In this document: positions 1 to 64,000 of the stretch, piece after piece | Numbering within the stretch: position 1 is the first letter of the stretch | How the letters are laid out: the number at the start of each line of letters is the position of its first letter | Assembly: GCA_903897605.1 (NCBI GenBank) | Contig: CAIUCH010000016.1 | Location: 1 to 64,000 of the forward strand | Direction: 5' to 3' | Source of the DNA: an uncultured Alphaproteobacteria bacterium | GTDB lineage: Bacteria; Pseudomonadota; Alphaproteobacteria; Micropepsales; Micropepsaceae | Length of the DNA: 64,000 bases | The notes under the pieces: model-generated | The model's input: the letters and a program-made list of their open reading frames with translations, nothing else | Told to the model about the DNA's origin: nothing | The model's database searches: none | Program-made: the position numbers and the translations under genes

Positions 1-108
1 ACAGGTGTGGAAGTGACGGGGCGGCCGCCCGGTCCGATCAAGGCCATGACTGAGGTCCCGCTGGTTTCTTCCCGGAAGATGGGGTGCCGGGGCGCGAAAA
101 GAAAGAGG

Positions 109-516
109 CTAGCGTGCCACCCGCCGCTGCCACAGCCACAGCGCCGGGGTGACGCCAAGTTCCATCACGAGCGGCCAGGCCACCGACGGCGTCCAGACGC
201 CCAGCCGGACGGCTGTGAAGAGCCGTGCCAAGCCGCCCAGCATCACAATGGCCGCCAGCAGCCCGAAGCGGCCGGATTTGGTTTCGATGGCGGGAATGGT
301 GGACCAGAACGCCACGCCGATTCCCAGCAGCAACCCGCTGAGATAGGCGGCATGGCTGAGCGTTTGGGGGCTGCCGGCAAGCTCCAGCAGGGTGGGATCG
401 AAGGCGCCGGCCGCGCCCGCCGTCACCGGCACCAGGCCGGCAATGGCGACGGCGACCTGAAGCGCCCGGCGTCGTTTGAAAAAATAGCCGATCAGGGCAC
501 CAGCTTCTTGATCCAT
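109..516 (-). CDS. DUF4345-like small membrane protein
   Basis: A 135-residue protein with four hydrophobic segments (about residues 18-37, 54-76, 84-102 and 110-130) separated by short loops, and a basic N-terminus with KRRR. Size and hydrophobic pattern fit the DUF4345 family of four-helix inner-membrane proteins, whose function is unknown. Its start lies inside the end of speE (25-bp overlap), so it is probably co-transcribed with and translationally coupled to speE. No catalytic residues are visible. The 108 bases to its left hold no gene that I can support. Confidence 0.65.
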   Translation of the reverse strand: MDQEAGALIGYFFKRRRALQVAVAIAGLVPVTAGAAGAFDPTLLELAGSPQTLSHAAYLSGLLLGIGVAFWSTIPAIETKSGRFGLLAAIVMLGGLARLFTAVRLGVWTPSVAWPLVMELGVTPALWLWQRRVAR

Positions 517-1358
517 TCCGGCAGCGCGAAGGCCGCCTGGTGGATGTCAGGGTTGTAATAGTCGCATTTCAGCTTGGCCTTCTTGTAGGCCTTGGCGGCA
601 CGCTTGATGCCAGACCTGCTGCCCAGCGCCTCGCCGCCCTTGCTGGCCCAGCTGAGCGCCATGAAGCCGCCGATATAGGTGGGAACCACCGTCAGATAGA
701 GACCCGAGCGGGGAAAGAACGCTCTCAACTCGGTCAGCGCCTCGGTGATTTCCCAGGGCTGGTAGAACGGCACGCCGGTCTGGAAGGTGGCATAGCCGCC
801 TTTCTTCAGCGCGCCTTTGACGCGGTCGTAAAAAGTTTCGCCGAACAGCGCCTTGCCCGGGCCGACCGGATCGGGGCGGTCGGCGATGATGAGATCGAAG
901 CGGTTCTTGGATTCCTTGCGCCCCAGATATTCGAATGCATCCGCCACTTCCAGCTTCAGCCTTTTGTCCTTGAAGGCCTTCGCGTTGATCTCACCGAAAT
1001 GCTGCTTGCAGAGTTCGATCACCCGTCCGTCGATATCCACCAGCACGACTTCCTTGACGGATTTGTGCTTGAGCGCCTCATCGGCAATGGAAAGATCGCC
1101 GCCGCCCACGATCATCACCCGCTCCACCTTGCCGTGCTCCAGCATCGGCAGATGGGTGAGCATGTCGGCATAGGCGCTCTCGTCCCGGCTGGTGATCTGG
1201 ACGATGTCGTCCAGGGTCATCACCCGGCCGTTGGCGACGGTGTCGAAGATCCGGATGTTCTGGTAGCGGCTCTTCTCGTCCGCCAGCGTGTTTGTGACAT
1301 CCATCGTCTGGGCGTAGCCCTTGTGAAGGCGCTCTTTAACACTTGAGAGCTTGGCCAT
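492..1358 (-). CDS. speE: Spermidine synthase-like aminopropyltransferase
   Basis: Predicted to transfer an aminopropyl group from decarboxylated SAM to a polyamine acceptor in the cytoplasm. It has the Rossmann methyltransferase-like core of the SpeE family: a glycine-rich loop GGGDLSIADE, an acidic VLVDID strand end, and the ADRPDPVGP segment, which corresponds to the active-site D-S/T-D-P-x-G-P motif of classical enzymes. Both motifs deviate: GGGDL replaces GGGDG, and DRPDP replaces DSTDP. This may be a divergent subfamily with altered acceptor preference. The third codon (1358) is chosen as start because AAGGA lies six bases upstream; ATG 1364 is the alternative. It is divergent from speD, which makes its donor substrate. 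Confidence 0.85.
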   Translation of the reverse strand: MAKLSSVKERLHKGYAQTMDVTNTLADEKSRYQNIRIFDTVANGRVMTLDDIVQITSRDESAYADMLTHLPMLEHGKVERVMIVGGGDLSIADEALKHKSVKEVVLVDIDGRVIELCKQHFGEINAKAFKDKRLKLEVADAFEYLGRKESKNRFDLIIADRPDPVGPGKALFGETFYDRVKGALKKGGYATFQTGVPFYQPWEITEALTELRAFFPRSGLYLTVVPTYIGGFMALSWASKGGEALGSRSGIKRAAKAYKKAKLKCDYYNPDIHQAAFALPEWIKKLVP

Positions 1359-1496
1359 AACCATTCCTTAAAACTTGTGGCAGCGGCGCGCCGTATAGGA
1401 CGCGATTTGGCGCGTGTCTATCGCCGCCGGGCGGAGCGCGATGGCGGCGCTGGAGACACGCCTGTGCAAAAAATTGGCGCTGGGGGAAATTTTTTC

Positions 1497-1525
1497 TTGC
1501 ATGGGGGGCCAGTAAGCCCTATCTC
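1497..1525 (+). promoter_or_regulatory. Candidate sigma-70 promoter of speD
   Basis: TTGCAT and TATCTC are separated by exactly 17 bases in the 306-bp gap between the divergent speE and speD genes. Transcription would begin near 1532, just before two hairpins in the speD leader. Prediction from pattern only. Confidence 0.35.
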
Positions 1526-1556
1526 CCATTCGACCCCGCGAGAAGAAAAGCGGGAC

Positions 1557-1598
1557 AAAGCGGCGACCGGGTGACCCCCGTGCGTCGCTTTCTTCTTT
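1557..1598 (+). promoter_or_regulatory. Attenuator-like hairpin in the speD leader
   Basis: AAAGCGGCGAC (1557-1567) pairs, with one wobble and one bulge, with TGCGTCGCTTT (1581-1591) around an inner CGGG/CCCG stem, and is followed by a pyrimidine tract CTTTCTTCTTT. This is the layout of an intrinsic terminator, but it sits about 65 bp before the speD start codon, so it could attenuate speD. A smaller hairpin CCCGC/GCGGG lies at 1535-1554 and could be an alternative structure. Confidence 0.35.
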
Positions 1599-1664
1599 AA
1601 GGCGCGTCCGGAAGTCCGTAAGGCCAAGGCGCAGGTGTCAACTCCAAGACGGGTAGGTGCTTGA

Positions 1665-2141
1665 ATGGCTCGACTTAATCTGGTGGCGGCGAACAAAGAA
1701 GCAAGGGCGCCTCGCGTCCGCGCGAGTGCGAGGCCCGTTCCGGTCATTGTTCCTCCTTCGAACGACGACCAAAAAGATCATTTCATTACCAAGAATGGCC
1801 TCTCCTATGCGGGCAGCCATCTCATCATCGACCTTTGGGAAGCCGAAGGCCTGAATGATCGCGACCGCATCGAAGCGGCGTTGATCGACGCGGTGAAGGA
1901 AGCCAAGGCGACGCTTCTGCACATCCATCTGCACACTTTCGAGGAAGGCGGCGGGATCTCCGGCGTGGCCGTGCTGGCCGAAAGCCACATCTCCGTCCAC
2001 ACCTGGCCGGAAAAGGGCTATGCCGCGTTCGACGTGTTCATGTGCGGCGATGCCGAACCCCGCAAGGCGCTTGAAGTCTTCAAGCGGGCCTTCAATCCCG
2101 GCCGCGTCGTGGTCGGCGAGCATAAGCGCGGCGTCGTCTAA
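1665..2141 (+). CDS. speD: S-adenosylmethionine decarboxylase proenzyme
   Basis: Makes decarboxylated SAM, the aminopropyl donor for SpeE. The protein has 158 residues; the conserved prokaryotic class I region starts near residue 38 (DHFITKNGLSYAGSH). The autoprocessing motif AESHISVHTWPE is present, with Ser107 expected to become the pyruvoyl group after cleavage between Glu106 and Ser107. The catalytic Cys is in MCGD near residue 127. The N-terminal extension of about 35 residues is low-complexity, but ATG 1665 has a GGTAGGTG purine stretch upstream and no better internal start is evident. It is divergent from speE and ends in a strong terminator. Confidence 0.93.
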   Translation: MARLNLVAANKEARAPRVRASARPVPVIVPPSNDDQKDHFITKNGLSYAGSHLIIDLWEAEGLNDRDRIEAALIDAVKEAKATLLHIHLHTFEEGGGISGVAVLAESHISVHTWPEKGYAAFDVFMCGDAEPRKALEVFKRAFNPGRVVVGEHKRGVV

Positions 2142-2154
2142 GCATCTTGACGCG

Positions 2155-2210
2155 TTAACCTCGTGCCGAAGGCGCGGAATTAACCTCGTGCCAAAGGCGC
2201 GGAATTAACC
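2155..2210. repeat. Tandem 25-bp direct repeat downstream of speD
   Basis: Two adjacent 25-bp copies (2155-2179 and 2180-2204) differ at one base. Each begins TTAACCTCGTGCC and ends GGCGCGGAA, and a partial third copy TTAACC follows. The block lies between the speD stop and its terminator. Confidence 0.85.
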
Positions 2211-2212
2211 AA

Positions 2213-2241
2213 GGGCGGAAACATCAGGTTTCCGCCCTTTT
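2213..2241 (+). terminator. Rho-independent terminator after speD
   Basis: A perfect 10-bp stem, GGGCGGAAAC (2213-2222) with GTTTCCGCCC (2228-2237), has a 5-base loop and is followed by TTTT. It is placed 71 bp after the speD stop. Confidence 0.85.
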
Positions 2242-2305
2242 CGCATGCGCGTATCCTGTGTGTCCCGGAAGTGAACACGTCCCAGCAGGATCAGGATATA
2301 TAAGC

Positions 2306-3613
2306 GTGCGGTACGACGCGGCGATTATCGGCGCAGGCGCGGACGGTCTGACGGCAGCGGCGACGCTTGCGCGCGCCGGCCTGAAGGTCATCGTGCTCGA
2401 GCGCGGCACGCGCGCCGGCGGACGGCTGACAACGCTGGAATTTCATCCCGGCCATTTCGCATCGCCCTATACCGATGCAGTGGCCGAGGTTCCCCTGGCG
2501 ATCGCGCGCGCCTTTGATCTCAGACTGAGGCCCGCCCGTCCGCTGCCCGATCCGATTCGCACCACCCGCGACGCGGCGCTGTCGCGGGCCTTCGCCGAGG
2601 CCGCCCAGACGCCGGACGACAATGTGTTGGCGCGCTGGCTGGCGCCGCCTGCCGAATCCTGGCCCGGCGAGTCACTGGCTATCGCACCGCTCGCGGACTG
2701 GCCGGAATTCCGCGACGCCGCGATCGCCGGCCGGGCACTGGATCCGGAACTGGCCGGCAGCGCCCTGGCGCTGCTCTCTTTGCCGCTCAGTGAAGCGGTG
2801 TCGGGCGGCCTGGGCGCCCTGGGCGACGGCTTTGTCTGCGCCGCCGAGGCGGCTGGCGCCGAAGTGCGTCTGGGGCAGGAAGCGGTGGAAGTGGTGATCG
2901 CCGAATCCCGCGCCGCCGGTGTGGCCCTGGCCGATGGCAGCCGCATGATGGCCAAGGCCGTCATTTCGACCCTCGATCTGCGGCAAAGCCTGGTGACGCT
3001 CTTTCCCCGGGCGGTTCTGCCGGGGCGGATGCTGGAAGAGGTGCGCGGCTGGCGCATGGCGGGCGCTTCGGCACGCCTGCTTTTGGCGCTGCGCCGTCCA
3101 CTCAGGCGCGAGACACCTTTGTTCCTTGCCGGCGACGCCAAGGCACGGGTTGCCTTCCGCCGCGGTGCCGTGCCGCTGACACCGCCCTTGATGCTGGACC
3201 CGGTTTCGCGCCGCGATCCCAGCCTGGCTCCGGAAGGCGCCGCCACCGCAACGGTCACGCTCGGCGCAATTCCCCACCGCCTGCTCGATGGGGGCTGGAC
3301 GCAGCAGGCGCGCGCGACACTCGCCGCGCACGCACTGATTCGCATCGACAAGGCGATTCCCGGCACACTCGCCGCCGTGGCGGCCGTGAAGATCATCGCC
3401 CCGCCCGACATGGAGAGCGGCCTTGCGGCCACATCTGGAGATCTGGACGGCGGGACGCTGGCGCCCGATCAGATGCTGGCGCTCAGACCTGGTCCGCGCA
3501 CGGCCCTTGCCGGTTTCTATCTCGGTGGCCGTTCGGCGCAGGCGGGCCCGCTGGGCACCGGTGCCGCCGGTTTCGCCGCGGCCGCGGCGCTGATGGCGGA
3601 TGGCGCGCAATGA
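2306..3613 (+). CDS. Phytoene dehydrogenase-like FAD oxidoreductase (first of a pair)
   Basis: A 435-residue flavoprotein of the amine oxidase/phytoene desaturase-like superfamily. The N-terminal dinucleotide-binding fold reads [21 protein letters not shown] followed by VLERG..AGGR, and a C-terminal FAD-contact segment reads [19 protein letters not shown]. The substrate is unknown; similarity is to the broad PYROXD2/CrtI-like group, not to a specific carotenoid enzyme. GTG 2306 is preferred because AGGATCAGGA lies just upstream and the Rossmann strand begins right after it; an in-frame GTG at 2258 would add 16 unlikely residues. It overlaps the next gene by 4 bp (ATGA), so the two are coupled. 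Confidence 0.75.
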
Positions 3614-4923
3614 GCGAGCGCGCCGCGGTGATCGTGATTGGCGCCGGGATCGGCGGTCTCGTCACGGCCTGCTACCTGACGCGCGCGGGCCTGCACACAT
3701 TGCTGCTGGAGGCGCGTCCGGGTCCGCGCGAACCGGCCGAAGCGCTGGTTGCGCTCGATCCTCGCATGGTGACGGAACTTCGGCTGCCGTCGCGGGGGCT
3801 TTGCTACGCCGCGCGCGATCTGCCGCTGGCGGTGGCGGGCGAGATGCCGCTGCTGCTGGGCCGCGATCCGTATGCGGCAAGTTGCGCGCTGGCCAAGTTC
3901 AGCGATGCCGATTCAGTGGCCTGGCCGCTTTATCACCGCGTCCTGATGGCCGAAGCGCGCCGGCTTCGGCGCTGGTGGTGGACCGCTCCGGATGACGGAG
4001 CGCCGGACACGGCCTGGGGCGCGGGGGCACGGCGCGAGTTTCAGCGCCTGTGTTTTTCGGGCGCGGACGCCTATCTGGCTACGCGTTTTGAGACTCCCGC
4101 CTTGCTGGCGGCGCTGCTGTGGGATGCCGGCGCGGGCGGTTTTGCCGTCTCCGAGCCTGGCTCGGCGCTGGCGTTGGTCTGGCGCGCGGCGCAAGAGATG
4201 GCGGGATTGCAAGGCGCCACGGCGGTCGCGGAACCGGGCACCCTGATTGCGTCGCTGACGCAGGCGCTGGGCATGGCGCAGCTTCGTGCCAACGCCCGGG
4301 TGAGGCGCATTCTTACCAAGGCTGGCGGAGTCACCGGTGTCGTCCTGACAGACGGGTCGGAAATCGAGGCCGATCACGTCGTCTCCACTTTGTCGCGGTC
4401 GCGCACCCTGACATTGGCCGGCCTTGTGCAACCTCGACCGACGGTTGGGGAAGCAAAAATCATTCTGAACCTGGCGCCCGGATTCGCGCCGCCGGATGCG
4501 CCACGCGCGCGTCACATCCTGGCCGCAAGGCCGGACGCCCACACCGACGCCCATGAAGCGGCGCGCGCGGGAACCATCGCGTCCGAACTGCCGATGGAAT
4601 GGGTGATGTTGGCGCCGGGCCGGATGGTGGTGACGGCGAGGCCGGTGCCGGCGTCGCTCAGTTCCGACCAGCGCGCGCGATTGGCGGCCCAGGCCGTGTT
4701 CGCGCTTTCGCGCACCGTGCCGGGTGTGGCCGGCGCAATTACCGGGATCGAAATCCGCCTCCGGCCCCAGCGGGCAAGCCTTGCCAATCTGCTGGCGCCG
4801 CCGCCCACGCGCTTGGTGACGCCGATCAAGGGTCTTGTCCTGGCGGGCGAGGATGCCGAGCCGCTGCCCGCGATCTCCGGCCGGGCCGGCCGGCTGGCAG
4901 CGCGGATGATCCTGGCGCGTTGA
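3610..4923 (+). CDS. Phytoene dehydrogenase-like FAD oxidoreductase (second of a pair)
   Basis: A 437-residue flavoprotein with the same layout as its upstream neighbour: an N-terminal VIVIGAGIGGLVTACYLTRAG nucleotide-binding motif, then LLLEARPG, and a C-terminal FAD motif near GLVLAGEDAEPLPAISGRAG. The central substrate domain is divergent. The start codon overlaps the stop of the preceding gene, so the two probably form one transcription unit and possibly one pathway or complex. No phytoene synthase or carotenoid gene is nearby, so a carotenoid role is not supported. Confidence 0.7.
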   Translation: MSERAAVIVIGAGIGGLVTACYLTRAGLHTLLLEARPGPREPAEALVALDPRMVTELRLPSRGLCYAARDLPLAVAGEMPLLLGRDPYAASCALAKFSDADSVAWPLYHRVLMAEARRLRRWWWTAPDDGAPDTAWGAGARREFQRLCFSGADAYLATRFETPALLAALLWDAGAGGFAVSEPGSALALVWRAAQEMAGLQGATAVAEPGTLIASLTQALGMAQLRANARVRRILTKAGGVTGVVLTDGSEIEADHVVSTLSRSRTLTLAGLVQPRPTVGEAKIILNLAPGFAPPDAPRARHILAARPDAHTDAHEAARAGTIASELPMEWVMLAPGRMVVTARPVPASLSSDQRARLAAQAVFALSRTVPGVAGAITGIEIRLRPQRASLANLLAPPPTRLVTPIKGLVLAGEDAEPLPAISGRAGRLAARMILAR

Positions 4924-4953
4924 CAGATCGGCGTTGCGCCTTTCCCTTGCGAC

Positions 4954-4976
4954 GGAACGCGGTGCCGTGCCGCGTT
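4954..4976 (+). promoter_or_regulatory. Possible ECF-type promoter upstream of the sigma factor gene
   Basis: GGAAC (4954-4958) and CGTT (4973-4976) resemble the -35 and -10 elements used by ECF sigma factors. The spacer is 14 bases, shorter than the usual 15-17, so autoregulation is only a possibility. Confidence 0.25.
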
Positions 4977-4995
4977 GAAGGGCTGACGGTCCGAT

Positions 4996-5553
4996 ATGCA
5001 TGACCCCGACGCCGAGGATGTCGCCAAAGCCGGGCGGGGCGACCGTGGCGCGGCAGCCCGGCTGATCGCGCGCCATACGCCAAAACTCCTCACCGTGGCG
5101 CGCCGGATGCTGGGGCCTCGGACGGAAGCCGAAGACGCGGTTCAGGAGGTTTTCCTCAAATTGTGGACCCATGCCGCTCGCTGGCAGCCCGGCAAGGCCA
5201 AATTCGAAACCTGGCTTTACCGGGTGACATTGAACCAGTGCTACGACCGCCTCCGCCGGCGGCCAACCGCCCCCCTGGAGGAGGCGGCCGACATGGCCGA
5301 CCTGGGTGCGCTGCCGGATGCGAAACTGGACGAAGGCGCGCTGGGCCGGGAGATCGCGCGCGCACTGGACACCCTGCCGGAACGGCAGAAGGCCGCCATT
5401 TTGCTTTGCCATTTCCAGGACTGCGGCAATATCGAAGCGGCGGAGATCATGGGGCTCTCCGTTGAAGCATTGGAATCGCTTCTGGCGCGGGGCCGGCGAG
5501 CCTTGCGCTCGCAGCTGGCGCATCTGAAGGATTTTTCGGGAGACGGATCATGA
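4996..5553 (+). CDS. ECF-family RNA polymerase sigma factor
   Basis: A 185-residue two-domain sigma factor. Region 2 spans about residues 25-90, with the core-binding DAVQEVFLKLW and the promoter-melting FETWLYRVTLNQCYDRLRRR. Region 4 spans about 120-175, with a helix-turn-helix around IEAAEIMGLSVEALESLLARGRRAL. No C-terminal extension is present. It is the first gene of a three-gene unit; its last codons overlap the next ORF (ATGA). The downstream membrane protein and periplasmic sensor suggest it is held inactive until an envelope or metal signal arrives, as in CnrYXH-type systems. This is inferred from gene order. Confidence 0.88.
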   Translation: MHDPDAEDVAKAGRGDRGAAARLIARHTPKLLTVARRMLGPRTEAEDAVQEVFLKLWTHAARWQPGKAKFETWLYRVTLNQCYDRLRRRPTAPLEEAADMADLGALPDAKLDEGALGREIARALDTLPERQKAAILLCHFQDCGNIEAAEIMGLSVEALESLLARGRRALRSQLAHLKDFSGDGS

Positions 5554-5909
5554 CGGGCAATATTTCGGACCAGGAATTCGCCGACCGCGCGTTAAGGCGG
5601 TTGCCGCCGGCCACACCTTCGCCGGAACTGGAGGCGGCATTGCTGGCGGCCTATGACGGTTGGAGCGCGGAGCGCCCGCACGGCTTGTGGCCGGCCTGGA
5701 AAACCGGTCTCGGCCGGTTTTGCGAAATCATCTGGCCGGGCGCCCCGGTCTGGGCGCCGGCCTCGGCGCTGGCGGCGGCGCTGCTGCTGGGTGTGGGGTT
5801 GGGCACCGCCCTGCCTGAAATCGTGAGCGCCGAACCGTCCGGTTTCTCGCTGGAGCCACCGTCGAGCTTCAATCTGCTTTCGTCCGATCTGTCACAGGAG
5901 GATTTCTAG
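5550..5909 (+). CDS. Putative anti-sigma membrane protein
   Basis: A 119-residue protein with a cytoplasmic N-terminal part of about 65 residues, one hydrophobic segment near residues 68-90 (VWAPASALAAALLLGVGLGTAL) and a short periplasmic tail. It has no recognisable zinc-binding HxxxCxxC motif. Its position directly after the ECF sigma gene (4-bp overlap) and its single-span topology fit an anti-sigma factor of the NrsF/CnrY kind, but no family signature is clear. Confidence 0.55.
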   Translation: MTGNISDQEFADRALRRLPPATPSPELEAALLAAYDGWSAERPHGLWPAWKTGLGRFCEIIWPGAPVWAPASALAAALLLGVGLGTALPEIVSAEPSGFSLEPPSSFNLLSSDLSQEDF

Positions 5910-6416
5910 ATGACCGATCCGGCGCCTCCATCGCCTCCCGTCTATAGCCGAACGCGCACCACGCTGCTGGTGATGTCGCTGTGCCTCAATGTCGGACTGA
6001 TCGGGTTGATCCTGGTGGGGATCGGCCGCGCCGGTGGCGGCTTCATAGCCCAGCCTGGCATCATGGCGCCGGCCGAGATCGCGCGCGGTCTGCCGCCGGA
6101 GCAGCGTGAGAAAATTCTCGATATCGTGGCGGAGCACCGCGACGCCATGCGCGAAAAGCGTCAGGCGGCGCGGCGCGCCCGGCTGGAAGCGTTCCGGGTC
6201 TTTGCCGCACCGGATTTCATTGCCGGCGATTTTGCCCGCGCCCTGGATGCGGTGCGCACCGCCGACGCCGCGCTCGAGGAAGAAGCAGTGGCGATGCAGC
6301 GCGATGCGGTCAACATGTTGACGCCGGAGGAGCGCAAGCTGATCGCCGAACGGGTGCAGACACGCCGGCCATTGTTGCGGCGGCTGTTGCGGGCAAACAC
6401 CCAGCCCGCACCCTGA
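5910..6416 (+). CDS. Periplasmic heavy-metal-sensor-like protein (CnrX/CpxP-like fold)
   Basis: A 168-residue protein with one N-terminal membrane anchor (about residues 18-42, TLLVMSLCLNVGLIGLILVGI) and a long alpha-helical, charged periplasmic domain (about 60-155) containing LPPEQREKILDIV and a later LTPEERKLIAERV. This matches the periplasmic heavy-metal sensor/RcnR-CnrX-type four-helix fold. The domain carries a few His and Met residues that could bind metal, but no clear cluster. It begins immediately after the preceding stop. Likely the signal-receiving partner of the upstream membrane protein. Confidence 0.65.
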   Translation: MTDPAPPSPPVYSRTRTTLLVMSLCLNVGLIGLILVGIGRAGGGFIAQPGIMAPAEIARGLPPEQREKILDIVAEHRDAMREKRQAARRARLEAFRVFAAPDFIAGDFARALDAVRTADAALEEEAVAMQRDAVNMLTPEERKLIAERVQTRRPLLRRLLRANTQPAP

Positions 6417-6419
6417 TCG

Positions 6420-7958
6420 TCAGCCCGTTATTTTCGGCAGGCGCAATTCCATCATACTGCCGCCGCCGGGGCCCGAGCAAAGCCGCATCGCGCCGCCCAT
6501 CCGCCGGGCCAGCTCCATGGCGATGGCCAATCCCAGGCCCGCGCCCGTCACCTGGCCTGCACGATCGAAACGCTGGAAGGCACCGCCGGCGCGGCGCTGC
6601 TCGACAGGCGAAAAGCCCATGCCGCTGTCACGCACCAGCGCGACGCCGGCGCCTTCCTCGGCCCGCACATCCACCAGCACGGCGCCGCCTTCCTGGGTGT
6701 AGGCCAGGGCATTGGTGATGAGATTGGCCAGGACGCGTTTGACCGCCTGGGGATCGGCGCGCACTTCGACGGGAACGGCAAAGCCGGTGTCCAAGATGAT
6801 GCGGCGGGAAAAGGCGCGGCCCTTATGTTCCTCCACGCAAGCATTCGCCAACGCCGCCAGATCGACGGTTTCGAGCCGGATGGGATGGCGTCCGGCCTCG
6901 ATATTGGCGAACTCCAATATGTCGCCGATCCTGGCATGCAGGCCGCGTCCGGCTTCGGCGATGTCGCCGGCATATTCGGCATATTTGGGATGTCCGGTGG
7001 GCCCGAACAGGCCTTGGCCAATGATTTCCGCGAAACCGATCACCGCGTTCAGCGGCGTGCGCAATTCGTGGCTCATATGGGCGATGAATTCGGATTTGGA
7101 GCGCGCCGCCTCCACCGCGGCGCGTTCGGCATTGGCCAGACGCACCATCAGCCTGGCCTCGATGGGCCGCAATGTCTTCAGCGCGCGTATCGCGTGGGCA
7201 GCTTTTTCGTGCCGCTCGAAAGCGCCCACGAACAGGGCGGCCAACCAGCCGCCGGCGATAGCGGGTCCCAAAATCACGAAGAGATAAAGCGGCAATACCC
7301 CGCGCCAGCTGGTGAGCGCGTCATCATCGTCCACTTGCGTGGCCGCCTGCAGCGGCCAACCCGCGACCGGACTTCGCTGACTTGCGCTGGCCGGGCGCCA
7401 GCCGCCGCCACTGGCAATGGTATCGCCGCCAGAGAAGAGAGCGGCGCGATGCAGCACGGAGGCGGGCATCAATGCGGCAGGATCGAACAGCACGGCGATG
7501 GTCCTGTCGCCGTCGTGCACGGCCAGACCTGCTTCCGGGCCGAATGCGAAAAATGTTCTGACGCCTGTGAATGAGGGTTCCGGTGGCAGCGCCGTCTGGG
7601 CATTGAGGGCGGCCCGGATCGATCCGCCTCGGAACACCGCGATGTTGCGGATGGCGGGATCGGCGGCGCGTGGGCCGGGATTGCGGGCGAAGCCGAGGCC
7701 GGTGGCGGCCAGGCGATCAAGCGCCATGGCCGCGATCTCGGCCAGATCGGCGGCGCGGGCCTGCTCGAAATGCGCCGCCTGGTTCAAGGCATGGGCGCGG
7801 TCCATCCGCATCGACAGCGCCGCCGCCGCGGCAAAGCTGCCGCAGATCAGCGCGATGCAGATCGGCACCATCAGGCGCACATTGCGCAGGGTCCGGCGCG
7901 GCAGGCCCCAGCCTGCGAACTCCCATGGTCCCTGCAAGGCGCGCAGCTGCGCCATCAT
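6420..7958 (-). CDS. Membrane-bound sensor histidine kinase
   Basis: A 512-residue protein with two transmembrane helices (about residues 29-49 and 222-246) flanking an extracytoplasmic sensor region of about 170 residues. The HisKA dimerisation domain follows, with phospho-acceptor His297 in FIAHMSHELRTPLNAVIGF, then the HATPase_c domain with N box around Asn416 (NLITNALAYT), G1 DSGMGFS near 444-450 and G2 GAGLGLA near 472-478. It resembles PleC/DivJ-type kinases in the H box. No response regulator gene is adjacent, so it is an orphan. Its promoter region contains a perfect CtrA box and four GANTC sites, which suggests cell-cycle control. It converges on the ECF operon, 3 bp apart. Confidence 0.88.
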   Translation of the reverse strand: MMAQLRALQGPWEFAGWGLPRRTLRNVRLMVPICIALICGSFAAAAALSMRMDRAHALNQAAHFEQARAADLAEIAAMALDRLAATGLGFARNPGPRAADPAIRNIAVFRGGSIRAALNAQTALPPEPSFTGVRTFFAFGPEAGLAVHDGDRTIAVLFDPAALMPASVLHRAALFSGGDTIASGGGWRPASASQRSPVAGWPLQAATQVDDDDALTSWRGVLPLYLFVILGPAIAGGWLAALFVGAFERHEKAAHAIRALKTLRPIEARLMVRLANAERAAVEAARSKSEFIAHMSHELRTPLNAVIGFAEIIGQGLFGPTGHPKYAEYAGDIAEAGRGLHARIGDILEFANIEAGRHPIRLETVDLAALANACVEEHKGRAFSRRIILDTGFAVPVEVRADPQAVKRVLANLITNALAYTQEGGAVLVDVRAEEGAGVALVRDSGMGFSPVEQRRAGGAFQRFDRAGQVTGAGLGLAIAMELARRMGGAMRLCSGPGGGSMMELRLPKITG

Positions 7959-7967
7959 GCCCCCAAC

Positions 7968-8013
7968 GCGAATCAGCGATTCGCTTCCAGGAGTATGCGA
8001 ATCAGCGACTCGC
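7968..8013. promoter_or_regulatory. Two tandem palindromes carrying four GANTC (CcrM) sites
   Basis: GCGAATCAGCGATTCGC (7968-7984) and GCGAATCAGCGACTCGC (7997-8013) are near-identical dyads 29 bp apart, directly upstream of the histidine kinase start. Each contains two GANTC motifs, the CcrM methylation target. They could act as methylation-sensitive elements or as a regulator's operators. Confidence 0.6.
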
Positions 8014-8025
8014 TGTCCACCTGGG

Positions 8026-8040
8026 TTAACAAGAGCTTAA
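8026..8040 (-). promoter_or_regulatory. Perfect CtrA box (TTAA-N7-TTAA)
   Basis: TTAA at 8026-8029 and 8037-8040 with a 7-base spacer matches the full CtrA recognition sequence. It lies 68-82 bp upstream of the histidine kinase start codon, in the 118-bp gap after pepN. Confidence 0.65.
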
Positions 8041-8076
8041 TCAGGTCTGGCGAGCCGCACGCACAGATCGAGGGGG

Positions 8077-10692
8077 TCAGCCCAGAATCTTGCTGGCCAC
8101 TTCGAACAGATTGGGCGAGAGATTTTTCTGCGCCAGGGTCGCTTCCAATTCGGCCCGCATCAGGGCCTGGCGACCGCTATCGTAGCGCCGCCAGGTCTCG
8201 AATGCGCCCGCCAGACGTGCCGCCACTTGCGGGTTCATCGGATCGAGCGCGCGGATGACTTCGCCCACCAGACGATAGCCCGCGCCGGATTTGTCATGAA
8301 AACGCAGATGATTGGCGCTGAAGGCGCCAATCAGGGCGCGCACCCGGTTGGGATTCTTCATGTCGAAGGCGGGATGCTTCATCAGCGCGCGCACCGCTGT
8401 CACGGTTTCGGGCAAGGGCGCGCCAGCCTGCAGGCTCATCCATTTGTCCAGCACCAGCGGATCATTGCGGAAACGGTCATGGAAATGGGTGAAGTCCCTG
8501 TCGCGCAGCGGACTTTCCATGCGGGTCAGCGCGGACATGCCCGCGATCATGTCGGTCATATTGTCGGCGGTACGGTAATGCGCGTCCGCCAGTCCGGCGG
8601 CCGCCTCATCGTCGGCGGCGGTAAGATAGCGCAGGCAGGCATTGCGCAGCGCGCGGCGGCCCGCCGACTTCGCGTCCGGGCTGAAATCGCCGCTCTCGCT
8701 GTCGCTCGAACCTCGCATATGCTCGTAGAGTTCCGCCAGCTGGGCCCCATGCGCGGCGGCGACCGCGCGAACCAGGGACAGGCGTGCCGCGTGGATGGCA
8801 TCGGGATCGGCCGGACTGCGCAATGCGGCGATTTCGCTTTCGGTCGGCGGCAGCAGCATCTGGGCGGCGAAGGCGGGATCGTCCGCCGCCTTGGCCAATA
8901 CGGGACCCAGTGCCCGGATGTAATCGCCGTTGGCTGTGCCGCCCAGCATGATCTCCGACGCCAGGATCTGGCCCGATTCCCAGCGATTGAAATCATCGCT
9001 GTCGCAGCCCATCAAAATGGCGCGGTCCTTGCTCCCATGCGACGTCTTGAAGAGGACGGGCGCGGAAAAGCCCCGGCCCAGCGACAGAAGCGGCTCCTGC
9101 GCGACATCGACAAAGACGAATTGGTGAAACGCCTCGCGCAGCTCCAATACGCGGGATTCCGGCCCGGTCTGGTTCTCGCCGTCCAGCGTCAGCGGCAGCG
9201 CCGCACCACCCTGGCCCACCAAGCCAACGCGAACGGGAATGTGCATCGGCTTCTTGTCCGGCTGACCTGGCGTCGGCCGCAGCGACTGCGACAAGGTCAA
9301 TGCATAGGTCCGTGCCTGGGCGTCATAAACACCCTTTGCCGCGATCACCGGTGTGCCGGCCTGGCGGTACCAGAGGCGAAACTGAGTGAGGTCGCGGCCG
9401 CAGGCATCCTCGAAGCATTTCACCCAATCTTCCACCGTGGCGGCCTGACCATCATGCCGCGCGAAGTAAAGGTCGGTCGCCTTGCGGTAGCCTTCCGGCC
9501 CCACCAGGGTCTTTAGCATGCCGATGACTTCGGAGCCTTTTTCGTAGACCGTGGCGGTATAGAAATTGTTGATCTCGATATAGCTCTGCGGCTGCACCGG
9601 ATGGGCGAGGGGCCCGGCGTCTTCCTGGAATTGCCGCCCGCGCAAGGCGCGGACTTCCTGGATGCGCTGCACGCCATGGCTGCGCATGTCGCCGGAAAAA
9701 CTCTGGTCGCGGAAGACGGTCAAGCCTTCCTTTAGTGAAAGCTGGAACCAGTCGCGGCAGGTGATGCGGTCGCCGGTCCAATTGTGGAAATATTCATGTG
9801 CCACCACGCCTTCGATGCGGGCATAGTCATCATCGGTGGCGGTCTCGGGCGACGCCAGCAGCACCTTGTCGTTGAAGATGTTGAGGCCTTTGTTTTCCAT
9901 CGCGCCCATGTTGAAGGCCGAAACCGCGACGATCATGAAGATGTCGAGATCATATTCGCGGCCATAGGCTTCTTCGTCCCACTGCATCGCCCGCTTGAGT
10001 GCGCCCATGGCATAAGTCGCGCGCGGCTCATTGCCATGCTCGACATAGATGGCGAGCGCGATCTCACGCCCCGACAGGCTGGTGAAGCGGTCATGGATGG
10101 AACCAAGATCACCCGCGACCAGGGCGAAGAGATAGGACGGCTTGGGGAAGGGATCATGCCATTGCGCGAAATGGCGGCCGCCATCCAGATCCGCCGCGGC
10201 AATCCGGTTGCCGTTGGAAAGCAGCACCGGATATTGCTCTTTTGCGGCCTCCAGCCGGACCGTGAAGATCGAGAGATTGTCCGGCCGGTCGAGGAACCAG
10301 GTGATGCGGCGAAAGCCTTCGGGCTCGCACTGGGTGCAGAATATGCCGCCGGACTGGTAAAGACCTTCCAACGCCGTGTTGGCGGCGGGGGCGAATGTGC
10401 AAACCGTTTCGAGAACAAATTGCCGCGGCACATTTGGAATGGTCAGCGTCTTGTCATCCAGGCGATAGTCCTGTTCCGTCAGCACGCGCCCGTCCAGGGC
10501 GATGGAAACTAGTTTCAGGTCCTCGCCGTGCAGCACCAGCGGGACATCGGAACTCTTGGCGGCGATGCGGAGTTTTGCAGTGACCCGTGTGGCCTGCGGA
10601 TCAAGGGCGAAATCGAGATGAACGGTTTCGATGTGGAAATCGGGCGCCGTGTAGTCGGCAAGATGGATGGCGCGGGGTTCTTCGGTGCGCAT
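8077..10692 (-). CDS. pepN: Aminopeptidase N (M1 zinc metallopeptidase)
   Basis: Removes N-terminal residues from peptides in the cytoplasm. The M1 hallmarks are the substrate-binding GAMEN (NMGAMENKG) and zinc motif HEYFHNWTGDRI, with HExxH at residues 299-303 and the third ligand Glu in LKEGLTVFRD. Start ATG 10692 is chosen because MRTEEPRAIHLADYTAPDF aligns with the usual PepN N-terminus and puts the zinc motif within two residues of its position in E. coli PepN; an in-frame ATG at 10731 would add 13 residues. At 871 residues the length is normal for gamma/alpha-type PepN. The preceding gene on this strand ends 61 bp upstream. Confidence 0.95.
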   Translation of the reverse strand: MRTEEPRAIHLADYTAPDFHIETVHLDFALDPQATRVTAKLRIAAKSSDVPLVLHGEDLKLVSIALDGRVLTEQDYRLDDKTLTIPNVPRQFVLETVCTFAPAANTALEGLYQSGGIFCTQCEPEGFRRITWFLDRPDNLSIFTVRLEAAKEQYPVLLSNGNRIAAADLDGGRHFAQWHDPFPKPSYLFALVAGDLGSIHDRFTSLSGREIALAIYVEHGNEPRATYAMGALKRAMQWDEEAYGREYDLDIFMIVAVSAFNMGAMENKGLNIFNDKVLLASPETATDDDYARIEGVVAHEYFHNWTGDRITCRDWFQLSLKEGLTVFRDQSFSGDMRSHGVQRIQEVRALRGRQFQEDAGPLAHPVQPQSYIEINNFYTATVYEKGSEVIGMLKTLVGPEGYRKATDLYFARHDGQAATVEDWVKCFEDACGRDLTQFRLWYRQAGTPVIAAKGVYDAQARTYALTLSQSLRPTPGQPDKKPMHIPVRVGLVGQGGAALPLTLDGENQTGPESRVLELREAFHQFVFVDVAQEPLLSLGRGFSAPVLFKTSHGSKDRAILMGCDSDDFNRWESGQILASEIMLGGTANGDYIRALGPVLAKAADDPAFAAQMLLPPTESEIAALRSPADPDAIHAARLSLVRAVAAAHGAQLAELYEHMRGSSDSESGDFSPDAKSAGRRALRNACLRYLTAADDEAAAGLADAHYRTADNMTDMIAGMSALTRMESPLRDRDFTHFHDRFRNDPLVLDKWMSLQAGAPLPETVTAVRALMKHPAFDMKNPNRVRALIGAFSANHLRFHDKSGAGYRLVGEVIRALDPMNPQVAARLAGAFETWRRYDSGRQALMRAELEATLAQKNLSPNLFEVASKILG

Positions 10693-10753
10693 TTCAGGTC
10701 CGGGTTGGATGGGCCGCCTGTATAGCCGCATCCCGTTCGCGCTTCACCTGAAA

Positions 10754-12409
10754 TCAGTCGATTCGAAGAATTGTCATGTCCGCATCGTCGCTGACAATGG
10801 CATAGGATTTTTGGTACTGCGCCTGGTTGCCGTCGGTCTTGGTATCCCAGACGAACAGGTCTCCCTGGCGATGGTGCAGCAGGATATATCCCATTCCCGC
10901 CGCCCGCAGCTGGCGGCGCTGTGCGGCAAGATCCCGGACCTCCAGATGATCCGCCAAGCTGACGGTCGATAGCCGGGCGATGACGCCTTGCGCGATTGGC
11001 CGGCCATGGCAGGCTTGCTGCGCCATGTAGAAGTCCTTGTCCCGGTAACCGGACGGCAGATCGAGCACGCCGGCGCCGCGATCCGGATCTTTTGCTAGGG
11101 CCGCCAGCTCCGGCGCGCAGCCCATCGCAGTGGTTTCCAGATGGGCCGGAAAGAAATCGATCAGCATCAATGCCAGAGCAAGCGCCAATCCCGCGATGGT
11201 GGCGCCGGTGCGCTGATGTTTCAGCGCGCTTGCGATGGTGGCAGCCGCGCCGATGCCAAGGAACAGATAGACAAAGACCAGGGCGCGGGAGGGGGTGCGG
11301 ACATTGGCGAAGAAGGGCAGCCTGGTCAGCACAACGTCCGGCATGGGGATGGATGTGATGTGACCGTGCCAGTGCAATGCATCCCCGCTGGCCAGCACGA
11401 TGAAGAAGATCATGCCGCCCAGCGCGTACCACAAAATGCGACGCTCGCCGGCTTGCGCGCGCCAGAAGCCCCAACCCAGCAAGGCAAGATTGACCAACCC
11501 AAGATAGACCGTGTCTTCCCAGGGATTGCCGGTGAAGCTGTCGTAAAGCCCCGCGCTCAACCCGCTCAGCAAATGGGTAGGCGGAAATGCGGTGTAACCG
11601 AGCAGATCGGCGACGAAGATATTGCTGCCGATCTGATAGACCCTGTCGTGCAGGCCGCTCAGCATCATCGGCAGGATCAGGGGTGACAGCAAAAGGGCCG
11701 CACCGCCAAGACATAGCGCCGGCGCCGCCAATCGCCAGCCGCGCGGCCAGCTGTGCTCATGCAGGCGCAGGTACAGAAGATGGAAAGCGAGGAAATAGAA
11801 GCAATAGAAAAAATTATACCAGCAGGACAAGGCGCTCAAGGCATAAAAGGCGATCGCGCCAGCCAGCCAGCGCATACTGCTGCGTTCCATCGCCAGCAAA
11901 TAGCACAGCGCGAAAAAGGGCAGGAACGCGATGCCCGCGACATGGGCGTGATGCATGGCCTGGGTGACGTGCCAGGGATTGAAAGCGAAAATGAAACCGC
12001 CGGCGACCGCGCCGAGCGTGCTGCCGCTCAAGTGCCGGCAAAGATAGAACGCCCCGACCGCCGCCAGCGGAAATGATGCCAGGGTGGTCAGGTTTTGTAG
12101 CAGGACAAGCGATTGCAGTGACGTCCCGAAGATTTTGCTCAGGCTCCACACCGCGAAAATCTGCGGATAGGCGAAAGAATGATAGAGAAGAGAGACACCT
12201 TCAGGCGCGCGGATCAGACGGGTGAAGAAGAAGCCGTCCGGATGCTTTTGCACCGCATACCAGCTGTTCCAGAAATCCTGCAGATTGTCTTCCGGCGGTC
12301 CGATCAGGGCCGACCTCAAATGCGGCAGAATCTGCCAGAAGAACAGCGCGGTCAGCGCCGTGAACGCGGCCAGAAGGACGAGGAATTCAGCGGAGCGCCG
12401 CGCGGTCAT
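10754..12409 (-). CDS. Polytopic membrane protein, GT-C glycosyltransferase-like
   Basis: A 551-residue protein with about eleven hydrophobic segments across residues 8-425 and a soluble C-terminal domain of about 120 residues. Features such as PPEDNLQDFWNSWYA in the first loop and repeated HWHGH/NPWEDT motifs recall membrane GT-C fold glycosyltransferases and YfhO-like proteins that use polyprenyl-phosphate sugars, but no decisive motif is visible. A role in decorating a cell-surface glycan or protein is a guess from topology. It may be co-transcribed with the gene 21 bp upstream on the same strand. Confidence 0.55.
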   Translation of the reverse strand: MTARRSAEFLVLLAAFTALTALFFWQILPHLRSALIGPPEDNLQDFWNSWYAVQKHPDGFFFTRLIRAPEGVSLLYHSFAYPQIFAVWSLSKIFGTSLQSLVLLQNLTTLASFPLAAVGAFYLCRHLSGSTLGAVAGGFIFAFNPWHVTQAMHHAHVAGIAFLPFFALCYLLAMERSSMRWLAGAIAFYALSALSCWYNFFYCFYFLAFHLLYLRLHEHSWPRGWRLAAPALCLGGAALLLSPLILPMMLSGLHDRVYQIGSNIFVADLLGYTAFPPTHLLSGLSAGLYDSFTGNPWEDTVYLGLVNLALLGWGFWRAQAGERRILWYALGGMIFFIVLASGDALHWHGHITSIPMPDVVLTRLPFFANVRTPSRALVFVYLFLGIGAAATIASALKHQRTGATIAGLALALALMLIDFFPAHLETTAMGCAPELAALAKDPDRGAGVLDLPSGYRDKDFYMAQQACHGRPIAQGVIARLSTVSLADHLEVRDLAAQRRQLRAAGMGYILLHHRQGDLFVWDTKTDGNQAQYQKSYAIVSDDADMTILRID

Positions 12410-12430
12410 GGCGTCGGCATTATTCGCGCG

Positions 12431-12961
12431 TCAGCCCTGGCCCTTCACATGGGCAAGGATGTCCTGCGCAGTGTGGGCCAGTTCGACCAGCGTGTTGGGC
12501 ATGTCCTCACCGGACTTGCGCGCCCATTCCACCAATCCATTTGCAAAAGCGGCTAGCTGCGGCGCACTGGCGATCAATCGCGCCTGGGTCTCGACGTGCA
12601 AGGGATTCAAGTCATATTCCGCACCGGGTACGCGCCAGCCGCCCCATTCCGCTTCGCCGGTCATCACCACCGGATAGGTTCCCGGCACCGGATGGCGGGC
12701 GCAATCTTCGGCGGGCTGCCATTTGTTGCGGGCACGGACCACACGCCAGCGCGGTCCATTGCTGAAACCGATATCGGGGAGGGGTTCTTCGCTCTGCAAT
12801 TCCTCCGCCGCGAATTCGCGGCCCAGTCCGACATCGTAATGGACGCGGATCGGCTCATCGAGACCCTTGGCCCAATGCGGCACGACATGCTCGACTAGAG
12901 CCCAGGTGCCGACCGGCCTCACATAGACACGTTGATTCTTGTGGAATTGGGCTTTGGCCAT
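12431..12961 (-). CDS. Conserved hypothetical protein
   Basis: A 176-residue soluble protein with no signal peptide or membrane segment. The N-terminus (KNQRVYVRPVGTWALVEHVVPHW) suggests a small beta-barrel, and the middle is rich in Trp and Pro. The C-terminal 50 residues are helical. I recognise the general pattern from other alphaproteobacteria but know no function. A perfect CtrA box lies 44-58 bp upstream of its start, so cell-cycle control is possible. Confidence 0.6.
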   Translation of the reverse strand: MAKAQFHKNQRVYVRPVGTWALVEHVVPHWAKGLDEPIRVHYDVGLGREFAAEELQSEEPLPDIGFSNGPRWRVVRARNKWQPAEDCARHPVPGTYPVVMTGEAEWGGWRVPGAEYDLNPLHVETQARLIASAPQLAAFANGLVEWARKSGEDMPNTLVELAHTAQDILAHVKGQG

Positions 12962-13004
12962 GCGTCATGGTTCCTGCAGATGCGCGAAAGGTAGGGCAGC
13001 GCTG

Positions 13005-13019
13005 TTAAACGCCGGTTAA
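13005..13019 (-). promoter_or_regulatory. Perfect CtrA box (TTAA-N7-TTAA)
   Basis: TTAA at 13005-13008 and 13016-13019 with spacer ACGCCGG. It lies in the 127-bp gap between the leftward conserved hypothetical gene and the rightward DUF1289 gene; it is closer to the former (44 bp from its start). Confidence 0.6.
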
Positions 13020-13088
13020 GGGCATGTCCGGCCTTTGAGAAAAGCCGCCTTTTTCAGGGCTTTATCATGGATTTTGGGCAGGGTAGAA

Positions 13089-13268
13089 ATGGGCTGGATG
13101 GAAAGCCCCTGCGTCAAAATCTGCACCTATGAGCCCGGGGCCGGGGTGTGCCTGGGCTGTGGCCGCACCTTGGCGGAGATCGCGGGCTGGACCGCCATGA
13201 GCGATGCCGAACGGCGGCGGATCATGGACGAGCTGCCCCGGCGGCTGGCGAAACTCAAACCGGAGTGA
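13089..13268 (+). CDS. DUF1289 small cysteine-rich protein
   Basis: A protein of about 59 residues with the DUF1289 pattern: SPCVKICTYEPGAGVCLGCGRTLAEIAGW, containing four cysteines that probably bind a metal or Fe-S cluster, followed by a short helical tail WTAMSDAERRRIMDELPRRL. The biochemical function is unknown. ATG 13089 is preferred over the longer reading from 13035 because family members begin just before the SPC motif; AGGGTAG lies upstream. Its 3' end overlaps the convergent cobA by 14 bp. Confidence 0.85.
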   Translation: MGWMESPCVKICTYEPGAGVCLGCGRTLAEIAGWTAMSDAERRRIMDELPRRLAKLKPE

Positions 13269-14064
13269 CGGCGGCGGCCCAGGTCAGCCAGTCCAACTGA
13301 TCGCGCAACCGCACATTTTGCCCGATCACGATGATGCAGATGGCAGGGCTCGCTTCGGCAGCAGTGCCCAATTCCTTCAAACGGGTGACGATCACTTGCT
13401 GATCGTGGCGGGTGGCGTTGGCGACGATGGCGGCCGGTTCTTGCGGATCGCGACCTGCCGCGATCAAGGCCTCGGCAATCGCACCGGCCCGTTTTCGCGC
13501 CATGTAGAAAATGAGCGTGGAGGAAGCCTTGGCCAGCGCCTGCCAGTCATGCGGTGGCAATTGTCCGTCGGCGCCGTGACCGGTGAGGAAGGTGACGGAC
13601 GCATTGGTATCGCGATGGGTCAGGGGGATGCCGGCATAGGCCAGGCCGCCGATGCCCGCCGTGATCCCGGGCACGATGCGAAAGGGAATGCCGGCCCGCG
13701 CCAGATCCTGCGCCTCTTCGCCGCCACGGCCGAAAACGAATGGGTCGCCGCCTTTCAGCCGCAGCACGCGATGGCCTTGCCGCGCCAGATCCGCCAGCAG
13801 ATTGGAAATGTCTTCCTGTTTGCAGGACCTGACGCCGGCGCGCTTGCCGGCGAAAATCAGGCCGACGCCCGGCCGCGCCATCCTCAAAAGCGTTTCGTCG
13901 ACCAGGGCGTCATAGAGAATGAAGTCGGCGGCGGCGATCGCATGAAGGGCCAGCATGGTGATCAGGCCGGGATCGCCGGGCCCCGCACCCACCAGCCAGA
14001 CCCAGCCGGCGGTGAACTCGGGCAAGCGCAAGGCGGTAGCGATATCGGCAAAATTCCGGTCCAT
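13255..14064 (-). CDS. cobA: Uroporphyrinogen-III C-methyltransferase
   Basis: Uses SAM to methylate uroporphyrinogen III at C-2 and C-7 to precorrin-2, the entry to siroheme and cobalamin. The SAM-binding signature VWLVGAGPGDPGLITMLA is near residues 22-39, and the second signature RLKGGDPFVFGRGGEE is near 100-115. At 269 residues this is the stand-alone SUMT domain without the CysG dehydrogenase/ferrochelatase half. No other siroheme, nitrite/sulfite reductase or cobalamin gene is adjacent. Start ATG 14064 gives a normal N-terminal lead of about 20 residues. Confidence 0.93.
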   Translation of the reverse strand: MDRNFADIATALRLPEFTAGWVWLVGAGPGDPGLITMLALHAIAAADFILYDALVDETLLRMARPGVGLIFAGKRAGVRSCKQEDISNLLADLARQGHRVLRLKGGDPFVFGRGGEEAQDLARAGIPFRIVPGITAGIGGLAYAGIPLTHRDTNASVTFLTGHGADGQLPPHDWQALAKASSTLIFYMARKRAGAIAEALIAAGRDPQEPAAIVANATRHDQQVIVTRLKELGTAAEASPAICIIVIGQNVRLRDQLDWLTWAAAVTPV

Positions 14065-14090
14065 GTCCGATTATACAAAACCTGCTGGCG

Positions 14091-14111
14091 GAAACATGAT
14101 GTTTCGCGAAA
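14091..14111. promoter_or_regulatory. Overlapping palindromes upstream of cobA
   Basis: GAAACATGATGTTTC (14091-14105) is a perfect dyad and runs into TTTCGCGAAA (14102-14111). They lie 27-47 bp upstream of the cobA start and could be an operator. No known regulator consensus is matched. The rest of the 264-bp gap to the next gene shows nothing else I can support. Confidence 0.3.
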
Positions 14112-14328
14112 CGTAGGGCCCACTTGCCAAGTTACCGGAAGGCGCGATTTACCACATTTAAAAAGGCCGCCATGCCGTCATTTAGGTGTGACACGTTCGA
14201 GATCAACCCGACAGCGTTTCGAGCGCCGGGACAGCAGCCTGGGTCCGTGCGAGCGGGGCAGATGGGGCGCATTAGACATAGCGAAAAACCGCCGCTAAAA
14301 CCCAGCCGCAGCCGCTCACGGACCTTTC

Positions 14329-15825
14329 ATGATCAAGCCCCGTTCGGACCTCAAGCCCAACACCGCCGATTACGAGAATCTGCCGCTGGTGACCGCCAAC
14401 GGCTTTCGCGAATATGACGCGCGCTGGCTGTTCGGCAAGGAGATCAATCTTCTGGGCATCCAGGCGTTGGGCCTGGGCTTGGGCACCTATCTGCATCAGA
14501 TCGGCGTCAAGCCGAAACTCGTCACCGGTCACGATTACCGTTCCTATTCGCTCTCGATCAAGCAGGCACTAACCATCGGCTTGCTGCGCGCCGGTTGCGA
14601 AGTGCATGACATCGGCCTGGCCTTGTCTCCCGTCGCCTATTACGCGCAGTTCGCGCTGGATTGCCCCGCCGTGGCGATGGTCACCGCCAGTCACAATGAG
14701 AATGGCTGGACCGGCGTGAAGATGGGCGCGCAGCGGCCGCTCACCTTCGGGCCCGACGAAATCAACGCCATCAAGAAGATCGTGCTGGAAGGATTGAGCC
14801 AGGAGCGTCCCGGCGGCAGCTATATCGCCGTGCCCGACATGCGCGAAGCCTACCTGCAGGCGGTCACCAAGGGTCACAAGTTGTCACGCCCGATCAAGGT
14901 GATCGCCGCTTGCGGCAACGGCACGGCGGGCGCTTTCGCGCCGGAGGCGCTGCGCCGCATCGGAGCCGAAGTGATCGGGATGGACACGGAGCTCGATTTC
15001 ACTTTTCCGAAATACAATCCCAATCCCGAGGACCTGCATATGCTGCACGCCATGGGCGATGCGGTGAAGGCGCAGGGCGCCGATCTCTGCCTGGGCTTTG
15101 ACGGTGACGGCGATCGTTGCGGCGTGGTCGACGATACCGGCCGCGAGATTTTCGCCGACAAGATTGGCGTGCTGCTGGCCCGCGATCTTTCGGCCCAGCA
15201 TAAACACGCGCAATTCGTGGTGGATGTGAAATCCACTGGCCTTTATCTCACCGATCCGGTGCTGAAGGAGCGCGGCGTCAAGACCGATTACTGGAAGACC
15301 GGCCATTCCTATATCAAACGCCGCACCGCCGAGTTGAAGGCGCTGGCGGGGTTCGAGAAGTCGGGCCATTTCTTCTTCAATCCGCCGATCGGCCATGGCT
15401 ATGACGATGGCATCGTCGCGGGCATCCAGGTGCTGGAAATGCTGGACCGCGCCGGCGGGAAAAAATTGTCGGCGCTGTATGACGGCCTGCCCAAGACTTT
15501 CGGCTCACCCACCATGGCGCCGGAATGTCCGGACGATAGGAAGTACGCGGTGGTCGATGCGCTGGTGAAGGATTTTTCCGATTTGGCCGCCAAGGGCGGA
15601 CTGTTGCTGGGCCAGAAAATCGTTTCGGTCGTCACCGTTAATGGCGTGCGCGTCACCCTCCAGGATGGGACCTGGGGCTTGGTGCGCGCATCTTCCAACA
15701 AACCTTCGCTGGTGGTGGTGGTGGAAAGTCCGGTGTCGGAAGCCAATATGCGCGCCATTTTCGCCGATATCGATGGGCGCTTGTCGAAGTTTCCGGAAGT
15801 GGGCGAATACGACCAGAAGATCTGA
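14329..15825 (+). CDS. Phosphomannomutase/phosphoglucomutase
   Basis: Interconverts hexose 6- and 1-phosphates (mannose and/or glucose), feeding nucleotide-sugar synthesis. The 498-residue protein belongs to the alpha-D-phosphohexomutase family: the phosphoserine loop TASHN is at 119-123 (Ser121), the magnesium-binding DGDGDR at 258-263, the sugar-binding EKSGH near 343-347, and the C-terminal phosphate-binding segment RASSNKPSLVVVVE. The length fits the AlgC/ManB branch. RBS evidence at ATG 14329 is weak, but the conserved N-terminus FREYDARW starts soon after. Known symbols vary (manB, pgm, algC), so none is assigned. Confidence 0.9.
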   Translation: MIKPRSDLKPNTADYENLPLVTANGFREYDARWLFGKEINLLGIQALGLGLGTYLHQIGVKPKLVTGHDYRSYSLSIKQALTIGLLRAGCEVHDIGLALSPVAYYAQFALDCPAVAMVTASHNENGWTGVKMGAQRPLTFGPDEINAIKKIVLEGLSQERPGGSYIAVPDMREAYLQAVTKGHKLSRPIKVIAACGNGTAGAFAPEALRRIGAEVIGMDTELDFTFPKYNPNPEDLHMLHAMGDAVKAQGADLCLGFDGDGDRCGVVDDTGREIFADKIGVLLARDLSAQHKHAQFVVDVKSTGLYLTDPVLKERGVKTDYWKTGHSYIKRRTAELKALAGFEKSGHFFFNPPIGHGYDDGIVAGIQVLEMLDRAGGKKLSALYDGLPKTFGSPTMAPECPDDRKYAVVDALVKDFSDLAAKGGLLLGQKIVSVVTVNGVRVTLQDGTWGLVRASSNKPSLVVVVESPVSEANMRAIFADIDGRLSKFPEVGEYDQKI

Positions 15826-15892
15826 CACGACCGGCTGTTCAGCCCGCCCCTTTGCTTGCTAGGCTTGCCTCGGGAACAAGGCGGGGACGGAC

Positions 15893-17818
15893 ATGCGGCG
15901 GATTCTTCCGGTCATTCTGGTTTCACTGATGGCGGCGGGCGCCAGCGCCCAAACCAACGCGCCTTCCAATTATTCCGGGCCGCAGCCCGCACCAATGCCG
16001 CCCACTATCCCCGCGCCGCAGGATATTCCCTATCCGGGCGGCACCATCCAATTGTCGGTGGACGCCAGCCAGCCCGCGCAAGGCATCATGCGGGTGCATG
16101 AAGTCATTCCCGTCGCCAAGGCGGGACCGCTGACCCTGCTTTATCCCCGCTGGCTGCCGGGCAATCACGCCCCCAACGGGCCGATCAGCAAAATGGCGGG
16201 CCTCACCATCCATGCCGGCGGTGGGGTGGTGCCATGGCAACGCGACCCGATCGATGTCTATGCCTTTCATATCGATGTGCCCAACGGCGCGCGCGAAGTG
16301 ACGGCGGATTTTCAATATCTTTCGCCGGTGGAGGATCGCGAAGGCCGCGTGGTTGCCACTGACGTGATCGTGAATCTGGAATGGAACGCGGTGGTGCTTT
16401 ATCCCGCCGGCTATTTTTCCCGCCGCATTCCGGTGGCGGCTGACGTAAAACTGCCGCAGGGTTGGGGAATCGGCACGGCACTGGAGGGCGCGGGCGGTCA
16501 TTTCAAGACCACAACGCTGAACACCTTGGTGGATTCGCCGCTGCTGGCGGGCAAATATTTCAAGCGGGTCGATCTGGATCCCGGCGCCAAGGTGCCGGTC
16601 TATGCGGATATCGTCGCTGACCGGCCGAACCAGCTGAAATTCACGCCCGAAGAATTGGCGCCGCACAAAGCGCTAGTGCAGCAAGCCTATAAACTCTATG
16701 GCTCGCACCATTACGATCACTATGATTTCCTGCTGGGGCTTTCCGCGCATATCGGCGGCGAAGGGCTGGAGCATCACCAGTCCAGCGAGGACGTCACCAC
16801 CGAGAAGTATTTCACGCACTGGGACAAGAGCAGTCCCGGCCGCGATCTTCTGGCGCACGAATACACCCATTCCTGGAACGGCAAGTTCCGCCGTCCCGCC
16901 GATCTGTGGACGCCGAATTACAATGTGCCGATGCGTGGCAGCATGCTGTGGGTCTATGAAGGCCAGACCCAGTTCTGGGGCTTTGTGCTGGCGGCGCGTT
17001 CCGGACTTTGGAACAAGCAGCAGGCGCTGGATGCCTATGCCGATCTGGCGGCGCTTTATAGTACCCAGGCGGGCCGGCAATGGCGGCCGCTGGCGGACAC
17101 CACGCTGGATCCCGTTGTCGCCAGCCGCCAACCCATCCCCTGGCGCAATTACCAGCGCAGCGAGGATTACTACAATGAAGGCCTGCTGCTGTGGCTGGAT
17201 GCGGATACTCTGATCCGCCAGAAGACCAACGGCCAGAAGTCGTTGGACGATTTCGCCCGCGCCTTCTTTGGCATCAATGACGGCAGCTTCGTCACCGTCA
17301 CCTACACCTTCGACGATGTGGTGAAGACGCTGAACAGCGTAATGCCCTATGACTGGGCAGGCTTCCTGCACGCGCATTTGAACCTTGCGCCAAAGCCGCC
17401 CCTGGACGGCATCACCCGCGGTGGCTACCGGCTGATCTATACCGACAAGCCGACGGATCGCGACCAGTTCGGCGATGGCCGCCGCAAGCAGGACAGTTTT
17501 GCCTATTCCATCGGCGTGGTTGTGAACAACAAGGGCCGCGTCACGGATGTGACCTGGCAAGGTCCGGCGTTCAAGGCGGGCCTCACGCTCGGCAGCGAAA
17601 TCACCGCGGTCAATGGCGTGGAATTTGATGCCGACGAACTGAAGGATGCCATCAGCGACGCCAAGACCGACAAGGCGCCGATCCAGCTTCTGATCAAGAA
17701 CAACGGCGCCTATCGCACCGTGTCGATTCCCTATCACGACGGATTGCGCTATCCGCATCTGGAACGATTGCCGAATACGCCAGCATTGCTGGATGCGCTG
17801 ATAACAGCGAAAAAATAG
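15893..17818 (+). CDS. M61-family metallopeptidase with PDZ domain, secreted
   Basis: A 641-residue exported peptidase of the glycyl aminopeptidase (M61) family. A signal peptide covers about residues 1-19 (cleavage after AGASA), followed by a Pro-rich linker and an N-terminal beta domain. The zinc motif HEYTHSWNGK has HExxH at 322-326, with the downstream Glu of YEGQTQF as probable third ligand. A C-terminal PDZ domain (about 540-620) includes GPAFKAGLTLGSEITAVNG. It acts in the periplasm or outside the cell. It abuts the convergent dusA with no spacer. Confidence 0.88.
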   Translation: MRRILPVILVSLMAAGASAQTNAPSNYSGPQPAPMPPTIPAPQDIPYPGGTIQLSVDASQPAQGIMRVHEVIPVAKAGPLTLLYPRWLPGNHAPNGPISKMAGLTIHAGGGVVPWQRDPIDVYAFHIDVPNGAREVTADFQYLSPVEDREGRVVATDVIVNLEWNAVVLYPAGYFSRRIPVAADVKLPQGWGIGTALEGAGGHFKTTTLNTLVDSPLLAGKYFKRVDLDPGAKVPVYADIVADRPNQLKFTPEELAPHKALVQQAYKLYGSHHYDHYDFLLGLSAHIGGEGLEHHQSSEDVTTEKYFTHWDKSSPGRDLLAHEYTHSWNGKFRRPADLWTPNYNVPMRGSMLWVYEGQTQFWGFVLAARSGLWNKQQALDAYADLAALYSTQAGRQWRPLADTTLDPVVASRQPIPWRNYQRSEDYYNEGLLLWLDADTLIRQKTNGQKSLDDFARAFFGINDGSFVTVTYTFDDVVKTLNSVMPYDWAGFLHAHLNLAPKPPLDGITRGGYRLIYTDKPTDRDQFGDGRRKQDSFAYSIGVVVNNKGRVTDVTWQGPAFKAGLTLGSEITAVNGVEFDADELKDAISDAKTDKAPIQLLIKNNGAYRTVSIPYHDGLRYPHLERLPNTPALLDALITAKK

Positions 17819-18799
17819 TCAGGCGGCTTCGCGTTCGAGCGACAGAAAGGCCAGCGCGTCGCGCAGGACTTCGATGCCGGCGTCATGGCGCGGTGAATGC
17901 TCGCTCAAGTGACGGCGGAAACTCCGTGCGCCCGGACGGCCATTGAACAGGCCCAGCATATGGCGGGTCATGCTGCTCAGGCGCACACCGTCCTTCAGCT
18001 TGCGTTCCACATAGGAACACCATTGCGTCAGGGCATCGTCCAGATCGCGGGGCGCGTCACCGAAGAAGCGGGCATCGATCTGCGCCAGCAGCGCGGGATT
18101 CTGGTACGCCGCACGGCCCAGCATCACGCCATCCACATGGTCGAGATGGGCTTCCGCCTGGTCAAGAGTGAGGATGCCGCCATTGAGCATGATGCTCAAC
18201 GCCGGATTCTCGCGCTTGACGCGATAGACCAAGTCATAATCCAGCGGCGGTACGTTGCGATTCTCCTTGGGCGACAAGCCGTCCAGCCAGGCCTTGCGTG
18301 CGTGCACGGCGAATTGGGTGGCGCCCGCCGCCGCACATGCGGCAACTATCGCACGCAGACTTTGCTCGGGATCCTGATCGTCCACGCCGATGCGGCATTT
18401 GACCGTCACCGGCACATGCACCGATCGGCGCATCGCCGCCACGCAGTCGGCGACCAGCGACGGCTCCCGCATCAGGCAGGCGCCGAAACGGCCGGACTGC
18501 ACCCGGTCCGAAGGACAGCCCACATTCAGATTGACCTCGTCATAGCCGAAATCCCCCGCAATGCGCGCAGCGTCCGCCAAGGAACGCGGGTCCGAGCCGC
18601 CCAATTGCAGCGCCACCGGATGTTCCGACGCATCGAAACCCAACAGCCGCATCCGGTCACCGCGCAAAACCGCATCGGCGGTAACCATCTCGGTGTAAAG
18701 ACGCGCGCGGCCGGTCAGAAGCCGGTGCAGGACACGGCAATGCGTATCGGTCCAATCCATCATTGGGGCGATAGCAATGACTTTTCCTGGATGGCTCAA
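17819..18799 (-). CDS. dusA: tRNA-dihydrouridine synthase (DusA type)
   Basis: Reduces uridines 20/20a in the tRNA D-loop using FMN and NADPH. The TIM-barrel flavoenzyme motifs are IAPMMDWTD at the N-terminus, QLGGSDP, VNLNVGCPSDRVQSGRFGACLM with the catalytic Cys, VKCRIGVDD, HARKAW, and MLNGGI for FMN phosphate binding. The N-terminus is uncertain: TTG 18799 starts just before the conserved region and has AGGTT upstream; GTG 18871 would add 24 residues. Confidence 0.92.
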   Translation of the reverse strand: MSHPGKVIAIAPMMDWTDTHCRVLHRLLTGRARLYTEMVTADAVLRGDRMRLLGFDASEHPVALQLGGSDPRSLADAARIAGDFGYDEVNLNVGCPSDRVQSGRFGACLMREPSLVADCVAAMRRSVHVPVTVKCRIGVDDQDPEQSLRAIVAACAAAGATQFAVHARKAWLDGLSPKENRNVPPLDYDLVYRVKRENPALSIMLNGGILTLDQAEAHLDHVDGVMLGRAAYQNPALLAQIDARFFGDAPRDLDDALTQWCSYVERKLKDGVRLSSMTRHMLGLFNGRPGARSFRRHLSEHSPRHDAGIEVLRDALAFLSLEREAA

Positions 18800-18952
18800 G
18801 CGACTAACCTGCCGGCGAACGCGAAATTGCGCCTTCCCATACGATGAAACCGCAGTTCTGTCAGCAACCACAGCTACTTTCTGATGTGTTCTGGCTGAGT
18901 TAGGGTCTGTCCTTCAAAGGGCGCGGCCGGCGATATGCAGGGGGAAGAGACC

Positions 18953-20200
18953 ATGGAGCAGGCTGGATCGCGCCTCTGGCGTTCGATCCTCGCCGCCGCC
19001 GCCGGCAATGTGCTGGAATGGTATGACTTCACGGTCTACGCCTATATGGCGCCCTACATCGCGGAGAAATTTTTTCCCGGCAGCGACCCCGTGGCGGGAT
19101 TGCTGGCGGTCTTCGCCACCTTCGGCCTGGGCTTTGTCATTCGTCCCCTGGGCGGCATCCTGATTGGCCGCTGGGGCGACACCTGGGGCCGCAAATCGGC
19201 GCTGCTGTTCACCATCGTCCTGATGGCGGTGGGCACCGCGGGGATCGGGCTGGTTCCCGGTTACGACGCGATCGGCGGTCTGGCGCCCTGGCTGCTGGTG
19301 CTGTGCCGGCTGCTGCAAGGCTTCTCTGCTGGCGGCGAGTGGGGCAGTTCGACCGCCTTCATTTATGAATGGGCGCCCAAGGGGCGGCGTAGTTTTTTTT
19401 CCAGCTTGCAGCAATCCAGTGTCGCGGGCGGCATGTTGCTGGGCTCGGCGGTGGCGGCTCTGTCGGGCACCGTACTCAGCAAAATTCAGATGTCGGATTT
19501 CGGCTGGCGCATTCCTTTCCTGCTGGGCGCGCTGATCATCCCGATCGGTTTCTATATGTGGCGCCATGTCGAGGAGACGCCAGTCTTCATCGCCAAACAG
19601 GGTACGCCGGTGACATTGCGGGCGGGCGCAAGACTGGCTGTGCAGGCTGGTGGCGTCATCGTGATCTGGACCGTGGCCTATTATGCGGTGCTGACCTACA
19701 TGCCGGTCTTTACCGCCCGCTTTTCCCATCTAGGTCCCGCCGCGGCATTATGGTCCAACGCCCTCAGCCTGCTTGTTCTGGCGCTGACCATTCCCCTGTT
19801 CGGCCTGATGGCGGACCGGATCGGGCGCAAACCTTTGCTGTTGGTCGGCGCTGGCGGCTTCGCATTATTGTCTTATCCATTGTTCCTGCTGATCGTGAAC
19901 AGTCAGAGCGCGCTTCCCATCATTCTGGCCCAGATTGTTTTTGCGCTGATGACGGCGATCTATTCCGGCGGCGCGCCCGCGGCGGTGACCGAGATTTTTC
20001 CCTCCGCCTCCCGCGTGCTGTGGATGTCCACCGGTTATAGTCTGACCGTGGCGCTATTCGGCGGCTTCGGGCCCTATATTTCGACCTGGCTGGTTAAGAC
20101 CACCGGTTCGCCCCTGTCGCCGGTGATTTACATCGTCGGCTGTGCCTGCCTGTCGCTGGCGGTGATCGTGCCTCTCAAGGAAACACGACATGACGGATAA
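18953..20200 (+). CDS. MFS transporter, metabolite:H+ symporter type
   Basis: About 415 residues with twelve predicted transmembrane helices. The N-terminal NVLEWYDFTVYAYMAPYIAEKFFP is the signature of the MHS (citrate/proline/alpha-ketoglutarate:H+ symporter) family, followed by GRWGDTWGRKSAL, the MFS loop 2-3 motif, and a second copy, GLMADRIGRKPLL, between helices 8 and 9. It probably imports a small carboxylate. ATG 18953 has an excellent RBS (GGGGGAAGAG), whereas the in-frame ATG 18935 does not. It overlaps the next gene by 11 bp, suggesting that the transported compound is the substrate of that hydrolase. Confidence 0.85.
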   Translation: MEQAGSRLWRSILAAAAGNVLEWYDFTVYAYMAPYIAEKFFPGSDPVAGLLAVFATFGLGFVIRPLGGILIGRWGDTWGRKSALLFTIVLMAVGTAGIGLVPGYDAIGGLAPWLLVLCRLLQGFSAGGEWGSSTAFIYEWAPKGRRSFFSSLQQSSVAGGMLLGSAVAALSGTVLSKIQMSDFGWRIPFLLGALIIPIGFYMWRHVEETPVFIAKQGTPVTLRAGARLAVQAGGVIVIWTVAYYAVLTYMPVFTARFSHLGPAAALWSNALSLLVLALTIPLFGLMADRIGRKPLLLVGAGGFALLSYPLFLLIVNSQSALPIILAQIVFALMTAIYSGGAPAAVTEIFPSASRVLWMSTGYSLTVALFGGFGPYISTWLVKTTGSPLSPVIYIVGCACLSLAVIVPLKETRHDG

Positions 20201-21086
20201 GGAGCTTCAGCCCTGGCAGTGGCCGCAATCGCATTGGCGCCGGATTCTCAACCAGGCGCGGGCCGGCCGCGCGCTGAGACCCAATAGCTGGCCGGGTGGC
20301 GCGCGCTGCGCCTTTGCGCTGTCGTTCGATTCCGACCATGAGACCAATGAGTTGCGCGATGGCGGCAAATCCATCGGGCGGCTGTCCTGGGGCCAGTATG
20401 GTGCGCGGGTGGGCGTGCCGCGCATCGCGGCGCTGCTGGCGCGCCATGACGTTCGCGCGTCCTTCTATGTCCCCGCGGTGACGGCGTTGATCCATCCCGA
20501 GGAGCAACAGGCATTGGTCGCAGCCGGGCATGAGATCGGCATCCATGGTTGGATCCATGAACTCAATTCCGGGCTGTCCTATGAAGAGGAACTCGATCTG
20601 ATGCTGCGGTCCTCGGACACCTTGACCAAGATCACCGGCACGCGGCCGGTGGGCCTGCGCACGCCGTCCTGGGATTTCAGCCCGTCAACCTTGCGCATCC
20701 AGAAGGAGATGGGCCTGCTGTACGACTCGTCCCTGATGGCGGACGAGGACTGCTATGAACTGATGCTCGATGGCGAGCCCAGCGGCGTGGTCGAGCTGCC
20801 GGTGGAATGGGTGCGTGACGATGCGGTTTATTTCATGATGAACCGTTTCCAGGCGCAGCGCCCCTACACCCCACCGACGGATGTATTCGACATTTTCCGC
20901 CGCGAGTTCGACGCGGCTTATGCCGAGGGCGGCATTTTCCAGCTCACCTGCCACCCCCACATCATCGGCTATCGTTCGCGCATCTGGATCCTGGACGAAC
21001 TGCTTCGCCATGCGAAAGCGAAGAAGGACGTCTGGTTCGCCACCCATGCCGAAGTGGTGCGCTGGGCCAAGGCCAACGCCGCCTAG
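20190..21086 (+). CDS. Polysaccharide-deacetylase-fold amidohydrolase
   Basis: A 298-residue cytoplasmic protein with a NodB-like fold and no signal peptide. Motifs are ALSFDSDHETNEL (metal-binding Asp-x-Asp-His region), GHEIGIHGWIHEL (HxxxH-like metal ligands), GLRTPSWDFSP and a C-terminal LTCHPHIIGYR. This variant resembles the PuuE/PgdA subgroup, which includes enzymes acting on cyclic imides or small amides, more than secreted chitin or peptidoglycan deacetylases. Its translation is coupled to the upstream MFS symporter, consistent with intracellular hydrolysis of an imported small molecule. Its 3' end overlaps the convergent VOC gene by 4 bp. Confidence 0.78.
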   Translation: MTDKELQPWQWPQSHWRRILNQARAGRALRPNSWPGGARCAFALSFDSDHETNELRDGGKSIGRLSWGQYGARVGVPRIAALLARHDVRASFYVPAVTALIHPEEQQALVAAGHEIGIHGWIHELNSGLSYEEELDLMLRSSDTLTKITGTRPVGLRTPSWDFSPSTLRIQKEMGLLYDSSLMADEDCYELMLDGEPSGVVELPVEWVRDDAVYFMMNRFQAQRPYTPPTDVFDIFRREFDAAYAEGGIFQLTCHPHIIGYRSRIWILDELLRHAKAKKDVWFATHAEVVRWAKANAA

Positions 21087-21847
21087 CGTTGCGGCGCAAC
21101 CAGATTGAAGGCGGCGCCCTGCGGGTCCATCGCCTGCACCACCCATTGCCCGCCGGGCACTTGCATCGGGCCGTTGAGGACCTTGCCGCCGCTGGCCGTG
21201 ATCCGGGCAGTGCCGGCATCGATGGCCGGGACATTGAAATAATAACCCCAGAAGGAAACCGGAAGCGTGGCGGGCTTGTTCATCATGCCGCCAATGGCGG
21301 GGCCGCCGGCGGCGAAGAGCTGATAAATGCCCATCGGTCCCATGTCATGCGGCTGGTCCTTGGTCCAGCCGAACAATTTTTCATAGAAGGCGAAGGCGGA
21401 TTGCCAATCCGCCGCCATCAATTCGTTCCATCCCACGGTGCCGGGCGTGCCAATGGGCAGAGGCGCGGGCGGATCGGTCCGCAGACCCTTGGCAACATAG
21501 AAAGGTGCGCCCTGGGGATCGGCGACCATCGCGAAGCGGATAATGCCGGGCACCTCCTGCGCCCCCATATAAGCCTTGCCGCCTTCCTGCTTGAGGTGTG
21601 ACAGAGTCTGATCGACGTCATCGACGGAGATATATCCCAGCCAGCCGGGACGGGCGCCATGGCCGGCCATGTCCGGTGTGATCTGCAGCATGCCGCATAC
21701 ACCCTGGCCCTTGGTGTTGAACAACGTATATTCCATTCCCGGCGCGCCACTATCCTCTGCCGTCCAGCCCACCACATCGCTGTAGAATTTTTGCGCCGCT
21801 TTGGTGTCGCTGGTCATCAACTCGTGCCAGAAAAATTGACTTGTCAT
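21083..21847 (-). CDS. VOC-superfamily protein with two glyoxalase-like domains
   Basis: About 254 residues containing two vicinal-oxygen-chelate domains: the first begins FFWHELMTSDTKAAQKFYSDVVGW, the second GWNELMAADWQSAFAFYEKLFGW. This two-domain type is common in bacteria and often annotated as glyoxalase/bleomycin-resistance-like or hydroxylase-like; the substrate is unknown. ATG 21847 has GGGAGA upstream and matches the domain start. It lies 31 bp downstream of the DUF899 gene on the same strand, so it is probably co-transcribed. Confidence 0.82.
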   Translation of the reverse strand: MTSQFFWHELMTSDTKAAQKFYSDVVGWTAEDSGAPGMEYTLFNTKGQGVCGMLQITPDMAGHGARPGWLGYISVDDVDQTLSHLKQEGGKAYMGAQEVPGIIRFAMVADPQGAPFYVAKGLRTDPPAPLPIGTPGTVGWNELMAADWQSAFAFYEKLFGWTKDQPHDMGPMGIYQLFAAGGPAIGGMMNKPATLPVSFWGYYFNVPAIDAGTARITASGGKVLNGPMQVPGGQWVVQAMDPQGAAFNLVAPQR

Positions 21848-21878
21848 GCTGTTCTCCCGATGCGAATTGCTGTGCGGA

Positions 21879-22589
21879 TTATTCCGCCGCGTTTTCATAC
21901 TCGTCATGACGGCGGACGAAGTTCATGATGCCGTCTTCGTTGCGGCCCAGCGGCGCGCGGTCCAGGATCATCAAGGTGCCGATGATTTCCTCGGGGCCGC
22001 GGGCATAACTGGAATAGGTGTGAAAGACTTCGCCTTTCTTGTTTTTGTAGAAGGCGCTGAGGCCCGGCAGTTCATCATTGGCGCGATCGGATGGCGTGCG
22101 CGCGAAATTATAATCGACCGCGCCTTGTGCCAGTTCGTCCTTGGTGAAGGAAACATGGAAGTCGTGATTGAAGCTGCCTTCGGCCGCCGATACCCAGGGG
22201 AATTTCCAGCCCATGCGGGTCTTGTAGGCCTGGATTTCCGGCAGCGAGGCACGCGACACCGCGGTCCAGGTCACGTCGTGATGATGGAGATGCGGCAGCG
22301 CGCCGTCGATATGATCGGAGAGGAAGGAGCATCCCGGACATCCGGCCTTCCAGCCGGGGCCCATCATGAAATGGTATAGGATGAGTTGGCTGCGGCCCTG
22401 GAACAGGTCGCCGAGACCCTTCTTGCCGGTTGGCGTGTCGAAAGTATACCCCTTCTCGACCTTGACCCAAGGCAGCGCCAGCCTGGCCGCGTTTACTGCG
22501 TCGCGCAGATGGGTTTGCTCTTTTTCCTTTTTCAGCAGCGCCTTGCGGGCGACCAGCCATTCTTCCTGGGATACGACGGGATGTTCCAT
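21879..22589 (-). CDS. DUF899 thioredoxin-like protein
   Basis: A 236-residue protein of the DUF899 family, whose members have a thioredoxin-like fold. Seen here: HPVVSQEEWLVARKALLKKEKE at the N-terminus, LILYHFMMGPGW, and the redox-suggestive CPGCSF motif near residue 80, followed by FNHDFHVSF and a C-terminal EDGIMNFVRRHDEY. Family function is not established. It is the first gene of a two-gene unit with the VOC protein, a common pairing of small redox or detoxification proteins. Confidence 0.85.
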   Translation of the reverse strand: MEHPVVSQEEWLVARKALLKKEKEQTHLRDAVNAARLALPWVKVEKGYTFDTPTGKKGLGDLFQGRSQLILYHFMMGPGWKAGCPGCSFLSDHIDGALPHLHHHDVTWTAVSRASLPEIQAYKTRMGWKFPWVSAAEGSFNHDFHVSFTKDELAQGAVDYNFARTPSDRANDELPGLSAFYKNKKGEVFHTYSSYARGPEEIIGTLMILDRAPLGRNEDGIMNFVRRHDEYENAAE

Positions 22590-22739
22590 GAGGGGTCCTC
22601 CTTGGCGTATTCAAGCGGACGGGACAGGTTGATGTCAACCTTTATGCTTTTATGACAGGACGGCGCGGTTCCCGGGGAAGCCGCGCCGCCAATAAGCCTG
22701 GTTCTGAAATCGTCAGTGCCGGATTGGATGGCACGCGGC

Positions 22740-25700
22740 CTATTCGTGATGCTGCAGGCCCCGGTTGACGATTTGAAAGAAGACCGGAACGAAGAAAATC
22801 GCCAGCACCGTCGCAGTCAGCATGCCGCCAATCACGCCAGTGCCGATGTCGTTCTGGCTGCCGGCGCCGGCTCCGGAGGCCACCGCCAACGGGAAAACGC
22901 CGGCGATGAAGGCGATCGAGGTCATCAGGATCGGACGCAGGCGCAGCCGCGCCGCTTCCAGCGCGGCGTCGCGCGCTTTCATGCCCCGCCGTTCGGCCTC
23001 GACCGCGAATTCCACGATCAGGATGGCGTTCTTGGCGGAAAGGCCGATGGTGGCGAGCAAGCCGACCTGGAAATAGATGTCGTTGAACAGACCGCGCAGG
23101 CTGGCCGCGGTCAAGGCGCCAATCACGCCCAGGGGGATGACCAGCATCACCGACAGTGGTATCGCCCAGCTTTCATACAGCGCCGCCAGGCAGAGATAGA
23201 TGATCAGGATCGAAAGCCCATAGAGCGCCGGGGCCTGCGAGCCGGACAGCTGCTCCTGGAAGGAAAGGCCGGTGAGCTCGTAGCTGATGCCTTGCGGCAA
23301 TTTCTTGAACAGCTTGTCCATTTCGGCAAGTGCGGTGCCGGAGCTCACGCCGGGCGCGCCCTGGCCCTGGATTTCGATGGAAGGAAATCCGTTGTAGCGG
23401 GTGAGGGTTGCCGGTCCCAAGGCCCAGTTGGCGCTGGCGAAGGAGGAGAAGGGCGCCATCGTGCCGGTGCTGGTGCGCACATACCAGCGGTTCAAATCTT
23501 CCGGCTTCATTCGATAGGGCGCGTCGCTTTGCATATAGACCCGCTTGACGCGGTCGTGATCGATGAAATTGTTGATGAAGGAGCCGCCCCAAGCCGACGA
23601 CAATGTGGAGTCGATGTCGGAGGCTGCAACCCCCAGGGCATTGGCCTTTTCTTGATCGATATTGATGTGCAGTTGCTGAGTGTCATCCAGGCTTCCGGGG
23701 CGAACACCGGCCAGCATCGGATTCTGCATTGCCATTCCCAGCAGCATGTTACGAGCCTGGATCAGACCGGCATGACCGAGATTGGCATGGTCCTCCATCT
23801 CCAGGTCGAAGCCGGTGGCAAATCCGAGCTCAGGCACCGATGGGGGCGCCAGCGGGAATACCTGGGCATCGGGAATGCGGAAGAAACTCATATAGGCGCG
23901 CCGCACAATCGCCATGGCGCCGTTCTGCACGCCGGGCCGCACATCCCAATTGCGCAGGCGGGCGAAGGTGATGCCGGCATTCTGGCCCACGCCCAGGAAA
24001 CTGAAACCGGCGACGGTGAAGACCATGTCGACGTTTTTCGCCTCGTCCTTCAAATAATGCTCGGAGACTTGGCGCGCCACGGCCAGGGTCTTGGGCTGGG
24101 TGGTTCCGGACGGCAGGTTGATCAGGTTGATGACAAAGCCCTGGTCCTCATCGGGAAGAAAGCCGGTCGGCAGGCGCAGATAAAGGCCCGCCATCACCAA
24201 CACGATCGCGCCATAAGCCAGCATCACCAGGGTGGGGCGGTTCAATACACGGTCCAAATTGCGGTGATACGAGTCCCTGGTGGCCTCGAAGCTGGCATTG
24301 AACCAAGCGAAGAAGCGGCCCAGAAGACCGCCCGCATGCTGATGCTGGCCCCCTTCGATCGGCTTGAGCAGGGTGGCGCACAGCGCCGGCGTCAGGACCA
24401 GGGCGCACATGATGGACAGCAGCATGGCCGAGACGATGGTGACGGAGAATTGGCGATAGATCACGCCGGTCGAGCCGCCGAAGAAGGCCATCGGCAGGAA
24501 CACCGCCGTCAACACCAGACCGATGCCGATCAGGGCGCCGGTGATTTCCTTCATCGAGCGCAGGGTCGCGTCGCGCGGCGGCAATCCTTCCTCGCGCATG
24601 ATGCGCTCGACATTCTCCACCACCACGATGGCATCATCGACCAGAAGTCCGATCACCAGCACCAGCGCGAACAGGGTCAAGGTGTTGATCGAATATCCCA
24701 CCGCCGCCAGCACGCCGAAGGTTCCCAGCAGCACCACCGGCACCGCAACCGCGGGCACCAGGGTGGTGCGCCAATTCTGCAGGAAGATATACATCACCAG
24801 GATCACCAGCAGGATCGCTTCCGCCAGAGTCTTGACCACGTCGCGGATCGAAAGCCGGATGAAATCGGTATTGTCGACCGGGAAGAGCAATTTCATCCCA
24901 GGCGGGAATGTCGGCTCCATTGCCAGGGCGCGCTGCTTCACCGCATCGACCAATTTCAAGGCATTGGCGCCGGGTGCCGGCATGATGGCGAATCCGGCGG
25001 CGGGATGGCCGTTCATCTCGCTGATGACGGCGTAGGTATCGCCGCCAAGCTCGACGCGGGCGACGTCCGACAGATGCACCACCGCGCCGTCGGGCGTGGT
25101 CTTGAGGATGATGTTGCGGAACTGGTCCGGCGTCTGAAGCTGCGACTGCGCGGTCACGGTAGCGTTGAGCGCTTGACCGGGGATTGTGGGCTGACCGCCG
25201 ATCGAACCGGCGGAGACCTGGACATTCTGCGCCTGGACGGCACTGCGCACATCCGACGGCTCCAGCGAGAAATTGTGCAGCTTGTAGGGATCCAGCCAGA
25301 TGCGCATCGCATACTGGGTGCCGAAATTCTGGATGTTGCCCACGCCGGTGACGCGGCTGAGCGAGTCCTGCATCTTGGAGGTCATGAAGTCCGAGACGTC
25401 CAAGGTGGTGTAGCGGCCGGTGGTGTCGTACATCGCGACGACCAGCAGGAAGTTGGTCTGCGCCTTGGATACCGTCACACCCAGCTGCTGCACCTGGCTG
25501 GGCAGCTGCGCCACGGCCTGCTGCACCTTGTTCTGAACCTGGACCTGGGCGATGTCGGGATTGGTCCCTGGCGCGAAAGTGGCGGTGATCCCCACCGAAC
25601 CGTCGGAATTGGACGAGGACGAGAAATAGAGAAGATTGTCCAGGCCGGTGAGTTGCTGCTCGATCACCTGGGTGACCGAATTCTGCACGGTCGCGGCATC

Positions 25701-25862
25701 GGCGCCGGGATAGAAAGCGTTCACGGCGACGGCAGGCGGCGCGATGGTGGGATATTGCTCCACGGGCAAGGTGAAGGCCGCGATGCCGCCCGCCAGCATG
25801 ATGACAACGGCAATGACCCAGGCGAAGACCGGCCGGTCGATGAAGAAGCGCGACAATAACAT
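22740..25862 (-). CDS. RND multidrug efflux permease (HAE1 family)
   Basis: A 1040-residue inner-membrane proton/drug antiporter of the AcrB/MexB type. It starts MLLSRFFIDRPVFAWVIA, the usual HAE1 N-terminus. Proton-relay residues are visible: two Asp in LVIGLLVDDAIVVVEN in TM4 and the Lys in GLSAKNAILIVEFA in TM10. The two large periplasmic loops are present. It is 9 bp downstream of its adaptor gene. No outer-membrane factor or TetR repressor gene lies nearby, so it must use a TolC-like channel encoded elsewhere. Confidence 0.95.
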   Translation of the reverse strand: MLLSRFFIDRPVFAWVIAVVIMLAGGIAAFTLPVEQYPTIAPPAVAVNAFYPGADAATVQNSVTQVIEQQLTGLDNLLYFSSSSNSDGSVGITATFAPGTNPDIAQVQVQNKVQQAVAQLPSQVQQLGVTVSKAQTNFLLVVAMYDTTGRYTTLDVSDFMTSKMQDSLSRVTGVGNIQNFGTQYAMRIWLDPYKLHNFSLEPSDVRSAVQAQNVQVSAGSIGGQPTIPGQALNATVTAQSQLQTPDQFRNIILKTTPDGAVVHLSDVARVELGGDTYAVISEMNGHPAAGFAIMPAPGANALKLVDAVKQRALAMEPTFPPGMKLLFPVDNTDFIRLSIRDVVKTLAEAILLVILVMYIFLQNWRTTLVPAVAVPVVLLGTFGVLAAVGYSINTLTLFALVLVIGLLVDDAIVVVENVERIMREEGLPPRDATLRSMKEITGALIGIGLVLTAVFLPMAFFGGSTGVIYRQFSVTIVSAMLLSIMCALVLTPALCATLLKPIEGGQHQHAGGLLGRFFAWFNASFEATRDSYHRNLDRVLNRPTLVMLAYGAIVLVMAGLYLRLPTGFLPDEDQGFVINLINLPSGTTQPKTLAVARQVSEHYLKDEAKNVDMVFTVAGFSFLGVGQNAGITFARLRNWDVRPGVQNGAMAIVRRAYMSFFRIPDAQVFPLAPPSVPELGFATGFDLEMEDHANLGHAGLIQARNMLLGMAMQNPMLAGVRPGSLDDTQQLHINIDQEKANALGVAASDIDSTLSSAWGGSFINNFIDHDRVKRVYMQSDAPYRMKPEDLNRWYVRTSTGTMAPFSSFASANWALGPATLTRYNGFPSIEIQGQGAPGVSSGTALAEMDKLFKKLPQGISYELTGLSFQEQLSGSQAPALYGLSILIIYLCLAALYESWAIPLSVMLVIPLGVIGALTAASLRGLFNDIYFQVGLLATIGLSAKNAILIVEFAVEAERRGMKARDAALEAARLRLRPILMTSIAFIAGVFPLAVASGAGAGSQNDIGTGVIGGMLTATVLAIFFVPVFFQIVNRGLQHHE

Positions 25863-25871
25863 GGTCGCTCC

Positions 25872-26972
25872 TTATTTTGTGCCGGTCGGAGCGGGAGCCG
25901 TCTGGGCCGGCATCGGCGTTACCTTCGTGTCCGGTCGCAGATTCTGCAGGCCCTGCACGATCAGCTTGTCGCCGGGCTTGAGCCCATCCACCACCTGCCA
26001 ATCGCCGCCCACGGCGCGCGCGGTCTTGATCAGCCTAAGGCTTGCCATGTTCTGATTGTCCACCACCAGCACGGTGGGCTCGCCCTTGGGATTGCGGCCG
26101 ACCGCCAGTTGCGGCACCAGGATGCCGTGCGGATCGACGCCTTCATTGATGGTGGCGCGCACATACAGCCCCGGCAGCAGGATGCCCTGCGGATTGGGGA
26201 AGATTGCGCGCAATCGCACGGCGCCGGTGGTGGGATCCACCGTCACGTCGGTGAATTGCAGCTTACCTTTCAAGGGATAGATGCTGCCGTCGTCCAGGGT
26301 CAGGGTGACATCGGCCGTGAGCGGGCCGCCGCGATCGATCTGACCCATTTGCGCGGCGCGCTCCAGCGCCAGCAATTCGGACGAGGATTGATCGATATCG
26401 ACATAGATGGGGTCGAGGGTCGAGATCGTGGCCAATGCGCTGGCCTGATTGGCGGTGACCAGCGCGCCCACCGTCACGGTCGAGGCGCCGATGCGCCCGC
26501 TGATTGGCGCGACGATATGGGTGTAGTTGAGGTTGATCCGCGCCCCTTCGGTATTGGCCAGCGCCAGTTTGTAGGCCGCCTGGGCGTCATCATTGTCCTG
26601 CAGGGAGATGGCGTTGGCGTTCAGAAGAGCGGCATAGCGGGTCGCCTTGACCTTGGCGCTGGCGAGTGTCGCGGCGGCACTGTCATAGGCGGCCTGATAG
26701 GGGGCCGGATCGATCTGATAAAGCGCCTGGCCGACCTTGACGCTACTGCCTTCGGTGAAGAGCCGGGCCTTGACGATGCCATTGATCTGCGGCCGGACGT
26801 CGGAGACGGCGGTAGGGTCGGTGCGGCCGGGGAGCTCGGAGGTGAGCTGGACCGGCTGTTCCTTGATGACCACGAAACCGGCCATCGGCGTCATCTGCTG
26901 CTGTTGCTGGGGTGGGCTGCAAGCCGCCAGAAACGCTGCGATCGCCACGATGATCGAAAAACTGCGCGACAT
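25872..26972 (-). CDS. RND efflux periplasmic adaptor lipoprotein
   Basis: A 366-residue AcrA/MexA-type membrane fusion protein. The lipoprotein signal MSRSFSIIVAIAAFLAAC gives lipidated Cys19. Beta-barrel, lipoyl (DVRPQINGIVKARLFTEGSSVKVGQALYQID) and alpha-hairpin regions follow in order, with the barrel/MP domain at the C-terminus. It links the permease to an outer-membrane channel. It is the first gene of the pump operon; two CpxR-like direct-repeat sites lie 114-197 bp upstream. Confidence 0.93.
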   Translation of the reverse strand: MSRSFSIIVAIAAFLAACSPPQQQQQMTPMAGFVVIKEQPVQLTSELPGRTDPTAVSDVRPQINGIVKARLFTEGSSVKVGQALYQIDPAPYQAAYDSAAATLASAKVKATRYAALLNANAISLQDNDDAQAAYKLALANTEGARINLNYTHIVAPISGRIGASTVTVGALVTANQASALATISTLDPIYVDIDQSSSELLALERAAQMGQIDRGGPLTADVTLTLDDGSIYPLKGKLQFTDVTVDPTTGAVRLRAIFPNPQGILLPGLYVRATINEGVDPHGILVPQLAVGRNPKGEPTVLVVDNQNMASLRLIKTARAVGGDWQVVDGLKPGDKLIVQGLQNLRPDTKVTPMPAQTAPAPTGTK

Positions 26973-27085
26973 GAATTCCCCTCAAAATGCCGGTCCCAAC
27001 CGGCCCCCGATTTGGGCGCTCTCCTAGCAGAAGCCGCGCCGATCCCCAACCTGCCGCAAGGGCAAATAGGCCCCGGCGCTCGGTT

Positions 27086-27102
27086 TTTACAGATGATTTA
27101 CA
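27086..27102 (-). promoter_or_regulatory. CpxR/OmpR-like direct-repeat box, proximal
   Basis: TTTACAGATGATTTACA; on the pump's strand this is TGTAAA-N5-TGTAAA, a hexamer repeated with an 11-bp period, as bound by OmpR/PhoB-family regulators. It resembles the CpxR box GTAAA-N5-GTAAA with one extra spacer base. It is 114 bp upstream of the adaptor start. Confidence 0.5.
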
Positions 27103-27152
27103 TAGGTCGGGTGGCGAAGATTGTAAGGGGCCGCCGGCAGAAAGACCTCGTC

Positions 27153-27169
27153 TTTACAGATGCTTTACA
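27153..27169 (-). promoter_or_regulatory. CpxR/OmpR-like direct-repeat box, distal
   Basis: TTTACAGATGCTTTACA, identical to the proximal box except for one spacer base and 67 bp away. It overlaps the stop codon of dusB, so it was probably recruited for the downstream pump operon. Confidence 0.5.
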
Positions 27170-28196
27170 CAGTCAGCGCGTTTTGTGCGCAAAGCGGAGT
27201 GTTCAGCCAGAAATTTGTGACAGCTTTTTCGAGGGCACTTGCACTTTCGATCCGGCAAAGTGTTGCTTTCGCCTCACGCCGTGTTGCAACACTGCCGAGG
27301 GGAATATTTTCCACATACCAGCCCAGATGTTTGCGGAATACCTTGAGGCCCAGCGCATCGCCGTAGAATCTCACGGAAGCGGAGAGATGGTCGAGCAGGA
27401 TCGCAAGGCGCGTCCGGGCATCCGGCTCCACCATCGCATCACCTGTGACCAGCGCGTCCCCCAGCGCGGAGGCGATCCAAGGCCGTCCATAGCTGCCGCG
27501 TCCGATCATGATGGCATCGGCACCGGATTGGGCCAGGGCGCTTCGCGCGGAAGCGAGGTCGGTGACGTCGCCATTGACGATCACCGGTATCCTCACCGCC
27601 CGTTTGACCTCGGCGATGGCGCACCAATCGGCACTGCCTCTGTAGAATTGCTGGCGGGTGCGGCCATGCACGGTGATCGCTTTTACCCCCAGCTGTTCGG
27701 CCCGCGCCGCAATTTCGGGCGCATTCTTCCAATGTTCGTCCCAGCCCAGCCGCATCTTCACGGTAACCGGTCGGGTGGTGCCGTTGACGGCCGCGCCGAT
27801 CAGCCGTGACGCCAGATCCTCGTCCCGCATCAATGCCGAACCGGACAAGGCGCCGGTGACCTCCTTGGCGGGACAGCCCATGTTGAAATCGATGATGTCG
27901 GCGCCGGCCTGTTCCGCCAGCCGCGCGCCCTTGGAAATCCATTCGGCTTCGCGTCCCACCAGCTGGATCACCATCAGCGGCAGCGCATGCTCGTCCTCCT
28001 TGCCGCCGATGGCGGCGCGGCGCACGACATCGGGACGCCCCCGGGCAAAGCTGTCACAGGCCACCATCTCGGTAGCAACATAGGGTGCCCCCTGCCGCGA
28101 GGCCGCCTGGCGGAAAGGCAGATCCGACACCCCCGTCATGGGGGCGATCAGCACCCGGCCAGGAATGGTGATGTCGCCGATTTTCAGGCTGTCCAT
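27165..28196 (-). CDS. dusB: tRNA-dihydrouridine synthase (DusB type)
   Basis: An FMN-dependent tRNA D-loop uridine reductase, NifR3 family. Motifs include VLIAPMTGVSDLPFR, QLVGREAEW, IIDFNMGCPAKEVTGALSGSALM with the catalytic Cys, VKMRLGWDE, VHGRTRQQFYRG and MIGRGSYGRPW. ATG 28196 is chosen because KIGDITIPGRV is the typical start region and CGAGG lies upstream; ATG 28232 would add 12 residues. Unlike many alphaproteobacteria it is not next to ntrBC. Its 3' end contains the distal regulatory box of the pump operon. Confidence 0.93.
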   Translation of the reverse strand: MDSLKIGDITIPGRVLIAPMTGVSDLPFRQAASRQGAPYVATEMVACDSFARGRPDVVRRAAIGGKEDEHALPLMVIQLVGREAEWISKGARLAEQAGADIIDFNMGCPAKEVTGALSGSALMRDEDLASRLIGAAVNGTTRPVTVKMRLGWDEHWKNAPEIAARAEQLGVKAITVHGRTRQQFYRGSADWCAIAEVKRAVRIPVIVNGDVTDLASARSALAQSGADAIMIGRGSYGRPWIASALGDALVTGDAMVEPDARTRLAILLDHLSASVRFYGDALGLKVFRKHLGWYVENIPLGSVATRREAKATLCRIESASALEKAVTNFWLNTPLCAQNALTV

Positions 28197-28262
28197 CCTC
28201 GGGCAATAGCCTTTTTCCTGGGTTTTTTCCAATAGTTAAGGCCTTGCACCTTAGAACGGGCC

Positions 28263-28997
28263 ATGTCCTGGGTCCGGTTCAATCGTCTTTTCGCCCGCCT
28301 GACGCCGGTGCGCCCGGTGCGCCTTGGCACCGCACGGCCCATCGCCAGCATCACCTTCGACGATTTCCCCAAATCGGCCTGGACGCGGGGCGGTCCGATC
28401 CTGGCGCAGCATCGGGCGCGCGCCACTTATTATACGGCCGGCGGCTTCTGCGGCCGTACGGTGGACGGCACCGTCTATTATGATGCCCAGGATCTTCGGG
28501 CCATCGCGGCGGCCGGCCATGAGATTGCCTGTCACGGCTTTGCCCATCAGGCGACGCCGACCCAGTCCTTCCGGGAATTGACCGAGGATGCGGCGCGCAA
28601 TGCCGAATTCCTGAAACCGTTCCTGAATGGCGGCGCGGCGGAAAGCTATGCTTTTCCCTATGGCGCGGTGTCGCCGCGCACCAAGAAATTCTATGCCAGG
28701 CGCTTCACCAATGCGCGCGGCGTGCATCCCGGGCTGAACAGCGGGCGCGTCGACCTGGCGCTTCTCAATGGCGTCTCGATGGAAAAACGCTGCTGGAGCC
28801 GCGAAGCCATCACCCGCGCCATCACCCGCGCCCGTCATGACCGGGCCTGGATGGTGTTCTATACCCATGACATTAGCGACGATCCCAGCCCCTATGGGTC
28901 CACCCCTGCCATGTTGTCGGAAATACTGGATCGTCTGGCCCAAGCGCATATCGAAATCCTGCCGATGCGCGAGGCGGTCAAAGCTGCTATCGGTTAG
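28263..28997 (+). CDS. Polysaccharide deacetylase family protein
   Basis: A 244-residue NodB-domain protein. The conserved motifs are SITFDDFPKSAW (catalytic Asp and metal Asp), GHEIACHGFAHQ (metal-binding HxxxH), FAFPYGAVSPRT-like motif 3 and a late FYTHDISD. No signal peptide is seen. Likely a carbohydrate esterase family 4 deacetylase of a glycan or glycolipid; the substrate cannot be told. It starts 66 bp from divergent dusB and ends 3 bp before the aminotransferase, so it may be in an operon with it. Confidence 0.8.
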   Translation: MSWVRFNRLFARLTPVRPVRLGTARPIASITFDDFPKSAWTRGGPILAQHRARATYYTAGGFCGRTVDGTVYYDAQDLRAIAAAGHEIACHGFAHQATPTQSFRELTEDAARNAEFLKPFLNGGAAESYAFPYGAVSPRTKKFYARRFTNARGVHPGLNSGRVDLALLNGVSMEKRCWSREAITRAITRARHDRAWMVFYTHDISDDPSPYGSTPAMLSEILDRLAQAHIEILPMREAVKAAIG

Positions 28998-29000
28998 ACC

Positions 29001-29876
29001 ATGAGCCACCTGATCGCCACCTCCAACACGTCGCAGACCTGGACCTTTTTCGAGGGCGCCTGGCACGAAGGCAATGTCGCCATCATGGGCCCGCGCACCC
29101 AAGGCGCCTGGCTGGCCTCGGTCCTGTTTGACGGCGCCCGCGCCTTTGAGGGCGTGACGCCGGACCTTGACCGACATTGCGCCCGTCTCAACGAATCCGC
29201 ACGGGTCTTCAAATTGAAGGCGGTGCTGAGCGACGAGGAATGGCTGGCGCTCGCCAAGGTGGGGGTGCGCAAATTCGACCCCAAGGCGGCACTTTATATC
29301 CGGCCGATGTATTGGGCGGATGCGGGGTTCGGCGGCGGGGTGAAATTCGATCCCGAAAGCACCCGCTGGTGCCTGTGCATCTATGAGACTCCGATGTTGG
29401 AGCCCAAAGGCTCGGCGATCACCTTGTCGACGCATCGCCGCCCCACGGCGGAGACCGCGCCGGTGGCGGCCAAGGCGGCCTGTCTTTATCCCAACAATGG
29501 CCATGCCTTGATGGAAGCGGAGGCCCGCGGCTTCGACAATTGCCTGCTGCGCGACATGCTGGGCAATATTGCCGAGCTGGCCAACGCCAATGTCTTCATG
29601 GTGAAGGACGGCGTGGTATTCACACCGGCGCCGAACGGCACATTCCTGTCGGGCATCACGCGGGCAAGGGTGATCGGGCTGTTGCGTGGTGACGGCGCGA
29701 CCGTGGTCGAGAAGCCGCTATTGTACGAGGATTTCCTGGGCGCGGACGAGATTTTCTCCAGCGGCAATTTCAACAAGGTAGCGCCGATGACCCGGATCGA
29801 GGATCGCCAGATGCAGATCGGTCCGGTCTATCGCCGTGCCCGCAAGCTGTACTGGGATTTCGCGCACGCCCGTTAG
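29001..29876 (+). CDS. Branched-chain amino acid aminotransferase-like PLP enzyme
   Basis: A 291-residue fold-type IV PLP aminotransferase. The pattern FFEGAWHEGNVAIMG..GAWLASVLFDGARAFEGV, the PLP Lys158 in AAKAACLYPNNG, and the phosphate-binding LSGITRARVIGLLR fit BCAT/IlvE. It probably interconverts branched-chain 2-keto and amino acids, although D-amino acid or aminodeoxychorismate relatives are possible. It is 3 bp after the deacetylase and abuts the convergent TPP-enzyme gene. Confidence 0.82.
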   Translation: MSHLIATSNTSQTWTFFEGAWHEGNVAIMGPRTQGAWLASVLFDGARAFEGVTPDLDRHCARLNESARVFKLKAVLSDEEWLALAKVGVRKFDPKAALYIRPMYWADAGFGGGVKFDPESTRWCLCIYETPMLEPKGSAITLSTHRRPTAETAPVAAKAACLYPNNGHALMEAEARGFDNCLLRDMLGNIAELANANVFMVKDGVVFTPAPNGTFLSGITRARVIGLLRGDGATVVEKPLLYEDFLGADEIFSSGNFNKVAPMTRIEDRQMQIGPVYRRARKLYWDFAHAR

Positions 29877-31577
29877 TTACGGGCGCGCCTTGATCCTGGC
29901 CTCGGCCTGGGCCCGGATTGCGGCCAGGGTCGAAACCGGCGTGATGCCCTCGCCATCAAATTTGACATGAATGATGGAGGGAATGCCGGATTCTTGCGCG
30001 GCGCGGAAGGCTGCGGCGAAGTCGTCGGTTTTCTCCACGGTGGCGCCGAAGCCGCCGAAGCTGCGCGCATAAGCGGCAAAATCGGGATTGACCAATCCGG
30101 TGGCGATGACGCGGCCGGGATATTCGCGCTCCTGATGCATGCGAATGGTGCCGTACAGGTTGTTGTCGAACACCAGGACGATGATCGGCAATTTGTATTG
30201 AACGGCGGTGGCGAACTCCTGACCGTTCATCAGGAAATCGCCGTCGCCATTGATCGAGATCACCCTGCGCTCCGGATGCAAGATCTGCATCGCCACCGCG
30301 GCGGGAACGCCATAGCCCATCGAGGCGGAGATCGGCGCGATCTGGGTTCCGAAGCTGCGGAACCGGTAGAAGCGGTGGATCCAGGAGGCGTAATTGCCCG
30401 CGCCGTTGCACAGGATGGCGTCGGCCGGCAGATTCTCCCGCAGCCAGATCATGATGGCGCCGAGATTGACGGCGCCTGGCTGCGGCACGGGAGTTTGCGA
30501 CCAGGCAATATAGTCGTCATGCGCGTCGCGGACCTGATCCGCCCAGGGGGCCGGTGCACGCGGGGAAAGCCTGTCCAGGGCTTCGGCGAAACGGCTGGGC
30601 GAGGCGTGGATCGCCAGATGCGGGCGATAGACGCGGCCCAATTCTTCCGCGCCGGGATAGACATGCACCAACCGGATCTGGGGATTGGGAATGTCGAACA
30701 AGGTGTAGCTCTGGCTGGTGGTTTCGTTGAGGCGCGCGCCTGCCGCGATCACAAGATCGCTGGCCTTGACCCGCGCCAGCAATTTCGGATTGGGCACAAG
30801 GCCCAGATCACCCGCGTAGTTGGGATGCAGCGGATCGAATAAGGGGCTGCGCCGATAGCTGGTCATCACCGGCATCTGGAAGCGTTCGGCAAAGCGCATT
30901 GCCGCGGCGCAGGCCGCCGGGTTCCAGCGGCCGCCGCCCAGCAGCAACAAAGGCCGCTGGGATTGCGCGATCAGATCTTCAAGCGCCGTGATGTCGGAGG
31001 CTGCCGGCGAAGTTTCCAGCGCCTCGATGAAAGCAGGATCGCCGGATGGCGCCGGTCCGGTCAGCATGTCGCGCGGCAACGCCAGCACCACCGGTCCAGG
31101 CCGTCCGGCCAGCGCGGTGGAAAAGGCGCGGCCGACATATTCGGCCATGCGCGCCGGCTCACCGATCTCGGCGGTCCATTTGGTCATGCTGCCGAACACG
31201 GCGCGATAGTCGAGCTCCTGGAATGCGTCGCGCTCTTTGTTTTTGCGCTCGACCTGGCCCACGAACAGGATCAACGGGGTGGAATCCTGTTGGGCGATAT
31301 GGATGCCGGCCGAGGCGTTGGTGGCGCCGGGACCACGGGTGACGAAACAGATGCCGGGCCTTCCCGTGGCCTTGCCATGGGCTTCGGCCATCATCGCCGC
31401 GCCGCCTTCGTTACGGCAGATCGTCACCTGAATGCCGCTGTCATAAAGCGCGTCCAGTACGGCCAGATAGGATTCACCCGGCACACAAAAGACATGGCGG
31501 ACGCGCTGGGCGATCAGATTCTCGACCAAGACCTGCGCGGCGGTAAGCGTGTTGGTTTGCTTGGGCTGAAGGGTCAT
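29877..31577 (-). CDS. Thiamine pyrophosphate enzyme, acetolactate synthase-like
   Basis: About 566 residues in the three-domain layout of the POX/AHAS family: N-terminal Pyr domain with the TPP-activating Glu in FCVPGESYLAVLDAL, central domain, and C-terminal PP domain with the TPP/Mg motif GDGDFLMNGQEFATAV..DNNLYGTIRMHQ. No small regulatory subunit gene follows, so this is probably a specialised TPP enzyme (decarboxylase or carboligase) and not housekeeping IlvB. ATG 31577 overlaps the stop of the GNAT-like gene (ATGA); the longer reading from 31715 would run inside that gene. Confidence 0.82.
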   Translation of the reverse strand: MTLQPKQTNTLTAAQVLVENLIAQRVRHVFCVPGESYLAVLDALYDSGIQVTICRNEGGAAMMAEAHGKATGRPGICFVTRGPGATNASAGIHIAQQDSTPLILFVGQVERKNKERDAFQELDYRAVFGSMTKWTAEIGEPARMAEYVGRAFSTALAGRPGPVVLALPRDMLTGPAPSGDPAFIEALETSPAASDITALEDLIAQSQRPLLLLGGGRWNPAACAAAMRFAERFQMPVMTSYRRSPLFDPLHPNYAGDLGLVPNPKLLARVKASDLVIAAGARLNETTSQSYTLFDIPNPQIRLVHVYPGAEELGRVYRPHLAIHASPSRFAEALDRLSPRAPAPWADQVRDAHDDYIAWSQTPVPQPGAVNLGAIMIWLRENLPADAILCNGAGNYASWIHRFYRFRSFGTQIAPISASMGYGVPAAVAMQILHPERRVISINGDGDFLMNGQEFATAVQYKLPIIVLVFDNNLYGTIRMHQEREYPGRVIATGLVNPDFAAYARSFGGFGATVEKTDDFAAAFRAAQESGIPSIIHVKFDGEGITPVSTLAAIRAQAEARIKARP

Positions 31578-32416
31578 TTGAAGAAAACTCTCTCGGTATA
31601 GGCAAGATCGTTGAGAGTGGGCGGGCGCGGTCCCTTGTAGAAGCGTGGTTCCATGCCCGGCACATAGCGCGAGACCGGACTGGCTGATTTGCCGTCCAGA
31701 ATGAATCCGACGCAACCCCGTGTGAGGAAATACCGTCCCAGGGCGGCGCCGCAGCGTTCAAACGCGCAAGGGTCCCGGCAATAGATGAGCTCCAGCATCG
31801 GCAGCGGCGGGTGGGCAAGGCGGCGCGGCTTGAACACGAATGGCGACACGATGCCGTTATTCTCACACACGACACTGATGCAACCCAGCTTGCGATGATC
31901 TTCGAGCAGCGCACGCTCGGGCAGGTCGGCGGGAATTTTTTCACGGACCTTGCCGCCACCCAGACCGAGCGCCGTAAAGGCAGCGCTGCGTCCGAAATTA
32001 TATTGGGTCCAGCCGGAAGCCCGCAGCATGGGCCAGGTGTGTTCGGCGGGCGAGATGTTCAGATAGGTGACATGCTTGAGCCTGGTCGCCATCACATTCA
32101 GCAAGGCGGCATGGGCGCGATAGGCTTCCTGCACATACCAGGACGAGACATTGGAAATGATATTCTCTCCGCGGCGCGAAGTTATGGTCAGCAGCGCGCC
32201 AACCAGGCCATCCTCGCCTTCCAGCCCGTACCCGAAGCGGGAACCGCCTTCGATTGAGGGCAGTGCCGCCATTCGCGCCAGGCCCAAATACCAGAAGTCG
32301 CGGGCATGATGGGGAAATGCCTGCATGAAGATATCGACGAGCGTGTCGAAATCGCCCTCCACGATCTGGCGGCAATGCACGCGATGGCCTGCTTGTGTTT
32401 CCGTCGACGCGAGCAT
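31574..32416 (-). CDS. GNAT-like acyltransferase
   Basis: A protein of about 280 residues with a GNAT-like N-terminal half (CRQIVEGDFDTLVDIFMQAFP, then IISNVSSWYVQEAYRAHAALLNVMATRL, which fits the acetyl-CoA-binding strand-helix) and a less typical C-terminal half. It probably transfers an acyl group to an amine, but the substrate is unknown. ATG 32416 has AAAGGT upstream. It is translationally coupled to the TPP enzyme and divergent from the carrier/ligase/reductase operon, which suggests one pathway. Confidence 0.55.
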   Translation of the reverse strand: MLASTETQAGHRVHCRQIVEGDFDTLVDIFMQAFPHHARDFWYLGLARMAALPSIEGGSRFGYGLEGEDGLVGALLTITSRRGENIISNVSSWYVQEAYRAHAALLNVMATRLKHVTYLNISPAEHTWPMLRASGWTQYNFGRSAAFTALGLGGGKVREKIPADLPERALLEDHRKLGCISVVCENNGIVSPFVFKPRRLAHPPLPMLELIYCRDPCAFERCGAALGRYFLTRGCVGFILDGKSASPVSRYVPGMEPRFYKGPRPPTLNDLAYTERVFFK

Positions 32417-32455
32417 AAAAGACCTTTCAATCAAGCCTTTATCGCTTATTTCGCA

Positions 32456-32470
32456 TTAGCGGAGTGTTAA
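32456..32470. promoter_or_regulatory. Near-consensus CtrA-like site (TTAG-N7-TTAA)
   Basis: Seven of eight conserved bases of TTAA-N7-TTAA, in the 95-bp divergent gap between the GNAT-like gene and the acyl-carrier-like ORF. Weak evidence. Confidence 0.25.
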
Positions 32471-32511
32471 AGTTCCAGCACTAGTCTGGAGTGGCATTTC
32501 CAGGTTCCGCG

Positions 32512-32664
32512 ATGACCATCCAGGCTACGATTTTCGAGCAATTCGCTAAGGTCGCGCGATTGGAAGATTTGCTGGGTGTAGATCCCATTACGACTATCGA
32601 AGACGCCAATTTTCCCGTCACCCTGGGCGAGTTTGTGAAATCCCATGACAACGCCTTTGCCTGA
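32512..32664 (+). CDS. Tiny acyl-carrier-protein-like ORF lacking the phosphopantetheine serine
   Basis: A 50-residue ORF beginning MTIQATIFEQFAKVA and ending in FPVTLGEFVKSHDNAFA. Its C-terminal part, VARLEDLLGVDP..EDANFPVTLGEFVKS, reads like helices II-IV of an acyl carrier protein and its start like helix I, but the segment that should carry the Asp-Ser-Leu attachment site is absent. The simplest explanation is an in-frame internal deletion of about 30 codons, perhaps between short GTCGCG repeats. It overlaps the ligase gene by 20 bp, which suggests a coupled carrier. It cannot be a functional carrier as read, so it is either a decayed gene or a repurposed peptide. Confidence 0.45.
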   Translation: MTIQATIFEQFAKVARLEDLLGVDPITTIEDANFPVTLGEFVKSHDNAFA

Positions 32665-33994
32665 TTTGCGCAGGCGCCTCAAGCCGGGCGGTGTCCTCAG
32701 CGCCGGGAACGCCGTTATCGGGTTTGACGCACTGATCGCCGGCAATCCGCTTTCGGTCGAACTGGCGACGCTGGACGGCGCCCATGTGCTGCTGCGAACC
32801 CGCAGCCAATTCTCTGCCGCGATGGCGCTGATCGCGTTGGACGGCATCGCGGCCCGGATCGTGATCGCACCGCCCGATCTGAAGGAGGAATTTCTCAAGG
32901 ATGTGATCGGGCGCGCACAAATCGACACGTTGGTGACGGATGGCGACCCCCTCGAAGGATTGCGGACCGTGACGATCTTCGCCGCACCGAAGCCCGTGAT
33001 GGAGATTCCCGCGACGCGCGCAAGCGAGTGGGTCATGTTCACATCCGGCACCACCGGTGCTCCCAAGATGGTGGGGCATACGCTGGAAGCGCTCACCGGC
33101 GCGATCAAGCCGACAAACGATGCCGTCGTTTGGGGTACCTTTTATGACATTCGGCGCTATGGCGGCTTGCAGATATTTCTGCGCGCGGCGTTGGGCGGCG
33201 CCTCGCTGATATTGTCCGACCCGGAGGAATCCGCCGCCGATTTTCTGGACCGGCTGGGCCGGGGCGGTGTCACGCATTTGACCGGTACGCCATCTCATTG
33301 GCGGCGCGCCCTGATGAGCCCGGCTATGCACCGGGTCGCGCCGCGCTATGTCAGGCTGTCGGGCGAAATCGCCGACCAGGCCGTGCTGGACAGCCTGAAG
33401 GCGAAATTCCCCGCCGCCGCGATCGGCCATGCCTATGCCTCGACCGAGGCGGGCGTAGGCTTTGAAGTGACCGATGGGTTGGAAGGCTTTCCGGCATCCT
33501 TTGTCGGGGGCCCGGGGCCGGTGGAGATGCGGGTGGTGGACGGCTGTCTGCAGATTCGCTCATCGCGTACGGCGACGCGCTTTGTCGGCAGTTCCGACAA
33601 GCTCGATGACAATGGCTTTGTGGATACGGGCGATATGGTCGAACTGCGGGACAATGGCGGCGATCCGGCAAAAGCGCGTTATTATTTCGCGGGACGGCGC
33701 GGCGGCATCATCAATGTCGGCGGCCTCAAGATTCATCCGGAGGAAGTCGAAGCGGTGATCAATCGCCATCCCGCCGTGCGGCTGTCGCGGGTTTCCGGCC
33801 GCCGCAGCCCGATTACCGGCGCCATCGTCGTCGCCGAAGTGGTGCTGGAGGATGGCGGGGACCATGATACGATCCGCACGGAGATCCTGCGCGATTGCCG
33901 CGCCGTCCTGAAGCCATTCCAGGTGCCTGCCATGTTGCGGATAGTCCCGAAGCTGGAATTGAGCGCGGGCGGAAAGTTGCTGCGCCATGCGTAA
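32645..33994 (+). CDS. AMP-dependent acyl ligase (adenylate-forming enzyme)
   Basis: A 449-residue ANL-superfamily enzyme, short for the family. Visible core motifs: P-loop WVMFTSGTTGAPKMV, YASTEAG (A5), FVDTGDMVEL (A7), GRRGGIINVGGLKIHPEEVE (A8), and a C-terminal Lys in LSAGGKLLRHA (A10). It would activate a carboxylate as acyl-AMP and pass it to CoA or a carrier thiol. Its start lies within the upstream carrier-like ORF and its end overlaps the SDR by 8 bp, so the three genes form a tight operon. Confidence 0.82.
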   Translation: MTTPLPDLRRRLKPGGVLSAGNAVIGFDALIAGNPLSVELATLDGAHVLLRTRSQFSAAMALIALDGIAARIVIAPPDLKEEFLKDVIGRAQIDTLVTDGDPLEGLRTVTIFAAPKPVMEIPATRASEWVMFTSGTTGAPKMVGHTLEALTGAIKPTNDAVVWGTFYDIRRYGGLQIFLRAALGGASLILSDPEESAADFLDRLGRGGVTHLTGTPSHWRRALMSPAMHRVAPRYVRLSGEIADQAVLDSLKAKFPAAAIGHAYASTEAGVGFEVTDGLEGFPASFVGGPGPVEMRVVDGCLQIRSSRTATRFVGSSDKLDDNGFVDTGDMVELRDNGGDPAKARYYFAGRRGGIINVGGLKIHPEEVEAVINRHPAVRLSRVSGRRSPITGAIVVAEVVLEDGGDHDTIRTEILRDCRAVLKPFQVPAMLRIVPKLELSAGGKLLRHA

Positions 33995-34706
33995 CGTGCT
34001 GGTCACCGGCGGTTCGCGCGGCATCGGATTGGCGGTGGCAGAAAAACTTGTCGGTGATGGCTTTCGCGTTTTTGCCCTTGCGCGCAAGAATACCGACGCG
34101 TTGAGCGCGGCGATGGCGGCGTCACCCGCGCTGCATTTCGTTCCATTCGATTTGTCGAACCTGGAAGCCATACCGGATCTGGTGCGGGGCCTGAAGGCCG
34201 AACATGGTCCGCTTTATGGCCTGGTCAACAACGCGGCGCTGGGCAGCGAAGGCCTGCTCTCCAACATGCACAATTCCGATATCGAGGCGCTGGTGCGTCT
34301 CAACATCCTGTCCCCGATCCTGCTGACCAAATTTGCCGTGCGGGGGATGATGACGGCGGGCGGGGGCCGCATCGTCACCATGGCTTCGATCATCGGCTTC
34401 ACCGGCTATAGCGGCCTCAGCGTCTATGGCGCGACCAAGGCTTCGATGCTGGGCTTTACCCGCAGCCTGGCGCGCGAAGTGGGCCGGCTGGGCATTACCG
34501 TGAACGCCGTCGCGCCTGGCTTCATCGCCACGGACATGACGGCCGGAATGACCGGGGAGCAGACGGCCAGGATCGCATCGCGCAGCGCGCTGAAGCGCCT
34601 GGCCGGCGCCGACGACGTCGCCAATGCGGTGAGTTATCTGATGAGCGATGGCGCCGGCAATGTCACAGGCACCACCATCACCGTGGATGCCGGCAATACC
34701 GCCTAG
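33987..34706 (+). CDS. SDR-family reductase, FabG-like
   Basis: A 239-residue classical short-chain dehydrogenase. The cofactor motif is TGGSRGIG at residues 7-14, with NNAA for the adenine-ring pocket, the catalytic Ser in VTMASIIG, and YxxxK in SVYGATKASMLG, followed by NAVAPGFIATDM. The pattern is closest to 3-oxoacyl-ACP reductases. In the operon with a ligase and a carrier-like ORF it probably reduces an activated beta-keto acyl intermediate, by inference. Confidence 0.82.
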   Translation: MRNVLVTGGSRGIGLAVAEKLVGDGFRVFALARKNTDALSAAMAASPALHFVPFDLSNLEAIPDLVRGLKAEHGPLYGLVNNAALGSEGLLSNMHNSDIEALVRLNILSPILLTKFAVRGMMTAGGGRIVTMASIIGFTGYSGLSVYGATKASMLGFTRSLAREVGRLGITVNAVAPGFIATDMTAGMTGEQTARIASRSALKRLAGADDVANAVSYLMSDGAGNVTGTTITVDAGNTA

Positions 34707-34740
34707 GGATTCGGCGCAGGGCACATGCGGCGCGGCCAGA

Positions 34741-36489
34741 TTAAAGACGGACCAGACCTGCGCTGACCCGTTTGTAAAGCGCCGAATCAAGCGCCACATA
34801 GCCGTTGCCGAGATCGGCATAGAGGGGATCCGTGATTTTCGCCGGGTCAAATCCGTCTAAGGCAAGATCGCTCTTCTTCTGCTTGAAGGTTTCGGTAATG
34901 GCGAGGGATTTTACCAGGCGCAGGAAAATCGGTCTGGCATAGTCGGGAAGGCGTGACTTCAGGTGCGCTTTCAAACCGGCAAGATCGAATCTGGCATCGG
35001 TTTCCAGCGCCGCCATACCGGCCTTGCCGTCCGCGCCCGTGACCGCGACGCCATACACATTCGCGGCCAGAATTCCGGGATAAGCGGACAGCGCGGCAGC
35101 CACTTCGGTGGTGGCGACATTTTCGCCCTTCCAGCGAAACGTATCGCCGAGCCGGTCCACGAAATAGAAAAAACCTTGCGCATCCTGACGCATCAGGTCC
35201 CCGGTGCGCACAAAGGCATCACCGGCCTCAAAGACATTTCGCAGGATTTTTTTCGCCGTGGCGGTCTCATCGCTATAGCCCTCGAAACGCGCCGCACCGC
35301 CCGCGATCCGTCCGATCGCCTCACCCGCTTCGCCGGTTGAAACACGCTGGCAGAAGCCGCCGGCATCGCGCAATGGCTCGCCATGGCTGTCGCGACGGAC
35401 CAATTCCACGCCGAAGCGGTGGCGGAGGAAGGCGGGAATGCGGCCGATCGCGCCCGGCTTTCCTTCCGCGTTATAGAGCGAGAAATTGCCTTCCGTGGCG
35501 GCATAGAATTCCAGAATCCTGGGGATCTGGAAGCGTTGCTGGAACGGTTCCCAGATTTCTCCGGATAGGCCGTTGCCGCAAGCCAGGCGCAATCCGTGTG
35601 AACGCGGCTGGGCTTCGGACTTCAAGAGATAGCGGCACAGCTCGCCGATATACTGAAAAATCGTTGCGCCGCTTTCGGCGACATCGTCCCAAAAGGCGCG
35701 GGCGGAGAATTTTTCGCGCAGAATGACCGCGCCGCCTTTCAGCAAGACCGCGCCCGAGGCGACCACGCCGCCCACCGAATGATACATCGGCAGGCAATTA
35801 TAGAGTCGGTCGTCCGGCTGTGCGTTCAAAAGGCCCGCGAACCAGTGGGTCCACATCATCACGCGGTGATGGCTGACATAGGCCGCCTTGGGCAATCCCG
35901 TGGTGCCGGAGGTGTAAATCATTAGCGCGGCGTCGCTGAGCGTGACATCGGCTTCTTCCGCTGCCTCAAACGGTGCGTCCGGCTGATCCGCAATGGATTG
36001 CACGAAGGCGGGGTCGTAACACCAGATATGGGCGACGGCTGGAATATCCGCCAAGGATGGCGCCAGTTCCTCCGTCACGATGATGTGTTTGGGACCAGCG
36101 ATAGTCAGGCAATGCGCCAGTGCCGGACCGCCCAGATTGGTATTGATCAGCGCCACGATGCCGCCGATGCGGGTGACGCCGAGCCAGATGGCGAGATATT
36201 CGGCGCGATTGGGCATCAGCAACGCCACCACGTCGCCCTTCTTGATGCCTTGGGCCAGCCCCCAGCGCGCATAGCGGCGCACGCGTGCGGCCAATTGCGC
36301 ATGGCTGAAATTCTCCGGCGTGCTGAAGAGCGCCGGTGCGTCGCCGTAAACTTCCGCCAACATGTCGACCACACGCGGAAAGACCCGCTGCGGTTGCAGG
36401 TCGATCTTCGCGGTCATTTCGAGCGCGTTCAGCCACGCCCGGGAGGCGGAGCGATCATTCGCAGGCGGGGAAAGCGGAGTGGCGGTCAT
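34741..36489 (-). CDS. Long/very-long-chain acyl-CoA synthetase (FadD6/FATP type)
   Basis: A 582-residue ANL enzyme of the long-chain-acyl-CoA synthetase/FATP subgroup. Motifs: MIYTSGTTGLPKAAYVSHHR (P-loop), FYAATEGNFSLYN (A5, the FATP-type version), FVRTGDLMRQDAQGFFYFVDRLGDTFRWKGENVATTEV (A7-A8 region) and the C-terminal ITETFKQKKSDL with the catalytic Lys. It activates fatty or other lipophilic acids to acyl-CoA. It converges on the SDR operon with a 34-bp gap and starts 138 bp from divergent metY. Confidence 0.87.
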   Translation of the reverse strand: MTATPLSPPANDRSASRAWLNALEMTAKIDLQPQRVFPRVVDMLAEVYGDAPALFSTPENFSHAQLAARVRRYARWGLAQGIKKGDVVALLMPNRAEYLAIWLGVTRIGGIVALINTNLGGPALAHCLTIAGPKHIIVTEELAPSLADIPAVAHIWCYDPAFVQSIADQPDAPFEAAEEADVTLSDAALMIYTSGTTGLPKAAYVSHHRVMMWTHWFAGLLNAQPDDRLYNCLPMYHSVGGVVASGAVLLKGGAVILREKFSARAFWDDVAESGATIFQYIGELCRYLLKSEAQPRSHGLRLACGNGLSGEIWEPFQQRFQIPRILEFYAATEGNFSLYNAEGKPGAIGRIPAFLRHRFGVELVRRDSHGEPLRDAGGFCQRVSTGEAGEAIGRIAGGAARFEGYSDETATAKKILRNVFEAGDAFVRTGDLMRQDAQGFFYFVDRLGDTFRWKGENVATTEVAAALSAYPGILAANVYGVAVTGADGKAGMAALETDARFDLAGLKAHLKSRLPDYARPIFLRLVKSLAITETFKQKKSDLALDGFDPAKITDPLYADLGNGYVALDSALYKRVSAGLVRL

Positions 36490-36627
36490 GCTGTTTCAAA
36501 ACGAAACGAATACCCGGCAAAAATATCTTGTTCATCCTGCCATCGCGTTAACGGCGCTTTTGTGTCGCCAGCAAGGTTCGTTAATCACCTGGGCCTTAGA
36601 CTTGGCCCATGCAATTGAGCTTGGTCC

Positions 36628-37926
36628 ATGCGCGCAGAAACCATTGCGATTCATTCCGGCTTTGAGGCCGATCCAACGACCAAGGCGGTGGCGGTTCCGA
36701 TCTATCAGACCGCCGCCTATGTCTTTGACAGCGCCGATCATGCCGCCCGTTTGTTCAACCTGGAGGAGAGCGGCTATCGCTATAGCCGGATCTCCAATCC
36801 CACCGTTGCCGTGCTGGAAAAGCGGGTGGCGGATCTGGAAGGCGGCGTAGCCGCGATCGCCGCCGCGTCAGGCCAGGCGGCGCTGAACTATGCGCTGGCC
36901 AATGTCGCCGATGGCGGCGGCAATATCGTTTCCACCCTCCAGCTCTATGGCACCACCCATACCTTGCTCGCACATCTGCTGCCGCGCTCCGGCATCACCG
37001 CGCGGTTCGCCGCCAGCGGGCAGGCGGCGGAGATGGCGAGCCTGGTGGATGAAAACACCCGCGCCCTGTTTTGCGAGTCGGTGGGCAATCCCGCCGGCAA
37101 TATCTGCGATATCGAAGCGATCGCGAAAGTCGCGCATGACCATGGCGTACCGCTGATCGTGGACAACACCGTGGCGACGCCGATCCTGCTGCGCCCGATC
37201 TCCCATGGCGCCGACATTGTGGTGCATTCGCTGACCAAATTTCTGGGCGGCCATGGCTCGGCGATGGGCGGCATCGTGGTGGATGGCGGTACGTTCGATT
37301 GGACGGCCCACGCCGAACGATATCCGCAATTCACCACGCCGGACGAATCCTATCAGGGGCTTGTCTATACGAAGCATTTCGGCCGCGCCGCCTTTACGGG
37401 GCGGATCCGCTGCGTGCACCAGCGCGCCACCGGCGCGATCCTTTCTCCCATGAGCGCCTTCCTTCTCTTGCAGGGCATCGAGACCGTGGCACTGCGCGTC
37501 GAGCGCCATGTCGAGAATGCGCGGGCCGTCGCGGAGTTCCTGCAAGGTGATCCGCGCGTCGAATGGGTTCGCTATGCCGGTTTCGCCGACAGCCCCTATC
37601 ACAAGCTGGCGGAAAAATATCTGGGCGGCCGGGTGCCGTCGCTGCTGACCTTCGGCGTCAAGGGTGGCTTCGAGGCGGGCAAGGAATTCCATGACGCCCT
37701 CAAGCTGATCAAGCGGCTGGTCAATATCGGCGATGCCAAGTCGTTGGCCTGCCATCCGGCGTCGACCACTCATCGCCAAATGCCGCCCGACGAGCAAAGG
37801 AAGGCGGGCATCACGCCGGAGACGATCCGGCTTTCCATCGGGATCGAGCACCGGGACGATATCATCGCCGATATTTCCCAGGCCCTGGCCATCGCCAAAG
37901 CCAAGCTTGAGCGCAAGGCCGGCTGA
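36628..37926 (+). CDS. metY: O-acetylhomoserine (thiol)-lyase-like Cys/Met metabolism PLP enzyme
   Basis: A 432-residue fold-type I PLP enzyme. The N-terminus AETIAIHSGFEADPTTKAVAVPIYQTAAYVF is the MetY/OAH sulfhydrylase start, with YRYSRISNPTVAVLEKRVADLEGG next and the PLP-Lys motif VHSLTKFLGGHG near residue 205. The length suits OAH sulfhydrylase, not cystathionine gamma-synthase. It makes homocysteine from an O-acylhomoserine and sulfide. Its stop overlaps the next start by one base, and that gene would make its substrate. No SAM-II riboswitch was recognisable in the 138-bp upstream gap. Confidence 0.88.
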   Translation: MRAETIAIHSGFEADPTTKAVAVPIYQTAAYVFDSADHAARLFNLEESGYRYSRISNPTVAVLEKRVADLEGGVAAIAAASGQAALNYALANVADGGGNIVSTLQLYGTTHTLLAHLLPRSGITARFAASGQAAEMASLVDENTRALFCESVGNPAGNICDIEAIAKVAHDHGVPLIVDNTVATPILLRPISHGADIVVHSLTKFLGGHGSAMGGIVVDGGTFDWTAHAERYPQFTTPDESYQGLVYTKHFGRAAFTGRIRCVHQRATGAILSPMSAFLLLQGIETVALRVERHVENARAVAEFLQGDPRVEWVRYAGFADSPYHKLAEKYLGGRVPSLLTFGVKGGFEAGKEFHDALKLIKRLVNIGDAKSLACHPASTTHRQMPPDEQRKAGITPETIRLSIGIEHRDDIIADISQALAIAKAKLERKAG

Positions 37927-38906
37927 TGGCTTCCGAAGACAGAAGCGTCGAGAATTTCGCCTTTGGCCAGCGCGGCACGCGCGCGACCTTGCATATCGGG
38001 CTGGTCAATAACATGCCGGATTCAGCACTCCGCGCCACCGAGCTGCAATTCGCGCGTCTGCTGAAAGAAGCCGCCAGCAATTTCGATGTGCGGCTGCATC
38101 TCTTCGCCATGCCGGAAATTGCGCGTGGCAGCACCGCGATGTCGCGGATGGAGGGCTTCTATGCCGATGTCGCCACCCTTCCGGGCGCGGGCATGGATGC
38201 GCTGATCATCACGGGAGCAGAACCCCACACCGACGTGCTCAGCGATGAACCCTATTGGCCGGCGCTGACCCGCCTGATGGATTGGGCGGAAGGCGGCACC
38301 GTTTCCACCCTGTTTTCCTGCCTGGCTGCTCATGCTGCGGTCCTGCATTTCGATGGCATCTCGCGCCGCCCGTTGCCGAGGAAACTCAGTGGCGTCTTTG
38401 CCAGTCTGCGCGCCACCGACGATCCGTTATTGGCGGGCGTGCCGGCGCGGGCCGCGACACCGCATTCGCGCAAGAATGGTTTGCTGGAAAGCGACCTGAC
38501 GGCGCGGAACTATCGGGTGCTGACACGGCTGACCGACGGTTCGGTCGACCTGTTCGTGCGCGAAGGCCGCAGCCGCTTTGTCTTTCTGCAAGGCCATCCC
38601 GAATACGGGGCCGAGTCGCTCGGCCGCGAATATCTGCGCGATGTCGGCCGATTTCTGAAAGGCGAGGGCGCCCGTCCGGTCATTCCGGAAAACTACTTCG
38701 ACCGGGTGACGGAAAACGCGCTCCAGGCCTTGGCCAGCCGCGAGGCGCGGATCGAGGACTATAACGAAGTGGTGATGGGCGCAGTTCCCCTGCAGTCTTG
38801 GCACAGCTACACGCTCAGGCTGTTCGCCAACTGGATTGCCGCCATCGCGGCCGAACAACCCCGCCGCCGGGCGACGCGGGCCGCTTCCGCCCACAAGTCG
38901 GCCTGA
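37926..38906 (+). CDS. Homoserine O-acyltransferase, MetA/HTS-family, divergent
   Basis: A 326-residue glutamine-amidotransferase-like protein of the homoserine transacetylase/succinyltransferase family. Recognisable: LVNNMPDSALRATELQFARLL, ALIITGAEPHTDVLSDEPYWPAL, the catalytic Cys132 in STLFSCLAAHAAVL, LSGVF, and GHPEYGAESL with the catalytic His and Glu. It is clearly more divergent than E. coli MetA. Together with MetY it would form a two-gene homocysteine branch. Whether it uses acetyl- or succinyl-CoA cannot be decided by eye. Confidence 0.8.
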   Translation: MASEDRSVENFAFGQRGTRATLHIGLVNNMPDSALRATELQFARLLKEAASNFDVRLHLFAMPEIARGSTAMSRMEGFYADVATLPGAGMDALIITGAEPHTDVLSDEPYWPALTRLMDWAEGGTVSTLFSCLAAHAAVLHFDGISRRPLPRKLSGVFASLRATDDPLLAGVPARAATPHSRKNGLLESDLTARNYRVLTRLTDGSVDLFVREGRSRFVFLQGHPEYGAESLGREYLRDVGRFLKGEGARPVIPENYFDRVTENALQALASREARIEDYNEVVMGAVPLQSWHSYTLRLFANWIAAIAAEQPRRRATRAASAHKSA

Positions 38907-38964
38907 CGGCGTTGCATCGGTTGTGCGCAGATCCCGCAGGTGCGGTATGCTGGCAACATTACAT

Positions 38965-38977
38965 ATTTGTCGCAAAT
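38965..38977. promoter_or_regulatory. Dyad ATTTG-TCG-CAAAT in the hopanoid operon promoter region
   Basis: A perfect 5-bp inverted repeat with a 3-bp spacer, followed by a second TTGTC; it lies 72-84 bp upstream of hpnI in the only sizeable gap before the 14-kb operon. It is a candidate operator; no regulator is identified. Confidence 0.3.
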
Positions 38978-39048
38978 TGTCACAGCAGGGGCCTTCACCC
39001 TGCCGCCCCCCTCGACTAAATAGAGTGCTTCGGCGGGGGCCGGAACGA

Positions 39049-40203
39049 ATGATGACGATGCTATTGACTGGGGCAGGCTGGTTTTTTGCCGCGCTCGCGC
39101 TTTTCGGCGCGGGCTATGCCTTGGCGGCTGCCTTTCTGGCCGGCCGGTTCATGCAGGGCGAAGGCCCGGGGGGATCCGCTTGTCCGCCGGTAACCATCCT
39201 CAAGCCCCTGTATCTGGGCGAGCCGGGCCTGTCCGAGAATCTGGAGAGTTTCTTCGCGCAGGATTACCCCGGCGCCATCCAGATCGTGTTCGGCGTCCAT
39301 GACGAAAGCGATCCCGCCATCGCGGTGGTCGAAGCGCTGCAACAGCGCTATCCGCATCTGGACAGCGTGATCGTCGCCGATGGCGCGCTGCATGGCTCCA
39401 ACGCCAAGGTTTCCAATCTGATCAATATGCTGCCGGCGGCGCGGCACGACATATTGGTGCTGTCCGACAGTGACATCACCGTGTCGCGGCGCTGGCTGCG
39501 CCATGTCACGGACGCTTTGGCCGGTCCCGGCGTGGGCCTGGTGACCTGTCTTTACACTGGCGAAGTGGTGCAAAATCAAAGCCGCATCTGGTCAACCTTG
39601 TCGGCCATGGGCACGTCTTATGACTTTCTGCCCAATGTGGTTCTCGGCACCAGTCTCGGTCTGGCCGAGCCCTGCATGGGATCGACCATCGCGCTGACGC
39701 GGCCCATGCTGGACGAAATCGGCGGCTTCATGGCATTCGCGGACTATCTCGCCGATGATTATGAGATCGGCCGCGCCGTGCGCGCCCGGGGCCATGTCCT
39801 GGCGATGCCCGCGATGGGGGTTAGGCATACCGCGACCGAGGCCAGTGCCGGCGAATTGTTCCGTCACGAATTGCGCTGGACCCGCACCATCCGCACCGTC
39901 AATCCGCTGGGTCATCTGGGCAGTGTGGTCACGTTCGGGTTCCCGATTGCGCTGATTTCCGCCCTGTTGCTGGGTTTTTCCTGGCCGAGCCTTGTCGTCC
40001 TGGGACTGACTCTGGCGGCGCGGCTGTTCCTCAAGCGCCGTATTGATGGTATTTTCGGGACCTATGCGGGTCCGTTCTGGCTTTTGCCGGTGCGGGACCT
40101 TTTAAGTTTCGCAGTGTTCGTGGCGTCGCAATTCGGCGAGACCGTCCATTGGCGGGGAAGCCGCTTTGCGGTCGAACCCAGCGGCGCCCTGTCCCAATCC
40201 TGA
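39049..40203 (+). CDS. hpnI: Hopanoid glycosyltransferase HpnI
   Basis: Family role: adds N-acetylglucosamine to bacteriohopanetetrol at the inner membrane. 384 residues: N-terminal membrane helix (about 5-27), a GT-2 catalytic domain with VTILKPLYLGEPGLSENLESF, DSD in LVLSDSDITVSRRW, and the late HELRWTRTIR motif, then C-terminal membrane helices. It is in the HpnI/ceramide-glucosyltransferase-like group. ATG 39049 is chosen because an earlier in-frame reading (38836) lies in the metA-like gene; ATG 39052 is nearly equivalent. It is the first gene of the hopanoid operon. Confidence 0.92.
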   Translation: MMTMLLTGAGWFFAALALFGAGYALAAAFLAGRFMQGEGPGGSACPPVTILKPLYLGEPGLSENLESFFAQDYPGAIQIVFGVHDESDPAIAVVEALQQRYPHLDSVIVADGALHGSNAKVSNLINMLPAARHDILVLSDSDITVSRRWLRHVTDALAGPGVGLVTCLYTGEVVQNQSRIWSTLSAMGTSYDFLPNVVLGTSLGLAEPCMGSTIALTRPMLDEIGGFMAFADYLADDYEIGRAVRARGHVLAMPAMGVRHTATEASAGELFRHELRWTRTIRTVNPLGHLGSVVTFGFPIALISALLLGFSWPSLVVLGLTLAARLFLKRRIDGIFGTYAGPFWLLPVRDLLSFAVFVASQFGETVHWRGSRFAVEPSGALSQS

Positions 40204-40217
40204 AGGTATTGAAGTCC

Positions 40218-41648
40218 ATGGCCATGAAATCGCTTTTTCTCCAGGCGCCGTCCTTCGACGGTTATGACGGCGGCGCCGGTGCGCGCTACCAGATGAAGCG
40301 GGAAGTGAAGTCTTTCTGGTTTCCCACCTGGCTGGCCCAGGCCGCGGCGATGGTGCCGGGTTCGCGCCTGATCGACGCCCCGCCGCACCGCCTGTCCTTC
40401 AAGGACATCGAGGAAGACGTGAAGGCGCATGAGTTGATCGTCATTCATACCTCCACCCCCAGCTTCAAGTCCGACGTGCGCACGGCGGACATGGTCCGGG
40501 CCCTCAATCCGACCGCCAAGATCGGCTTCATCGGCGCCAAGGTCGCTGTCGAACCGGAGGAAAGCCTGAATGGGGCACCATCGATCGATTTCGTCTGCCG
40601 CAACGAATACGAATTCACCATCCAGGAATTGGCGAACGGCGCCGACTGGGCGAGCATCAAGGGCCTCAGCTATCGCGATGCCGACGGCAAGATCGTCCAC
40701 AATCCGGAACGCGAAATCCTGATGGACATGGACCAGTTGCCGTCGGTGCTGCCGATGTACAAGCAGCTCAAGGTCGAGAATTATTTCGGCGGCTATCTGA
40801 TGCACCCCTATATGTCCTGGTACACGGGCCGGGGCTGCAAATCGCGTTGCACCTTCTGCCTTTGGCCTCAGACCATCGGTGGCCACAAATACCGCTACAA
40901 GTCGATCGCCAAGGTGGTCGAAGAAGTGGAATATGTGCAAAAGAAATTCCCCCAGATCCGGGAAATCTTCTTCGACGATGATACCTTGACCGACGATCAT
41001 GCCCGCGTCGAGGAACTGGCGCGCGCGCTTGGCCCCTTGGGCATCACTTGGTCCTGCAACGCCAAAGCAAACGTACCGCGCAAGACCCTGGAAGTGATGA
41101 AGGCCAACGGTCTGCGCCTGCTTCTGGTCGGTTATGAATCCGGCAATCAGAAGATCCTGCACAACATCAAGAAGGGTCTTCTGGTCGAAGTCGCCAAGCG
41201 CTTCTCCAAGGATTGCCACGAATTGGGCATCATCGTGCACGGGACTTTTATCCTGGGCCTGCCGGGCGAGACCCGCGAGACCATCCAGGAAACCCTGGCT
41301 TTCGCCAAGGAAGTCAATCCGCGCACCTTGCAGGTGTCGCTGGCCGCGCCCTATCCGGGCACCTTTCTCTACAAACAGGCCAAGGAGAATGGCTGGTTCG
41401 CGTCGGATGTGGATCTCTTGACCGATGATGGCACCCAGATCGCGCCGCTCAATTATCCGCATCTGGGCCATACCGAGATTTTCGAGTCGGTGGAGACCTT
41501 CTACAAGAAGTTCTATTTCCGTCCCTCCAAGATCGCGGAAATCCTGGGCGAGATGCTGACGTCGCGCGACATGCTGGTGCGGCGCTTGCGCGAAGGCGTG
41601 GAATTCTTCCAGTTCCTTCGGAACCGCGAAGACATGATCGTCTCCTGA
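40218..41648 (+). CDS. hpnJ: B12-binding radical SAM protein HpnJ
   Basis: Family role: ring contraction of BHT-glucosamine to the cyclitol ether head group. 476 residues with an N-terminal cobalamin-binding-like domain (about 1-150) and a radical SAM core whose cluster motif GRGCKSRCTFC places Cys207, Cys211 and Cys214 in CxxxCxxC. LLLVGYESGNQKIL and HGTFILGLPGET are typical of this B12-radical SAM class. The start could be ATG 40218 or 40224; MKSLFLQAPSFDGYDGGAG is the conserved start. It is 14 bp after hpnI. Confidence 0.95.
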   Translation: MAMKSLFLQAPSFDGYDGGAGARYQMKREVKSFWFPTWLAQAAAMVPGSRLIDAPPHRLSFKDIEEDVKAHELIVIHTSTPSFKSDVRTADMVRALNPTAKIGFIGAKVAVEPEESLNGAPSIDFVCRNEYEFTIQELANGADWASIKGLSYRDADGKIVHNPEREILMDMDQLPSVLPMYKQLKVENYFGGYLMHPYMSWYTGRGCKSRCTFCLWPQTIGGHKYRYKSIAKVVEEVEYVQKKFPQIREIFFDDDTLTDDHARVEELARALGPLGITWSCNAKANVPRKTLEVMKANGLRLLLVGYESGNQKILHNIKKGLLVEVAKRFSKDCHELGIIVHGTFILGLPGETRETIQETLAFAKEVNPRTLQVSLAAPYPGTFLYKQAKENGWFASDVDLLTDDGTQIAPLNYPHLGHTEIFESVETFYKKFYFRPSKIAEILGEMLTSRDMLVRRLREGVEFFQFLRNREDMIVS

Positions 41649-41650
41649 CC

Positions 41651-41695
41651 GCATGACCCGCAAAAGTGGGCACCGGTTTTGCGACAAGGTCGTGC
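41651..41695. repeat. Alphaproteobacterial palindromic intergenic repeat between hpnJ and hpnK
   Basis: An imperfect 45-bp palindrome: GCATGACC / GGTCGTGC outer arms and CGCAAAA / TTTTGCG inner arms around GTGGGCACCGG. It closely resembles the widespread Rhizobiales element that reads GCATGATCCCGAAAAGTGG and so on. It fills almost the whole 54-bp gap inside the operon. Confidence 0.75.
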
Positions 41696-41702
41696 GGCAA
41701 TA

Positions 41703-42545
41703 ATGCGAAAGCTGATCCTGACGGCGGACGATTTCGGCGCCGCGGTCGAAGTCAATGAGGCGGTCGAGCGCGCCCATCGCCAGGGCGTGCTCACCGCCGC
41801 CAGCCTGATGGTATCGGGCGTGGCGGTCCGTGACGCCGTGGCGCGGGCCCGGGCCATGCCATCCTTGCGCGTCGGACTGCATCTGGTGCTGGTGGACGGA
41901 AAGCCGATCCTGCCGGCCAGCGCGGTTCCCGATCTGGTGGATAGGCAGGGAAATTTCCGCACCGATATGGCGCGTGCCGGCGCCGCTATGTTCTTCCTGC
42001 CCAGGGTGCGCGCCCAGCTCGCGGCTGAGATTGAGGCGCAGTTCGAGGCGTTCGCTGCCACCGGCCTGAAACTGGATCACGTCAACGCCCACAAGCATTT
42101 TCACCTGCATCCCACCATCGCGGCCCTGATGGTAAAGACGGGACGGGCGCATCGCGTCCGGGGTGCGCGGGTTCCGCTGGAGCCGCAGGCGATCTTGCAG
42201 CGAATTGAACGGCACCGCGCGCCGGCGGTTGTGGGGCTCACCACGCCCTTCGCCCGCGCCTTGCGGGCCCGGTTCCGCCGCGCCGGCATCGCCGCGCCCG
42301 ACCAGGTTTTCGGTCTGGCCTGGTCCGGCGCCATGACGCCGCCACGGCTAAAGGGTCTGATCGAACATCTGCCGGAAGGGCTTTCGGAGATTTATCTCCA
42401 TCCCGCCACCGGCGCCTATCCCGGCGCCGCTCCCGGTTACGCCTATGCCGAGGAACTGAAAGCCCTCACGGATCCGGCCATGCCCGCGCTGATTGCCGCG
42501 GGCGATATTCGCCTTGGCGGCTTTTGCGACTTTCCGGTACAATAG
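41703..42545 (+). CDS. hpnK: Hopanoid-associated deacetylase HpnK
   Basis: Family role: removes the acetyl group from N-acetylglucosaminyl-BHT to give BHT-glucosamine. A 280-residue YdjC/ChbG-type carbohydrate deacetylase: LILTADDFGAAVEVNEAV with metal-binding Asp residues at the N-terminus, GLHLVLVDG, and NAHKHFHLHP with clustered metal-binding His. ATG 41703 gives the standard MRKLILTADDFG start; a reading from 41679 would begin inside the palindromic repeat. Confidence 0.93.
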   Translation: MRKLILTADDFGAAVEVNEAVERAHRQGVLTAASLMVSGVAVRDAVARARAMPSLRVGLHLVLVDGKPILPASAVPDLVDRQGNFRTDMARAGAAMFFLPRVRAQLAAEIEAQFEAFAATGLKLDHVNAHKHFHLHPTIAALMVKTGRAHRVRGARVPLEPQAILQRIERHRAPAVVGLTTPFARALRARFRRAGIAAPDQVFGLAWSGAMTPPRLKGLIEHLPEGLSEIYLHPATGAYPGAAPGYAYAEELKALTDPAMPALIAAGDIRLGGFCDFPVQ

Positions 42546-42602
42546 CAAAGGACAAGACCCAGTTGGGTACTAGGAAATTCAATCACTTAAGGCAGGTTTC
42601 GG

Positions 42603-43514
42603 ATGAGCAGCCCGGCTTTCGCCATTCCGCCTGATCTTTCCCGCGATACCGGCATGTGGCCGGGCGATGGACCGATCCGTTACGGCACCGACGAACATAA
42701 GCGCCTGTTCTGCAAGACGCTGCTGGACACGTTCGATCCCTATCGCCCCGCCGTGCTGGACTGGCCCAAACTGGGCGAAGAGGCCGAGAAGCGGATCACC
42801 GCGCTGCCGATCTGGGACATTGCGGTGCAGACCGAGAATCGGGCCGGCCTGAATGTCTGCACCTATGCCGAGGGCGTACCGGACCCCTTGCTGCGCAAGG
42901 CGATCGAATTGAACGGCTTCGAGGAGCGCCGCCATCGCCATGTGCTGGCCAATCTGGTGGAAGCCTATGGCATCAAGCTGGCGCCGGAACCAGTTTATGA
43001 AAAACCCAAGAATCCGGAATGGGCCTTCATGGTCACCGGTTACAGCGAATGCATCGATTCCTTCTTTGCCTTCGGGTTGTTCGCGGCCGCCAAGGACACC
43101 GGATATTTTCCGCCCGAACTGGTCGATACGTTCGAGCCGGTGGTGAAGGAAGAGGGACGCCATATCCTGTTCTTCGTGAATTGGATGGCCTGGCATCGCC
43201 GCAACATGCCGTGGTGGCGCCGGCCCTATTTCGAACTGAAGGTCGTGGCGGTGTGGCTGTTCCTGATCTGGGAACGGCTGGGCATCGCGTCCGACGTCTC
43301 GAACGGACAGCAGGACAATAATTTCACCGTCACCGGCGCTGGCCAGCTGGGCGCCGACATCAATGTCGGCGAATTGATCGCCATTTGCGTTTCCGAGAAT
43401 GACCGGCGGTTGGGTATCTACGACCAGCGCCTCAAGCGTCCACGTTTTGTGCCATTCATGGCGCGACTAGCGCTGAAATTCATCGGACCGAAGAAACAGA
43501 AAGTTGCCGCATGA
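42603..43514 (+). CDS. Ferritin-like diiron protein, first of a tandem pair in the hopanoid operon
   Basis: A 303-residue mostly helical protein. A full carboxylate-bridged diiron ligand set can be read: Glu78 (TENR), Glu108/His111 (EERRH), Glu149 (GYSEC) and Glu184/His187 (EEGRH). Spacings of 30, 41 and 35 residues between the Glu ligands are identical in the next gene's product. Hydrophobic stretches near 212-228 suggest membrane association. The function is unknown; the fold includes oxygenases, desaturase-like enzymes and hydroxylases. It sits 57 bp after hpnK and overlaps its paralogue by 4 bp. Not one of the named Hpn families as far as I know. Confidence 0.75.
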   Translation: MSSPAFAIPPDLSRDTGMWPGDGPIRYGTDEHKRLFCKTLLDTFDPYRPAVLDWPKLGEEAEKRITALPIWDIAVQTENRAGLNVCTYAEGVPDPLLRKAIELNGFEERRHRHVLANLVEAYGIKLAPEPVYEKPKNPEWAFMVTGYSECIDSFFAFGLFAAAKDTGYFPPELVDTFEPVVKEEGRHILFFVNWMAWHRRNMPWWRRPYFELKVVAVWLFLIWERLGIASDVSNGQQDNNFTVTGAGQLGADINVGELIAICVSENDRRLGIYDQRLKRPRFVPFMARLALKFIGPKKQKVAA

Positions 43515-44359
43515 AAATCGGATCGCTCGAGCATCGCGACACTTTCTGCCGCCATTTCATGCAGACCTATACGGACTATGATCCGGATACCTTGCCTTGG
43601 CCGGACCTGGACGAGGCGGCGCTGACGCGCCTCAAATCCGTGCCCTTCTGGGAAGAGGTCTTCTATACCGAGCGCCGTGCGGGTGCGATCGTCGCCGCCT
43701 TCACCGAGACCGTGACCGATCCGGTCATGAAAGAAGCCATCGCGCTGCAGGGCAAGGAAGAGGCCCGTCACGCCAAGCTGATCCGGGTGATGATCGAGAA
43801 ATACGGCATCGATGCCGCCGAGCGTCCGCTGGAAGATGTCAGCGACAATGTCGAAACCCGCTTCAAGGATTTCGGTTTCGGCGAATGCATGGATTCCTTT
43901 CTGGGTTTCGGCGTCTTCAAGATCGCCATGCAGTCCGAATTTCTGCCCAAGGAAATGTTCCAGATCTTCGAGACCCTGATGTATGAGGAGACGCGCCATA
44001 TCGTGTTCTTCGTCAACTGGATGGCCTATGCCCAGGCGCAAAAAGGGTGGCTGGCATCGGCCATCCTGCCGCTGACGTCGTTCCGCTACTACATGCGCGC
44101 GTTGGGCCGCATGATCGGCACCGCCAAGCGCGGCAAGGATCTCAATGACGGCAAGGAATTCACTGCCACCCAGGCATCGGTCTTCCTGGACGGCTTTACC
44201 TTCCGGCGCTTCCTGGAAGACTGTTATTCCGAGAATCGCCGCCGCATGGGCGCCTTCGACGCGGAATTGCTGCGTCCCAGCTTTCTGCCGCAACTTGCCG
44301 AAACGGCGCTGGGCGCGATGCGTCTCTGGAGCTTTCGCGCCAAGCCGCTGCCGGCCTGA
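43511..44359 (+). CDS. Ferritin-like diiron protein, second of a tandem pair in the hopanoid operon
   Basis: 282 residues, paralogous to the preceding protein. Ligands: Glu54 (TERR), Glu84/His87 (EEARH), Glu125 (FGECMDSF) and Glu160/His163 (EETRH), followed by IVFFVNWMAYAQ, which matches the partner's ILFFVNWMAWHR. The start overlaps the upstream stop (ATGA), so the two are probably made in equal amounts and may form a heterodimer. Candidate for an O2-dependent step in hopanoid side-chain or ring modification; this rests on context only. hpnL follows 21 bp later. Confidence 0.75.
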   Translation: MKIGSLEHRDTFCRHFMQTYTDYDPDTLPWPDLDEAALTRLKSVPFWEEVFYTERRAGAIVAAFTETVTDPVMKEAIALQGKEEARHAKLIRVMIEKYGIDAAERPLEDVSDNVETRFKDFGFGECMDSFLGFGVFKIAMQSEFLPKEMFQIFETLMYEETRHIVFFVNWMAYAQAQKGWLASAILPLTSFRYYMRALGRMIGTAKRGKDLNDGKEFTATQASVFLDGFTFRRFLEDCYSENRRRMGAFDAELLRPSFLPQLAETALGAMRLWSFRAKPLPA

Positions 44360-44380
44360 TTTTTCGTTGGGAAGATGGTC

Positions 44381-45418
44381 ATGAAATGGGGCGTCGCCAT
44401 CGCGCTGCTCGCGGGTCTGGTCGCGGCGGTCTATCTGATCTGGGCGATCGGTTTCGGTGCGGTGATGGCTGCGATCGAGCGCGCCGGCGTCGGTGGCCTC
44501 GCCATTCTTTGCCTTTATGCCCTTGTCGTGTTCGTCGTTCTGGCGGCTGCCTGGATGTGCCTTCTGCCGCGATCCGAACACCACGACGCCAAGGATTTCT
44601 ACCTTGCCCGGCTGGTGCGCGATTCCATCGCCGAGATTTCACCCTTCTCGCCGGTCGGCGGCATGGTCGCGGCGGCGCGGTTGATGATCCTGCATGGCAT
44701 GAATGCGGGTTATGCGGCGGCGTCGGTTGCCGCCGACGCCACCACCGAAGCCATGGCGCAGGTGGCGTTCCTGGCGTTCGGCATTGCGCTCGGCGTGGCG
44801 CATTTTCGGCACCTGGCCAGCGCCGGACCGCTAACCGAGGCGATGGTCGCGACCTTGCTGCTGGCAGTGCCGGGGATCGCCGCGCTCATCCTGCTGCAGA
44901 AGAAAGGCGCCAATTTTGCGGAGCGGATCGCGGGGCGGTTTTTCCCACAGGTCAGGAGCGGAACCACTTTTCGCGACGCCATCTATGAACTTTACGATTC
45001 GCCCAAGCGGCTTGCCAGTTCCGCGGCGCTGCATCTGCTCGCCTGGATCGGATCCGGCGGTGGCACCTTCATAGCGTTTCGGCTGATTGGCGGCCAAGTC
45101 AGCCTGACCGACGCGCTAGCGCTGGAAGCCCTGTTATGCACCTTGCGTTCCATCGCCGCATTCGTTCCCGCCGCGTTGGGCGTGCAGGAGGCGGGCTATG
45201 CCATGTTGGCGCCGCTGTTCGGACTGCCCGCCGAGATGGGACTGGCGGTGTCGCTGCTCAAACGGGCGCGCGAGATCGTGATCGGGATACCATCCTTGAT
45301 CTATTGGCAAAGCGTCGAGGGGCGAGCCGCGTTGCGTATGGCGCAGGAACCGGTCCCTTGGACCGGCGAAAGCGGCGAACTTGGCCGGGCGGCCGGCGCG
45401 GACCTTCATCATGAGTGA
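44381..45418 (+). CDS. hpnL: Hopanoid-associated inner-membrane protein HpnL
   Basis: About 345 residues with around seven or eight transmembrane helices, of the lysylphosphatidylglycerol synthase/UPF0104 membrane-domain family. Characteristic stretches are ISPFSPVGGMVAAARL and FVPAALGVQEAGYAML. Its role in hopanoid metabolism or transport is not established. ATG 44381 is preferred to 44375 because GGGAAG lies six bases before it. It overlaps hpnA by 8 bp. Confidence 0.88.
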   Translation: MKWGVAIALLAGLVAAVYLIWAIGFGAVMAAIERAGVGGLAILCLYALVVFVVLAAAWMCLLPRSEHHDAKDFYLARLVRDSIAEISPFSPVGGMVAAARLMILHGMNAGYAAASVAADATTEAMAQVAFLAFGIALGVAHFRHLASAGPLTEAMVATLLLAVPGIAALILLQKKGANFAERIAGRFFPQVRSGTTFRDAIYELYDSPKRLASSAALHLLAWIGSGGGTFIAFRLIGGQVSLTDALALEALLCTLRSIAAFVPAALGVQEAGYAMLAPLFGLPAEMGLAVSLLKRAREIVIGIPSLIYWQSVEGRAALRMAQEPVPWTGESGELGRAAGADLHHE

Positions 45419-46403
45419 TACGGTTCTGGTGACAGGCGCATCCGGCTTTGTCGGCGCCGCCGTCGCCCGCGCGGCCTTGACGCGGGGCTTTCGGGTCAAG
45501 GTGTTGATGCGGGCCACTGCGTCGCACGCCAATATCGAAGGATTGGATGTGGAAGCGGTGACCGGCGATATGCGCGATGCCGGATCCATGACGGCGGCGA
45601 TGCAGGGCGCGCGTTATCTCTTCCATGTCGCGGCGGATTACCGGCTCTGGGCGCGCGATGCCTCCGAGATTGCCCGCAACAATCTGGAAGGCGCCAAAGC
45701 GACGATGGCTGCCGCGCTTCGCGCCGGGGTCGAACGCGTGATCTATACCTCCTCGGTTGCGGCCCTGAAGCCCGGCACTGGGGAGGCGGTCGATGAATCC
45801 TCCCGTCACACGCCGCAAAGCGTGATCGGCGCCTATAAGCTGAGCAAACTTCTGGCGGAACGCGAAGTCGAACGCATGATCGCGGATGAGAAGCTGCCCG
45901 CGGTGATCGTGGCGCCGTCCACGCCGATCGGTCCGCGTGACATCAAGCCGACGCCCACCGGACGAATCATCGTCGAAGCGGCGGCAGGGCGGATGCCGGC
46001 CTATGTCGATACCGGACTTAACCTGGTGCATGTCGATGACGTGGCCGAAGGCCATTTCCTGGCGCTGGAACGGGGCAGGATCGGTGAAAATTATATCCTG
46101 GGCGGCACCGACGTGACCCTGGCGCAGATGCTGGCGGATATCGCGGCATTGGCGGGACGCCGGGCGCCGCGTGTGAAACTGCCACGCGGGCCATTGTTTC
46201 CGCTGGCTTTTGGTGCCGAAGCCGTTGCGCGGTTCACCGGGAAGGAGCCGTTCCTTACCGCCGACGCGCTGCGCATGTCGCGCTATCGGATGTATTTCTC
46301 TTCCGCCAAGGCCGCGCGGGAACTGGGTTATGCGGCACGGCCCTACCGGGACGGCTTGAAGGATGCCCATGCCTGGTTCGCGGCCAACGGGTATCTTTCA
46401 TGA
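45411..46403 (+). CDS. hpnA: Hopanoid-associated NAD-dependent epimerase/dehydratase HpnA
   Basis: A 330-residue extended SDR: the TGASGFVG nucleotide motif at residues 8-15, a VIYTSSVAAL active-site Ser region and YKLSK (YxxxK). It is the classical HpnA dihydroflavonol-reductase-like protein of hopanoid loci; its substrate is unproven, probably a sugar or side-chain intermediate. ATG 45411 overlaps the end of hpnL; an upstream in-frame ATG at 45381 lies inside hpnL and is less likely. Confidence 0.92.
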   Translation: MSDTVLVTGASGFVGAAVARAALTRGFRVKVLMRATASHANIEGLDVEAVTGDMRDAGSMTAAMQGARYLFHVAADYRLWARDASEIARNNLEGAKATMAAALRAGVERVIYTSSVAALKPGTGEAVDESSRHTPQSVIGAYKLSKLLAEREVERMIADEKLPAVIVAPSTPIGPRDIKPTPTGRIIVEAAAGRMPAYVDTGLNLVHVDDVAEGHFLALERGRIGENYILGGTDVTLAQMLADIAALAGRRAPRVKLPRGPLFPLAFGAEAVARFTGKEPFLTADALRMSRYRMYFSSAKAARELGYAARPYRDGLKDAHAWFAANGYLS

Positions 46404-47536
46404 TCGCCGGCATCGTGTTTGGATTCCTGCCCCTTGCCATCTGGCTTTATCTGCTGCTGGCGCGGCGTGGTTTTTGGCTTCTGCGCGAACGGGACACCTT
46501 GCCGGTGCGCCAGCCGCCGATCTGGCCATCGGTCGTCGCGGTGGTGCCGGCCCGCAACGAAGCCGATGTGATCCAGCAAAGCATCGGCAGTCTTCTGGCG
46601 CAGGACTATCCAGGAGATTTCCGGATCATTCTGGTGGACGACCAGTCGGAAGACGGCACCGGCGCGTTGGCGCGGGCATTGAACAATGATCGCCTTGTCA
46701 TATTGGCTGGCGAAGCGCGGCCCGCGGGTTGGACGGGAAAACTCTGGGCGATGCGGCAAGGCACCGATCACGCCGCCTTGTCCGCGCCGGAATTTCTTTG
46801 GTTCACCGATGCGGACATCGCCCACGCCCCCGACAATCTGCGCAACCTGGTTGCGCGCGCGCAGGAGGGACGTAAAGTTCTGGTTTCGTTGATGGCGCGG
46901 CTGTCCTGCCGCACGACCGCAGAGCATTTTCTCATTCCGGCCTTCGTATTCTTTTTCGATATGGTGTTTCCCTTCGGTGCATCCAACGATCCAAAAAGTC
47001 AGGTTGCGGCGGCGGCCGGCGGCTGCATGCTGGCACGGCGCGAAACGCTGGAAGCCTCAGGTGGCATCGATGCCATCCGGCACAACATCATCGACGATTG
47101 TGCCCTGGCCCGCGCGATGAAGAAGCAGGGCCCGATCTGGCTGGGCCTTACCGATCGCGCCGTCAGCCTGCGGCCCTATGAGCACGTGGCCGATATTCGC
47201 AAAATGGTCTCGCGTTCGGCCTATGCCCAGCTGGATTATTCGCCGCTCCTGCTGTTGGGCACGCTTCTGGGCCTTTTCATTGTCTATATTGCGCCCGTCC
47301 TGGGGGCATTGTTCGCCATGTATTATGTGCAGCTTGCGGCCTATCTCGCTTGGGCGATCATGGCCGCGATGTTCCAGCCGATCTTGCGCTTCTACCGGTT
47401 GTCGCCCTTGTGGGGTATCGCGCTGCCGTTGATTGGCGCCTTTTATGCCGCCTTCACGCTCGATTCGGCGATCCAGCACTGGTCGGGAAAAGGCGGCATG
47501 TGGAAAGGCCGCGCCCAGGCAGGGGAACGGGCATGA
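46400..47536 (+). CDS. hpnB: Hopanoid-associated glycosyltransferase HpnB
   Basis: 378 residues: N-terminal membrane helix, GT-2 domain with VVAVVPARNEADVIQQSI, ILVDDQSEDGTG (Asp-Asp) and WFTDADIAHA (DxD), then a C-terminal block of hydrophobic helices (about 275-365). HpnB is conserved in hopanoid loci; the exact acceptor is not known. The start overlaps hpnA (ATGA) and the end overlaps hpnC (ATGA). Confidence 0.92.
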   Translation: MIAGIVFGFLPLAIWLYLLLARRGFWLLRERDTLPVRQPPIWPSVVAVVPARNEADVIQQSIGSLLAQDYPGDFRIILVDDQSEDGTGALARALNNDRLVILAGEARPAGWTGKLWAMRQGTDHAALSAPEFLWFTDADIAHAPDNLRNLVARAQEGRKVLVSLMARLSCRTTAEHFLIPAFVFFFDMVFPFGASNDPKSQVAAAAGGCMLARRETLEASGGIDAIRHNIIDDCALARAMKKQGPIWLGLTDRAVSLRPYEHVADIRKMVSRSAYAQLDYSPLLLLGTLLGLFIVYIAPVLGALFAMYYVQLAAYLAWAIMAAMFQPILRFYRLSPLWGIALPLIGAFYAAFTLDSAIQHWSGKGGMWKGRAQAGERA

Positions 47537-48384
47537 GCGACGCGGCGGTACTTCAGTCCGGCAAGGGTCATCATGACGAGAATTTTCCCGTCGCGTCATT
47601 TCTGATCGCGCCGCGCCACCGCCCGCCCATTCTGGCCTTTTATCGTTTTGTGCGCTTCGCGGATGATATCGCCGATCACGCCACGGCATTGCCTGCGGAC
47701 AAGATGCGACTTCTGGAAGATATGCGTGCAACGCTCATGGGAGAGAGCGATGCTTCTCCCGAAGGCTTGGTGCTGCGCCACGCTCTGACGGAATATGGGC
47801 TCACCGCCCAACATGCGCTGGATCTGCTGGAAGCCTTTCGCCGCGACGTTACCAAGCTGCGTTACCGGGACTGGGACGATCTGATCGATTATTGCCGTTT
47901 CTCGGCCATGCCGGTCGGCCGTTTCGTTCTGGATGTGCATGGCGAAAGCCCAGACGCATGGCCGGCCAATGATGCCCTGTGCGCCGCGCTCCAGATCATC
48001 AATCATCTGCAGGATTGCGCCAAGGATTTCCGCGAGCTGAACCGGGTCTATATCCCGCAGGATGCATTGGCCGCAAAAGGCCTGACCGCAGCAGCTTTAT
48101 CCGAGCCCCAGGCCGGCCCCGCACTGCGGCAGGTCATAGCCGGGTTGGCACAGCGCAACGCCCTGCTGCTGGCGCAATCGCGCCCCTTTGCCGGGCAGAT
48201 TCGCGATTCCAGGCTTGCCTTGGAAGTCGATCTCATTCAAACCCTCGCCGAAGATCTGAATACCCTGTTGACCCGGCGCGATCCCTTGTCCGAAAAGGTG
48301 CATCATTCCAAAACGGATATTGCGGCGCTGTTCGTCAAGAGGCTGCCGGGCTTCGCACTGTCCCGCATGATGCGCCGTCGATGA
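47533..48384 (+). CDS. hpnC: Hydroxysqualene synthase HpnC
   Basis: Second step of the HpnCDE squalene route: converts presqualene diphosphate to hydroxysqualene. 283 residues with the squalene/phytoene synthase fold: Asp-rich VRFADDIADHA, and NHLQDCAKDFRELNRVYIP for the second metal site. ATG 47533 overlaps the stop of hpnB; the longer reading starting at 47350 lies inside hpnB. The C-terminus overlaps hpnD by 4 bp. Confidence 0.94.
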   Translation: MSDAAVLQSGKGHHDENFPVASFLIAPRHRPPILAFYRFVRFADDIADHATALPADKMRLLEDMRATLMGESDASPEGLVLRHALTEYGLTAQHALDLLEAFRRDVTKLRYRDWDDLIDYCRFSAMPVGRFVLDVHGESPDAWPANDALCAALQIINHLQDCAKDFRELNRVYIPQDALAAKGLTAAALSEPQAGPALRQVIAGLAQRNALLLAQSRPFAGQIRDSRLALEVDLIQTLAEDLNTLLTRRDPLSEKVHHSKTDIAALFVKRLPGFALSRMMRRR

Positions 48385-49232
48385 GCATGAGCGAAACCTT
48401 GCCCGCCTCCCAGGCCGCCGCCGTCAAGAAGAAAGCTTCAGGCAGCTCCTTCTATCTTGCGATGCGGCTGATGCCCCGCCGCGAGCGCGATGCCATGTTT
48501 GCGATCTATGCCTTTTGCCGCCGGGTCGACGACATTGCCGATGACGGGTTTGGCACAAGGCCCGAACGCCACGAAAAGCTGGAAGCCTGGCGTTACGATC
48601 TGGATGCGCTTTATGGCGGCCAGACGCCGGCGCGGGTGGCGTTCCTGGCGCCGGCAGTGGCGCGGTTCGGTCTGCGCAAGGAAGATTTCCTCACCATCCT
48701 GGACGGGATGGAAATGGATGTGGCCGAAGATATTGTCGCTCCTGACCTTGCCACCCTCGATCTTTACTGCGAGCGGGTGGCGAGCGCGGTGGGGCGGCTG
48801 TCCATAAAAGTATTCGGGATGGACGAGGTGCCGGGCTTCGATCTGGCGCATGATCTGGGCCGCGCCCTGCAGCTCACCAACATCCTGCGCGACATCGACG
48901 AGGACGCCGATATCGGCCGACTTTATCTGCCGCGCGAATATCTGTTCGCGGCGGGATTCAAATCGCTCGACCCCAAGATGGTGGTGTCCGATCCGCGCAT
49001 TGACGGGGTCTGCCGCGCCGTTGCCGCAATGGCGCATAGTCACTACGACAAGGCGGCGGCCATCCTGGTCAAAAAACCCAAGGGCCGGATCGCCACGCCC
49101 CGCCTGATGGGCGCGGTCTATGGCGAGATCCTGAAAGTCACCGAGGCTGCCGGCTTCGCGCCGCCGCGTCATCGCGTATCGCTGTCACGGGGCAAGCTGC
49201 TGTCCTTGTTGCTGCGCGCCGGCCTCGGATAA
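48381..49232 (+). CDS. hpnD: Presqualene diphosphate synthase HpnD
   Basis: Condenses two farnesyl diphosphates into presqualene diphosphate. 283 residues: RRVDDIADDG first Asp motif, and LQLTNILRDIDEDADIGRLYLP second Asp motif, typical of trans-isoprenyl synthases. ATG 48381 overlaps the hpnC stop; ATG 48387 is an alternative. The substrate comes from ispA, encoded 7 kb downstream. Confidence 0.94.
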   Translation: MSMSETLPASQAAAVKKKASGSSFYLAMRLMPRRERDAMFAIYAFCRRVDDIADDGFGTRPERHEKLEAWRYDLDALYGGQTPARVAFLAPAVARFGLRKEDFLTILDGMEMDVAEDIVAPDLATLDLYCERVASAVGRLSIKVFGMDEVPGFDLAHDLGRALQLTNILRDIDEDADIGRLYLPREYLFAAGFKSLDPKMVVSDPRIDGVCRAVAAMAHSHYDKAAAILVKKPKGRIATPRLMGAVYGEILKVTEAAGFAPPRHRVSLSRGKLLSLLLRAGLG

Positions 49233-49236
49233 CGCC

Positions 49237-50523
49237 ATGGCGCCGAACGGAGAAACGGCAGACCAAAAAGCCAGGCCTCGCGCCTTTGTGATCGGCGCGG
49301 GGATTTCCGGCCTTGCCGCCGCCACCCAACTGGCCGCGCGCGGAATGGCGGTGACCTTGTATGAGGCCGCCGGACAGGCAGGCGGACGTTGCCGCTCCTA
49401 TTACGATCCGGTGCTGGATCAGACGATCGACAATGGCAATCATCTGGTTTTGTCGGGTAACGGTGCGATCATTCGCTATCTGGAGCGCATCGGTGCGCGC
49501 GGCGCCTTGGCCGGACCGCGCCGGGCGGTGTTTTTCTTTGCCGATCTGAAGGATGACACGCGCTGGACCTTGAGATTGAACGCTGGCCCCTTGCCCTTGT
49601 GGATCACTTCGCGCGCGCGCCGCGTCCCCGGCACCAGGCCCGCCGATTATCTGCCTTATGGCAAGCTGATGTTCGCCAGCCGGCGCGCCACGGTTGCGCA
49701 AACCGTGCCCACCAAGGGGGCGCTGTGGGACCGGCTGATGCGGCCCTTTCTGCTGGCGGCCCTGAACACCCAGCCGGAGGTTGGCTCGGCCCAACTTGCC
49801 GGCCAGATCATGCGCGAGACTTTGGCGCGGGGTGGACGGGCCTGTCGCCCCCGCATCGCCACGCCCACTTTGGCCGCCGCCTTTATCGATCCGGCATTGG
49901 CCTTTCTGGAAAAGAAGGGCGCCAAGATCGAGATGGGCAAGCGGCTGCGCAATCTGGTGCTGAACAACCGGTCTGTCCTGGCGCTGGAATTTTCCGATGC
50001 CACGGTGCCGCTCAATGCCGGCGATACCGTCGTGCTGGCGGTGCCGCCCTGGGTGGCAAAGGAGATGCTTCCCGATCTGGCCGTTCCCACCGAATTTTGC
50101 GCCATCGTCAATGGCCATTTCCACATGCCCGCGCCAAAGGGCACACCACCCATCATGGGCGTGATCGGCGGCACGGTGGAGTGGATATTCTCCTTCGCGG
50201 ATCGCATCTCGGTCACCGTTTCCGGCGCCGACGAGCTGGTGGACCGCGACCGCGAAGAGTTGGCGCGTATCCTGTGGGCCGATGTCTGCAAGGCGCTGAA
50301 GATCACCGCCGAATTGCCGAAATGGCAGATCGTCAAGGAAAAGCGCGCGACTTTCGCCGCCACGCCGGAGCAGGACATCAAGCGTCCGCCCACCAAGACC
50401 CCATGGCGCAATCTGATGCTGGCGGGCGACTGGACCGACACCGGGCTTCCCGCGACCCTGGAAGGCGCGGTGCGCTCGGGCGAGGCGGCGGCCGCTTTGG
50501 CGTTGCGGCGTGGCACTTTATAG
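49237..50523 (+). CDS. hpnE: Hydroxysqualene dehydroxylase (squalene-associated FAD enzyme) HpnE
   Basis: Final step to squalene: reductive removal of the hydroxyl of hydroxysqualene. A 428-residue FAD oxidoreductase with FVIGAGISGLAAATQLAARG at the N-terminus, YEAAGQAGGRCRS, and a C-terminal NLMLAGDWTDTGLPATLEGAVRSGEAAA FAD motif. It is 4 bp after hpnD and 9 bp before shc. Confidence 0.94.
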   Translation: MAPNGETADQKARPRAFVIGAGISGLAAATQLAARGMAVTLYEAAGQAGGRCRSYYDPVLDQTIDNGNHLVLSGNGAIIRYLERIGARGALAGPRRAVFFFADLKDDTRWTLRLNAGPLPLWITSRARRVPGTRPADYLPYGKLMFASRRATVAQTVPTKGALWDRLMRPFLLAALNTQPEVGSAQLAGQIMRETLARGGRACRPRIATPTLAAAFIDPALAFLEKKGAKIEMGKRLRNLVLNNRSVLALEFSDATVPLNAGDTVVLAVPPWVAKEMLPDLAVPTEFCAIVNGHFHMPAPKGTPPIMGVIGGTVEWIFSFADRISVTVSGADELVDRDREELARILWADVCKALKITAELPKWQIVKEKRATFAATPEQDIKRPPTKTPWRNLMLAGDWTDTGLPATLEGAVRSGEAAAALALRRGTL

Positions 50524-50532
50524 TTGCGGGCG

Positions 50533-52470
50533 ATGAACCAGCTCGCGCCCGCCGACCTTGCCGACGTGGAAGGCGTCATTCGTGCCGCCACCGCCGCAAT
50601 TTTGGACCAGCAGCGGCCGGTTGGGCATTGGGTTTATGAGCTGGAAGCCGACGCCACCATCCCGGCGGAATATGTCCTGCTTGTCCATTACCTGGCGGAG
50701 ACCCCCAATCTGGAACTGGAGCGCAAGATCGGCGTCTATCTGCGCCGCATCCAAGGCGCCCATGGGGGCTGGCCGCTCTACCATGAAGGCGCATTCGATA
50801 TTTCCGCGACGGTGAAGGCCTATTTCGCGCTCAAGATGATCGGCGACGAAATCGAGGCGCCGCACATGGCGCGGGCGCGCGCGGCGATCCATGCGCGGGG
50901 CGGCGCCATCAAGGCCAATGTTTTCACCCGCATTCTGCTGGCGCTGTATGGCGAGACCGCCTGGGCGAATATCCCAACCGTGCCGGTGGAATTGATCCTG
51001 CTGCCCCGCTGGTTCCCCATCCATCTGTCCAAGATGAGCTATTGGGCGCGCACCGTGATCGTGCCGTTGCTGGTGCTGGCGGCGAAGCGTCCCATGGCGC
51101 GCAATCCGCGAGGTGTGCATATCCCCGAACTGTTCGTGCCCGGCGTGCCCGCGGCCAGCCCGCGCGCGCCGCATCAAAGCGCGGGCTGGTCGGCATTCTT
51201 CGCGGCATTGGACTGGATCTTGAAACGGTTCGAACCCTTCTGGCCGAAGGGATTGCGGGCGCGTGCGATCGAGAAATGCCGCGCCTGGACCACCGAGCGC
51301 CTGAATGGCGAAGACGGACTGGGCGCGATCTATCCCGCCATGGCCAACAGCGTGATGATGTACGACACGCTGGGTCATGCGCCATCGCATCCCGACCGCG
51401 CCATCGCGCGAAGGTCCGTCGAGAAGCTGCTGGTGATCAAAGACCATGAAGCCTATTGCCAGCCCTGTGTCTCGCCGGTCTGGGATACCGCCCTGGTGGC
51501 GCATGCCCTGATGGAAACAAAAGACGCGCGCGCCGAAGCAGCCGCCGTACGCGGATTGGAATGGCTGGCGCCGCTGCAGGTGCTGGATGTCAAAGGCGAT
51601 TGGGCGGACGAAAAGCCGGATGTGCGGCCGGGAGGCTGGGCCTTCCAGTATCGCAATGATTACTATCCCGACCTCGACGATACGGCGGTGGTGGTGATGG
51701 CGATGGATCGTGCCGCCAAGGCAGGGATCGCCCCCGACTATAAAGAGGCCATTGCGCGAGGGGCGGAATGGGTTGACGGGCTGCAGTGCCGGGGTGGCGG
51801 CTGGGGTGCCTTCGACGCCGACAATTCCTATTATTACCTCAACAATATTCCCTTCGCCGATCACGGCGCGCTGCTGGATCCGCCCACCGAGGATGTTTCA
51901 GGCCGTTGCGTGGGCATGATCGCGCAGCTTGGCGGCGACGAGGTGCGGCTGGATGCGGGTATCGCCTATCTGCGCAAAACCCAGAGGGCGGACGGCTCCT
52001 GGTTCGGCCGCTGGGGGGTGAATTACATTTATGGCACCTGGTCGGCGCTGGCGGGATTGAACGCGGCGGGTCTTGGGGCGCAGGACCGCACCATGCGCCG
52101 TGCCGCCGGCTGGCTGGCGGCGATTCAGAACATCGATGGCGGCTGGGGTGAGAGTTGCGACAGCTACAAGCTGGATTACAAGGGCTATGAACCCGCGCCC
52201 TCAACCGCGTCCCAAACCGCCTGGGCGCTGCTGGGCTTGATGGCGGCGGGCGAGGTGGATCATCCGGCGGTGGCGCGGGGCGTCGCTTATCTGAAGCGCA
52301 CCCAGGATGCGGACGGATTATGGAGTCAGCTGCATTATACTGGCGGCGGCTTCCCGCGCGTCTTCTATCTCAATTATCACGGCTATCCGAAATTCTTCCC
52401 GCTCTGGGCGCTGGCGCGGTATCGCAATCTCAAGACGGGCAATTCGCGTCTCGTGGAGTATGGGCTTTGA
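50533..52470 (+). CDS. shc: Squalene-hopene cyclase
   Basis: Cyclises squalene to hopene/hopanol; a monotopic membrane enzyme, also called HpnF. 645 residues, normal length. The catalytic DxDD motif is Asp380-Leu-Asp-Asp383 in YPDLDDTAVVV. Several QW-type repeats are visible, such as GWAFQ, GGWGAFDADN, GSWFGRWGVNY, GGWGES and GLWSQLHYTG, and a late FYLNYHGYPKFFPLWALARY. ATG 50533 is preferred to TTG 50524. Its 3' end overlaps hpnG by 11 bp. Confidence 0.97.
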   Translation: MNQLAPADLADVEGVIRAATAAILDQQRPVGHWVYELEADATIPAEYVLLVHYLAETPNLELERKIGVYLRRIQGAHGGWPLYHEGAFDISATVKAYFALKMIGDEIEAPHMARARAAIHARGGAIKANVFTRILLALYGETAWANIPTVPVELILLPRWFPIHLSKMSYWARTVIVPLLVLAAKRPMARNPRGVHIPELFVPGVPAASPRAPHQSAGWSAFFAALDWILKRFEPFWPKGLRARAIEKCRAWTTERLNGEDGLGAIYPAMANSVMMYDTLGHAPSHPDRAIARRSVEKLLVIKDHEAYCQPCVSPVWDTALVAHALMETKDARAEAAAVRGLEWLAPLQVLDVKGDWADEKPDVRPGGWAFQYRNDYYPDLDDTAVVVMAMDRAAKAGIAPDYKEAIARGAEWVDGLQCRGGGWGAFDADNSYYYLNNIPFADHGALLDPPTEDVSGRCVGMIAQLGGDEVRLDAGIAYLRKTQRADGSWFGRWGVNYIYGTWSALAGLNAAGLGAQDRTMRRAAGWLAAIQNIDGGWGESCDSYKLDYKGYEPAPSTASQTAWALLGLMAAGEVDHPAVARGVAYLKRTQDADGLWSQLHYTGGGFPRVFYLNYHGYPKFFPLWALARYRNLKTGNSRLVEYGL

Positions 52471-53146
52471 GGGCAGCAAACAGGTGACCATTCTCGCCGT
52501 CACGGGTCTGAAACGCGAAGCCGAGATCGCGGGCGGCCTTGGCGTGGTGGCGGTGACGGGCGGCGGGGATGCCAAATCGCTGGCCGCCAAGCTCGATGCC
52601 CTGCATGGCGACATCCAAGGCGTGATCTCGATCGGATTGGGTGGCGGCTTATCGCCCCTGCTCAAGGTCGGCGAAGTGGTGATCGCCGATCAGATATTGT
52701 CGGGTCCGGAGCACTGGCGCTGCGACGAGCGCTGGCGGGTGGCGCTGGCCGCGAAGCTGCCTCAGGCCCATCAAGGACCGATCGCGGCCAGCGATGTGAT
52801 TCTGGAGGACGCGGAAGCCAAGGCGGCGCTTTATGCAAAGACGGGCGCGCTGGCGGTGGACATGGAAAGCGCCGTTGCCGCACGCTTCGCGGTCCTGCGG
52901 CATTTGCCTTTCGCGGCGCTGCGGGTGATTTCCGATGATGCCCGCCATGTGCTGCCGCACGCGGCGCTGGTGGCGATGAAGCCGGATGGCGGCATCGCCC
53001 TTGGCCGTGTGTTGGGCTCGCTATTGCGCCATCCGTTGCAAGTGCCGGCGCTGATCAGCACCGCACGCACCTCGAACAAGGCGTTTAAGGAATTACTCCG
53101 CTGCCGCGGCCTCTGTGGTGTCGGACTTGCCGGACTTGATCTGTGA
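52460..53146 (+). CDS. hpnG: Hopanoid phosphorylase HpnG
   Basis: Family role: releases adenine from adenosylhopane to yield (phospho)ribosylhopane. 228 residues, nucleoside-phosphorylase-like: GVISIGLGGGLSPLLKVGEVVIAD and AVDMESAVAARFA (Met-Glu-Ser for ribose binding) and RVISDDA. ATG 52460 lies within the shc 3' end; a longer frame from 52307 is out of keeping with the family. Its 3' end overlaps hpnH, on the other strand, by 54 bp. Confidence 0.92.
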   Translation: MGFEGSKQVTILAVTGLKREAEIAGGLGVVAVTGGGDAKSLAAKLDALHGDIQGVISIGLGGGLSPLLKVGEVVIADQILSGPEHWRCDERWRVALAAKLPQAHQGPIAASDVILEDAEAKAALYAKTGALAVDMESAVAARFAVLRHLPFAALRVISDDARHVLPHAALVAMKPDGGIALGRVLGSLLRHPLQVPALISTARTSNKAFKELLRCRGLCGVGLAGLDL

Positions 53147-54238
53147 TATCTTGTGCTCGACATGGCGGGAGAAGACGAATTCCGCCGGGCGCTGATGCGA
53201 CAGATCGATATCGGGCGCCATTGCGCCCTTGGTTTTGATGCCCCGCATCAGGATCGGCAGCATCTTGAGCGGATGCTTGATCGCATCGGTGGCGGCAGTG
53301 CCTTCGAAGCCGCAATGAACCATGCAGTTGGCGCATTTTTCGTATTTGCCGACGCCATATTTGTCCCAGTCGGTGCCTTCCATCAGTTCCTTGAAGGTCT
53401 TCACATAGCCTTCACCCAACAGGTAGCAAGGCTTCTGCCAGCCAAAGACCGTGAGCAGCGGCATCGACCAGGGCGTGCATTCATAGGTCTGATTGCCGGC
53501 CAGGAAATCCATGAACAAGGAGGAATTGGTGAAATCCCAATTCCTGCCGCCATTGCCGCGCGCCAGGATATCGCGGAACATGGTCTTGGTGCGCTCGCGA
53601 TTGAGGAAATGCTGCTGGTCGGGCGCGCGCTCATAGGCATAGCCCGGTGAAACGGTGATGCCGTCCAGGCCCATCTCCATCATCTCGTCGAAGAATTTGG
53701 CGGTGCGTTCCGGATCGGTGCCGTCGAACAAGGTGCAGTTGATCTGGGTGCGAAAGCCCTTGGCCTTGGCCAGCTTGATGGCGGCGATGGCCTTTTCATA
53801 GGTGCCGTCGAGGCAAACCGACTTGTCGTGCATCCCCTTGTCGCCGTCCAGATGGATCGACCAGGTGAAGTTGGGATCTGGCTTGTACTGGCCGATCTTC
53901 TTGGCCAGCAGCAGCGCGTTGGTGCACAGGATCACGAACTTGTCGCGTTCCAGGAAACCCTGGACGATCTTGGGCATGTCGCGATGAAGCAGGGGCTCGC
54001 CGCCGGCAATCGAAACAGCGGGGGCGCCGCATTCGTCGATCGCGTCCATGCATTGCTGGTACGACAGGCGCTGGTTCAGGATCTCATCGGGATAATCGAT
54101 CTTGCCGCAGCCGGCACAGGCCAGGTTGCAGCGAAACAGCGGCTCCAGCATCAGCACCAGCGGGTATTTGCCGCCGGACAGATGCTTCTTCACCACATAG
54201 GCACCGATCTTGGCGGCCTGTCTCAGCGGAAGTCCCAT
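53093..54238 (-). CDS. hpnH: Adenosyl-hopene transferase HpnH (radical SAM)
   Basis: Joins the 5'-deoxyadenosyl radical to hopene to form adenosylhopane, the first side-chain step. 381 residues. The cluster motif FRCNLACAGCGK gives Cys37, Cys41 and Cys44; AVSIAGGEPLLH is the SAM-binding GGE region. A C-terminal extension contains further Cys (EKCANCMVHCGFEG). It is one base after ispH on the same strand, so the two share a transcript that converges on the main hopanoid operon. Confidence 0.96.
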   Translation of the reverse strand: MGLPLRQAAKIGAYVVKKHLSGGKYPLVLMLEPLFRCNLACAGCGKIDYPDEILNQRLSYQQCMDAIDECGAPAVSIAGGEPLLHRDMPKIVQGFLERDKFVILCTNALLLAKKIGQYKPDPNFTWSIHLDGDKGMHDKSVCLDGTYEKAIAAIKLAKAKGFRTQINCTLFDGTDPERTAKFFDEMMEMGLDGITVSPGYAYERAPDQQHFLNRERTKTMFRDILARGNGGRNWDFTNSSLFMDFLAGNQTYECTPWSMPLLTVFGWQKPCYLLGEGYVKTFKELMEGTDWDKYGVGKYEKCANCMVHCGFEGTAATDAIKHPLKMLPILMRGIKTKGAMAPDIDLSHQRPAEFVFSRHVEHKISQIKSGKSDTTEAAAAE

Positions 54239-54239
54239 G

Positions 54240-55163
54240 TCATGCCCTCAATTCGGCCGGCAGGCGGAACTCGATATGTTCCTTCTTGCCGTCCATCTGT
54301 TCGACTTCGACCATCTCGATTTCGGATAGCGCCTCGATCACATGACGCACCAATTCTTCCGGCGCCGAGGCGCCCGCGGTCAATCCGACCACACCCTTGC
54401 CGCGCACCCATTCCGGTTTCAGTTCGCTGCCGTCGGCGATGAGGTAGCTCGGAATGCCTTCCTCGATGCCGATCTCGCGCAAGCGATTGGAGTTGGAGCT
54501 GTTGGTCGCGCCCACCACTAGGATCACGTCGGCGACCTTGGCCAGTTCGCGCACCGAGGTCTGGCGGTTCTGGGTGGCGTAGCAGATGTCGCTGGTTTCC
54601 GGGCCGACAATATCCTGGAAGCGCTTCTTCAGCGCCACGATGATGCCCTTGGTATCGTCGATCGAAAGCGTGGTCTGGGTGATATAGGCGACCGGCTGAT
54701 CGATCGGCAGCGGCAAAGTCTCGACATCGGCTTCCGACTGCACCAGATGCACCGGCGCGCCGACCTGGCCCATGGTGCCTTCCACTTCCGGATGCCCGGC
54801 ATGCCCGATCAGGATGAGGGCGCGGCCATGCGAGACATAGCGCTTGCCTTGGTTGTGCACTTTGGAAACCAGCGGACAGGTTGCGTCCAGCACGGGCAAG
54901 CCGCGCGCCGCGGCGGTGCGCACCACCGATTGCGGCACGCCATGGGCGCTGAATACCGTCACCGCGCCTTCGGGCACTTCATCGAGTTCCTCGACAAAAC
55001 GTGCACCCTTGTTCTTCAAGGCATCGACCACATGCTTGTTGTGAACGATTTCATGGCGCACATAGACGGGCTCGCCATATTTATCGAGCGCCTTCTCGAC
55101 GATGTCGATGGCGCGCACCACGCCGGCGCAAAAGCCGCGTGGCTGGGCTAGAATGACTCGCAT
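54240..55163 (-). CDS. ispH: 4-hydroxy-3-methylbut-2-enyl diphosphate reductase
   Basis: Last step of the MEP pathway, giving IPP and DMAPP. 307 residues; three cluster cysteines: Cys12 in [11 protein letters not shown], one in [11 protein letters not shown] and one in CYATQNRQ. The TNSSNSNRL substrate motif is present. ATG 55163 has AAGGAACG upstream; a reading from 55217 adds 18 unlikely residues. It supplies isoprenoid precursor to the hopanoid route. The 223-bp gap to ispA shows no clear elements. Confidence 0.96.
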
Positions 55164-55386
55164 AATCGTTCCTTCGCGCCGCCGCCCACCGGGGCGGACC
55201 AACGGGTGGGTCTTCATCGCAACGCAGCAAAGCCATTTTCCGCATCGGCGACCCTGAAATCAACCCCTTCGGCCGCAAGGTCGGAACTCTCATTTTCGTT
55301 GCCTTTGCGGCCCTTGGCGCACCAGATTGTCGCATACCGGGCCCCAAGGCTGGATTTGGGGGGCCAACCCGGCCATAGGGCGTCGC

Positions 55387-56313
55387 ATGGGACATCTGGA
55401 TACGACCAAGGATTTGAACAAGGCCGCCCTGGCCGGCTTGCCCCGCGCCATCGCGGCCAGTGCCGCGGCTGTCGATTCGGTGCTGGAAACGGTGCTGCCC
55501 CGGCCACACGGACCCCAGGGGCGGGTCCAGGAAGCGATGCGCTATGCCACCTTCGCCGGCGGCAAGCGGCTGAGGCCTTTTCTGGTGCTTCATTCCGCCC
55601 GGCTGTTCGGGGTGAACGATGCCCATAGTCTGCGGGTGGGGTCGGCCATCGAGGTGCTGCACACCTATTCGCTGGTGCATGACGATTTGCCCTGCATGGA
55701 CGATGACGATCTGCGTCGCGGCCGGCCCACCACCCATATCGCCTTCGACGAGATGACGGCAGTGCTGGCGGGCGATGCGCTTCTCACCATCGCGTTCGAG
55801 ATTCTCGCCGACGCCAAAACCCATCCCGACCCGGATGTGCGGGTGGCGCTGGTGGCGCGCCTGGCGCAAGCGGCGGGACATGACGGCATGATCGGCGGCC
55901 AAGTCATCGACATGTTGGCGGAGCAAAGTTTCGGCCTTGATGACGTCATCAATCTGCAACGCTTGAAGACCGGGCAATTGTTCGAATTCTCCTGCGAGGC
56001 GGGACCCATTCTTGGACAGGCTTCGGCGGAGGATCGCGCCAGGCTGCGCGCCTATGCCCGGGAAATGGGCGTGGTGTTTCAGATCACCGACGATCTGCTG
56101 GATGTCACCTCGACCGCCGAGAAGACGGGCAAGGCGGTGGGCAAGGATGCCGGAATGGGCAAGGCCACCCTGGTCACCTTGTTGGGCGTTGCGGGCGCCC
56201 GCGCCGAAGCGGAAAAGCGCGCCAGGGCCGCGATCGAAGCGCTTGGACCCCATGCCGTGCGGTCGCCGGAATTATCCGGATTGCCTCTGTTCCTGCTGGA
56301 TCGGGAGTCCTGA
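55387..56313 (+). CDS. ispA: Farnesyl diphosphate synthase (polyprenyl synthetase)
   Basis: Condenses IPP with DMAPP/GPP to FPP, the substrate of HpnD. 308 residues: first Asp-rich motif HDDLPCMDDDDLRRG, second ITDDLLDVT, and KTGQLFEFSCEAG; FAGGKRLRPFL binds diphosphate. ATG 55387 is chosen because conserved sequence follows within 30 residues; ATG 55327 is an alternative. Chain length is inferred from context and from small residues before the first motif. Confidence 0.92.
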   Translation: MGHLDTTKDLNKAALAGLPRAIAASAAAVDSVLETVLPRPHGPQGRVQEAMRYATFAGGKRLRPFLVLHSARLFGVNDAHSLRVGSAIEVLHTYSLVHDDLPCMDDDDLRRGRPTTHIAFDEMTAVLAGDALLTIAFEILADAKTHPDPDVRVALVARLAQAAGHDGMIGGQVIDMLAEQSFGLDDVINLQRLKTGQLFEFSCEAGPILGQASAEDRARLRAYAREMGVVFQITDDLLDVTSTAEKTGKAVGKDAGMGKATLVTLLGVAGARAEAEKRARAAIEALGPHAVRSPELSGLPLFLLDRES

Positions 56314-56417
56314 AACGGGGCGCAGGCCTGACTTTTACCAAAATTCTGCCAGGATGACGCTGCATGTTGGGCGGGTTATGCGTTTCAAGGGCTGACGCGA
56401 TTTTGACAAGGGATTTG

Positions 56418-57023
56418 ATGATGGGCCACATGGTGCAGGCGCTTTCGCTGGCTTTCCTGGTCTTGGCCGCCTCGCTGCCCGCGCGGGCCCAGGGCGCCGA
56501 TCCGGCCAGCGTCACGGTTCAAGGATTTTATGATGCGCTGGTTGCCGGCATGAAAGCCGGTGGCACGACAAAGAGCCGTTACGACAAGCTGAAGCCGGCA
56601 ATCGAGCAGGCCTTCGATCTTCCCGGCATGACGGCGCTGTCGGTGGGGCCGACCTGGTCGTCGATCGCGCCGGCCGACCAAAAGGCGCTGACCGATGCGT
56701 TCGAGCGCATGACCATCGCCAATTACGCGCGCAACTTCGACAGTTTCAGCGGCGAGAAATTCATCGTCGATCCGGCGGCGGCAGAGCGCGGATCCGACAA
56801 GTTCGTCAAGAGCACGCTAAAGCCGGCAAGCGGCGACGCCATCCCGTTCAATTATCGGCTGCATGAAGCGGATGGCGGCTGGAAGATCGTCGACATCTTT
56901 CTGAACGGCAATATCAGCCAGTTGGCCCAGAAGCGTTCGGACTTCGGTTCGACGCTCCAGTCCAGCGGCCCCCAGGGCCTGGCGAAGAAGATCAATGCCT
57001 TGGCGGATCAAACTTTAAGTTGA
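56418..57023 (+). CDS. hpnM: Hopanoid-associated MlaC-like periplasmic protein HpnM
   Basis: About 201 residues with a signal peptide ending near LPARAQG, then an MlaC/Ttg2D-type lipid-binding fold (FYDALVAGMKAG, WKIVDIFLNGNISQLAQKRSDF). In this family the protein carries lipids through the periplasm; HpnM is probably a hopanoid chaperone working with HpnN. ATG 56418 has AAGGGA upstream. It is 104 bp after ispA and ends before a bidirectional terminator. Confidence 0.9.
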   Translation: MMGHMVQALSLAFLVLAASLPARAQGADPASVTVQGFYDALVAGMKAGGTTKSRYDKLKPAIEQAFDLPGMTALSVGPTWSSIAPADQKALTDAFERMTIANYARNFDSFSGEKFIVDPAAAERGSDKFVKSTLKPASGDAIPFNYRLHEADGGWKIVDIFLNGNISQLAQKRSDFGSTLQSSGPQGLAKKINALADQTLS

Positions 57024-57062
57024 CCCCCATCTGTCTGCCACGCGGGCAGTGAGGACGAGTAG

Positions 57063-57085
57063 CAAAAGCTCCAGTGGAGCTTTTG
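57063..57085. terminator. Bidirectional terminator between hpnM and hpnN
   Basis: CAAAAGCTCC (57063-57072) pairs perfectly with GGAGCTTTTG (57076-57085) around a 3-base loop, with A and T tracts flanking the GC core. It suits both convergent genes. Confidence 0.6.
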
Positions 57086-57130
57086 TCGTCCGAACGCTAG
57101 CAGCCGTTCGGTACGCTGACGCTACCAAAC

Positions 57131-57274
57131 TCCCCCGTCAGGCCTGCGGCCACGGGGGAAGAAAGTCACAACCAAGACAACTTAGAATATGTTGAAGCCT
57201 GCTGAGGCCCACCTCCCCCGTGCGTGCGAAGCACGCTGATGGGGGAGGTGGCCGTAGCAACCTCTCGAGGTTGC
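57131..57274. repeat. Cluster of three inverted repeats between hpnM and hpnN
   Basis: Three separate hairpins: TCCCCCGT/ACGGGGGA (57131-57159); CCACCTCCCCC (57209-57219) with GGGGGAGGTGG (57241-57251), enclosing GCGTGC-GAA-GCACGC; and GCAACCTC/GAGGTTGC (57257-57274). The CCTCCCCC...GGGGGAGG form is a common dispersed repeat type in alphaproteobacteria. Confidence 0.65.
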
Positions 57275-57297
57275 GTAGGCCGGAGGGGGCAATCGAA

Positions 57298-59922
57298 TTA
57301 AATAAGCTTTTCGTGAGCCCGGTCTTCTCTGGCCGGCGGTGGCCCCAACAATGCGGGGCTCACGAAAAGCGTAGAAACCAAAGTCCAGAACAGCGAGATC
57401 ATCAAAAGCTCGCCCATGCTGGCGGTGCCGGGATGGCGCGACAGCCATAGCGTTCCGAAACCTGATGCGGTCGTGGCGGCGCTGAAGATCACCGCCCGGG
57501 TCAGGCTGGACTGCAGGAGGTTCTTCGCGCCGGCCCGCCAGGCCACCACGAAATAGATGTTGAAGGCGACGCCGATGCCCAGCAGCAGCGGCAAGGCAAT
57601 GATATTGGCGAAGTTGAGCTGCAGACCGAGCACCACGCAACTTCCCATCGTCAAGAGGCCCGCAAGAATGAGGGGGGCCAATGTCATCACCACATCGGCA
57701 GTGCGGCGCAGGACCGCCGCCAGAAGCGCGACAATGGCGATGAAGGAAAGAATTCCGGCTTCGACAAAGGCGCGGACAATGGTGCGGCCGGATTCCCGGA
57801 TGGAGATGGGCGCCCCTGTCGCATCCGGCGCCACCGTCAGAACCGTATCGGTGAATTCCGACAATTTTCCGGGATCGTTGCTGGTGTCCTTGGGAAAGAC
57901 CTGGATGCGGGCGGTGCCGTCCGCTGCGATCCATTCCGCCCGCATCGCGGCAGGCATGGCGGCCAGCGTGACATGTCCCGGGGTGAGCGCATCGGACAAT
58001 TGCCGAAGCATGGTTTTGAGGGGCGGCACCAAGGCTTCGGCGGCGCGGGCACGATTTTCCACGGCGCCGCTGGCCAGCGCGTCCAGCGCGCCGGCAAGAG
58101 CGCGGGCGTGAGATGCGGGCTCATCGGTCTGGCTCTTGGCGGCATCCCGCAATTTGGCGGCAGTGTTTTTGAAGCTCGTCACGATCTCGGCATCGCGGGG
58201 CGTGGGCTTCACATCGAATGGATTGAGGGTGGAATCGAGTACGCCATTGGCATCGGCGATCAGCGCCAACTTCTTGTCCTGATCTTCCGGCACGAAACTG
58301 GACAGGGTCAGTGTCTGGGCGATGCCGGGGAGTTTGGACAAGCGGGCTTCCAGCGCGGTGGCGCTGGCGAGCGATGGCGCGGTGACATTGATGGTGTTGG
58401 GCGAGGTCTGGGGATTGCCCATCAGATCGAACAGAGTGGAGACCGATTCCACTTTGGGGCTGCGCAAATCCAGCGGGTTGGAATCGAAGCGCAGAAAGAA
58501 TGTGAGGACCAGGCAAATCAGACCGGCCCCCACCGCGATCCGCAGCACCGTTCGGCGGTGCGCGGCCAGGGTATCATCAACCACCGAGAGAGACGCGAAC
58601 CCTACCTCTTCGGCTTCGGTTTCGGGCCGCAACAGCATCAGCAGTGCGGGGAGCAGGGTGATAGACGTGGCGAATGCCACGATCATGCCCATGCCGGCGA
58701 CCAAACCCAGTTCGGCAACCCCGATATAGTTGGTGGGAAGGAACGAGAAAAAGCCGACGGCGGTCGCGGCGGCCGCCAACGCAAGCGGCAGGCCGACACT
58801 GCGTCCGGTATGGCTGAGCGCCTTGGAAAGCTGCGGATATTGAAACCGCTCGGCGCGATAGCGCACCGAGAACTGAATGCCGAAATCCACGCCAAGGCCC
58901 ACGAACAGCGCGATGAAGGCGATGGAGATGATATTGAACACGCCGATAAAGATCAGCCCCAGGCCCATGGTCATTGCCAAGCCGACCACCAGGGTGACCA
59001 GGATGGCAAAAATAATCTTGAAGGAGCGCAATGCCAGCCAAAGCGTCGCCAGCACACCAGCCATCATGGCGCCGGCCATCAGCCAGGCGCGATCGGTCAG
59101 GGTGGCGAATTCCTCATCCGACAGCGGCACATCGCCGGTCAGGCGCACCCGCACGCCCCGCTCTGGCGTCAGTCCCAGATCCTGGGCAGCGGCGCGGATC
59201 GCGCTGCTGGCGCGGGCGCCGGGTTCCAGGGCATCGAAGTCCAGACGCGGCTTGATGACAATGAAGCGACGAAGCTCTTCGGGCCGGGGCGGGCTGCCGG
59301 TGACCAGGGCACGCCAGGAAAGGTAATCGGTCCTGCCTTGCGCGGCAGCGGCAAAAGTCTGTCCCAACCGAGTCATCGGCACATCGATGTCCGCCAGCTT
59401 CGCCTGCCCCTGGGAGACCCCCAACAGCACGGTCGAAAGACTGTCCATAATGCCCCGAAGCGAAGGATCGGCGGCCAAGGCGCCCAGGAAAGGCTGTGCC
59501 TTGAACAGTTGCTGGGTGGTGGTTTCCACCTCTTTGAGCGGCAGAAACAGCATGCCGTTGTGATCGAAGAAGGCGCCGCCATCGGGGCGGCGGACATCGG
59601 GAAACAGCTTTTTGTCCTTGGCCAGGCGGGCGGTGAGCGACGCGGCGCCGGCTTCGGCCAGTTCGGGCGTCTTGCCGTCGATCACCACCAGGATGAGATT
59701 GGATTGCTGGGGAAATAGTCGGTCAAACTGGATCTCGCGCTTGCGCCAACCGACATCGGCGGAAATCAGCTTTTCGCTGTCCGTATTCATGGCGAAATGC
59801 GCGCTGGTGAACAGGCTTGCGGCCACCGTCAAGGCAATCGCGGCCAGGGTCACCAGCGCGGGCCAGCGGCAGCAGAAAGCGACGATGCGCTCGATCACGG
59901 GAATGGAAGGGGCGGTAGGCAT
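57298..59922 (-). CDS. hpnN: Hopanoid transporter HpnN (RND superfamily)
   Basis: Family role: moves hopanoids from the inner to the outer membrane. 874 residues with two RND repeats: N-terminal helix (about 22-40), a periplasmic domain, five or six helices at about 282-440, a second periplasmic domain with many helices and coils, and a final bundle at about 720-860. Motifs LFVGLGVDFGIQFSVRYRAERF and ALPLLLGIGVAFNIYFVVAWRAG are the paired TM4/TM10-like segments. It is 33 bp after mlaA on the same strand. Confidence 0.93.
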   Translation of the reverse strand: MPTAPSIPVIERIVAFCCRWPALVTLAAIALTVAASLFTSAHFAMNTDSEKLISADVGWRKREIQFDRLFPQQSNLILVVIDGKTPELAEAGAASLTARLAKDKKLFPDVRRPDGGAFFDHNGMLFLPLKEVETTTQQLFKAQPFLGALAADPSLRGIMDSLSTVLLGVSQGQAKLADIDVPMTRLGQTFAAAAQGRTDYLSWRALVTGSPPRPEELRRFIVIKPRLDFDALEPGARASSAIRAAAQDLGLTPERGVRVRLTGDVPLSDEEFATLTDRAWLMAGAMMAGVLATLWLALRSFKIIFAILVTLVVGLAMTMGLGLIFIGVFNIISIAFIALFVGLGVDFGIQFSVRYRAERFQYPQLSKALSHTGRSVGLPLALAAAATAVGFFSFLPTNYIGVAELGLVAGMGMIVAFATSITLLPALLMLLRPETEAEEVGFASLSVVDDTLAAHRRTVLRIAVGAGLICLVLTFFLRFDSNPLDLRSPKVESVSTLFDLMGNPQTSPNTINVTAPSLASATALEARLSKLPGIAQTLTLSSFVPEDQDKKLALIADANGVLDSTLNPFDVKPTPRDAEIVTSFKNTAAKLRDAAKSQTDEPASHARALAGALDALASGAVENRARAAEALVPPLKTMLRQLSDALTPGHVTLAAMPAAMRAEWIAADGTARIQVFPKDTSNDPGKLSEFTDTVLTVAPDATGAPISIRESGRTIVRAFVEAGILSFIAIVALLAAVLRRTADVVMTLAPLILAGLLTMGSCVVLGLQLNFANIIALPLLLGIGVAFNIYFVVAWRAGAKNLLQSSLTRAVIFSAATTASGFGTLWLSRHPGTASMGELLMISLFWTLVSTLFVSPALLGPPPAREDRAHEKLI

Positions 59923-59955
59923 ATCCGCCCGATGCTTAGCCGGTTCCGGGGCTTT

Positions 59956-60681
59956 CTAAAAGTCGGGAAGTTCGGCGGTCTGGATCGCCTTGTCCTCGAC
60001 CTGGCGCTCCCGCCGCTGGCGGTAATAGGCCCGCATGATGGCGTAATAATCCACCGAAGCACGCTCGATGTCCCGGTAGGTCACGATATTGGCGGAGCGG
60101 TTGTCGACCGAGCCCAAGCTCGATTTGACCAGTCCGACATAGGTGCTTCCGGAATAATGGACAAAATGGAGCGGCGAAAAATAGCCGTCGATATAGCCGC
60201 CGGTGAAGTCGCGCACCGAGCTGGGACCCCGGAAGGGCAGCACCAGATAGGGGCCTTGACCGATGCCATAAACCCCGAGCGTTTCACCAAAATCGCGGCT
60301 GCGCTCCGGCAGTCCCCAATCGGTGGCAACATCGAAGATGCCGGCCACGCCGATGGTGGTGTTGACGAGGAAGCGTGCGCCCGCCTCGCCGGCATACTCA
60401 AAATCGGCTTCCAGAATGTCGTTGGCGACGTTGACCGGGCCGCCCAGATTGGTCAGCACATTATGAACATTGCCGCGAATGCCATTGGGTACGGCGGACG
60501 CATAGAAGGTCGCGGCCGGCAAGGCCGCGTGGCGGTCGAGCCTCTGGTTGAAGTCGAAAAAGAACCGGTTCATCGGCTCCAACGGATCGTCCGCAGTCTG
60601 CGCTTCCTTATTGTCGTCGGATGCACAGCCCGCCACCGCCAGGCCCAGCGTCAGCACCAAGAGTAAACTCTTTGCGTCCAT
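59956..60681 (-). CDS. mlaA: MlaA/VacJ-family outer-membrane lipoprotein
   Basis: About 241 residues; the lipoprotein signal MDAKSLLLVLTLGLAVAGC gives Cys19. The MlaA signature DPLEPMNRFFFDFNQRLD and IGVAGIFDVATDWGLPE..DFGETLGVYGIG..PYLVLPFRGPSSVRD is clear. Classical role: removal of phospholipids from the outer leaflet of the outer membrane. Lying just upstream of hpnN, with MlaC-like hpnM on the other side, it may act in hopanoid/phospholipid transport here. ATG 60681 is chosen because the signal peptide starts there; earlier starts would add 33 residues. Confidence 0.92.
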   Translation of the reverse strand: MDAKSLLLVLTLGLAVAGCASDDNKEAQTADDPLEPMNRFFFDFNQRLDRHAALPAATFYASAVPNGIRGNVHNVLTNLGGPVNVANDILEADFEYAGEAGARFLVNTTIGVAGIFDVATDWGLPERSRDFGETLGVYGIGQGPYLVLPFRGPSSVRDFTGGYIDGYFSPLHFVHYSGSTYVGLVKSSLGSVDNRSANIVTYRDIERASVDYYAIMRAYYRQRRERQVEDKAIQTAELPDF

Positions 60682-60906
60682 TGCCCCACAACTTGCGCCG
60701 GTCTTTGACCGCTTGAACACAAGCCCCCACGCTTTACCGGGGGAACTATAGGCATGGCTGCGGCAACCTGTCTCCGCCAAAAATCGTTCCAGTTAACCTA
60801 TCGGCGCGATTTTCCGCCTCGAAACCGGGAACTTGGCGGGGCCCGTGCCTTCGCTTAAGACTTAAGGCAGAAAGCCGCTATGCGCGGCCGCACCAAAGAG
60901 GGCGAC

Positions 60907-61197
60907 ATGGCCGCGACCGATCCAGAACTATTGCGGCTGCGAGACAGTATCGACAATATCGACGCCGCGCTGGTCCATCTGCTGGCGGAACGCTTCAAAT
61001 GCACGCAAGCCGTGGGCGAATATAAAGCCGAGCACGGGTTGCCCCCCGCCGATCCCGCCCGCGAACAGGTCCAGATTGCGCGCCTCAGATCATTGGCCCA
61101 GGCCGCCAAGCTGGATCCGGACTTCGCGGAGCAGTTTCTGGGCTTTATCGTCAAGGAAGTGATCCGCCATCACGAAGCGATCCAGGCCTCCAAATAG
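60907..61197 (+). CDS. Chorismate mutase, AroQ type
   Basis: 96 residues, all-helical AroQ domain: LRLRDSIDNIDAALVHLLAERFKCTQAVGEYKA with the conserved Arg and Lys of the active site, and a C-terminal FIVKEVIRHHEAIQ helix. It converts chorismate to prephenate for Phe/Tyr synthesis. ATG 60907 has AGAGGG upstream and fits the family start; GTG/ATG 60880 would add nine residues. It precedes two acyl-CoA dehydrogenases by 14 bp. Confidence 0.92.
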   Translation: MAATDPELLRLRDSIDNIDAALVHLLAERFKCTQAVGEYKAEHGLPPADPAREQVQIARLRSLAQAAKLDPDFAEQFLGFIVKEVIRHHEAIQASK

Positions 61198-61211
61198 ACC
61201 GCGAGGAACCG

Positions 61212-62399
61212 ATGGACCTGTCTTTTTCGCCCCAGGAAGAAGCATTCCGCCAAGAGGTTCTGGGTTTCATCGCCGAAGCGAAGCCCAAACTGCCCCAAAA
61301 ATTGGGCGCCCCGGAACAGGCGCGCCTCTCCAAGGACGATTATCTGATCTGGCACCGTCTGCTTTTCAAAAAGGGATGGGTCGCGCCGGCTTGGCCGAAG
61401 GCATTCGGCGGCGCCGACTGGAGCGTGACCCAGCGCTACATTTTTTCCACCGAAATCGCCAAGGCAGGCATGCCCACCACTTTGCCTTTCGGCTTGGGCA
61501 TGGTCGGGCCGGTGATCATCGCCTTTGGCAACGATGCCCAGAAGAAGAAATTCCTGCCCCGCATTCTTTCCGGCGATGATTGGTGGTGCCAGGGTTATTC
61601 CGAACCGGGAGCGGGATCGGATCTCGCCAGCCTGCGTTGCCGGGCGGTGCGGGACGGCGATCATTATGTCGTCACCGGGCAGAAGACCTGGACGACCCTG
61701 GCGCAATATGCCGACTGGATCTTCTGTTTGGTGCGGACCGATCCCGCCGCCAAGCCGCAGGAAGGAATTTCCTTCCTTTTGATCGACATGAAGTCGCCGG
61801 GTATCACCGTCAAGCCGATCGTCATCCTGGATGGCGCGCCGGAAGTGAATGAAGTCTTTTTCGACAGTGTGAAGGTGCCGGCCGAAAACCTGGTAGGCGA
61901 TGAGAATAAAGGCTGGACCTATGCCAAATTCCTGCTCGCGCATGAACGCTCCGCGCTCGCCAGCGCCTCGCGCTCGCGCGCAGCGTTGGCGCGATTGAAG
62001 GCCATCGCCAAGGCGGAGCAATTGGATGGTGCGCCCCTGATCCGCGATCCGGATTTTGCCCACAAGCTGGCGGCGCTGGAAGCCGACCTGATGGCGCTGG
62101 AATTTACCGAACTGCGCATCCTCAGCCAGGAAGCGAAGGGTGAAAAAGTCGGCTCCGAAAGCTCGATCCTGAAGGTGGCGGGCAGCGAGATCCAGCAGCG
62201 CGTCGCCGATCTGGCGATGGAAGCGGTGGGCTATTACGCGCTGCCCAATGATATGAGCTTGGGCGACAATGAAGCGGTGGGACCGGATTACGCCCGCGGC
62301 CTCGCTGGCCGCTATTTCAATCTGCGCAAGGCTTCGATCTATGGCGGCTCGAACGAGATCCAGCGCAACATCATCGCCAAGGCCGTGCTGGGGCTCTGA
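61212..62399 (+). CDS. Acyl-CoA dehydrogenase, larger subunit of a tandem pair
   Basis: A 395-residue FAD-dependent acyl-CoA dehydrogenase: WWCQGYSEPGAGSDLASLRCRAVRDGDHYVVTGQKTWTT (FAD/substrate region) and the C-terminal SIYGGSNEIQRNIIAKAVLGL. It oxidises an acyl-CoA at C2-C3. Its stop shares one base with the start of the next dehydrogenase gene, suggesting a heteromeric enzyme like the steroid-side-chain FadE28/29 type. The substrate is unknown. Confidence 0.88.
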   Translation: MDLSFSPQEEAFRQEVLGFIAEAKPKLPQKLGAPEQARLSKDDYLIWHRLLFKKGWVAPAWPKAFGGADWSVTQRYIFSTEIAKAGMPTTLPFGLGMVGPVIIAFGNDAQKKKFLPRILSGDDWWCQGYSEPGAGSDLASLRCRAVRDGDHYVVTGQKTWTTLAQYADWIFCLVRTDPAAKPQEGISFLLIDMKSPGITVKPIVILDGAPEVNEVFFDSVKVPAENLVGDENKGWTYAKFLLAHERSALASASRSRAALARLKAIAKAEQLDGAPLIRDPDFAHKLAALEADLMALEFTELRILSQEAKGEKVGSESSILKVAGSEIQQRVADLAMEAVGYYALPNDMSLGDNEAVGPDYARGLAGRYFNLRKASIYGGSNEIQRNIIAKAVLGL

Positions 62400-63514
62400 T
62401 GGATTTTTCCTTCTCCGAAGAACAGAATCTGCTGCGCAATTCCCTGTCGCGTTACCTGGCGGACCATTATTCTTATGAGGATTGGCGCAAATTCACCGCT
62501 TCACCCGAAGGCCGCGATCCCCGGCATTGGCGGCAATTCGCCGAGTTGGGCCTGTTGGCGGCGCCCCTGCCGGAGGAGCATGGCGGCCTGGGTGGCGGCG
62601 CAATCGAAAGCATGGTGGTGATGGAGGAGTTCGGCCGCGCCCTGGTGGTCGAACCTTTCGTACCCACGGTGGTGATCGGCGGCGGCCTTCTGATGAATGC
62701 CGGTGGCGCGTTGGCGGAAGAAATTCTGCCCAAGATCGCTGGCGGCGAAACCATCCTGGCGTTCGCTTTTGCCGAGGCACAGGGCCGCTATAATCTCGCC
62801 GATCTGGCCACGACCGCCAAGAAACAGGGCGGCGCCCATATTCTCAATGGCCAGAAGAGCGTGGTGCTGGGTGCGCCCTGGGCCGATACGCTGATCGTGA
62901 CCGCGCGCACGGGCGGGGCGCGGCGCGAGCCGGGCGGTGTGAGCGTGTTTCTGGTGGAAAAGGGCGCCAAAGGCGTCTCGACACGGGATTATGCCGCGAT
63001 GAGCGGACTTCGCGCCAGCGATGTCGGCTTCGAAAATACGCCGGCGCGCCTGATCGGAGAGGAGGGCGCGGCGCTGGAGCCACTGGAAAAGGTGATGGAC
63101 CATGCCATCGCCGCCCATCTTGCCGAAGCCAACGGCGCCATTGCCAGATTGATGGCCGCGACCACCGAATATGCCAAGACGCGAAAGCAATTCGGCCAAC
63201 CGATCGGGAAATTCCAGGTGCTGCAGCACCGCATGGTGGACATGTATATCGCGCAACAGCAGGCGCTTTCGGCCGGCCTGATGGCGAATTTGAAGCTGGG
63301 CGATACCGATGGTTCCCGCGCCGTGTCGGCGGCCAAGGCGGCGGCGGGAAAATATGCCCGCGCGGTGGCCGAGAGCGCGGTGCAGATCCATGGCGGCATC
63401 GGCATGACCGGCGAATTGGATGTCGGTCATTACTTCAAGCGGCTGGTGCTGCTGGAAACACTGTACGGCTCGCCTGACCATCATCTCCGCCGCATGGCCA
63501 GGCTGGACCAATAA
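62399..63514 (+). CDS. Acyl-CoA dehydrogenase, smaller subunit of a tandem pair
   Basis: A 371-residue member of the same family but with a degenerate FAD/substrate stretch: ILAFAFAEAQGRYNLADLATTAKKQGGAHILNGQKSVVLGA, lacking the usual EPxxGSD of its partner. It retains TRKQFGQPIGKFQVLQHRMVDMYI and QIHGGIGMTGELDVGHYFKR. In heteromeric acyl-CoA dehydrogenases one subunit is often degenerate like this. A strong terminator follows directly. Confidence 0.86.
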   Translation: MDFSFSEEQNLLRNSLSRYLADHYSYEDWRKFTASPEGRDPRHWRQFAELGLLAAPLPEEHGGLGGGAIESMVVMEEFGRALVVEPFVPTVVIGGGLLMNAGGALAEEILPKIAGGETILAFAFAEAQGRYNLADLATTAKKQGGAHILNGQKSVVLGAPWADTLIVTARTGGARREPGGVSVFLVEKGAKGVSTRDYAAMSGLRASDVGFENTPARLIGEEGAALEPLEKVMDHAIAAHLAEANGAIARLMAATTEYAKTRKQFGQPIGKFQVLQHRMVDMYIAQQQALSAGLMANLKLGDTDGSRAVSAAKAAAGKYARAVAESAVQIHGGIGMTGELDVGHYFKRLVLLETLYGSPDHHLRRMARLDQ

Positions 63515-63544
63515 AAAAGGCGCCGATGAGGGCGCCTTTTCTAT
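63515..63544. terminator. Rho-independent terminator, probably bidirectional
   Basis: AAAAGGCGCC (63515-63524) pairs perfectly with GGCGCCTTTT (63531-63540) around GATGAG. It serves the acyl-CoA dehydrogenase operon and the convergent serA, which ends at 63570. Confidence 0.85.
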
Positions 63545-63569
63545 TTTGAAAACTCGACCGAGCTTGTTT

Positions 63570-64000
63570 CTAAAAAACCAAAGCCTTCGCCATCCGAACC
63601 ATCGGCAATTTCGTGAGTTGTTCGACAACTGCATCCGGCACCTTGCCATCCACTTCGATCAGGGCAATGGCGTCCTGCCCAGGGGCGCTGCGTCCCAAGG
63701 TGAAGTTGGCGATATTGACCTTGGCGTCGCCCAGCAGGGTGCCGAACTTGCCGATGAAGCCAGGCTTGTCCTCGTTCACCACGTATAGCATGTGCGGCGC
63801 GAACTCGGCGTCGAGGTTGATGTCCTTGATCTGAATCAGGCGTGGGCGGCCATCGGAGAACACGGTGCCGGCGATGCGGCGGGTCGAGCCGTTGCCCAAG
63901 GTCACGGTGATCTTCATATAGCCTTCATAGACGCCTTCCTGACCGCGGCGCACTTCGCTCACCTTGATGCCGCGTTCCTTAGCGATTGAGGGGGCATTGA
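63570..64000 (-). CDS. serA: D-3-phosphoglycerate dehydrogenase, C-terminal part (cut by window edge)
   Basis: Only the C-terminal region is in the window; the frame stays open to base 64000, so the gene continues to the right. Seen: NAPSIAKERGIKVSEVR, VYEGYMKITVTLGNGSTRRIAGTVF (intervening/ASB domain) and the ACT domain DAEFAPHMLYVVNEDKPGFIGKFGTLLGDAKVNIANFTLGR with VDGKVPDAVVEQL at the end. The first committed enzyme of serine synthesis; the ACT domain typically binds serine for feedback control. Confidence 0.9.
   Translation of the reverse strand, partial: NAPSIAKERGIKVSEVRRGQEGVYEGYMKITVTLGNGSTRRIAGTVFSDGRPRLIQIKDINLDAEFAPHMLYVVNEDKPGFIGKFGTLLGDAKVNIANFTLGRSAPGQDAIALIEVDGKVPDAVVEQLTKLPMVRMAKALVF

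Follow-up and report, generated by a model that had tools for sequence, protein, structure and literature searches.

Hopanoids are the bacterial counterparts of cholesterol and are widely used as molecular fossils. Among the diiron enzymes considered here, MiaE hydroxylates an isoprenoid side chain, AurF has one extra His ligand and the β-subunits of methane monooxygenase are metal-free. HpnX and sterol desaturase-type proteins, for which a role in hopanoid tailoring has also been proposed, are membrane His-box proteins of a superfamily other than that of the two proteins described below.

A survey from November 2025 (PMC12583986) describes as unknown which genes give rise to penta- and hexa-functionalised hopanoids, and it reports no candidates near the clusters. 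It names HpnX and sterol desaturase-family proteins as candidates for hopanoid desaturation (section 4.1.2.7) and places the general desaturase candidate outside the hpn cluster. Pentol and hexol hopanoids are recorded there in Rhodospirillales and Sphingomonadales, with hexol restricted to Rhodospirillales; Rhizomicrobium (Micropepsales) and Enterovirga (Hyphomicrobiales) are listed in Table 3 with 1% each, and in one species penta- and hexa-functionalised hopanoids reach 90% of the total.

Here we analysed a 64,000-nucleotide stretch of alphaproteobacterial DNA (the window) in which two adjacent paralogous genes, A and B, sit among hopanoid genes. A and B belong to a real, conserved diiron family that has no name and is tied to side-chain hopanoids, and they very probably encode hopanoid-tailoring oxidases of some kind, among which side-chain hydroxylases leading to pentol and hexol are the favoured reading. 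The family supplies a named candidate for the pentol and hexol genes, together with strains that bear it and strains that lack it. The role of A bears on whether pentol hopanoids imply molecular oxygen; if the assignment is true, sedimentary pentol and hexol hopanoids would record aerobic metabolism. A search of the open-licence PMC literature did not find the proposed role of A or B in print.

Locus, ligand set and predicted fold

Gene A (42603–43514; 303 residues) and gene B (43511–44359; 282 residues) lie on the plus strand between hpnK and hpnL, in agreement with the sequence-only reading. A starts 57 bp past hpnK, the two frames overlap by 4 bp (ATGA), and B ends 15 bp ahead of hpnL. The two products are 35% identical, and each carries a complete R2-like diiron ligand set (E78, E108, H111, E149, E184 and H187 in A; E54, E84, H87, E125, E160 and H163 in B) with equal spacings of 30, 41 and 35 residues between successive Glu ligands, at the positions first read from the sequence; the ‘six ligands’ of that reading correspond to four Glu and two His per protein once both His residues are counted.

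The surrounding genes were assigned with NCBIfam models, each scoring above cut-off. On the plus strand these are the glycosyltransferase hpnI (39049–40203; TIGR03472; open frame from 38836, inner start assumed), the radical SAM protein hpnJ of cyclitol-ether formation (40149–41648; TIGR03471), the deacetylase hpnK (41679–42545; TIGR03473), the membrane protein hpnL (44375–45418; TIGR03476), the epimerase-like hpnA (45429–46403; TIGR03466; open frame from 45381, inner start assumed), the glycosyltransferase-like hpnB (46400–47536; TIGR03469) and squalene-hopene cyclase (50524–52470; TIGR01507). The adenosyl-hopene transferase hpnH, which starts the C35 side chain, lies on the minus strand (53093–54238; TIGR03470). 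Because HpnH sits on the other strand, the single uninterrupted operon described earlier shrinks to a co-directional run from hpnI to hpnG. The accompanying claim that A and B are the only genes of the operon without an Hpn name is borne out in part, with HpnI, J, K, L, A, B and H named by NCBIfam and HpnC, D, E and G placed by gene order alone. The 3′ ends of hpnG (plus strand) and hpnH (minus strand) overlap tail to tail by 54 bases (53093–53146), and a convergent hpnG–hpnH pair with overlapping matches is also found in two other loci (L026 and L037).

Profile searches placed neither protein in a named family. A gave no Pfam or NCBIfam match at E ≤ 1, and B reached nothing above the Pfam or NCBIfam cut-offs, with sub-threshold matches to Ferritin_2 (E = 1.3e-4; 22.6 bits against a Pfam cut-off of 24.7, with none for A), rubrerythrin, AurF and, in NCBIfam, the diiron Mg-protoporphyrin cyclase PRK13654 (E = 0.006). 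The R2 family PF00268 matched neither A nor B at E ≤ 1, nor any of 62 family members at E ≤ 0.1, and single-sequence searches of the PDB with A and B returned nothing significant (best E = 0.45). Within the same 62 members, sub-threshold Ferritin_2 and rubrerythrin matches occurred in 7 and 8, respectively, and weak AurF matches below the Pfam cut-off in 11 (best E = 0.006).

Named prokaryote genomes were scanned with an alignment of the family (A1). At least 582 of at least 596 pattern-matching stretches encode relatives, indicating that the ligand pattern pointed out in the sequence-only reading is not due to chance. The 104 A-type and 25 B-type sequences compared all have the E, E/H, E, E/H ligands, with the exception of one H111Q substitution and one gap. 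Residue 115 of A (91 of B), four past the first His and presumably equivalent to the radical Tyr of R2, is Leu or Ile in 129 of 129 sequences and never Tyr. The residue four past the third Glu (E149+4 in A), presumably the site of the active-site Thr of methane monooxygenase, is Ser in 104/104 A-type and 24/25 B-type sequences. Because residue 115 is Leu or Ile and E149+4 is Ser, the sequences point to an oxygenase more than to a radical generator.

In a midpoint-rooted tree of the 129 sequences, the 25 B-types all fall into a single clade (support 1.0), whether they come from relatives of the window, from other families or from fusions. As B-types of such varied origin group together, the duplication that gave rise to A and B is old. 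Locus analysis covered the best 80 of the at least 582 relatives and is therefore biased to close relatives; in 79 of these 80 loci A has a frame with a start codon, and B is also present in 19 of the 79. Five of those 19 loci (L062, L068, L069, L074 and L077) encode A and B fused as one open frame of 580–581 residues. The pair had been read as a unit, an idea that gives way here to A alone as the widespread gene and a pairing that is not obligatory. Around the fused genes, an hpnL homologue is the only hpn gene in the segments, which extend at most 10 kb to either side.

The structure of A was predicted with AlphaFold2 from a 62-sequence alignment (pLDDT 85, pTM 0.86). In this model E78, E108/H111, E149 and E184/H187 fall on four long helices (70–90, 95–122, 138–166 and 178–201), and, judging from the helices that carry them and from the fold, the ligands of A and B would cluster in space. 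The best Foldseek matches were ribonucleotide reductase (RNR) R2 and the R2-like ligand-binding oxidase R2lox (best E = 0.0065, none below 0.001), and VIA aligned the model with 4m1h (Z = 15.3, 228 residues, r.m.s.d. 3.6) and with R2lox 6qrz (Z = 14.9, 213 residues, r.m.s.d. 3.6). Helical bundles can reach a VIA Z of about 13 through their common arrangement, so these matches are support and not proof of the fold; a low rank in the fold lists does not exclude a family. A natural A–B fusion, folded from an alignment without A rows, gave a model of lower quality (pLDDT 74.5, pTM 0.51) in which both halves match R2-type folds and the A–B interface is not reliable. The models of A and B show the R2-type arrangement of E/D, ExxH, E and ExxH on four helices, and the predicted R2 or R2-like oxidase fold is consistent with the oxygen-dependent diiron site first read from the sequence.

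A and B have in common with R2lox and RNR R2 the predicted fold and the four Glu and two His ligands. They differ in giving no significant sequence match, in lacking the Tyr at the radical position, in being found with hopanoid genes and in the distance from the second to the third Glu, 41 residues compared with what we take to be about 65 in R2lox and R2. Soluble methane monooxygenase and other multicomponent monooxygenases resemble A and B in ligand order and in their paired paralogues (8yrd matches the A half of the fusion with Z = 14.1), and presumably also in a hydroxyl residue four past the third Glu, where A and B have Ser; they differ in that both A and B keep their ligands. The tRNA hydroxylase MiaE (5ux1), which acts on a different substrate, gave a weak and non-significant match over the part that carries the ligands (E = 0.56 for profile A2 and 0.87 for B alone). 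For the N-oxygenases AurF and VlmB, the likeness lies in the weak AurF matches and in the VlmB fold, which matches the A half of the fusion (Z = 14.1).

Co-occurrence with hopanoid genes

If the family acts on hopanoids, its distribution should follow theirs. In a class-level sample of 240 genomes searched with B, A/B matches occurred in 16 genomes and squalene-hopene cyclase (Shc) in 67 (65 over cut-off), and 15 of the 16 A/B genomes have Shc (Fisher P = 2e-8). The remaining one, a 74% complete genome without a Shc match (G127), carries HpnH. A search for HpnH in 68 of the 240 genomes (the 67 with Shc and G127) found it in 67 of the 68, including all 16 with A/B. A phylum-level sample of 398 genomes contained A in 14 and HpnH in 49; all 14 A genomes carry HpnH (P = 3e-14; the class and phylum samples share six genomes, our four samples partly overlap and related genomes are not independent), and 35 of the 49 HpnH genomes lack A. 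Across the class and phylum samples, genomes with A/B come from 14 numbered families. Co-occurrence with hpnH (16/16 and 14/14) thus supports the hopanoid role proposed in the sequence-only reading.

The restriction to side-chain hopanoid producers, as marked by HpnH, extends to two family-level samples. We took the first family (f26) to be Acetobacteraceae because four of its members match plasmids of Kozakia, Aristophania, Roseomonas and Acidibrevibacterium in full. Its 120 genomes contain A/B in 65, HpnH in 105 and both in 63 (P = 7e-4), so that 42 of the 105 HpnH genomes have no A/B; the two exceptions among the 65 (G638 and G663) have A without HpnH. A second match that is B-like by score, with a tree or sequence check for G562 and G633 only, is present in 19 of the 65 A genomes, and in 17 of these 19 it lies no more than 255 bp from A. 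In another member of the family (G640), two A-type copies that score equally are separated by about 13 kb, probably a recent duplication. In the second family (f12), which includes Sphingomonas formosensis and Zymomonas, 119 genomes yielded A in 3 and HpnH in 13; all three A genomes have HpnH, and B accompanies A in none of them.

Gene neighbourhoods were compared in the best 80 loci, where A shares a segment with hpnI, hpnJ or hpnK in 62. At least one of hpnA–K or shc is present in 63 and an hpnL homologue in 64, and 11 loci have neither. Those without hpn or shc genes comprise nine Burkholderia or Trinickia loci, Caulobacter sp. S45 and one alphaproteobacterial metagenome-assembled genome. 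A common order is hpnI–hpnJ–hpnK–A–hpnL, seen in Sphingomonas and Novosphingobium; the nearest relatives of the window have hpnI–hpnJ–hpnK–A–B–hpnL, and in Dyella hpnL is followed by A. In the class sample, 5 of the 16 genomes have A/B and hpn genes no more than about 10 kb apart, and in four of the others the contigs end close to A/B. In the phylum sample, A is near hpn genes in 4 of the 13 surroundings fetched (G578 left out; one contig of 3.5 kb). Taken literally, homologues are found mostly away from hpn genes, the very outcome that the sequence-only reading had named as counting against it, although they occur almost solely in genomes with hpnH.

We also searched the neighbourhoods for a redox partner. 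No reductase or effector gene was found among the named genes around the pair in the window, where part of the open frames was scanned. For the unlinked copies, no common partner emerged from the 14 loci compared, in which the ten neighbours scanned belong to unrelated families, one of them resembling NADPH-dependent FMN reductases (PF03358; L105, 8725–9372); gene calling gave no neighbours in one of these loci (L031) and missed A in two (L036 and L142). The reductase-like gene precedes A by about 0.6 kb, in the same orientation, in nine loci including L105 (eight from Burkholderia plus G543; 94–100% identity). This gene is absent beside A in Burkholderia cenocepacia (L120), in Trinickia (L117 and L145) and in the window. 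Its product could feed electrons to A, which makes it a lead and not a general partner.

Lipids of A-bearing organisms and the proposed reaction

Pentol is made by all three A-bearing taxa whose lipids could be looked up. In B. cenocepacia, a large replicon of a strain other than those used for lipid work encodes A (61% identity); PMC8560942 reports a feature annotated as bacteriohopanepentol (BHpentol) cyclitol ether in strain K56-2, an unsaturated form in three strains and Δ6 forms that are putatively annotated. S. formosensis CC-Nfb-2 (L066), with 23% pentol plus hexol and 1% unsaturated hopanoids in Table 3 of PMC12583986, has A and no B in its locus and a single match in its genome (G737). 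Kozakia baliensis, with 29% pentol plus hexol and 56% unsaturated hopanoids in the same table, has A and an intact B (G633). We assigned this genome by a 100% match over 20,000 bases to a plasmid of that species from palm brown sugar, and the strain in the survey is also a palm brown sugar isolate (PMC12583986). In the Kozakia B gene, which is outside the set of 25 B-types, TGA precedes the start codon of an intact reading frame, and Ala replaces the conserved Ser four past the third Glu.

Matching of lipids to genes comprises these three positives, one at species level only, and one negative, Zymomonas mobilis ATCC 10988, which has HpnH, lacks A and, to our knowledge, makes no pentol. A further genome with HpnH and no A (G261) is perhaps a Methylobacterium, judging from short matches below 80%; PMC12583986 gives 0% pentol for Methylobacterium. 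Because hexol is confined to Rhodospirillales and S. formosensis lacks B, we connect A with pentol and, less firmly, B with hexol. Hydroxylation, desaturation and head-group oxidation had all been offered in the sequence-only reading, and hydroxylation fits the lipid data best.

In our reading, A and B would be soluble nonheme diiron oxygenases of the R2-like type that tailor hopanoids. In the proposed mechanism, four Glu and two His would ligate a diiron site that in its reduced state would activate O2, and one oxygen atom would be inserted into an unactivated C–H bond of the side chain, presumably beside the tetrol. A would act on C-31 of bacteriohopanetetrol, or of its cyclitol ether, to give the pentol; B, where present, may act on C-30 to give the hexol or may serve as a partner subunit of A. 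We consider the case for A as the enzyme that hydroxylates the side chain to pentol to be evenly balanced, and the assignment of B as the hexol enzyme to be doubtful. The complete scheme, a new diiron oxygenase family that converts tetrol successively to pentol at C-31 (A) and hexol at C-30 (B), is put forward tentatively, as a possibility.

Several observations run counter to hydroxylation. BHpentol cyclitol ether is present in Rhodopila strain LVNP (Table 2 of PMC8590665), and that study is about anoxic cultures, with the strain also grown in air; pentol in Rhodopila conflicts with an O2-dependent enzyme unless the sample had air or another route exists. In family f12, A occurs in 3 of the 13 HpnH genomes, whereas 6 of the 8 BHPD-producing Sphingomonadales in Table 3 of PMC12583986 make pentols, the strains differing between the two counts; the Sphingomonas family may have a second pentol route. 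Ring unsaturation also accompanies A in Kozakia and Burkholderia. Also on this side are the Ala of Kozakia B, the two Acetobacteraceae genomes with A and no HpnH, and the lack of a redox partner common to the 14 loci compared.

Alternative roles

The fused frames of five loci, the 4-bp overlap and the closeness of the B-like match to A in most Acetobacteraceae genomes that have one all favour a single heterodimeric enzyme, with pentol as its only product and B as an accessory paralogue of the kind seen in multicomponent monooxygenases. We regard this arrangement as unlikely: B retains the full ligand set in 25 of 25 sequences, unlike the β-subunits of methane monooxygenase, A occurs mostly without B (B in 19 of 79 best loci, 19 of 65 Acetobacteraceae genomes and 0 of 3 in family f12), and the interface of the fusion model is unreliable.

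Acyl-ACP desaturases share the ligand type of A and B, and the same diiron chemistry could instead form a C–C double bond, making A and B the missing desaturases of the hopanoid ring (Δ6 or Δ11). PMC12583986 describes the desaturase genes, too, as unknown, and both the highly unsaturated K. baliensis and B. cenocepacia, with its putative Δ6 forms, carry A. The pentol-rich S. formosensis, however, has A and almost no unsaturated hopanoids, and, within the Acetobacteraceae, Rhodopila (0% unsaturated) and Acidocella (3%) contain pentol without much unsaturation in the same survey, a comparison of lipids alone and not of genomes. Desaturation by A and B is quite unlikely, though B by itself could be a desaturase.

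The position of A/B directly after hpnK in many loci suggests a third role, in which A/B would work with HpnI, HpnJ and HpnK to form the cyclitol ether or to oxidise the head group in another way. Among Shc genomes, A/B are commoner with HpnJ (8/19) than without it (7/48; P = 0.02), yet the seven genomes in the latter group show that HpnJ is not required, and 11 HpnJ genomes have no A/B. Zymomonas is a cyclitol-ether producer and lacks A, and we consider a head-group role very unlikely.

That A and B are generic ferritin- or rubrerythrin-like iron or peroxide proteins, in the operon by chance, is scarcely credible and was rejected because in all four samples they occur almost exclusively in genomes with HpnH; the sub-threshold Ferritin_2 and rubrerythrin matches of B and of a few family members favour it, and the nearest folds, R2 and R2lox, do not. 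Opening of ribosylhopane to bacteriohopanetetrol (BHT) was likewise set aside because A is missing from most HpnH genomes of the phylum sample (35/49).

Elsewhere in the window, the genes that follow one another at positions 29877–36489 do not resemble the hopanoid set. Named by sight only, they comprise an acetolactate-synthase-like TPP enzyme, a possible acyltransferase, an AMP-ligase, a FabG-like short-chain dehydrogenase/reductase and a second acyl-CoA synthetase, and the run may represent a small acyl or amide pathway.
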